DNA from: Deltaproteobacteria bacterium
Lineage (GTDB): Bacteria > Desulfobacterota > WTBG01 > CAIYCZ01 > CAIRTM01
Reading direction: 5' to 3'
DNA length: 38,123 nt
Assembly (NCBI GenBank): GCA_016932595.1
Contig: JAFGCP010000087.1
Location: 1-38,123 of the forward strand
The position numbers and the translations under genes are program-made. The notes beneath the pieces are model-generated. The model was not told the origin of the DNA. It saw only the letters and a program-made list of their open reading frames with translations, and ran no database searches. Below are positions 1 to 38,123 of the stretch, piece by piece. Positions within the stretch are counted from its first letter, which is position 1. Every line of letters begins with the position of its first letter.

Positions 1-112
1 GTGTCCGGCACAAAAAGGTTTTGCAGGTTAAACAGGTTCTTTGTCCGTCCTACGGTTTTTTTGTAGCCTTTTCAGTGGGGATGCGTATTTAGTAGAAACC
101 ACCATTTTGGGG

Positions 113-877
113 ATGCATTCTATGCTGACACACACGACACTGCTTGCATTAAAAAAAGAGTTTTCCGACGCTCTGCTGGGCTATGAGCCAGGCCGGGTAT
201 TTGAACAGCATACATGGGAGTTTTCAACCCATAGCGGCAATGTTGCGATACAGGCCCTCAGGGGTTCGCTCTTTGAAAAGGCCTGCATCTCGGAGATAAC
301 GGCAACGGTTACGCTTCCCGGGCGCAGCCATGAGACCAGCATCGAGTGGCTGGGTGTGCAGATTTTTCCTGCAAACCCGCTGGTGCCCATGCTGACGGCG
401 GTATTCGAGCAGATACAGGAGCAGGGCGAGCAGCGGTGCCCGTGTTTTTTTGATGTGTATCCGGTTGTATCCTATCAGGAAGACCGGCTCGACCTTCATA
501 AGCTGCTTGCGGCTGTCAGTAAAAAATACAGCCGGGCCTATCCCGATCTCCCCGAAAGCTATCTGAAAATGTACCAGGTGCAGGAGCCCGGCATGGGTGT
601 TGGCTATGGCATCGGACTTGCCCTTTCAGGACAGGAAACAGCCCAGGACTTTTATGCCGAGGCTGCCCGGGCGATTCTTAGCGGCTATTTCCAGATTGTC
701 GACAGGCGCAAAGACAGTGTTTATACTCAGCAGCAGGCCGCAGACATGCAGGCCTATCGCAGCGCTATGGTGAAATTTGTTTTTATGGAAAACAGATTTT
801 TCAAGGGCGGTGTGCAACTGGGCATTCCGGCGGAAAGTTTCATGCTGCATATGCTGCCGCCGACCGCACGGTTTTAG
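113..877 (+). CDS. Divergent coproporphyrinogen III oxidase (HemF)-like protein
   Basis: ORF 41..877; ATG at 113 or 122 more likely than TTG at 41. Matches to the remembered HemF pattern: FEQHTWEFSTHSG, GVQIFPANPLVPM (cf. GVSLVVHPHNPYVPT), FQIVDRRKDSVYTQQQ...AYRSAMVKFVFMENRFFKGGVQLGIPAESFMLHMLPP (cf. [48 protein letters not shown]). Confidence 0.6.
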   Translation: MHSMLTHTTLLALKKEFSDALLGYEPGRVFEQHTWEFSTHSGNVAIQALRGSLFEKACISEITATVTLPGRSHETSIEWLGVQIFPANPLVPMLTAVFEQIQEQGEQRCPCFFDVYPVVSYQEDRLDLHKLLAAVSKKYSRAYPDLPESYLKMYQVQEPGMGVGYGIGLALSGQETAQDFYAEAARAILSGYFQIVDRRKDSVYTQQQAADMQAYRSAMVKFVFMENRFFKGGVQLGIPAESFMLHMLPPTARF

Positions 878-926
878 CATTTAATTAAATATTTTAGCCC
901 GCATAATCATTTTAAAATTAACACTT

Positions 927-1016
927 TATCCGTCCGCCCTGAGCCCGTCGAAGGGTTGAACGGATACATGCTAACTACAAGGCGTTCATGGTTCGACAAG
1001 CTCACCACGAACGCCT
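927..1016. repeat. REP-like palindrome pair (TATCCGT..ACGGATA and AGGCGTTC..GAACGCCT; cores GAGCCCGTCGA / TCGACAAGCTC in opposite orientation)
   Basis: Two adjacent inverted repeats at 927-966 and 980-1016 with cores of the common CCCTGAGC(C/T)TGTCGAAGGG-type intergenic repeat. Confidence 0.75.
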
Positions 1017-1081
1017 GTATTTTATGGCTACAAAAAAATGTTAAATGCTTTTTCATACGAAAGAAATGATAAGTTTTAAAG

Positions 1082-1118
1082 AAAGCCGGGATTCAACAGT
1101 GTTGAATCCCGGCTTTTT
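1082..1118. terminator. Bidirectional intrinsic terminator between convergent genes
   Basis: AAAGCCGGGATTCAAC-AGT-GTTGAATCCCGGCTTT: perfect 16-bp stem, 3-nt loop, flanking T/A runs. Confidence 0.93.
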
Positions 1119-1148
1119 AATACGATGATATGCTGTCTGAAGTGCTTT

Positions 1149-2441
1149 TTACAGCGCCTCGAACATTATATCGATGATATCGCGGATTTTCATTTTGGAG
1201 CCGCTTGCATCTATGCCGTCGGAAAGGTTCGCCTCGCACCAGGGGCAGGCAGTTGAAATGGTGCCGGCGCCCGTTGCTTCAGCTTCTTCAATGCGCTCTT
1301 TGGCAGTTGCGATGGCGAAATCCGGATAGGCTGATTTCGCGCCGCCGCCGGAGCCGCAGCACCAGGAATATTCCTTGATGCGCTCCATTTCCACTAGCTT
1401 CACTCCGGGGATAGCCTTGAGAATATTCCTCGGTGCGTCATATACGCCGTTGACGCCCCGGTTCATTTCACGCGGGGGCTCGGTCAGGCCATAGGCAATG
1501 CGTTTGCCTTCCCAGTGCTTGTAAGGCTCGCCGCGTCTGCCGAGATGGCAGGGATCATGCCAGGTGACCTGCAGGTCAAGGGGCTTTTTGAATTTTATTT
1601 TTCCAGCCTCGACAAGCTCGGCGATGAACTGCGTGGAGTGCTTGCATACATAGGGCAGATCCTTGGTGTCTTTTTTCAGCAGGTGCGCATACTTCTCCGA
1701 GAAGGTCATGAAGCAGCCGGGGCAGTTGGTCACAATGGTCTTGCAGCCAAGCTCCTCGAACATTTTGATGTTTTTCATGGCGATTTCTTCAAAGCTTTTC
1801 TTGTCGCCGACATTGTCCGCAATACCGCCGCAGCAGATTTCCTTGGCGCCGAGAATGCCGAAATCAACGCCTGCGGACTTAAGAAGCTGAGCTGTGCGCT
1901 GTGGAACGGTTTCAAAGCCCGGCTTATAGGCATAGGTGCAGCCGACATAGTAGAGCACGTCGGCCTTTTCGCCTGCCTTGGACAGGTCCTTAATGCCAAG
2001 CTTCTTTGCCCAGTTGGCGCGGCGCGTACGCGGCTGCTTCCAGACATTGTCATAGTTCATGATGCTCTGAATAAACTCCTTGTGAGCGGGCAGGGGGCCA
2101 ACTCCCTTTTCGCATGCCTCTTCACGCAGAGCATCGAGAACGCCGATGATGTCAAGATCCATGATGCGCTTGCAGTTGATATCGCAGGCAGCGCAGACGG
2201 GGCAGCGATAGATGATCTCAAGAAGTTTGTCTTTGTCCTCTTCCCAGTTGAGCTCACCTTTAAGAAGACCGGTGGTGATGTCATTTTTTCCCTGGGCTGC
2301 ATAGGCATCGTATTTTCCATACCAGACAGACGGACAGTTGCGGGAAAATCTATGGCTCTTGATTTCCCACAGATGCGACCATTTGCAGGTTGAGCATCTC
2401 TGGCAATGCCCCGCATCGTATTCAACTTTTTCTAATGCCAT
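1149..2441 (-). CDS. (Fe-S)-binding oxidoreductase, HdrD/heterodisulfide reductase-like with two CCG domains
   Basis: ORF 1149..2483; start set at 2441 (MALEKVEYD, preceded by AGGAG). CxxCxxC near N-terminus, CPVCAACDINC, two CCG-type motifs (ICCGG..NCPGC; WCCGSGGG..CPWC). Confidence 0.85.
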   Translation of the reverse strand: MALEKVEYDAGHCQRCSTCKWSHLWEIKSHRFSRNCPSVWYGKYDAYAAQGKNDITTGLLKGELNWEEDKDKLLEIIYRCPVCAACDINCKRIMDLDIIGVLDALREEACEKGVGPLPAHKEFIQSIMNYDNVWKQPRTRRANWAKKLGIKDLSKAGEKADVLYYVGCTYAYKPGFETVPQRTAQLLKSAGVDFGILGAKEICCGGIADNVGDKKSFEEIAMKNIKMFEELGCKTIVTNCPGCFMTFSEKYAHLLKKDTKDLPYVCKHSTQFIAELVEAGKIKFKKPLDLQVTWHDPCHLGRRGEPYKHWEGKRIAYGLTEPPREMNRGVNGVYDAPRNILKAIPGVKLVEMERIKEYSWCCGSGGGAKSAYPDFAIATAKERIEEAEATGAGTISTACPWCEANLSDGIDASGSKMKIRDIIDIMFEAL

Positions 2442-2612
2442 CAGTTGCTTCTCCTTTCTGAAACTTTGATTTTTGCCGTGCATACGTACGCGGCTCGTAT
2501 TTTACTTAGCGTAAAACTAATTAACCATAGCATATTTTTAGCCGCCTGGAAAATACTTTTTGATGCCAGAGGCTAGAGAAAAAAATACTAAAGTATTTTC
2601 AATAATTTGTTG

Positions 2613-3068
2613 CTACTGCTCAATGCGCGGCACTATTTTTTCTTCGATATTGCACAGTACTTTGCGCAGCAGATTTTCAAGCGTTGAAACATCCTCCTGG
2701 GTAAAACTGCCGGCTATATCACGGGCTGCTTCCGACTGCATTTTCATCAGATTTTCTTTGATCTCCCAGGCCATGGGGGTCAGGTAGACCTGTATGACGC
2801 GGCGGTCCCGCAGGCTTCGCTTGCGCACCAGCAGTTTTTTCTTTTCCATGCGGTCGATAATGCCGGTTATTGTTGGCCCATCACGGGACAGGCGGCGCCC
2901 GAGCTCACTCAGAACAACGCCGTCTTCGACCCAGAGGGTCACGAGCACCTCAAACTGCGGCGGCGTAATCTCGAATTTTTTCATGTTCGATTCAAGGAAT
3001 CGCCGCATATAGCGGTGTATCACGCCGATCAGTTCATTTACGTTCTTGAATGTTACTGCATCTTCCAT
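2613..3068 (-). CDS. MarR family transcriptional regulator
   Basis: winged-HTH pattern: ITPPQFEVLVTLWVEDGVVLSELGRRLSRDGPTITGIIDRMEKKKLLVRKRSLRDRRVIQVYLT. Confidence 0.9.
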   Translation of the reverse strand: MEDAVTFKNVNELIGVIHRYMRRFLESNMKKFEITPPQFEVLVTLWVEDGVVLSELGRRLSRDGPTITGIIDRMEKKKLLVRKRSLRDRRVIQVYLTPMAWEIKENLMKMQSEAARDIAGSFTQEDVSTLENLLRKVLCNIEEKIVPRIEQ

Positions 3069-3124
3069 AGTCCGTCTCTTCGTTAAAAGTTACATATGTT
3101 TTATATTTTTAGAAAGGCCGCGCT

Positions 3125-4744
3125 TTATTTGTATTGCAGGCCCTTTTGCTCGATAAGCACGCCGGTGACGCGTGAAAGATTGACAATGCTTTTGCTGTGC
3201 TCGGATTTTGCCAGCGCAAGCGTGCTCTTTGCCTGAGCAACATCGCGCTGAAAGTCTAACACATCGCGGGCTGTTGACATGCCGACTTCGTATTTCTTCT
3301 GCTCTGCCCAGAGCTTTTCTTTTGTAAAGGTAAGGTTTGCTGTGGCGGAATCAATAACTTTATAACTTGTATCAAGCCTCCTGAGCGCTTCGCGAACATC
3401 GTTGATAACGATATTTTCGACCGATTTCATGTTTGTTACAGCCTGTTCCGATTGCAGCCGTGCTTTCTGGTACTGGCTTTTGGCAATATTGTTCTCAATC
3501 GGTACTTCAAACTTTACGCCTATGACATAGTTGTAAAAGTCGCCGCTGAGCATTTCGCTGCGCGCTTTATCCCATTGCCCGTTGTACGGACTTTTGGTCC
3601 CTTGATAAAAGGGGCCAAAGACGCCGGCGGTAGATGAAGGCGTTCCGGCTATGCCGCTTGTGCCCATTGAACCGAACAGGGAAAGATTGGGCAGTTTCTG
3701 GTTTTTAGCGTATTTGAGCTGCAGTTCCGATGCCCGGATGCCCAGCTGTGCCTGCTTCAAATCCGGCCGGTTTTCAAAGGCCGTTTTTACGCAATCATCA
3801 ACTGATGGTTTTATGTTGATGACATTGGGCAGGTCTGAGGGAAATATTTCAATATCCCAGTACTCCTTTTGATCATAGAGATTAAGAGCAGCCTTCAGAT
3901 AGTCCTCGGCAGCCTGAACCGCGGCCTGCGCAACGATGACTTCCTGTTTGCGCTGGGCAACATTGGCATCGGCCTGATGGATTTCTATGGGCGCCAGCGC
4001 CCCGGCTTCGATGCGAATTTTGAATTCGCGCTGCAGTTCCTCGGCCTGCTTAAGGGAGTCCTGCTTGGCCAGCAAATCCTGGTTCCTGTAATAAAGGTCC
4101 CAGTAAAAAGCCTCTATCTGGTACATGACATTCATAACCTGATCGCGGAACTCGTATTCCGATGTTTCGTAATTAAGATTGGCGATTTTTATAAATGTTT
4201 CATTAATGCCGATGCCGAAATCCTTCAGCAGGGGCTGGGTAAGCGACAAAGCGATAGTGTTTTTGAACTGCGGCTTCAGTCCCTGAAAGCTTGTGTCTGT
4301 CAGATATTCTTCATTGGTCGTTTTCAGTTCCGCCTGGGTTCCCGTCAGAAATTTTTTCTGCAGCTTGCCTTCCCAGTTATGCCGTTCCTCTTTGACCACG
4401 GGGCTGGAAGTGCTGCCCAGTGCATTGCCTGTTTGCGTCACGCTGCGATTTTTTTGATATTGCGTGCTTAAGAGCGTGTCGAATTTACCTTCTTCAAGCT
4501 GTATGCCTGTTTCGGTAATGCCCGGGGTATAGCTGGCAAACTGTATGTTCAGGTTGTTTTTCAGACCCAGCAACAGGACGCTCTTCAGCGGCATTTCAAC
4601 CCTGTTGTTTTTTATGGCAAGGGCAGGTTCAGATATAGGGCCAGTATCCGTAACCGGATCGAGAGCAAAGCCGGTTGCAGGTTTTAAGCAAAAAACGCAA
4701 ACCATGAAGGCAACTGTACTTATTAAACGAAGAATATTTTTCAT
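3125..4744 (-). CDS. TolC family outer membrane protein
   Basis: ORF 3125..4774; start MKNILRLISTVAF at 4744 with signal peptide; TolC-type coiled-coil repeats and RPDLKQAQLGIRASELQLKYAKNQKLPNLSLFGS motif. Confidence 0.88.
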   Translation of the reverse strand: MKNILRLISTVAFMVCVFCLKPATGFALDPVTDTGPISEPALAIKNNRVEMPLKSVLLLGLKNNLNIQFASYTPGITETGIQLEEGKFDTLLSTQYQKNRSVTQTGNALGSTSSPVVKEERHNWEGKLQKKFLTGTQAELKTTNEEYLTDTSFQGLKPQFKNTIALSLTQPLLKDFGIGINETFIKIANLNYETSEYEFRDQVMNVMYQIEAFYWDLYYRNQDLLAKQDSLKQAEELQREFKIRIEAGALAPIEIHQADANVAQRKQEVIVAQAAVQAAEDYLKAALNLYDQKEYWDIEIFPSDLPNVINIKPSVDDCVKTAFENRPDLKQAQLGIRASELQLKYAKNQKLPNLSLFGSMGTSGIAGTPSSTAGVFGPFYQGTKSPYNGQWDKARSEMLSGDFYNYVIGVKFEVPIENNIAKSQYQKARLQSEQAVTNMKSVENIVINDVREALRRLDTSYKVIDSATANLTFTKEKLWAEQKKYEVGMSTARDVLDFQRDVAQAKSTLALAKSEHSKSIVNLSRVTGVLIEQKGLQYK

Positions 4745-5120
4745 GTCGTTACCCATTCTTTGATTTGTGTGCAATTAGATAGTACACTAAATCTTTTAAT
4801 TATCAACAATTTTTATTTTTTTTCAACCGCTGACGGATAAAGCTAAAACTTAAAATAAATGAAAATATAAATTTTGCAATAAAAAAAATAATTTTGACAA
4901 TACTATTGCTGCTAAGTTTAGCACTGCGTAATAATTCAGCAAATGAAATCTCAGCATGAATTTGATGCTGTTTGCGAAGAATGCCCCAGTGCAATCAATG
5001 AAATCTGGAAACGATAAACTGTGCTTTGCTATTGGAATACCGGCGCTGCTTGAAGTTGTATCAATTCTTTCAATGACAGTGGGCCGTGACATTTCAAAGT
5101 ATGTATTGTGTCCGCTTTGC

Positions 5121-5170
5121 AGGAGCGCATTTTATGCGCGATCGTTTCGTGGCTGAAGCCGCTCCTACAG
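5121..5170. repeat. REP-like composite palindrome (AGGAGCG-[GCGCATTTTATGCGC]-[GGCTGAAGCC]-CGCTCCT)
   Basis: Outer arms AGGAGCG 5122-5128 / CGCTCCT 5161-5167 enclosing two small hairpins; resembles the TGTAGGAGCGGCTTCAGCC-type REP. Confidence 0.75.
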
Positions 5171-5344
5171 TAGGAAACTGTCAAAATGAATTGTCATGGC
5201 CTCCTAGTTCAGTACTTATTGCTCCAAATTTATAATAGTTAGCATACAGTTTTTATGGGGATGGACGCAAGTTGAATTTGTTTATCTGAAAATTTATTTT
5301 TTAAAGCATAACGAGATGGAGTTATAACAGACAAAAATAGATGA

Positions 5345-6106
5345 TCATTTGCCGTAGCCGGATATTTTTATCATGAATGCGGCAACAGCTGTATTGAAAG
5401 CATCAACCGCCTCAACCATGAGCACATGGCCTGCATGCTCAATGACATGAAATGAGGCATTTGGTAGCATACAGGCAAGCTGCTCAGGCAAATCGCGCGG
5501 GGTGATACAGTCTGCGCTGCCCCAGAGCACCAGCGCCGGTACCTGGATCGCGGAAATCCAGGCCGTGCTGTTAAAGGCGCCTGCCGCCAGCAGGTCTGCA
5601 TGCAGCGCCGGGCCGCTCACTTTTTTTAGCATGTCATAGCCCTGACGGATTGACGCGGGAATTGCATCACTGTTAAGGCGTTCCACATCCACGCCGTTTT
5701 CATGCAGTTCACGGTAGGAGCTTGAGAGTTTGAACCCGGCGCCGGTTGCAATAAGAAGTATTCCTTTGAGCTTCTCAGGAAACAGCCGCGAATACTCCTG
5801 CACGATGGCCCCGCCGAAGGAGTGGCCCATCAGAAAAAATGTATCAAGCTCCAGCGCCAGCGCAAACCTGTCAATCCAGCGCGCATAGGCTTCAGCGCTT
5901 TCAAGCGCAGCGCCTTCGCTTGCGCCGTGGCCGGGAAGATCAGGGGCAATAATGCGAAACTGTTTGCTGAGCCTGCTTACCTGATAGCCCCACACTACGC
6001 TGTCGGCGCCGGAGCCGTGCACACAGACAGCGGCGGGAGTATCAGGAGATGCCCGCTTTGACATGCGGTAGTGCGCTGTGCAGTTGTCAATGGTGATGGT
6101 CGGCAT
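5345..6106 (-). CDS. Alpha/beta fold hydrolase
   Basis: VHGSGADSVVWGYQ, IAPDLPGHGASEG, GHSFGG nucleophile elbow, GSADCITP, HAGH. Confidence 0.9.
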   Translation of the reverse strand: MPTITIDNCTAHYRMSKRASPDTPAAVCVHGSGADSVVWGYQVSRLSKQFRIIAPDLPGHGASEGAALESAEAYARWIDRFALALELDTFFLMGHSFGGAIVQEYSRLFPEKLKGILLIATGAGFKLSSSYRELHENGVDVERLNSDAIPASIRQGYDMLKKVSGPALHADLLAAGAFNSTAWISAIQVPALVLWGSADCITPRDLPEQLACMLPNASFHVIEHAGHVLMVEAVDAFNTAVAAFMIKISGYGK

Positions 6107-6120
6107 GATATATCAAAAAA

Positions 6121-7074
6121 TTACGGATTCCACAGATACATGAACCGCACAGGCAGATATGCCAGGAAGTCGTTTTCGCCGAAATTAAAGACGCTGAAAC
6201 TGGTCTGGGAGTAAATATTGTTTTTATAGGCAGACGGGCGGTAATAGGTGATGATGCGGGCTTCCTCGATATCTGTTTCTTTTTTGGTGATCTCGATGGC
6301 ATCGTCGAGGTAGCCGATATCATCGATAAGCTGATAGTCCAGAGCCTGCTTTGCCGTAAACACGCGTCCATCGGCAAGGGGTTTTACTTCATCAAGGGAG
6401 AGTTCATTTCTTCCCTGCACGACAGCATCCATAAACTGCCGGTGCAGGGAGTCGATAATATCCTGCATGATTTTTCGTTCCTCGTCCGTCATGGGTCTGA
6501 ATGGCGAGAGAATATCTTTCATGTCTCCTGCCTTGACCGTATCATCCAGCACTCCCAGTTTGTCCAGCAGGCCCTTGACATTAAACTTCAACGCAATAAC
6601 GCCGATGCTGCCCGTAACCGTGGTCGGATGCGCAACGACAGTATCTGCAGCACAGGCTATATAGTAGCCGCCGGATGCTGCAATATCCATAAGTGATGCG
6701 GTGACAAATATTTTATTTTTCTCCTTGAACTTTAGTATCTCCTTGTAGATGATATCGCTTGCCGTGACCGTGCCGCCGGGGCTGTTTATTTTAAGTATGA
6801 TGGCTTTGATGCGGTCGTCTTCGGCTGCCTGGGTCAGTTCCTCCTTGACGCGAGCCACCATATCCGGCCCTGAGTCAAGATCGGCGAATGACCGTTTCTT
6901 TTCCGAGGAGATAACGCCTGAAATATCAATGAGCAGTATCTTGTCGCGGCCTTCGCCTTCGAGCACCTTTTCTTCCAGGGGCAGAGTCCTGGATGAAAGC
7001 GGTATTGAAATAAACGCGCATCCCTGAATAAGGCATACGGCCAGCAGGCAGATAAACATGCTTCGAAAATTCAT
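6121..7074 (-). CDS. sppA: Signal peptide peptidase SppA (S49), lipoprotein-type N-terminus
   Basis: NSPGGTVTASDIIY, MDIAASGGYYIACAAD, TGSIGVIA, KAGDMKDILSPFR; N-terminal MNFRSMFICLLAVCLIQGC lipobox-like. Confidence 0.88.
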   Translation of the reverse strand: MNFRSMFICLLAVCLIQGCAFISIPLSSRTLPLEEKVLEGEGRDKILLIDISGVISSEKKRSFADLDSGPDMVARVKEELTQAAEDDRIKAIILKINSPGGTVTASDIIYKEILKFKEKNKIFVTASLMDIAASGGYYIACAADTVVAHPTTVTGSIGVIALKFNVKGLLDKLGVLDDTVKAGDMKDILSPFRPMTDEERKIMQDIIDSLHRQFMDAVVQGRNELSLDEVKPLADGRVFTAKQALDYQLIDDIGYLDDAIEITKKETDIEEARIITYYRPSAYKNNIYSQTSFSVFNFGENDFLAYLPVRFMYLWNP

Positions 7075-7271
7075 TTCGGTGCTCCCCTTTGATTGCCGGT
7101 GCGGTAACAGTTCTTAAATTGTCTACAAACATAATTTTTTTTGCCATAAAGGTCAAGCAATCACTGCAAAGAATGCTTTTATCCGGAAAACAGCCTTGAG
7201 CAAAAAGGCAAACACTGGTATAGTGATTAGATTAAAATTACAGGGGGATGCGGATAAGAACAGGAAACACT

Positions 7272-7955
7272 ATGGAGAAAAGTGAAAGCTGGGTAATCGA
7301 TATCGACAGGATCGGTTATACTGAGGCTTTTGAACTGCAAAAAAAGCTGGTTGATGCCCGCAGCAGGGATGAAATAAAGGACACCTTTATACTTTTACAG
7401 CACACTCCCGTAGTTACCGCTAACCGGGAGGCAACCTTCAGGAATATCATCGCCCCCCAGGAGATTCTTTCCGAGCACGGCATTGAAGTGTGCAAAACCG
7501 ACCGCGGGGGCGATGTAACCTATCACGGGCCCGGACAGATTACCGGGTATATCATTCTCGATCTGAAGCAGCACGGCAAGGATTTACATGCCTATATCCG
7601 CAATGTGGAGCAGCTGCTCATCAATACCCTGGCGGAATATGGCATTAATTCCGGTCGTGACCCGAAGCACCCGGGCGTCTGGGTCGGAAGCAGTAAAATT
7701 GCCGCAATCGGGATTGCCGTAAAGAGCGGCTGGATAACCATGCATGGTTTTGCTCTGAATGTGAGCCCGAATATGGACCACTATAAAATGATTATAGCCT
7801 GCGGTATCAAGGATAAAGGGGTTACCAGCATGAATGCGGTTCTGGGCCGTGAGGTCGATATACATGAAGTCAAACAGCGCCTGGTCAGGCAGTATGCATT
7901 GATTTTTTCTGCCCGGCCGAAGGCTATTGCAAGGGAGGACCTTCCGTGGTCATAA
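7272..7955 (+). CDS. lipB: Lipoyl(octanoyl) transferase LipB
   Basis: ORF 7248..7955; CKTDRGGDVTYHGPGQITGYIILDLK, HPGVWVGSSKIAAIGIAV..WITMHGFALNV. Start 7272 (MEKSES) or 7248. Confidence 0.95.
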   Translation: MEKSESWVIDIDRIGYTEAFELQKKLVDARSRDEIKDTFILLQHTPVVTANREATFRNIIAPQEILSEHGIEVCKTDRGGDVTYHGPGQITGYIILDLKQHGKDLHAYIRNVEQLLINTLAEYGINSGRDPKHPGVWVGSSKIAAIGIAVKSGWITMHGFALNVSPNMDHYKMIIACGIKDKGVTSMNAVLGREVDIHEVKQRLVRQYALIFSARPKAIAREDLPWS

Positions 7956-8827
7956 CAAAAAAGCCAGAATGGATACGCGTTAAGGGTGTTGACGAGCGCG
8001 TTTTGAAAGAAATGAAAGCACTGCTGGACCGCTATCACCTGCACACGGTCTGCGAAAGCGCCGTTTGCCCCAATATGGGCAGCTGCTTCAAGGCTGGAAC
8101 GGCAACATTCATGATACTGGGCAATATCTGCACCCGAAACTGCGCCTTCTGCGGGGTAGCAACCGGCAAGCCGCTTGATCCCGACCCGGAGGAGCCGGAA
8201 AATGTAGCACTGGCATCGCGGGACCTGAAGCTCAAGCATGTGGTCGTTACGTCGGTCACACGCGATGATCTGCCCGATGGCGGGGCAGGGCAGTTTGCAA
8301 AAACCATTGCAGCCATTAATCGCATACTGCCCGAGGCAACTACGGATGTTCTTATCCCCGATTTGAAGGCATCAATTGATAATCTGAAAATCGTGATTGA
8401 TGCCCGGCCGGATATCCTTGCGCATAATCTTGAAACCGTACCGAGGCTGTACCTTGCCATGCGGCAGGGCGCAAGCTATGAAAATTCGCTGCAGGTGCTG
8501 GCGAATTCAAAAAAATTAAATCCTGATGTCTGCACGAAATCCGGTGTTATGCTCGGCGTAGGCGAGAAGCGCGAGGAGGTTATCGGCGTGATGCGCGACT
8601 TGAGCAGCGTGGGTTGTGATTTTTTGACTATCGGGCAGTACCTGCGTCCGGCTGCTGAAAATCTCGAAGTCACGGAGTTCATAACGCCCGAAGCATTTGA
8701 AGAATACCGCGTACTGGGCTATGAGATGGGCTTTCGCTATGTTGCCTCATCGCCCTTTGTTCGCAGTTCATTTCATGCTGAGGAGGCGCTTAAAGCCATC
8801 GGCTATTGCCATACACCTGCAAACTGA
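7946..8827 (+). CDS. lipA: Lipoyl synthase LipA
   Basis: GTG start overlapping lipB by 10 nt; CESAVCPNMGSC and CTRNCAFC cluster motifs; C-terminal RSSFHAEE. Confidence 0.96.
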   Translation: MVITKKPEWIRVKGVDERVLKEMKALLDRYHLHTVCESAVCPNMGSCFKAGTATFMILGNICTRNCAFCGVATGKPLDPDPEEPENVALASRDLKLKHVVVTSVTRDDLPDGGAGQFAKTIAAINRILPEATTDVLIPDLKASIDNLKIVIDARPDILAHNLETVPRLYLAMRQGASYENSLQVLANSKKLNPDVCTKSGVMLGVGEKREEVIGVMRDLSSVGCDFLTIGQYLRPAAENLEVTEFITPEAFEEYRVLGYEMGFRYVASSPFVRSSFHAEEALKAIGYCHTPAN

Positions 8828-8838
8828 GCATTGCACAG

Positions 8839-8868
8839 CGAGCTCCCGGACTCCGGGGGCTTTTTTTA
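8839..8868 (+). terminator. Intrinsic terminator after lipA
   Basis: GAGCTCCCGGACTCCGGGGGCTTTTTTT: GC-rich stem with one wobble followed by T7. Confidence 0.8.
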
Positions 8869-8940
8869 CGGTACAATTTCACACTATATCAGTCCGCCTC
8901 ACCCGCATACTGCCCATGTACTGTTCCGTTTTCGTGATGT

Positions 8941-8991
8941 ATTTTTAAACCAGGCCCTTGGTTTAAAAATAGCAGGAAAGCCACCAAGGGC
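8941..8991. repeat. Perfect 12-bp inverted repeat with a competing downstream partner
   Basis: ATTTTTAAACCA-GGCCCT-TGGTTTAAAAAT (8941-8970); GCCCTTGG (8954-8961) is also complementary to CCAAGGGC (8984-8991). Confidence 0.8.
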
Positions 8992-9214
8992 ATGCTACAC
9001 TGTTAGATTAGTCCATACTGAAAACGAACTCGCGCATGAGTCTTTTGAGAAGTATGATACCCGTCAATATATTACAATAATGAAATGGTGCTTTACAAAA
9101 ATGTCATAATAGGGCTAACCAAACAACACCTGCTCCTGCTTAACTGTTTCTGCTTTTGCTGCCTGTTTTTAAATTACTGTTAATTTTCAATGTGTTACCG
9201 GTTTGATTTGATCA

Positions 9215-9230
9215 TGGCATCGCTTTTGCA
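9215..9230 (+). promoter_or_regulatory. Putative sigma54 (-24/-12) promoter of the glutamate synthase operon
   Basis: TGGCAT-CGCTT-TTGCA; GG (9216-9217) to GC (9228-9229) spacing of 10 nt; about 70 nt upstream of the first CDS. Confidence 0.72.
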
Positions 9231-9302
9231 AAGTGTATTTTTGAAATAAACATATTTTAAGAGCGCCACTGGCGCAGATTCAAGCCGAAGAGATCAGCCA
9301 TT

Positions 9303-11141
9303 ATGAAACTTGAAGACGAGTTCAGAACTAGTGCCGGCGGGATTAAAATTATTGGAAGTGCTGCTGAAAAAAACATGTACAGCCATGATATCGGCGATGT
9401 GCCGCATATCATGACGCAGACTTTTTTTCAAACGCAGCCTGATTTTGTCGTCCAGCCGCAGAGCATAGATGAGATCCAGAAGGTGCTCGCCTTTGCCCAT
9501 GAAAAGAAAATCCCGGTTATACCGCGAGGCGCAGCCTCGTGGGGGTTTGGTGGCGTTATTCCAACACAGGGAGGCATTGTTGTCGACCTTTCGCCGCTGC
9601 GCAAAATCCTTGTGCTCGACAAAGCACACAAGACCGTGACGGTTGAGGCTGGCGCCAGGTGGAGCGATATCGACATACTGGCTAAAAAAGACGACCTGTG
9701 CCTGATGACCTATCCTTCCAGCAAGTTCTCCACCGTTGCCGGCTGGATCGCCACCGGCGGCTACGGCATCAACAGCTACCGCTATGGACACATTGCTAAA
9801 CAGATCCAGTCAATGACCGTGGTCACCCCGGCCGGAGAGGTAAAAAAGTTGACGCCAGCTGACCGGGAATTCGATTTTTTCGTCTCCGGGGAGGGCCAGT
9901 TCGGTATAATTGCCGAAGTGACCCTCAAGCTTCGCGAACTGCCGAAAAACTCCTATGCGCATATTTTTTATTTTGCAACCGACAAGGATGCATTTGATTT
10001 CATAGCCCAGGCAGCCGGGCAGAAAACAGCTGCCAATGTGATCAGATTCATCGACGAGAATCACCTGCGTGAAACCAATGAAATAATGCACGCCAATGTC
10101 TTCAAGGAAAAGGCGGGCGTGCTGGTCGAATTTTCAAATACCGCTGAGGAACAGCAGTTTCTGGACCTTATCAGGCAATTCGGCACCTATGAGCAATCTC
10201 CTGCCTATGCTGCATCCTACTTGTGGAACGAGCGGCTCTTCGGCATGAAAGCAAAACGCCTGGGCCCGACGCTGCTGGCAAGCGAAGTTGTCCTGCCCAT
10301 AGCTGATGCCGCGGCCTTCATTGAGAAGGCTAAAACACTCGGAAGGTATTACGGGACCGAGATCTGTATTGATTCCTATATCCTGGACCAGAGCCGGGCC
10401 CTTATCATGACAACATTTCTCTGCGACTCGCGGAAGCTCAAGTACATGATCCACATGCCGCTTGTTTCCATGCTCACGCAGGCCGCCGTTTCCATGGGCG
10501 CCAAGCCCTACGGCCTGGGGATTTGGAATGCAGCTTTCGTCAACCATTTGTTCAGCTCCGAGCAGCAGGCTGAAATACGGGCCTACAAAGCAAAGACCGA
10601 CCCGAACGGCATCATGAACCCCGGCAAGCACCTTCGGGTTGGGTCGAAGTTCATGAACATTCCGGCGCTGCTGTTCCACCCCATGGTGTTCGGGCTTTCC
10701 ATGCGTTTGCTTATTCTGCTGTCGCCGATAATCGGCCCGATCGCGACCATGCTTTTCGGCAAGGACAAGAAGCTCGACTCCCTTGATCTTGAGCTCAGTA
10801 CGCATGCCTGCGCCAAGTGCGGCAACTGCATGGCCGTATGCCCGGCCTACCTGGTCCTTAAAAACGAGGCAGTCAGCGGCAAGGGTAAAATTGAACTTGC
10901 CAAAAAGCTCATTGCCGGGCAGCCCGTTACGGCCGAGGAGGCGGCAAACGCCTATATGTGCATGCACTGCAGGGCCTGCGAGGAAATCTGCCAAACCAAC
11001 CTCGACCTGATGACGCTCTGGGATGCACTGGAGCGCCGCCTTGAAGCCAATTTCGCCAGGCCGGATGAAAAAATCAAGGAATTTTTAAAAACCATAGATG
11101 CCAGCAAGGAATACTGGGACATGGTCGAGCGGAATTCATAA
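9303..11141 (+). CDS. FAD-binding (GlcD/D-lactate dehydrogenase-type) and 4Fe-4S oxidoreductase, probable electron-input subunit
   Basis: PP-loop-like FAD_binding_4 pattern (IPVIPRGAASWGFGGVIPTQGGIVVDLSPL; VEAGARW; GGYGINSYRYG); C-terminal CAKCGNCMAVCP and CMHCRACEEICQ 4Fe-4S motifs. Confidence 0.88.
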   Translation: MKLEDEFRTSAGGIKIIGSAAEKNMYSHDIGDVPHIMTQTFFQTQPDFVVQPQSIDEIQKVLAFAHEKKIPVIPRGAASWGFGGVIPTQGGIVVDLSPLRKILVLDKAHKTVTVEAGARWSDIDILAKKDDLCLMTYPSSKFSTVAGWIATGGYGINSYRYGHIAKQIQSMTVVTPAGEVKKLTPADREFDFFVSGEGQFGIIAEVTLKLRELPKNSYAHIFYFATDKDAFDFIAQAAGQKTAANVIRFIDENHLRETNEIMHANVFKEKAGVLVEFSNTAEEQQFLDLIRQFGTYEQSPAYAASYLWNERLFGMKAKRLGPTLLASEVVLPIADAAAFIEKAKTLGRYYGTEICIDSYILDQSRALIMTTFLCDSRKLKYMIHMPLVSMLTQAAVSMGAKPYGLGIWNAAFVNHLFSSEQQAEIRAYKAKTDPNGIMNPGKHLRVGSKFMNIPALLFHPMVFGLSMRLLILLSPIIGPIATMLFGKDKKLDSLDLELSTHACAKCGNCMAVCPAYLVLKNEAVSGKGKIELAKKLIAGQPVTAEEAANAYMCMHCRACEEICQTNLDLMTLWDALERRLEANFARPDEKIKEFLKTIDASKEYWDMVERNS

Positions 11142-11146
11142 GAAGC

Positions 11147-11169
11147 AGGGGCGTAGGCCATACGCCCCT
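11147..11169. repeat. REP-like hairpin AGGGGCGTA-GGCCA-TACGCCCCT
   Basis: Perfect 9-bp arms, 5-nt loop, in the gap between two operon genes. Confidence 0.8.
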
Positions 11170-11203
11170 ACACATGATCCTAATCCTATTGAATGTAGTG
11201 CGT

Positions 11204-12601
11204 ATGCCGAAAAAATATCACATTGAAATTAACCCCACGCCCCTGGACCTGAAGCTTGTAGCCAAGTTCAAAATCACCCGGGGCGAAAACTGCATTAACT
11301 GCGGAAAGTGCACCAAGGTCTGCATTTATGAAGCGCACAAGCGCTCTGAGGCTGATATCCGCAAGATTGCCGAACCCTACATGGTGGCGTGCAAAAATTG
11401 CTTCCGATGCATTCAGGAATGCCCGCGCGGCGCATTAGTGAAATCTCTCGATCCCGAGTTCCAGGCCCTGGGCGGGCCGTACTGGAAGCCCGACATGTTC
11501 CTTTCCATCTGGAAGCAGGCCGAAGACGGCAAGGTGCCCGTATCGGGCGCCGGGTACCGCGGTCCTTTTACGGGCCCGGGTTTTGACGGCATGTGGACCG
11601 ACATGTCCGAGATCGTCCGGCCAACGCGCGACGGCATTCACGGACGCGAGTATATTTCGACCGCCGTGGAGCTGGGCAGAAAGCTCAACCACCTCGAGTT
11701 CGACGCCTCGGGCGCCCTTGTTTCGAAGGTTTTCGACGTTGTCAATGTGCCGATTCCGATTATTTTAGACATACCATCATCGGAACTCATCACGCCCAAT
11801 ATCAAGCAGGCAATCGTAGCGGCAGCCAAAAAAATTGATTCCTTCGTCATACTCCCTGCTGAAAACATCACCGATGATGTGCAAAAAAACATGCAGCATA
11901 TTATACCGCTGATGAGCGCCGAGCAGGTCCTTTTCCACGCTGAGCTTATCAGGCATGCACGGGTCATTGCCATCGACTACAGCGATGCTTTGCTGAAAAA
12001 TTTCTGCAGTATACGTGAATCGGTCAGAAATCTGTCCCCTGCTCTGGTCATCGTTCGCATCCCCGCATCATCCGGTATAGAGGAACGGGTTGTTGAGCTT
12101 GTACGGGCAGGTGTTGAAATCGTACAGATCGCCGCAGATTACTGCGGCATGGAAGTACCGGGAGGCCGCTATATCAAGGATGTTATCCGGGCTGTCCATT
12201 TGCGGCTGGTAGATGAGCGGGTACGCGATGAAATCTCGATTATTGCTTCCGGCGGTATTGCCATGGCCGAACATGTTCCCAAAGCCTGTATTTGCGGCGC
12301 TGACCTTACCGCGGTAGGGCTGCCTCTCCTTATCGCCCTGGGAGCGCTCGTGTATCAGGAGCCGGAAAAGAAAATTGTCATGCCCGAGGGTATAGATACA
12401 GTACCGGTAGCCATCGCGCGGCAGCGCATAGTAAATCTCATGGGCGCCTGGCACTCGCAGATTCTTGAAATGATGGGAGCTATGGGCATCCGTGAGGCCA
12501 GACGGCTGCGGGGCGAAACGGGCAGGGCGATATTTTTCGATGAAATCGATAAGGATATTTTTGGTAAACTTTTTCAGAACCAGGAAGCGGCAAGCGTATG
12601 A
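11204..12601 (+). CDS. Ferredoxin-domain protein with degenerate glutamate synthase (GltB central, FMN)-like domain
   Basis: ORF 11174..12601; CINCGKCTKVC, CKNCFRCIQECPRG; retains ISIIASGGIAMAEHVPKACICGAD and GAWHSQILEMMGAMGIREARRLRGETGRAIFF but lacks the 3Fe-4S cysteines and the GGYGGTGAAP loop. Overlaps the next gene by ATGA. Confidence 0.8.
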   Translation: MPKKYHIEINPTPLDLKLVAKFKITRGENCINCGKCTKVCIYEAHKRSEADIRKIAEPYMVACKNCFRCIQECPRGALVKSLDPEFQALGGPYWKPDMFLSIWKQAEDGKVPVSGAGYRGPFTGPGFDGMWTDMSEIVRPTRDGIHGREYISTAVELGRKLNHLEFDASGALVSKVFDVVNVPIPIILDIPSSELITPNIKQAIVAAAKKIDSFVILPAENITDDVQKNMQHIIPLMSAEQVLFHAELIRHARVIAIDYSDALLKNFCSIRESVRNLSPALVIVRIPASSGIEERVVELVRAGVEIVQIAADYCGMEVPGGRYIKDVIRAVHLRLVDERVRDEISIIASGGIAMAEHVPKACICGADLTAVGLPLLIALGALVYQEPEKKIVMPEGIDTVPVAIARQRIVNLMGAWHSQILEMMGAMGIREARRLRGETGRAIFFDEIDKDIFGKLFQNQEAASV

Positions 12602-14079
12602 AACCAGACAGCGTAGTTATAAAACCAATCCCATCGCGGTTCAAGCATCAGGTGCCCAAGTACAAGGTCACCAGGTCTGATGCCTGCATTAACTGCGGCA
12701 TGTGTGCGAAAAGCTGCCCTTACGGGGTGCACGAGCGCATCGAGGGCCACAATAAAATGCGGCCGCCCATCGACTATAAATGCATCGGCTATGAGTGCCG
12801 CAAGAATGACGAGTTTTACTGCGTGTACCGCTGCCCCCGCAAGGCACTGAGCCTGTCACTCAATCCAATGTATGACGCCCTGGGGGACTGCCGCTGGACC
12901 TCGGACATGATTGTTGCAACCTGGATCATGGCCGAGACAGGGTATCCGCCCGAGCGCACGGATCTGGGGTATAATCTCGGCAATTCCGGCGGCGGCTTCG
13001 ACAAGCTGCGCCTGAAGTTCCCGGAAAACCCCGCCAAAGTGAATCGTGAGGAGATTTCAACGGCCATACGCCTGAACCGAAGGGCTGACGGCCGCGCAGA
13101 TGTGGTGATATCGACGCCCGTCTATGGCGGAGGCATGTCCTTCGGCTCGGTGAGCCTTGCGACGATGCTGTCAAAGGCCCGCAATGCAAAAATATGGAAC
13201 ACCTTCACCTGCACCGGCGAAGGCGGGTATCCGGAAATGCTGTATCCCTATGATGATCACGTGATCACCCAGGTCGCCACCGGCCTTTTCGGTGTGCGAG
13301 AGGAAACGATCCAGCGCGTCAAGATCGTTGAATTCAAGTATGCCCAGGGAGCAAAGCCGGGCCTTGGCGGGCATCTGCTCGGCACAAAGAATACCGAAAG
13401 CGTCGCCCGGATGCGCGAGGCTGTTCAGGGCACGCCCCTGTTTTCGCCTTTTCCCTTCCACTCGGTCTACTCCATCGAGGACCACAAAAAGCATATCGAC
13501 TGGATCAAGCAGATGAACCCGAAGGCCCTGGTATCGGTTAAGGTTTCAACGCCCAATGACGTCGACATGGTAGCTGTCGGATCCTATTATGCCGGCGCCC
13601 ACATCATCCACATCGACGGCGGTTACGGAGGTACGGGCGCGGCGCCCGATATCGCGAAAAAAAATATCGCCATGCCCATCGAGTACGCAATCCCGAAGGT
13701 GCACAATTTTCTCAGGGACGAAGGCGCCCGTGATGTGGTGACCCTTATCGCCTCCGGCGGAATACGCACCGCCCATGATCTTGTCAAGGCCATATGTCTC
13801 GGCGCCGACGGCGCGGTCATAGGAACGGCTGAAATGGTAGCTCTTGAGTGCGTCCGCTGCGGGAATTGCGAATCGGGCCGGGGCTGTGCCCGCGGCATCG
13901 CCTCGACTGACTCGGAGCTTGCAGACCTGTTCAATGACGACTGGGCGACTCAGCGACTCACCAACCTGTACCATGCCTGGAACTACCAGCTCGTCGACAT
14001 ATTGCAGCGCATGGGCATGAAAAGCGTCACCGAGCTGGTGGGCCGGACCGACTTGCTCGAGCATGTTGATTATAGTTAA
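12598..14079 (+). CDS. Glutamate synthase, FMN/4Fe-4S subunit (archaeal-type GltB core)
   Basis: CINCGMCAKSCPYG; STPVYGGGMSFGSVS; GEGGYPEM; AKPGLGGHLLGTKN; VSVKVSTPNDVDMVAVGSYYAGAHIIHIDGGYGGTGAAP; CVRCGNCESGRGCARGIAS. Confidence 0.95.
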   Translation: MKPDSVVIKPIPSRFKHQVPKYKVTRSDACINCGMCAKSCPYGVHERIEGHNKMRPPIDYKCIGYECRKNDEFYCVYRCPRKALSLSLNPMYDALGDCRWTSDMIVATWIMAETGYPPERTDLGYNLGNSGGGFDKLRLKFPENPAKVNREEISTAIRLNRRADGRADVVISTPVYGGGMSFGSVSLATMLSKARNAKIWNTFTCTGEGGYPEMLYPYDDHVITQVATGLFGVREETIQRVKIVEFKYAQGAKPGLGGHLLGTKNTESVARMREAVQGTPLFSPFPFHSVYSIEDHKKHIDWIKQMNPKALVSVKVSTPNDVDMVAVGSYYAGAHIIHIDGGYGGTGAAPDIAKKNIAMPIEYAIPKVHNFLRDEGARDVVTLIASGGIRTAHDLVKAICLGADGAVIGTAEMVALECVRCGNCESGRGCARGIASTDSELADLFNDDWATQRLTNLYHAWNYQLVDILQRMGMKSVTELVGRTDLLEHVDYS

Positions 14080-14091
14080 AAATGAATAATG

Positions 14092-14119
14092 GTAGGGGCG
14101 GTTCGCTAACCGCCCCTAC
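14092..14119. repeat. REP-like hairpin GTAGGGGCGGTT-CGCT-AACCGCCCCTAC
   Basis: Perfect 12-bp arms, 4-nt loop; ends 29 nt before the next CDS start. Confidence 0.85.
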
Positions 14120-14148
14120 AGATGAAATTTTATATCGGAGTTCATATA

Positions 14149-16791
14149 ATGAACAGAGCAGAACAAATTCTTGAATCCCGCACAGAGCTGTGCCGCCAGG
14201 TGCCCCCGCTTGCCCGGAACACCGAAGAGGAAGGCGGCTGCGGTGTTACCGGTTTCATCAGCTCCATCCCCGTGACGGGAAAAAATATTTTTGAACCCTC
14301 GGTGCAGATGCACAACAGGGGCAACGGCAAGGGCGGAGGTATCGCTGCCGTTGGCTTCATCCCCGAAGCGCTGGGTGTGTCGCGGCAGGTGCTGGACGAC
14401 GACTATATGCTGCACATCGCGCTGCTTGACGAATCTGCTGCCCCTGCAATCGAACAGCAGTTCATCTTCCCCTGCTTCACCATCGATAAATCGGAAAAGC
14501 TCGAACGCATCGACGACTACCGCAGCATCGGCCTTGAGGTGAAGCCGCCCGAGATCATCCGGTATTTTGTAAGGGTAAAAGCAGACGTGCTTGACGCATT
14601 TATCAGCGACAATGGCCTAACGGCCCTTGACCGCCGCGATGCCGAAGACGAGTTCGTGTACCGCAACAGCTTTAAAATCAACGCGAAATATTATGCCTCC
14701 CTGGGCGAGAAAAAAGCCTTTGTCATGTCCCACGGCCGCAACATGATGATACTGAAAATCGTGGGCTATGCTGAAAACGTGGTGAAGTATTACAAGCTTG
14801 AGGAGTTCAAAGCCCATGCCTGGATCGCCCATCAGCGCTACCCGACCCGCGGCCGCGTGTGGCACCCCGGCGGCTGCCATCCCTTTAGCGCCCTCAATGA
14901 GGCCCTGGTGCACAACGGCGACTTCGCCAACTACCAGTCCGTAAGCGAGTATCTGAAGCAGCGCAATTATATTCCGCTGTTTCTCACCGATACCGAAGAG
15001 GCTGCGCTCATGCTCGACCTGTGGAGCCGCGTGTACAAGTATCCCCTGGAATATCTGATTGAGGCCCTGGCGCCCACATCGGAAATGGATTTTGATCTGC
15101 TGCCTCCTGCTAAGCAAAAGATATATAAAGCCATTCAGACGCATCATGTTGGCGCATCCCCTGACGGCCCCTGGTTTTTTATCATCGCGCGCAATAACAT
15201 AGCCGATAAAGCGCTGCAGCTTATCGGCATAACTGATACGGCCATGCTGCGGCCCCAGGTATTCGCCCTGCAGGAAAGCGGCGATGTGCAGATCGGCCTC
15301 GTGTGCTCGGAAAAGCAGGCAATTGACGCGACCCTCATGTCCCTCGAGCGCGAGGATGCCAGGTTCCGGCCTGTTGCCGACAAGTACTGGAATGCCCGCG
15401 GCGGCAGCTATACCGACGGCGGCTCCTTCATCTTCAGTCTTGTCGACAGCGATAACGGCGCAAAAAAACTCATCTGCACGGATAAGTTCGGAAACAGTAT
15501 CACCACACCCCGTGACCAGCAGATCTGCACCATGCCCTCAAAGGCGACCGATGCTGACGTTCAGGCCGCAGCAGCCAGGTTTGCCCCCTTGTTCCAGGCA
15601 GGGGCCGATGCGGCAGCGGCAGGCGTTTTTTCCTCTATCCGGGACGGGCTGAAATCGTTTTCAGCCGAGACATTCACCTGCAGTATCAAGGCACTTGAAC
15701 ATATCGGCCTGCAGAGCGATGCCAACAAGACCATCGCCATTGAAGCTCTGACCATGCTGAGTGACCGGCGCTATGCTACGGGATCGGTGAAGCGCGGTTC
15801 CCTGTTGCATGTGCTCAAAGCAAGCCTTGACGCGATATTCGCCGCTACACCGGGCATAACCGAATCCTCCGGCTCGAAATACAGTCATATCGATTTCGAT
15901 ACCCGGAAACACCTCCGCGCACCCCTCCGGGATGATGCGGTGCTGGTCATTGACGCCGAGAAATTCGAGCCCGAGGGCGACCTGTGCGATGCTGTCCTGA
16001 TTGTGGCGGCCTACAAGCTGGGGTGGCGGCGGTTTATTGTTTATAAATACCGCGGCCAGCGCTTTACGGGCTGCGGCTTCGGCGCAGCCACCGAAGGCGT
16101 GCGCATCGACGTGTACGGAGCATCGGGTGATTATCTCGCCTCGGGCATAGACGGCATGGAAATTCATGTGCACGGCAATGCCCAGGACCAGCTCTGCCAG
16201 ATCATGAAGGCCGGCAAGCTCGTCGTGTACGGCGATGTGGGCCAGACTTTCATGTACGGCGCCAAGGGCGGTACAGCCTATATTCTGGGGAATGCAGCGG
16301 GCCGGCCCCTGATCAATGCCGTGGGCAAACCCCGCGTTGTGATTAACGGCACAGCCCTTGATTATCTGGCCGAATCATTCATGGCCGGCGATCCGCTGAG
16401 CGGCGGTGGCTTTGTCGTACTCAACGGCATTGGTTTTGACGATCGGGACGGCAGTATCAGGGAATACGATTCCCCCTACCCGGGCTCGAATATTTTCTCC
16501 CTGGCCTCCGGCGGCGCCATTTATGTCCGTGATCCGCGGGGCAGGCTGGTCGACGAGCAACTCAACGGCGGCCAGTATTTCGAGCTCACGGATGCCGACT
16601 GGCAACTGATCAAACCCTATCTTGAGGAAAATGAAAAGCTGTTCGGCATCGCTGTCGATGAACTGCTGACCGTGGACGGGAAGAAACTCCAACCCGCGCA
16701 GGTGTACCGCAAAATAGGACCAAAAAAAGCGGCTCCGGAAGTGGTTAAAATTGACAGCGGGCTTGAAGAGTCATGCACGTGTGAAAAATGA
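14149..16791 (+). CDS. Glutamate synthase class II glutamine amidotransferase domain fused to GXGXG (GltB C-terminal) domain
   Basis: ORF 14122..16791; start MNRAEQ at 14149 (GGAG upstream). GGCGVTGFIS (Cys nucleophile after about 30-aa propeptide), HPGGCHPFSALNEALVHNGDFANY, then GXGXG repeats (GIDGMEIHVHGNAQDQLC..GKLVVYGDVGQTFMYGAKGGTAYILG). Confidence 0.92.
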   Translation: MNRAEQILESRTELCRQVPPLARNTEEEGGCGVTGFISSIPVTGKNIFEPSVQMHNRGNGKGGGIAAVGFIPEALGVSRQVLDDDYMLHIALLDESAAPAIEQQFIFPCFTIDKSEKLERIDDYRSIGLEVKPPEIIRYFVRVKADVLDAFISDNGLTALDRRDAEDEFVYRNSFKINAKYYASLGEKKAFVMSHGRNMMILKIVGYAENVVKYYKLEEFKAHAWIAHQRYPTRGRVWHPGGCHPFSALNEALVHNGDFANYQSVSEYLKQRNYIPLFLTDTEEAALMLDLWSRVYKYPLEYLIEALAPTSEMDFDLLPPAKQKIYKAIQTHHVGASPDGPWFFIIARNNIADKALQLIGITDTAMLRPQVFALQESGDVQIGLVCSEKQAIDATLMSLEREDARFRPVADKYWNARGGSYTDGGSFIFSLVDSDNGAKKLICTDKFGNSITTPRDQQICTMPSKATDADVQAAAARFAPLFQAGADAAAAGVFSSIRDGLKSFSAETFTCSIKALEHIGLQSDANKTIAIEALTMLSDRRYATGSVKRGSLLHVLKASLDAIFAATPGITESSGSKYSHIDFDTRKHLRAPLRDDAVLVIDAEKFEPEGDLCDAVLIVAAYKLGWRRFIVYKYRGQRFTGCGFGAATEGVRIDVYGASGDYLASGIDGMEIHVHGNAQDQLCQIMKAGKLVVYGDVGQTFMYGAKGGTAYILGNAAGRPLINAVGKPRVVINGTALDYLAESFMAGDPLSGGGFVVLNGIGFDDRDGSIREYDSPYPGSNIFSLASGGAIYVRDPRGRLVDEQLNGGQYFELTDADWQLIKPYLEENEKLFGIAVDELLTVDGKKLQPAQVYRKIGPKKAAPEVVKIDSGLEESCTCEK

Positions 16792-16826
16792 TACAGGCTG
16801 TTAGCCTCATCGATTACTGACTGGAT

Positions 16827-16856
16827 AAAGCCGATCATAATCGATCGGCTTTTTTA
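16827..16856 (+). terminator. Intrinsic terminator of the glutamate synthase operon
   Basis: GCCGATC-ATAATC-GATCGGC followed by TTTTTT. Confidence 0.88.
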
Positions 16857-16939
16857 ATGGGCCAAGTTGAATGTATTTATCATGCATTCTTATTTAACAG
16901 CTTGAAATTACTGTATTTATTTGATATGCGGCGCAAATT

Positions 16940-19564
16940 ATGAAAACGTCGATGTACCCAACGACAGGAATTTCCGGCTTTGATGCGGTAATCGACCATC
17001 TGCGGCTCGGTGATAATGTGGTCTGGCAGGTTGATACTATCGATGACTATGCCGGCTTTGTAACCCCTTTTGTCCAGCGGGCCATTGCAGACCGCAAAAA
17101 AATTATTTATGTAAAATTTGCCCGCCACCGGGTTTTGGTTGAGCCATCGGCAGAAGTAACCTGCTATGAGCTTGACGCCAAGCTCGGGTTTGAGTCGTTT
17201 TCAACGCAGGTTCATGGAATTGTTGCACGGGAAGGTATCGGCGCCTATTATGTTTTTGACTGCCTGTCAGACCTCCTGTCAGCCTGGGCAACGGATCTGA
17301 TGATTGGCAATTTTTTCAGGATAACCTGCCCGTATCTCTTTCAGCTCGATACCATTGCCTATTTCGGCCTCATCCGCAGCCGTCATTCCTATAAAACGGT
17401 AGCCCGCATCAGGGAAACCACCCAGCTTCTGATGGATGTCTATAATACGGGCAGCGACACCTATGTGCATCCCCTGAAGGTGCTTGGGAGATATTCGCCG
17501 ACAATGTTTCTGCCGCATAAAAAAACGGGCGAATCCTTCATACCGGTCACCAGCAGTATCGATTTGGCAAAGCTTACCTCCTTTATAACCGGCAAAAGCA
17601 CTGTTCAGACACGACGGCACCTTGACTCCTGGGACCGTTTGTTTATGGAAGTGCAGGATCTTCTGCAACGTCACAGCGAGGATACTGACAGGCAAAAGGC
17701 ACTGGAGCTGCTGTGCTTGGTCATGATAGGCCGGGAAAAACGCATTCTGGATCTTGCAAAAAAGACACTCACCCTGCAGGATCTGCTTGCCATCAAGGAG
17801 CGCATTATCGGCACCGGCTATATCGGCGGCAAGGCAGCCGGCATGCTGATAGCGCGCAAAATTCTTCTTCAGGACAGCTCACGGGACTGGCGGGTGCTGC
17901 TGGAGCCCCATGATTCTTTTTTTATCGGCTCCGATGTTTTCTATACCTATATCGTCTCAAATGGCTGGTGGCCGCTTCTGATGGAGCACAAGACACAGGA
18001 GGGGTATTTTGAAGCCGCCCGTGTTCTCAAGGAAAAAATGCTGGAGGGGGCGTTTCCCGAGGAGATCGAGGACCAGTTCTGGGAACTGATCGAGTATTTC
18101 GGCCAGTCGCCCATCATCATCCGCTCCAGCAGCCTTCTTGAGGATGCCTTCGGCAATGCCTTTGCCGGAAAATATGAAAGCCTGTTCTGCGTCAATCAGG
18201 GCTCGCCCGAGCAGCGCTTCAAACGCTTTAAAGACTATGTCCGGCAGGTTTTTGCCAGCACCATGGGCGAGGATGCCTTGACCTATAGAAAGCAGCGCGG
18301 CCTTGCCGAGCATGATGAGCAGATGGCGCTGCTTGTGCAGCGGGTATCAGGCTCGCACCATAACGGATTTTTTTTTCCGGATCTGGCCGGTGTCGGCATT
18401 TCCTATAATGCCTTTGTCTGGAAACCGGATATGGATCCCAAGGCAGGCATGCTGCGGCTGGTGCTGGGTCTGGGAACACGAGCCGTCAACCGCGTGGAAA
18501 ATGATTATCCCCGGATCGTGCCTCTTGACAATCCGCTTCTGCGGGCCCATGCGGGCCTGAGCGATACGAGGAAATACTCGCAGCGGTATGTCGATGTTCT
18601 GAATGTGGCGCACAACGAGCTTGAAACCGTTGCGCTTGACTCTGTGGTCGAGAGAGCTGCGGAAATTGATTTTGACCGCTTTGGCATGCGCGATACGCAG
18701 GCCATTGAGCGCATGCGGGAGCGCGGCGTTTTCGATAAAGATGCTTGGCTTTTGACCTTTGATCCGCTGCTGTCAGATTGCTCGTTTCCCGCTGTCATGC
18801 GTGATATGCTGAAAAAGCTCGAGGATAAGTATGACTATCCCGTTGATACGGAATTTACCGTTAATTTTGACTCGAACGGGCTGTTTCACATCAATCTCGT
18901 GCAGTGCCGGCCCCTGCAGACCAAAGGCGTACAGGCCCGCGTGCAGCTGCCGGAGGCAGTGCCTTCAGAGGATATGCTGTTTTCTTCGACAGGCAATTTC
19001 ATGGGCAGCAATGTCATGCTGCAGATCAGCCGGGTCATTTATGTGGATCCTGAAGGGTACATCAGGCTGAATCTTTCCGAGAAATATGAAGTTGCACGGA
19101 ATATCGGCAGGCTCAACCGCCAGATTGAAGACAGGGGCCTGATGCAGGTCATGCTCATGGGGCCCGGCAGGTGGGGGACCTCAACTCCGGCGCTGGGGGT
19201 GCCGGTGCGGTTTGCCGAAATAAACAATATTTCAGTCATGGTTGAAATTGAGCACATGGGTGAGATGCTGATGCCAGAGCTTTCATTCGGCACGCATTTT
19301 TTTCAGGACCTCGTTGAAACAGATATTTTTTATGCCGCCTTATTTCTACGCAATCAGCAGGCCAGCCTGAATACCGCCTGGCTCGGAGGTATGGCAAACC
19401 GGCTCACGGAACTTCTGCCGGAAAGTGCAAAATACGAGAGCATTGTGCGGGTGTTTGATACGGCCGCAAGAAAACTCTGCCTTATGTCGGATATATTTTC
19501 TCAAAAGGTGCTGTGCTTCAGTTCAAACGATGGGGAGCAGGGAAGGAATAATCAATGCAAATGA
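16940..19564 (+). CDS. PEP/pyruvate-binding (PPDK N-terminal ATP-grasp) protein with N-terminal KaiC-like degenerate domain
   Basis: N-term TGISGFDAVIDHLRLGDNVVWQVD..RKKIIYVKFARH; PPDK_N motifs GGKAAGMLIARKIL, IIIRSSSLLEDAFGNAFAGKYES, VNFDSNGLFHINLVQCRPLQ. Confidence 0.8.
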   Translation: MKTSMYPTTGISGFDAVIDHLRLGDNVVWQVDTIDDYAGFVTPFVQRAIADRKKIIYVKFARHRVLVEPSAEVTCYELDAKLGFESFSTQVHGIVAREGIGAYYVFDCLSDLLSAWATDLMIGNFFRITCPYLFQLDTIAYFGLIRSRHSYKTVARIRETTQLLMDVYNTGSDTYVHPLKVLGRYSPTMFLPHKKTGESFIPVTSSIDLAKLTSFITGKSTVQTRRHLDSWDRLFMEVQDLLQRHSEDTDRQKALELLCLVMIGREKRILDLAKKTLTLQDLLAIKERIIGTGYIGGKAAGMLIARKILLQDSSRDWRVLLEPHDSFFIGSDVFYTYIVSNGWWPLLMEHKTQEGYFEAARVLKEKMLEGAFPEEIEDQFWELIEYFGQSPIIIRSSSLLEDAFGNAFAGKYESLFCVNQGSPEQRFKRFKDYVRQVFASTMGEDALTYRKQRGLAEHDEQMALLVQRVSGSHHNGFFFPDLAGVGISYNAFVWKPDMDPKAGMLRLVLGLGTRAVNRVENDYPRIVPLDNPLLRAHAGLSDTRKYSQRYVDVLNVAHNELETVALDSVVERAAEIDFDRFGMRDTQAIERMRERGVFDKDAWLLTFDPLLSDCSFPAVMRDMLKKLEDKYDYPVDTEFTVNFDSNGLFHINLVQCRPLQTKGVQARVQLPEAVPSEDMLFSSTGNFMGSNVMLQISRVIYVDPEGYIRLNLSEKYEVARNIGRLNRQIEDRGLMQVMLMGPGRWGTSTPALGVPVRFAEINNISVMVEIEHMGEMLMPELSFGTHFFQDLVETDIFYAALFLRNQQASLNTAWLGGMANRLTELLPESAKYESIVRVFDTAARKLCLMSDIFSQKVLCFSSNDGEQGRNNQCK

Positions 19565-19651
19565 GGCCACGACAACCCGTATGTCATTGAAATGATCGAG
19601 TGAGGTTTGGTCGAGGATATTGCCAATTGCCTTGAGGAAAATGGGGGGGCA

Positions 19652-21220
19652 TTACTTGTATTTTTTTGTTTCTATGCCAAGGCTGAGTATCCGGTAGTGC
19701 AGAATGCGCTGCGTGGTCTGCAGGTAGCGGGCCGTGGAGGCAACATTCCCCCGGTGCTTTTTCAGCGCATCCACAATCAGCTCCCGCTCGTAGGAGCTCA
19801 CCAGTGTTGTCAGCGGCGCGCCGTCAGCAGGCAGCAGGGCCGTATTGGTTTCATCGGATGTCTGGAGCGACGGCGGAAGGCAGTAGCTGTGAATGACATC
19901 GTCGGAACTGGTGAGTATGGAGCGTTCTATGCAGTTTTCAAGCTCCCGGACATTGCCCGGCCAGTGATAGGCCATCATCATGTTGATGGCGGGGGTTGAT
20001 ATCCGTTTTATGGTTTTGCCGTAAACCTTATTGTATTTTTGCAGAAAGTGATCGGCAAGAAGAATGATGTCTGAGCGGCGCTCGCGAAGAGGCGGCATAT
20101 AGATGGGGAATACGTTAAGCCGGTAAAAAAGATCGTCGCGGAACTGTCCGCTCTCAATGGCCTGCTCAAGGTTTGCAGAAGTGGCGGCGATGATGCGGAT
20201 GTTGACCATGATGCTGTCGGTTCCGCCAACGCGCTCAAATATTTTTTCCTGCAGCACCCGCAGCAGGCGAACCTGTACAGCCGGGGATATATCGCCGATT
20301 TCATCAAGAAAGAGAGTCCCACCGTTTGCCATCTCAAAGCGGCCCTTTCGCTGCTGCATGGCGCCGGTAAACGAGCCTTTTTCATGGCCGAACAGCTCGC
20401 TTTCTATGAGGTTTTCAGGAAGCGCCGCGCAGTTGACCGCAATAAAAGGGTTGTTTCGCCGCGAGCTTGAAAAGTGAATCGCACGGGCAATCATTTCCTT
20501 GCCCGTGCCGGACTCGCCCCGGACAAGCACGGTTGCCGTGCTGTCGGCGACCTGGGCTATCTGGAGATATATCTGCTGCATAACGCTGCAGCGCCCGACG
20601 ATATTGTTAGGCTGGTAGAGTGCTCCGAGCTGTTGCCGCAGCTGACGGTTTTCCGCCATCAGGCTTTCCCTCTCGGCAACCTGCTCGCGTATCTGCGCGA
20701 CTGCTTCTGCAAGAATATCTGCAACCAGGGTCAGAAAGTTCAGGTCGCTGCGCAATATGTTCAGATCATCTTTGGGCCGGTCGATACTGATAGTGCCGAT
20801 GACATCGTGATTATGCAAAACCGGTACGCAAAGAAATGCCATGGGCACATCTTTTTTACGCGATCTTGTCTTGTTCAGAAAATAGGGATCAGTGGTGAAG
20901 TCTTCGATGAGAGCCGGTTTTTTTGTCTGCGCCACGCGGCCGATTATGCCTTCTCCGAGCTTGTACTTGCCGCGTTTTTTTTCTTCTGCGGAAAGGCCTT
21001 TTGATGCTTCAATGACCAGGACATCGGTATCAGGCACGCGCAGGGTAAGAATGCCCCGCGACATGCCCATTTCCGTATCCATGATGCCCAGTGCATCTTC
21101 AAGCAGGGCTGAAATATTATTCTGATGAAATGTGGCGTGGGAAATTTTTGCAAGGAGTGCAAGCTGCTGTGCAGAGCGCGCATTGATTGTTTTTATGCTT
21201 TCCGGTTCTTTTTGTTTCAT
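19652..21220 (-). CDS. Sigma54-dependent Fis family activator (GAF-AAA+-HTH, NifA/NtrC class)
   Basis: ORF 19652..21352, start [10 protein letters not shown] at 21220. Walker [50 protein letters not shown]-terminal Fis-type HTH. Confidence 0.95.
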
Positions 21221-21281
21221 ATGATACGCTGGTATCTTTCTGGTTTTTAATAAACATATTTGTTGTTTAGTCCTAAGTATA

Positions 21282-21297
21282 ATAACAAAATTGTTAT
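21282..21297. promoter_or_regulatory. Inverted repeat ATAACAA-AA-TTGTTAT, candidate operator in the regulator-glnN divergent region
   Basis: 7-bp arms with 2-nt centre, about 60 nt upstream of the regulator start. Confidence 0.4.
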
Positions 21298-21439
21298 ATT
21301 GTGTCAAATTAAAAGTCAACAATACGTGCTCCTGTTGAGTAATTAAAAACATCTTGATTTATTTTTTTAATGATAAAACAGTATATTAGACAATAAAGTC
21401 TTCCCTGTGCGGGCACTGCAGACGCACTGACTAAGGATT

Positions 21440-21455
21440 TGGCACTGTTCTTGTA
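21440..21455 (+). promoter_or_regulatory. Putative sigma54 (-24/-12) promoter of the glutamine synthetase gene
   Basis: TGGCAC-TGTTC-TTGTA; GG to G(T) spacing of 10 nt; -12 GC replaced by GT. Confidence 0.65.
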
Positions 21456-21574
21456 AAATGTTAATTGTAAGGATTGTATTTATTAAATAAATTCATATTT
21501 GGGCAAAGAGTGCTTTACAGAACGAAGCAAAATTATTTATAACTGTATCTACCTATTTAAGGAGGTTTTTCTAC

Positions 21575-23665
21575 ATGACTACTTTTGATTGTACCAAGCT
21601 GTTTGCGGAAGATGTTTTTACCATAAAAACCATGCGCAACTATCTTTCCGTGCATGCCTACGATTCTATCATGGATACGATAATTCGCAGGGCATCACTT
21701 GATCCGAAAATTGCCGATGAAGTTGCCGATGCCATGAAGAACTGGGCAATGGAAAAGGGCGCAACGCATTTCACACACTGGTTTCAGCCTTTGACGGGAA
21801 CAACCGCTGAAAAGCATGATGCTTTTATCGACCCTGATCGCGAAGGCGGCTGCGTCATGCATTTTTCCGGCAAGGAACTCATTCAAGGCGAGCCCGATGC
21901 ATCAAGTTTTCCATCAGGGGGTCTCCGTGCGACCTTTGAAGCCCGGGGCTATACGGCCTGGGACCCCACCAGCCCTGCCTTTATAAAACGCGGCGCAAAG
22001 GGGTCGACCCTCTGCATACCCACTGTTTTCTGCTCCTACAGCGGTGAGGCTCTTGATGAAAAAGCTCCGCTGCTGCGCTCGATGGACGTGCTGTCAAAGC
22101 AGGTGTGCCGGCTCGCCAAACTGTTCGGCATGGATGTGGACGGAGGTTCGCGCGTTTATCCGACCCTAGGACCGGAGCAGGAGTACTTTCTCATTGACAA
22201 ACAGTTCTATGAAAGCCGTCTTGATCTCATGCAGACCGGCCGTACCCTGTTTGGCCGCCAGCCTGCCAAGCACCAGCAGATGGAAGATCATTATTTCGGA
22301 GCCATAAAGCCCCGTATTATGGCTTTTATGGAAGATTTAGACCGCGAGTTGTGGCGTTTGGGGATTCCTTCAAAGACCCGCCACAATGAAGTGTGCCCTG
22401 CGCAGTTTGAAATCGCACCGGTATTTGAGGAATTGAGCATTGCCGTTGATCATAATATGCAGACGATGGAAGTACTGCGGAATGTGGCTGATGAGCACGG
22501 GCTGGTGTGCCTGCTGCATGAAAAGCCTTTTGCCGGTGTGAATGGTTCGGGCAAGCACAATAACTGGTCCCTTGTCGACCCGACTGGCCGCAACTGGCTG
22601 ACCCCGGGTGATAATCCCCATGCCAATGCCGAGTTTCTCACCATGATCTGCATTCTCATGAAGGCAGTTGATACCAATGCCGCACTCCTTCGGGCGGCAG
22701 TGGCATCAGCAGGCAATGACCACCGGCTTGGGGCAAATGAGGCGCCGCCGGCAATCATTTCAATTTTCCTCGGAGAGCAGCTCTATGATGTGATTGAGCA
22801 GATCGAGAAAGGCAAGGCAAAAAGCTCTAAAAACGGCGGCGTCATTCGGATCGGGGTTACCTCGCTGCCGCAGTTTCCCCGCGATGCAACTGACCGCAAC
22901 CGCACGTCGCCCTTTGCATTCACCGGCAACAAGTTCGAGTTCCGCGCAGTCGGATCGAGCCATAACTGCTCTGCGGCAAATACCGTACTCAATACGATTG
23001 TTGCCGATGCAATCGACGAGGTGTGCACCGAGCTTGAATCGGCAGTCAAAGCTAAAAAGAATTTCAATGAAACTCTGCAGGGCATACTGCAGAAAATAGT
23101 TAAGAAGCATAAACGCATTCTTTTCAATGGGGATAATTACACAGCCCAATGGCGTGCGGAAGCAGCACGCAGGGGGCTTCCAAATATTACGACTACGCCG
23201 GAAGCGCTGAAAGCATTTGCCGCTCCCGCAACAGTAAAGCTGTTTGAAAAGCACGGCGTGCTCACGCAGCGAGAGCTCGAATCACGGTATAATGCCCTTT
23301 TAGAAAACTATGAAAAGACCATTATTCTTGAGGCGAACTGTGCGGTTACCATTGCACGCACCATGATTGTGCCGGCTGCGGTCAGCTATCAGCGTGAGCT
23401 TGCAATAACTATTGCCGATACCGCTAAAATGCTGAAGGCCGTAAAACTTACTGAAAGCAGCGAACTTTTAAAAACGGTGACCCTCCATATTGAGGCAACA
23501 CTCAAGGGTTGCAAAGCTGTGGAGGCAGCAGTCAAAACAGGCCATCCTGTAAAGATACTGCCTGCCATGGCAAAGCTGCGGACAGCTGTGGACGAGCTCG
23601 AAGGTCTGCTGCCGCGGGATCAGTGGCCTCTTGCCACCTATGCGGAAATGATGTTCATCAATTAA
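21575..23665 (+). CDS. glnN: Glutamine synthetase type III
   Basis: GSIII hallmarks: [70 protein letters not shown]; strong SD AAGGAGG. Confidence 0.97.
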
Positions 23666-23673
23666 TCCTGCAG

Positions 23674-23701
23674 GCGGGAGGCCCTTCTCCCGCTTTTTTT
23701 T
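23674..23701 (+). terminator. Intrinsic terminator after glutamine synthetase
   Basis: GCGGGAG-GCCCTT-CTCCCGC-TTTTTTTT. Confidence 0.93.
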
Positions 23702-23772
23702 ATTTTTTGCAATATGCATGGTGGCGCAGACTCACAAAATGTTTTATTAACTATGCAGCAGAAAGGGGTAGT

Positions 23773-25398
23773 GTGAAGCCAAAATTTATTTTTGTAACAG
23801 GCGGCGTACTGTCGGCCCTGGGCAAAGGCATTGCCGCGGCTTCAATGGGGGCATTGCTGGAGGCCCGGGGGCTCAAAGTTACTTTTTTAAAGTTTGATCC
23901 GTATATCAACGTCGATCCCGGCACCATGAATCCCTTTCAGCATGGAGAGGTTTTTGTAACCGACGAGGGCAATGAAACAGACCTTGACCTGGGGCATTAC
24001 GAGCGCTTCACATTTGCCAGAATGGGCTCAAAAAATAATTATACGACAGGCCAGATTTATGAGCGGGTTATCGGCAAAGAGCGCAAAGGTGAATATCTTG
24101 GAGCTACCGTTCAGGTCATTCCTCATATCACCAATGAGATCAAAGATAAAATATGGCTTGTGGCGCAGGGGGTTGACATCGCCATTATCGAAATCGGCGG
24201 TACGGTTGGTGATATTGAATCACTCCCCTTTCTTGAGGCTATCAGACAGTTTAAAAATGATGCAGGCCGTGAAAATGTCCTCTATGTTCATTTGACTTAT
24301 GTTCCCTATTTGGGCGCTGCCGGGCAACTCAAGACCAAGCCTACGCAGCACAGCACCAAGGAGCTGCTTCAGATAGGCATACAGCCCGATATTCTGCTGT
24401 GCCGGTCAGACCGGCTTCTGCCCCATGATATCAAGGATAAGATAGCCCTTTTCTGCAATCTTTCCCGGGATGCAGTCATAACGGCAAAGGATGTTGAATC
24501 AATCTATGAGGTGCCGCTGCTGCTGCATCAGGAAGGTCTTGATGAAAAAATCATAGAGATTCTGAATATCTGGACCCGTGCTCCGCATCTTGCGACATGG
24601 GAAGAGGTGCTGCAAAAACTGAAAAACCCCGAGCATATGACTACCATTGCCATTGTTGGCAAATATATAGACCTTGAGGATTCATACAAAAGTCTTAACG
24701 AAGCGCTTATTCATGGCGGCATTGCCAACAGCGCCCGCGTTCATTTAAAGTTTGTCGACTCCGAAACCATAACAGCAGATAATGTTGCCGATATACTTAA
24801 GGATGCAAATGGAATTCTGGTGCCGGGAGGTTTTGGTGACCGCGGCATTCCCGGCAAGCTGGAAGCCATCCGATATGCCCGTGAGCAGAACAAGCCGTAT
24901 TTCGGCATCTGTCTTGGCATGCAGTTGTGCGTTATTGAATTTGCCCGCAATGTCTGCGGTATTAAGGATGCCGATAGCACTGAGTTCAATAAGGATACCC
25001 CGAGCCCCATCATTTTTCTTTTGAAAGAGTGGTTTGATTATCAGAAACAGACAAAGCAGGTGCGGGATGAACAGTTTTGCTACGGTGCAACCATGCGGCT
25101 TGGAGCCTTTCCCTGCGGCCTGACAAGCCCTTCTAAAGCGTTTGAAGCCTATAAAATAAAAAAAATATCAGAGCGGCATCGGCATCGTTACGAATTTAAC
25201 AACACCTTTCTCGATGAGCTGGAGAAAAACGGCATGAGAGTTACCGGCATGTGCCCTGATGCCGATTTGGTGGAGATTGTCGAAATACCCGATCATCCAT
25301 GGTTTCTGGGCTGCCAGTTTCATCCTGAATTCAAGTCGCGGCCGCATGACCCCCATCCTCTGTTTTCAGCATTTATCGCCGCTGCGCTTAAAAACTGA
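23773..25398 (+). CDS. pyrG: CTP synthase
   Basis: GTG start ([19 protein letters not shown]); [17 protein letters not shown]; GATase [15 protein letters not shown] and [10 protein letters not shown]. Upstream part of the 23509 ORF overlaps glnN and is not coding. Confidence 0.97.
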
Positions 25399-25498
25399 GA
25401 GGGTTTCCACGGTGGTGCCGTGTGGAGCTGACAATGGCTTTACCGTGGTCAATCAGGCCACTGTGTGTGTATAAACAAATATTGCGATTTTCAAATAT

Positions 25499-25524
25499 GC
25501 TGTGAGCCCATATGCGCTCACAGC
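25499..25524 (+). promoter_or_regulatory. Hairpin GCTGTGAGC-CCATATGC-GCTCACAGC in the purF leader
   Basis: Perfect 9-bp stem, 8-nt loop, 16 nt before the purF start. Confidence 0.55.
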
Positions 25525-25540
25525 GGTAAAGCGGGTATCT

Positions 25541-26938
25541 ATGGGTAGTGAAATAAAGGAGTTTTGCGGACTTTTCGGTGTGTACGGCGTAGCTGAAGCA
25601 GCCCCCCTCATCTACCAGGGGCTTTTCGCCCTGCAGCATCGCGGGCAGGAAGGGGCTGGAATTGTCGTCAGCAATGGCGAAAAGATTAAATCGGTCAAGG
25701 GCCTTGGTCTTGTCGGGGAGGTATTCTCAAAACAGCCTATCTGCGATCTGAGCGGCAAAATCGGCATCGGCCATGTGCGCTATTCCACAACCGGTTCTAC
25801 GAGAATACAGAATGTGCAGCCCCTTGTTGCCGAATGCGCCGACGGAATCTGGGCTATCGCCCATAACGGCAATCTGGTCAATGCCACCATGCTGCGCAGA
25901 ATGTACCAGGAGTCGGGATCGATTTTTCAGACCAGTACGGACAGCGAAGTGCTTGTGCATATCCTTGCCGACCCCATGTTCCGTAACCGGCCCCGCCGTG
26001 TTGAGCGCGCCCTTGGAGAGCTGAAAGGCGCTTTTTCTTTTCTGTTAATGACGAAAGACAGCATTATGGCTGCGCGCGATCCGCTCGGATTCAGGCCCCT
26101 GTCAATCGGCAAGCTTGGCGAAGCTTTTATCTTCACCAGCGAAACCTGCGCGCTGCCGCTGATCGGCGCCGCCTATATACGCGATGTGCTTCCCGGCGAG
26201 CTGGTCACCGTAACTGCATCCGGGCTCACAAGCAGCATGTTCTGCGAAAAGCGCGATCACTATGGCCAGTGTATTTTTGAGCACATATATTTTGCCCATC
26301 CGGACAGCCATGTTTTTGGCAAAAATGTCCATGAGGTGCGCATGGCCTATGGGAGGCGTCTTGCGCAGGAGCATCCCGTCGATGCCGATATGGTCATTCC
26401 CATACCCGACAGCGGCAACTCTGCAGCTCTCGGGTATTCACGCGCAAGCGGCATACCTCTTGATTTCGGCTTTATACGCAACCATTATGTCGGCCGCACA
26501 TTTATCATGCCCGAGGACAAGCAGAGAAAGTACTCCGCCGACATGAAGCTTGCGGTGCTGCCTGATGTGATTAACGGCAAGCGCGTTATTGCCGTGGATG
26601 ACTCTATCGTACGCGGCAATACCATGGCCAAACGTATCAAAATGCTCCGCGAAGCCGGCGCTAAAGAGGTGCATGTGCGCATATCATGCCCCCCTGTCAA
26701 AAACCCCTGCTTTTATGGTATAGACTTCCCTACCTCTGAAGAGCTGGTGGCTTCCTCCCGTACCGTTGAAGAAATCAGGCAACTCATGGGCGCCGACTCT
26801 CTCGGCTATGTAAGCCTTGAGGGAATACTGTCGCCCTTTGATAATCCGCAGGATTTTTGCACGGCCTGCTTCAGCGGCGCCTATCCTGCAGCAATCGAGA
26901 GCTTTGAAGGCAAGAAAGCCCTAGAAAAACATAGTTGA
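25541..26938 (+). CDS. purF: Amidophosphoribosyltransferase (Fe-S, propeptide type)
   Basis: ORF 25502..26938, start MGSEIKEF|CGLFGVYG; LFALQHRGQEGAGI; VIAVDDSIVRGNTM; CTACFSG near C-terminus. Confidence 0.96.
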   Translation: MGSEIKEFCGLFGVYGVAEAAPLIYQGLFALQHRGQEGAGIVVSNGEKIKSVKGLGLVGEVFSKQPICDLSGKIGIGHVRYSTTGSTRIQNVQPLVAECADGIWAIAHNGNLVNATMLRRMYQESGSIFQTSTDSEVLVHILADPMFRNRPRRVERALGELKGAFSFLLMTKDSIMAARDPLGFRPLSIGKLGEAFIFTSETCALPLIGAAYIRDVLPGELVTVTASGLTSSMFCEKRDHYGQCIFEHIYFAHPDSHVFGKNVHEVRMAYGRRLAQEHPVDADMVIPIPDSGNSAALGYSRASGIPLDFGFIRNHYVGRTFIMPEDKQRKYSADMKLAVLPDVINGKRVIAVDDSIVRGNTMAKRIKMLREAGAKEVHVRISCPPVKNPCFYGIDFPTSEELVASSRTVEEIRQLMGADSLGYVSLEGILSPFDNPQDFCTACFSGAYPAAIESFEGKKALEKHS

Positions 26939-27057
26939 ATTGTTTCAATTAGTTTGATTAGTTATATTGGTTGAACTGATTGGATTTTTTGAGATTGGGT
27001 TAAAGTTTTTAACCAACAAAACCAATTGAACAAATAAAACATATTAAACAGTTTATT

Positions 27058-30000
27058 ATGCCCAAAAGAACAGACATAAAAAAGATAATGCTTATCGGCT
27101 CGGGCCCGATCGTCATCGGTCAGGCATGCGAATTCGACTATTCGGGAGTTCAGGCCTGCAAAGCACTGAAGGAAGAAGGCTTTGAAGTGGTGCTGGTAAA
27201 TTCAAATCCCGCCACGATCATGACCGATCCTGAATTTGCCGACCGCACCTATATCGAGCCCCTGCATGCCGACATTCTGGTGGAGATTATCCGCAGGGAG
27301 CGGCCTGATGCGCTGCTGCCGACTCTTGGCGGACAAACGGCCTTAAATCTTGCCCTTGAGCTGCACAGAAAAAAGATTCTGCAGCGCTATAATGTAGAAA
27401 TGATCGGTGCAAGGGCCGAATCAATCGAAAAGGCCGAAGACCGTACTTTATTCAAAAACGCCATGCTCAAGATCGGGCTTGATGTGCCGCGCAGCGATTC
27501 AGCCCATACTATTGAAGAGGCACGCAAAGTACGTGAAGAGATAGGATCCTATCCGCTCATCATTCGCCCGGGCTTTACCATGGGAGGCACGGGCGGAGGC
27601 ATAGCCTGTAATGACGCTGAGTTTGAAGAAATTGCAGCCCGCGGCCTTTTCTACAGCCCGACCTCGGAGATACTGATAGAGGAGTCTGTGCTTGGCTGGA
27701 AAGAGTATGAGCTTGAGGTGATGCGCGATAAAAACGACAATGCCGTCATCGTCTGCTCGATTGAAAATTTTGACCCCATGGGTATTCATACCGGCGATAG
27801 TATCACTGTGGCGCCGGCCCAGACCCTTACCGATCGCGAGTATCAGATCATGCGCGACAAGTCTCTTGACGTGCTCCGGGAGATCGGCGTCGAGACCGGC
27901 GGCTCTAATGTTCAGTGGGCCGTAAACCCCAAAGACGGCCGGCTCATCATCATCGAGATGAACCCGCGCGTGTCGCGTTCTTCAGCCCTTGCTTCAAAAG
28001 CCACGGGCTTTCCCATTGCAAAGATTGCCGCCAAGCTTGCCGTCGGCTACACGCTTGATGAAATACTCAATGATATCACGCGCGAGACACCGGCCTGCTT
28101 CGAGCCGACCATCGACTATGTGGTCACCAAGATACCCCGCTTTGCATTCGAGAAATTCGCCGCTGCCGATGATACCCTCGGCACGCAGATGAAATCCGTT
28201 GGCGAGGCCATGGGCATCGGAAAAACCTTCAGGCAGTCATTCCAGAAGGCCCTTCGCTCACTTGAGCTGGGCAGGTCAGGCTTCGGTGCTGATGGTAAAG
28301 ACGGGCCTTTCGAGGCACTGCCGCATGACGCACTGAATGATGCCCTTGTGCGTCCCACGGCAAACCGGCTTTTTTACATCCGTGCAGCATTGAAGCGGGG
28401 CTGGAATATTGAAACCGTTCATCGCCGGACCGGAATAGATCCCTGGTTTTTGCGCCAACTTGAGGAACTGGTTTGTTTTGAGCAGGAGATACAGTCTGCC
28501 GGAAATCTTGAGAAATTAAAAAAAGACAGGCCGCTTTTTGAGCAGATCAAGGAAATGGGCTATTCCGACCGGCAGATTGCTTTTCTTTTGGAAACGACCG
28601 AAGATGCCGTGCGCGCGGCGCGCTATGAAATGCTCCTGCTTCCGGTATACGGCATTGTTGATACCTGCGCCGCCGAGTTCAAGGCATATACGCCATACTT
28701 CTACTCGACCTGGGGCGGACTTGACGAGAGCATGCCCTCTGATCGCAGGAAGGTGATGATTCTTGGTAGCGGGCCCAACCGCATTGGCCAGGGCATCGAG
28801 TTTGACTATTGCTGCGTTCATGCCTCATTTGCCTTGCGCGATGCGGGCTTTGAAACCATCATGGTCAACTGCAATCCTGAAACCGTTTCAACCGATTATG
28901 ACACCAGCGACAAGCTGTATTTCGAGCCTTTAACGCTCGAAGACATACTTCATATTTACCAGCGCGAGCAATGCTGGGGCGCTATTGTTCAGTTTGGAGG
29001 CCAGACGCCGCTGAACCTTGCAAAGGATCTTGAGAAAAACGGTGTCAATATTATCGGCACCAAGCCCGCGAGTATTGAGGCGGCAGAAGACCGCGACTTT
29101 TTCCAGAAGCTGGCCACACGCCTGAATATCAAACAGCCAGAGAATGGTATTGCCAGAAGCCTTGAGGAGGCTGAAACAATAGCCGGGCGTATCGGCTTCC
29201 CGGTGCTGCTGCGCCCTTCATTTGTTCTTGGCGGCAGAGCCATGGTGATTGTGTATGATATGGCAGGCCTTCGTCAATATATGGCCGAGGCTGTGCAGGT
29301 ATCCGACAAGCGGCCGGTTCTTATTGATGATTATCTTGAAAACGCCGTAGAAGTCGATGTTGACTGTATTTCAGACGGTGAGACATCGGTGCTTGGCGCC
29401 ATTATGGAGCATGTGGAGCTTGCCGGCGTTCACTCCGGTGACAGCGCCTGCATAATACCTGCGCCGCATCTTACTGAGCAAACAAAGAATACTATTCGCG
29501 ACTATACATTCAAGATGGCCAAAGAACTGAACGTACTGGGTCTTATGAATGTACAGTACGCGGTTAAAGACGATGTTGTCTATGTTCTTGAAGTCAATCC
29601 CCGGGCATCACGAACCGTACCGTTCGTGAGCAAAACAATCGGCGTGCCGCTGGCAAAGCTTGCAGCCCTTGTCATGGTGGGAAATACGCTTAAAGATATG
29701 GGGTTTACGAAAGAAGTTGTTCCCCGGTATTATTCTGTTAAAGAAGCAGTGTTCCCATTTGTGAAATTTCCGGGTATCGACGTGCTGCTTTCCCCTGAGA
29801 TGAAATCAACCGGCGAGGTTATGGGCATTGACTCATCTCACGGCATGGCATTCCTTAAAAGCCAGATTGCTGCCGGCAATGAACTGCCGGGTGCCGGAAA
29901 TGTTTTTGTCAGCGTCCGCGATTCAGATAAGCAGTCGATTATCCCGCTTGTAAAACAGCTGCAGCAGCTTGGATTCAGCATCTATGCCACGCAAGGCACG

Positions 30001-30330
30001 TGCACCGTACTGCGCGATAATGGCGTCAACAGCAATGCCATGTTCCGTGTTTCCGACGGCAGGCCCAATGTTATCGATCTTGTTGAAGAAAAGAATGTAA
30101 GCTGGATCATAAATACGCCATCAACCGGAGCCAGCCCTAAATTTGATGAAGTCAAGATCAGGGCTCATGCCGTGCTGCGCGGCATACCTATTACGACAAC
30201 ACTTGACGGTCTGCGTGCCGCCATTCAGGGCCTTGAGAGTCTGAGCACTTTCAGCCAGATGGAGGTGTGCAGCCTGCAGGAATATCACCGCCACGCGCCG
30301 CAGATTAAGATCGTGAAGCAGGAGAGGTAG
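27058..30330 (+). CDS. carB: Carbamoyl-phosphate synthase large subunit
   Basis: [23 protein letters not shown], internally duplicated ATP-grasp halves, MGS-like C-terminus ([13 protein letters not shown]). Confidence 0.98.
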
Positions 30331-30349
30331 CAGTTCGACCCGATAAAAT

Positions 30350-30490
30350 GTAGACTGGGCAAAGCGGAGCGTGCCCAGCAAATTTAATACTGCCTTGATT
30401 GGCCAAAATACTTGTTGGGCACGCTCCGCTTTGCCCAACCTACGACTATTGAACAAATCGGTGGGTTCCGCTTCGCTGCACCCACCCTAC
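30350..30490. repeat. Inverted pair of TGGGCAAAGCGGAGCGTGCCCA REP-like units plus a separate GGTGGGT..ACCCACC unit
   Basis: 22-nt perfect arms 30356-30377 / 30416-30437; third palindrome 30460-30486. Confidence 0.88.
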
Positions 30491-30517
30491 AAAAACACAA
30501 TTAAAAAAAACATTACC

Positions 30518-31675
30518 ATGGACACAAAATACAACTGGAAAGAAAAGCGGGAGAAGAGGGCGTTTCTGGCCCTTGCCGATGGTACGGTTTACCGGGGACA
30601 CTCTGTGGGTGCTTTGAAAGACTGCCTGGGCGAGGTTGTGTTCAATACGGGGATGACCGGGTATCAGGAAATACTCTCCGATCCTTCTTACAACGGGCAG
30701 ATCGTCACAATGACCTATACCGAAATGGGCAATTACGGTGTGACCATGCAGGACATGGAATCCCGCGCCTGTTTCGCCAACGGCTTTATCGTGCACCAGC
30801 TGAATGAGCCCAGCAGTTGGCGTGGCGAAATGTCGCTGCGTGATTTTCTCATAAGAAACAGTATACCTGCTCTTGCAGGCATCGATACACGGGCTCTTAC
30901 CAGCAAACTGCGGGATACGGGAACGCTGCGAGGCTATATTTCCGTTGAGCAGAAGGCCGGTGAGCAAGAGGCGATACAGAAGGCCAAAGAGTGGATTGGC
31001 CTAGACGGGCAGGATTATGCCAGCAGAGTTTCCTGTACAGCGCCTTATGAATGGGATGCTGATGGCAAGCTGACCGCTGCCTGGGGGATTTCAGCAGAGC
31101 TTCCGACGGCAGATCTCAAGATCGTTGCCTATGATTTTGGAATCAAGTGGAACATCCTGCGGCGCATGCGCCTTGCGGGCATGAATGTTACCGTGGTGCC
31201 TGCGCAGACTCCTGCTGATAAGGTGCTCGCTATGAAGCCCGATGGCGTATTTTATTCAAATGGCCCGGCTGACCCGGCAGGCGTAACCTATGCCATCGAT
31301 ACTATGAAAAGTATGATAGGCAAGGTTCCTGTCATGGGAATTTGCCTTGGCCATCAGATAATGGGAATAGCCCTGGGCGGGAAAACCTACCGTTTGAAAT
31401 TCGGCCATCATGGCTGCAATCAGCCGGTAAAGGATTTAAAAACCGGGAAGGTAGAAATAACGTCTCAGAATCATAATTTTGCCGTTGATATTGATTCTCT
31501 GGATCGATCAAGAATTGAAGTGACCCATATCAACCTGAATGATCAGACCACTGAGGGCATTGAGCATAAGCACGAGCCCATGTTCTCCATCCAGTACCAT
31601 CCCGAGGCAGCACCGGGTCCTCATGATTCTTCGTATTTGTTCGGCAGGTTCCGTGAACTGATAGCAAAGGCTTAA
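30518..31675 (+). CDS. carA: Carbamoyl-phosphate synthase small subunit
   Basis: ORF 30371..31675, real start [22 protein letters not shown] at 30518; [43 protein letters not shown]. Confidence 0.97.
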
Positions 31676-31734
31676 ACTCTGCGCTTTTGATCCGGCAAGT
31701 CTCTATTTTAGGGCGGAGCTGCTGTTTTTATAAC

Positions 31735-33054
31735 TTACTTCACAATGGAAAGATTTCCCGAACAGTTTCCAATCAGCGCCCGGTAGTTTCCCTTGTCGAG
31801 AGCTGCGCCGTCAATGCGCACTTTCATCAGCATGAAGTGCTTGAAGAAAATCCATTTCTTCATGACCTCAATAGCATCGGTATCCCATCTCACCGCCGTA
31901 TTTTCGTCAAACATTGAGTCACTAGTACCAATAACGATCAGGGTTCGGTTGATTGGGTTATCTTCAAAGAACCACCCGAATGCCTTAGGGATAATTTTTA
32001 ACGCGCAGGTCGGGCAGAGGGTGTTCAGGAACGGATCAGTATCGTCGCAGTCCGGGCCCGCTGAGCAGTTATCGCCATAGGTGTCAATGTCATTGTCAAT
32101 ACAATTACTATTGGAAATGGTGGTGGTTGTTGAAGTTCCATTATCCGAGCCGTTCCAGCCGGCCAAACGCGCCCACAGCCACCAGGCAGCGCGTCCCTTC
32201 AGCACGCAGTTGAGATTTGCCTGTGTCGGGCTGTCTGAGTGGGCACAGCCAGTGCAGCCGCTGTAGCCAGTTGTGCCGGTTGTTAGTTTTGTCAATTCAT
32301 GAGCCGGATGTGCTGCAATCCACTGCACGGCCCAGTTGCCACCGGTATAATTAAGGTTATCATAGAGGTTTTTGTCCCAAAAATACGTGCCGTCGGGGTT
32401 GTAGGCCTCGATATCGGCAAAGTCAAAGAGTATGCGGTTATTGTCAGCGCAGTGGTTGCGGATAAGCTGGTTATTATAGTGTACGGAATCCCGCGAGATA
32501 TCTTCTCCCTGTCCTTCGGCATGGCCGGTCATGAAAACGAATTGGACATCAGGATATTCTCCGATAAGTTTTTCCATATTATCAACATAACGCTGCGCAT
32601 TGTGACCGTTTATACTGCACCATGACCAGACAATAACATTGACATGGCTGTTTGCCGGATTATTCAGCAGAGTTCGAGTCGCGGTTACCCAGGGCGTCAC
32701 GCCGTTTTCGTCGATAGAGTCCCCAACACTTAAATCACTGCACCCCGGTATGCCGTAATCATCAAGATCAAGCGTGCCAGCCATGCCAGCATCGGTCCAG
32801 CTGTATTTTGTTCCATAGTCCGGATAGCTTTGCAGTGCATTCATGCCGGTAATAAGCTGGCTGCCATGAGAGGTGTGCTGGTAGGCGATATGCAGATCTG
32901 TTTTTGCCTGCGAAATCCACTGGGAGGGAATTTTTGAAAGATCCGTAGAAGTATGATCTATGAGTAGTGCTGCTGTGGCTTGAGTGGCGCAGGTCAGCGC
33001 TAGAATCATTAAACAGGCTGCGCAAACGGCTGCTGTCGCAGAGAATCTTTGCAT
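31735..33054 (-). CDS. Secreted SGNH-hydrolase-like protein with MopE-type Cys/Asp-rich metal-binding motif
   Basis: ORF 31735..33081, start MQRFSATAAV at 33054, signal peptide; AYQHTSHGSQLITG, VIVWSWC, FVFMTGHAEG; STTTT linker then NCIDNDIDTYGDNCSAGPDCDDTDPFLN. Confidence 0.6.
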   Translation of the reverse strand: MQRFSATAAVCAACLMILALTCATQATAALLIDHTSTDLSKIPSQWISQAKTDLHIAYQHTSHGSQLITGMNALQSYPDYGTKYSWTDAGMAGTLDLDDYGIPGCSDLSVGDSIDENGVTPWVTATRTLLNNPANSHVNVIVWSWCSINGHNAQRYVDNMEKLIGEYPDVQFVFMTGHAEGQGEDISRDSVHYNNQLIRNHCADNNRILFDFADIEAYNPDGTYFWDKNLYDNLNYTGGNWAVQWIAAHPAHELTKLTTGTTGYSGCTGCAHSDSPTQANLNCVLKGRAAWWLWARLAGWNGSDNGTSTTTTISNSNCIDNDIDTYGDNCSAGPDCDDTDPFLNTLCPTCALKIIPKAFGWFFEDNPINRTLIVIGTSDSMFDENTAVRWDTDAIEVMKKWIFFKHFMLMKVRIDGAALDKGNYRALIGNCSGNLSIVK

Positions 33055-33089
33055 AATAATGCTTCCCTTTATTATAAACATGGTTATTG

Positions 33090-33728
33090 TCAGTTTGATC
33101 TTTGACCGCGGGCTTTTTTCAGCTGAGCACTCCCAGTCCTGTATGTCTGCACATATTCTGCAATTACTTCATAGATGCGAAAATTGGCAATTTTTTCATG
33201 CTGCATAATCCAGACGGTGAATTTCTCTAATTCCGGTTCATCGCAGCTGACGGTTATAAGCTGTTTTAAAGCAGAAGGTGTAATTTCAGCCGCGGCTCCG
33301 CTACTTGCGTAAAAGTTTTTTAGCAACAGGGAGAGATTAATATCTGCTAGCTCCTGCTGAAGGAAGGCTGCGATATCCGGCAGCAGGGAATCAAACGACT
33401 CCTCAGAAAATGCTGCCGAATGCCGGCGGGCGCTGGCGCAGACAGTGGTGTAAATCGCCGCGCGCATATCCTGCCATCCGGTAATGCCGCGTTTGTTTTC
33501 CGTTGCCCGGTTTCGTGCAAAAAAAGCAGCATCACTGCCGACAGTAGGACCGCAGTCAAGGTGCACTGTGTTTTCTACAATCCGTATAGTTTCCAAACCG
33601 AGCTTAAGAAAAAGGATGGGAATATAAGCAGAGGAGGGCTTTTTATCAAGCTCACAGCGCACCGCCTTCATTTCCTCCTCAATGCTCCCTCGTGGAACTT
33701 TTATTATCATAAGCATGCGCGCACCCAT
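33090..33728 (-). CDS. Hypothetical protein
   Basis: 212-aa ORF upstream of and co-oriented with the secreted protein; no family recognised. Confidence 0.55.
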   Translation of the reverse strand: MGARMLMIIKVPRGSIEEEMKAVRCELDKKPSSAYIPILFLKLGLETIRIVENTVHLDCGPTVGSDAAFFARNRATENKRGITGWQDMRAAIYTTVCASARRHSAAFSEESFDSLLPDIAAFLQQELADINLSLLLKNFYASSGAAAEITPSALKQLITVSCDEPELEKFTVWIMQHEKIANFRIYEVIAEYVQTYRTGSAQLKKARGQRSN

Positions 33729-33978
33729 TTGTATGTTCAGCGGATAAAATTTCTTTTATGATAGTAGCGTCAGAGGAAAAGTAAAGAAGAAAGAAAAATT
33801 GCCTTGATATTTTTTTTAGATTGGATATTGATTAGTAAAATATGTAAACGCATCCTGCTGCGACGCTTATGCTTGGGGCGGTTCTTCTCAAAAAAAATTT
33901 GCGCACAGGACATCCATAGTTGATTTTTTAGAACGGAACGGGTAGAGTACCTCATAGAAATATACATGAAGGTGATCC

Positions 33979-34359
33979 ATGGATATCCCTAAAGCACTGC
34001 AGACCCTGCGGAGCTACATGCATGTAAAGCCGACAACCGCTCGGGGCGATTTGATTCTGGTTGGTATGCCATCGGGGGTTTTTTACGGTCTGGTTGAGAG
34101 TATTGAGCCGGATGGTAAAAAAAACTGGTATCAGCTGAAGTTTAAACTTTTGATACTTCCCCCCGTTGAAATAACCTGGATATTGCGTCTGCCTCAGATG
34201 AGCGGCGATATATTTACCATAAACGGCGCAGAGCATTTTGTTGTTGCCGTTGATGTTTTGGCTGACGCGCCGGCCCGTGAAAAAAATGCCGTAAATGAAG
34301 GTTCCGGCAGGCCAGTGCGCAGAACTTTGGCCCTCATTAAAGGCGGCGGCGCCGCATGA
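33979..34359 (+). CDS. Hypothetical protein
   Basis: 126-aa ORF, AAGGTGATCC upstream; co-oriented with the thi genes; no family recognised. Confidence 0.6.
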   Translation: MDIPKALQTLRSYMHVKPTTARGDLILVGMPSGVFYGLVESIEPDGKKNWYQLKFKLLILPPVEITWILRLPQMSGDIFTINGAEHFVVAVDVLADAPAREKNAVNEGSGRPVRRTLALIKGGGAA

Positions 34360-34561
34360 CATTTCCGGATCCGGGATTTTTTCTTCCCCATCTCCATCTG
34401 CACCGCAGGGCACAGCATAATGAACATCAACCGCATGGCGCGCATATCGCACATACCAGCATTTCAGCCGACCGGAACCTCAATTTTTTACAATGAATGT
34501 ATCCGGCAGCACATAGTACCACCCCGCAACGCCCTGTGGTTTTTTTCAGGGATAACACGTG

Positions 34562-35119
34562 ATGAAGCTTTTCGCAATTACTCCGGACAATGTCAATATC
34601 GATCATCTGATCGCACAATTGCCCGAAATACGGAAACGAGGTGCGACACATCTCTATCTTCGCCAGTCAGGTACAAGCCATGAGATTCGTCTTCTGACAG
34701 ATGCTTCAGCTTTCGCCAGCATCATACCTGTCGTTTCGCATGCTCTCTACAAGCGGGACCAGCCGGGCATCTGCGGCGTCCATTACAAAAGCAGTGAATT
34801 AAACCTTCTTGACCAGCGTCTGCATGCGCGGCCCGTGATCACAACGGTTTCAACCCATAGCAGCGCTGAAGCAAGGTTTGCATTAAATGCAGGGGCAGAT
34901 TATGTCTATGTTTCGCCCGTTTATGAGCCCCTGTCAAAGCATGATGAAAGACAGCTTTTTCCGCATCCTGATCTGCGCAAGCTCATTGCCCTGTACGGAG
35001 AGAGAATAATTCTTTTAGGAGGCATCACAGCTGATCGAATAAAGGAACTTGCCGATGATTTGAAGGGCGACTTCTCCGTAGCAGGAATTACGTATTTTTT
35101 TAATAATCCCAGTGGGTGA
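34562..35119 (+). CDS. Thiamine phosphate synthase/TenI family protein
   Basis: TIM-barrel pattern: EIRKRGATHLYLRQSG, VHYKSSEL, STHSSAEARFALNAGADYVYVSPVYEPLSK, IILLGGITADRI. Confidence 0.82.
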   Translation: MKLFAITPDNVNIDHLIAQLPEIRKRGATHLYLRQSGTSHEIRLLTDASAFASIIPVVSHALYKRDQPGICGVHYKSSELNLLDQRLHARPVITTVSTHSSAEARFALNAGADYVYVSPVYEPLSKHDERQLFPHPDLRKLIALYGERIILLGGITADRIKELADDLKGDFSVAGITYFFNNPSG

Positions 35120-35233
35120 TGCAGCTGTGAAAGCATGTAGCAACGGCAGACCGTCTGAGCTTGGCGGCAGACCGACAGTGGAACGGGTCCTGCAGCAGTA
35201 TTTCCCGAAGCCGATGTAGCAATCGTCAACAGT

Positions 35234-35932
35234 GTGCCGGTGTGCGATATGTCGACAGCCATCTGCGATGAAGATAATGTGCGCTTTTTTAAAAAGGGCA
35301 ATTTGCCTGAGCCGCACGAGCTTGAAGCAATCATTTTTTCACGCCAGCCCGCTGCCATTACCGCCCTGCTGAAGGCAGCCTGCGTCGGCATAGCAGGGGC
35401 TGGCGGCCTTGGCAGCGTGGTTGCCGAAACCCTTGCCCGCAGCGGCGTCGGAAAACTTGTCATCGCTGATTTTGATAGTGTCGAGCCTTCAAATCTCAAC
35501 CGGCAGCGCTACTCCCTGGAACAGCTCGGCCTGCCCAAGGTTCAGGCGCTTGCCGAAAACATACGGGGCTTTAACCCTTTTGTTACGGTTGTCGCCCTTC
35601 AGGAGCGCATTACGTTTGATAATGCCGGCGAGCTGTTTCACGGTTGCTCCATTGTGGCTGAATGTCTTGACAGCGCAACGGAAAAGGCATCCATAGTATC
35701 CGGTTTTCTTAAGCATATGCCGCAGGCAAAAATTGTTGCTGCATCGGGACTTGCAGGCCTGGGAGCAGGAGCGGCTATCACGGCGCGTAAAATTTTCAGC
35801 AGATTGTATCTTGTCGGAGATTTGATCAGCGACATGGCTGATGGAGCCGGACTGTTTGCTTCCCGCGTCGGTATTGCCGCCTCCATGCAGTCCCATATTA
35901 TCATACGGTTACTTGCAGGAGAGGACCCATGA
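35234..35932 (+). CDS. thiF: ThiS adenylyltransferase ThiF (E1-like)
   Basis: VGIAGAGGLGSVVAETLARSGVGKLVIADFDSVEPSNLNRQRY; start 35234 (GTG) or 35249 (ATG). Confidence 0.9.
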   Translation: MPVCDMSTAICDEDNVRFFKKGNLPEPHELEAIIFSRQPAAITALLKAACVGIAGAGGLGSVVAETLARSGVGKLVIADFDSVEPSNLNRQRYSLEQLGLPKVQALAENIRGFNPFVTVVALQERITFDNAGELFHGCSIVAECLDSATEKASIVSGFLKHMPQAKIVAASGLAGLGAGAAITARKIFSRLYLVGDLISDMADGAGLFASRVGIAASMQSHIIIRLLAGEDP

Positions 35933-36132
35933 AATTACGCGTAAACGGAGAAGACCGCATTCTCGATAAGCCGTTAAGCACCGTCGGGCAGGTGCTTGAT
36001 CATTTCGGTGTCCCCTGGGTGCGGGCCGCTGTTGAACTCAATGAAGATGCCGTTGACCCGGGATTGTTCGACAAGACTCCGGTTTCAGATGGCGATAGAA
36101 TTGAAATAGTATCTTTTGTAGGAGGTGGTTGA
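35929..36132 (+). CDS. thiS: Sulfur carrier protein ThiS
   Basis: 67 aa, beta-grasp size, C-terminal [16 protein letters not shown] overlap with thiF. Confidence 0.93.
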
Positions 36133-36898
36133 AGTGAAGCCGCTTATTATTGCCGGGCGACAGCTGAAATCCAGGATTTTTGTTGGAACGGGCAAGTATC
36201 CCTCGCCACGTGTCCTGTCCGATTGCCTGGATGCAGCGGGATGTGAACTCGTGACCGTTGCGCTCCGCCGGGTTAATTTTTCAGAACCTGATCCTACCCT
36301 GTCGGCGATAGATTTTGATAAATATCTGGTTGTGCCCAATACTTCCGGGGCAAAAACCGCAGAAGAGGCCGTGCGGCTTGCGCGTCTTTCACGCGCGGCA
36401 TCCGGGCTAACATGGATCAAGCTTGAGGTAACGCCTGATCCGGTGTATCTGCTGCCGGACCCCGTCGATACGCTCAAAGCGGCTGAAATTCTGGTGAAAG
36501 AGGGCTTTACCGTTCTCCCTTATATGCATGCCGATCCGACACTTGCCAGGCGGCTTGAGGAAGCCGGCTGCGCAGCGGTCATGCCCCTGGGTTCGCCTAT
36601 CGGATCAGCCCGGGGAATTAAAACTGAAGAGTTTATTAAAATTATTATAGAGCAGGCCTCGGTGCCGGTGGTGGTCGATGCAGGCCTCGGCCTGCCCTCG
36701 CATGCCGCACAGGCGCTTGAATTGGGCGCCGATGCCGTGCTCGTCAATACCGCGATTGCCGTTGCGCTGGATCCGGTGAAAATGTCCCATGCATTCAGGC
36801 TGGCTGTTGAAAGCGCAGAGCTTGCGCTTGATGCCGGGCCGATAGAGCAGCAGGAGCGGGCATCCGCCTCAAGCCCGTTAACCGGATTTCTGGAATAA
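36125..36898 (+). CDS. thiG: Thiazole synthase ThiG
   Basis: [82 protein letters not shown] start 36125 or 36134. Confidence 0.96.
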
Positions 36899-36901
36899 AG
36901 C

Positions 36902-38014
36902 ATGTCATTTCTTCAAACCATTACCGCGCTTGATCCTGAGCAGCTGAAACAACGTATCTATGCCGTTACCGAGCTGGAGGTGCAGCGGGTTTTAGCTAAA
37001 AGGACTTTGACCGTTGATGATTTTCCCGCATTGATATCTCCTGCGGCGGCCCCGAGTCTTGAGCGCATGGCGGCGCTTTCCCGAAAAATCACCCGCCTTC
37101 GTTTCGGGTCGGTTATGAAGCTGTATGCCCCGCTCTACGTATCCAATGAATGCGTCAATGCTTGCCTGTATTGCGGCTTTAATGTGCAAAACAGGCTTGC
37201 GCGCGTGACCCTGACACGAGATGAAGTCCTTCGGGAGGCGAAGGCAATTCACCGGCTGGGGTTCCGGCATCTTTTGCTTGTTTCAGGAGAAGCACAAAAT
37301 AAAGTGACGCTTGCCTACCTTGTTGATATTGTGCGCGAGCTGACGCGGCTGTTTGCCGGTATTTCAATTGAAATATACCCCATGGACTGTGAGTCGTACC
37401 GCAGCCTTGTTGCCGCCGGTGTTACCGGTATTGCCATTTATCAGGAAACCTATGATCGCAGCCTCTATAAAGCCCTGCATGCGGGCCCGAAGGCTGATTA
37501 TGACAATCGTCTCGACGCCATTGAGCGGGCAGGGCAGGCAGGAATGCGCGATCTCGGGATCGGGGCACTTATGGGCCTTACCGATTTTAGAGTTGATATG
37601 AGCTGTGTGGCGATTCATGCCGCCTATCTGATGAAACAGTTTTGGAAATCGCAAATTTCTATATCCTTTCCGCGCATTCGAGCCGCCGCCGGTTCTTTTG
37701 TTCCTGCCTTTTGCGTTTCGGACAGGGACCTTGCGCAAACCGTGTTTGCTCTTCGCCTGGTGCTTCCTGACGCCGATCTTGTGCTTTCAACCCGCGAGCG
37801 CCCAGCTTTTCGCGACGGCATGGCTGATGTCGGCATTACGCGCATGAGCGCTGGCTCGCGCACCAGCCCCGGGGGCTACAGCCTTGAGGAGGACTCACTT
37901 GAGCAGTTTCAGATAGCCGATACGCGAACCCCTGAGGAGGTCTCGAACATGCTTGCCGCGAAAAATCTAGAGCCCGTATGGAAGGATTTTGACCGTTCAT
38001 TTCTCTTTGAATAA
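36902..38014 (+). CDS. thiH: 2-iminoacetate synthase ThiH (radical SAM)
   Basis: SNECVNACLYCGFN (CxxxCxxC), EIYPMDCESYRSLVAAGVTGIAIYQETYD, ISFPRIRAAAGS. Confidence 0.95.
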   Translation: MSFLQTITALDPEQLKQRIYAVTELEVQRVLAKRTLTVDDFPALISPAAAPSLERMAALSRKITRLRFGSVMKLYAPLYVSNECVNACLYCGFNVQNRLARVTLTRDEVLREAKAIHRLGFRHLLLVSGEAQNKVTLAYLVDIVRELTRLFAGISIEIYPMDCESYRSLVAAGVTGIAIYQETYDRSLYKALHAGPKADYDNRLDAIERAGQAGMRDLGIGALMGLTDFRVDMSCVAIHAAYLMKQFWKSQISISFPRIRAAAGSFVPAFCVSDRDLAQTVFALRLVLPDADLVLSTRERPAFRDGMADVGITRMSAGSRTSPGGYSLEEDSLEQFQIADTRTPEEVSNMLAAKNLEPVWKDFDRSFLFE

Positions 38015-38123
38015 AGAGCCTCATGCCTTGTATCATGCAATGTTTTAAGGCCTTAAGCAATTTTTCTTGACACCGCAGCTCATCTCCGTTATACCGTTTT
38101 TATTACTAAATATCCGTGTACAA

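Follow-up and report, generated by a model that had tools for sequence, protein, structure and literature searches.

A predicted four-subunit glutamate synthase of anaerobes with two alternative electron-entry modules

When ammonia is scarce, nitrogen enters metabolism mainly through glutamate synthase (GOGAT), for which the described reductants are NAD(P)H, ferredoxin and, putatively, F420H2. The enzyme is known in NADPH, NADH and ferredoxin forms, with split ORFs in archaea (PMC8097209), and a putative F420 glutamate synthase with FrhB has been noted in ANME archaea (PMC9012536). The locus analysed here raises the question of how electrons reach a glutamate synthase core whose operon has a FAD/iron-sulfur protein at its head and no GltD.

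The operon and its parts

In the window, which is the whole analysed stretch of 38,123 nucleotides (contig JAFGCP010000087.1), four tandem genes of the same direction lie between a sigma54-type promoter (9215) and an intrinsic terminator (16830-16855). The features are as follows:

9215-9230, + strand: sigma54-type promoter TGGCATCGCTTTTGCA (GG-N10-GC), 88 bp 5' of the FAD gene
9303-11141, + strand: FAD/2x[4Fe-4S] VAO-type flavoprotein, proposed electron-entry subunit (Pfam, fold, linkage and fusion)
11204-12601, + strand: FMNp, degenerate glutamate synthase barrel joined to a ferredoxin domain, proposed electron adaptor (Pfam, profile alignment, tree)
12598-14079, + strand: GltBc, ferredoxin domain plus intact FMN glutamate synthase domain (Pfam, conserved catalytic segments)
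14149-16791, + strand: GAT, class II glutamine amidotransferase fused to a GXGXG domain (PF13522, PF01493, conserved motifs)
16830-16855, + strand: intrinsic terminator GCCGATCATAATCGATCGGC followed by T6 (sequence and fold)
19652-21352, - strand: GAF-AAA-Fis sigma54 activator, possible regulator (Pfam)
21575-23665, + strand: type III glutamine synthetase, functional neighbour (Pfam)

The promoter, the FAD/4Fe-4S protein, the ferredoxin-FMN-like paralogue, the ferredoxin-FMN core, the terminator and the absence of any GltD gene from the window all agree with a preliminary description of this DNA; the GATase II-GXGXG protein that it named is likewise present, but its amidotransferase proved to be a divergent class II domain. 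The FMNp and GAT frames are open from 11174 and 14122, and we take 11204 and 14149 as their likely starts because homologues begin there. The ATG of GltBc overlaps the stop codon of FMNp (ATGA at 12598-12601), and the terminator is a GCCGATC..GATCGGC hairpin preceding the T6 run. Two of the operon gaps (11145-11171 and 14092-14119) hold GTAGGGGC..GCCCCTAC palindromes, a dispersed REP-like element with about 15 sites in the genome.

GltBc carries an unambiguous Glu_synthase domain (PF01645, 7e-88) and Fer4 with two 4Fe-4S motifs, and its catalytic segments are conserved in the alignment of homologues; a ferredoxin domain on the FMN subunit, with no NAD(P)H module, is the arrangement of ferredoxin-dependent and archaeal-type enzymes. 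GAT joins an amidotransferase domain (PF13522) to a GXGXG domain (PF01493, 9e-13), so that between them the two proteins hold the FMN synthase and GXGXG domains typical of glutamate synthases. The GAT motifs EGGCGVTGF, HQRYPT.GRVWHP, HNGDFANY and TDTE are conserved in 85 homologues and supply the catalytic Cys and oxyanion residues of a class II amidotransferase, from which a leader of about 30 residues must be removed. The GAT profile found no match in a canonical GltB; being a divergent class II domain fused to GXGXG, GAT is therefore not simply a piece of a split bacterial GltB.

The four genes belong together as one unit, since relatives encode them as single chains and the FAD gene keeps to the core. 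In each of the genomes G060, G095 and G042, one protein of about 2,530 aa covers all four window proteins, arranged as in the operon, and Pfam recognises in that of G060 the domains FAD, Fer4, Glu_synthase, GATase and GXGXG; in G023, a 1,924-aa FAD-FMNp-GltBc protein accompanies a separate GAT gene (Pfam domains checked). Among 147 relatives, nine FAD homologues, counting the window's own, score above 340 bits, and every one of them sits next to the core or is fused to it; the next-best homologues score 204 bits and below. This co-conservation and these fusions support the earlier proposal of a GltD-less, four-component glutamate synthase which electrons would enter through the FAD/Fe-S subunit, and a four-gene complex with that input role may be considered well supported by the comparison of genomes.

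We also looked for the missing partner elsewhere. No canonical GATase_2 GOGAT was found in 10 of the 11 genomes searched, and in G053 a weak 24-bit GATase_2 match fell at that genome's own FMNp locus. As GltD-like matches, the source genome has a protein of 721 aa bearing a 2Fe-2S domain and a 141-aa GltD/NfnB-like fragment on contig C47; the absence of GltD from this MAG counts for little, because it is 76% complete. The full-length GltD-like proteins of the four closest FAD-type relatives are by sequence NfnB, beside or fused to NfnA, and so are not GltD partners; NfnB was thus rejected as a hidden GltD. The refuting conditions set in the preliminary description, a GltD homologue partnering the FMN subunit or a FAD gene not co-conserved with the GOGAT genes, thus did not overturn the four-component reading. 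Two other Glu_synthase matches in the source genome, on C323 and C260, were dismissed by sequence as a nitronate monooxygenase-like protein and IMP dehydrogenase. Glutamate dehydrogenase is present in relatives, for which GOGAT is therefore not the sole route to glutamate.

Two input modules and the FMNp paralogue

A scan of GTDB genomes gave more than 550 relatives of FMNp, the best 80 of which were combined with 40 loci from relatives into a sample of 120 loci, and the 4.5 kb upstream of FMNp were searched for input modules in every reading frame. In this sample, which favours close relatives of the window and contains some genomes twice, 49 loci carry the FAD gene, 65 carry FlpD/MvhD and/or MetV/MetF, none carries both and six carry neither, four of these six sitting at contig starts. 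The exclusion holds in the loci with at least 2.5 kb of room (FAD 42, FlpD/MetV/MetF 47, both 0, neither 2). FlpD (PF02662), MetV (PF12225) and MetF (PF02219) were recognised by Pfam in one representative locus of the second form and by phmmer in the remaining ones; FlpD occurs there alone or with MetV and/or MetF, MetV/MetF being methylene-tetrahydrofolate reductase. FlpD-MetV-MetF stands directly upstream of the GOGAT core in L046, L047, L061, L131, L137 and others, and in such loci methylene-THF reductase may be coupled directly to the synthesis of glutamate. At L137, a canonical GltB of 1,527 aa (11446-16026) directly follows the FlpD-MetV-MetF-type operon, so both kinds of GOGAT can coexist. 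Hosts of the FAD type, among the best 80 of the more than 550 relatives, include Syntrophaceae/Smithella, Dehalococcoidia, ANME-1, Methanocellales and Thermoplasmata, besides others.

The FMNp tree (109 rows after removal of six probable duplicates, with some genomes perhaps still doubled) parts the two forms with a single module change at support 99. The GltBc tree needs three changes against one, on weak branches, and the co-divergence with the module is therefore clean for FMNp only. The mutual exclusion in the loci, taken with the one-change FMNp tree, points to a real and widespread glutamate synthase variant with modular electron entry, its core taking one of two mutually exclusive modules. 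The second module on the same core was not part of the preliminary description and makes the finding much broader.

FMNp itself matches Glu_synthase weakly (31.7 bits) and Fer4, with two 4Fe-4S motifs, and aligns with GltBc over nearly its full length (profile E 2e-97). Relative to the GltBc profile, the long segment around EFKYAQGAKPGLGGHLLG..FSPFPFHSVYS is missing from FMNp, as is the GGTGAAP loop, and it should make no glutamate. A block peculiar to FMNp and almost invariant, GAGY.GPF.G.GFD.MWTDMSEIVRPTRDGIHGREYI.T, lies in a stretch of about 37 residues (11546-11656; residues 115-151 counted from the start at 11204) that is kept across bacteria and archaea and lost in the fused form. In the AlphaFold model of FMNp alone (pLDDT 74), the block is poorly ordered, which would fit an interface. 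A role as electron adaptor is suggested by where FMNp stands, between module and core, by the eight Cys of its ferredoxin domain and by its co-divergence with the module. Of 46 FAD-type loci, 34 have lost another, C-terminal Cys motif that nearly all FlpD-type loci retain; its loss was rejected as a mark of every FAD-type locus, given that the other 12, mostly archaeal, keep the motif. FMNp also resembles the central domain of canonical GltB weakly, and the synthase domain more strongly; to call it the counterpart of the central domain would be speculation.

The FAD subunit and the source of electrons

The FAD protein (612 aa) contains FAD_binding_4 (E 3.5e-35), FAD-oxidase_C (4e-14) and Fer4_8 (3.3e-9), that is, the fold of the hydroxyacid dehydrogenase family, and eight Cys for two [4Fe-4S] clusters are present in 46/46 sequences. 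The preliminary description had considered a hydroxyacid (D-lactate, glycolate or 2-hydroxyglutarate), besides ferredoxin or a quinone, as electron source, and the model (pLDDT 84) finds D-lactate dehydrogenases, LctD and alkyl-DHAP synthase as its structural matches. However, the GHxGDGN and EHGxG metal/hydroxyacid motifs of D-lactate and glycolate dehydrogenases are found in none of the 46 sequences. In place of the Glu-His pair, Pro (45/46) and Tyr (46/46) stand in a conserved PYGxGxWN-like site whose Gly and Trp are kept in all sequences and whose Asn in 45; at the first metal His position, 21 sequences, the window's included, have Tyr and another 21 have His. With the motifs lost, hydroxyacid oxidation in the known way is unlikely. 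The Trp/Arg of LctD and D-LDH have retained counterparts in Trp308 (45/46) and Arg311 (46/46), which still allows for an organic acid as donor.

From the parts and their linkage we infer a complex, its activity and a path for the electrons. The overall reaction would be 2-oxoglutarate + glutamine + 2 e- -> 2 glutamate: GAT would hydrolyse glutamine, the ammonia would travel to the FMN site of GltBc, and the reduced FMN there would make glutamate. Electrons would enter through the FAD/2x[4Fe-4S] subunit, not GltD, and pass along a chain of clusters through FMNp, as a catalytically dead synthase paralogue, to GltBc; elsewhere, FlpD/MvhD, with or without MetV and MetF, would occupy the position of the FAD subunit on the same core. 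We consider it probable that the products of the four genes form a single glutamate synthase complex under nitrogen regulation, with the FAD subunit as input and FMNp as adaptor. For the donor, we guess at reduced ferredoxin or another one-electron protein carrier, and not a 2-hydroxyacid or NADPH. Ferredoxin alone is a tentative best guess, based on the breadth of the hosts and on the window's operon, which has no NAD(P)H module and in which no redox gene beyond the four was recognised; FAD-type hosts are expected to share ferredoxin.

Several other readings compete with this one. It is possible, if rather unlikely, that the FAD subunit is served by a dedicated protein encoded elsewhere, such as ETF or an NADH- or F420-dependent oxidoreductase. 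LctD, its best sequence match in the PDB, was solved with EtfAB (7qh2), and the PYGxGxWN pocket is conserved yet holds no recognised substrate motif; on the other hand, the window's operon showed no recognisable ETF, FrhB or NAD(P)H module, and Pfam scans of its four proteins and of neighbours in the window gave no match to FrhB. Neither ETF nor F420 is expected in every FAD-type host. A true 2-hydroxyacid dehydrogenase, coupling the oxidation of D-lactate, glycolate or 2-hydroxyglutarate to glutamate formation, is quite improbable: the structural matches, the Trp/Arg pair and the His kept in some sequences speak for it, but the lost motifs, with Tyr and Pro-Tyr at the metal positions in the window, and a range of hosts from syntrophs to ANME-1 archaea argue against one special hydroxyacid.

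The FAD subunit might also serve another process and merely share the operon with GltBc, which would then be an ordinary ferredoxin-dependent GOGAT. Archaeal-type GOGAT enzymes do have a two-cluster ferredoxin domain on the FMN subunit and a split architecture, and GltBc has its own such domain; nevertheless, the single-chain fusions, the 9/9 linkage in relatives and the co-divergence of FMNp and module make this highly improbable. Returning to the complex with modular input, we consider as a doubtful extension that GltBc-GAT-FMNp is a general "plug-in" core of anaerobes, driven directly by methyl-tetrahydrofolate oxidation in the MetF-MetV-FlpD branch and, in the branch with the VAO-type flavoprotein and its new PYGxGxWN active site, by another donor, possibly through two-donor electron confurcation.

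Regulation, known systems and significance

A pattern search found TGGCATCGCTTTTGCA to be the only perfect match to the sigma54 consensus in the whole window, and a site with one mismatch at 21440-21455, 5' of the type III glutamine synthetase. Near-perfect sites (10-11 of 12 points, a score that 0-3 of 300 shuffles attain) precede the FAD gene in nearly all Syntrophales-like loci. They were found neither in the Dehalococcoidia loci nor in nearly all archaeal ones, and sigma54 is not expected in Dehalococcoidia or archaea. The source genome has rpoN, the GAF-AAA-Fis activator is often near FAD-type operons, and glutamine synthetase often precedes either input module in the loci compared. Together with the glutamine-related genes nearby, this context fits nitrogen regulation of the operon. 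The cluster 3' of the operon (21575-31675) comprises GSIII, CTP synthase, PurF-like, CarB and CarA genes. Between operon and activator lies the gene for an 874-aa protein (16940-19564) that combines an N-terminal part of unassigned fold with an ATP-grasp domain of the PEP-synthase type (PPDK_N); it is conserved just 3' of many FAD-type operons, and shorter relatives occur near some FlpD-type ones.

The predicted enzyme shares with bacterial NADPH-GOGAT (GltB/GltD; Azospirillum, PMC8097209) the FMN synthase, class II amidotransferase and GXGXG domains and a FAD entry subunit with two [4Fe-4S] clusters that feeds the FMN subunit. However, the entry subunit is a VAO-type flavoprotein here and adrenodoxin-reductase-like in GltD, and in place of a single GltB with GATase_2 and central domain, the synthase, adaptor paralogue and GATase-GXGXG protein are separate, with a very divergent amidotransferase. 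Archaeal-type or ferredoxin-dependent GOGAT has the same ferredoxin-domain FMN subunit and split architecture, whereas the degenerate FMNp and a dedicated FAD or FlpD/MetV/MetF input are extra here. The putative F420-dependent GOGAT of ANME (FrhB10-linked; PMC9012536) likewise couples a core to an alternative, lineage-specific input subunit, which there is FrhB with F420H2; no FrhB is present here. The FAD-linked oxidases of the LctD/GlcD/D-LDH family share the FAD_binding_4 and FAD-oxidase_C fold, but here the metal/hydroxyacid site is lost and two [4Fe-4S] clusters are added without a CCG domain. The MetFV-HdrABC-MvhD complex of Moorella, as far as its discussion in PMC9012536 goes, has the MetV, MetF and MvhD/FlpD of the sister form's module, the GOGAT core of that form replacing HdrABC. 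A literature search, with most subscription papers outside its scope, found no paper pairing a FAD-linked oxidase or FlpD-MetV-MetF with glutamate synthase.

In many anaerobic bacteria and archaea, glutamate thus appears to be the product of a four-subunit enzyme with a flavin/iron-sulfur input instead of an NADPH subunit, and this unusual input makes the powering of their nitrogen assimilation a new and testable question. A widespread form with two mutually exclusive modules would change the picture of how syntrophs, sulfate reducers, Dehalococcoidia and ANME archaea assimilate nitrogen and balance their redox state, and it would open a link from C1 metabolism to glutamate synthesis to direct testing.
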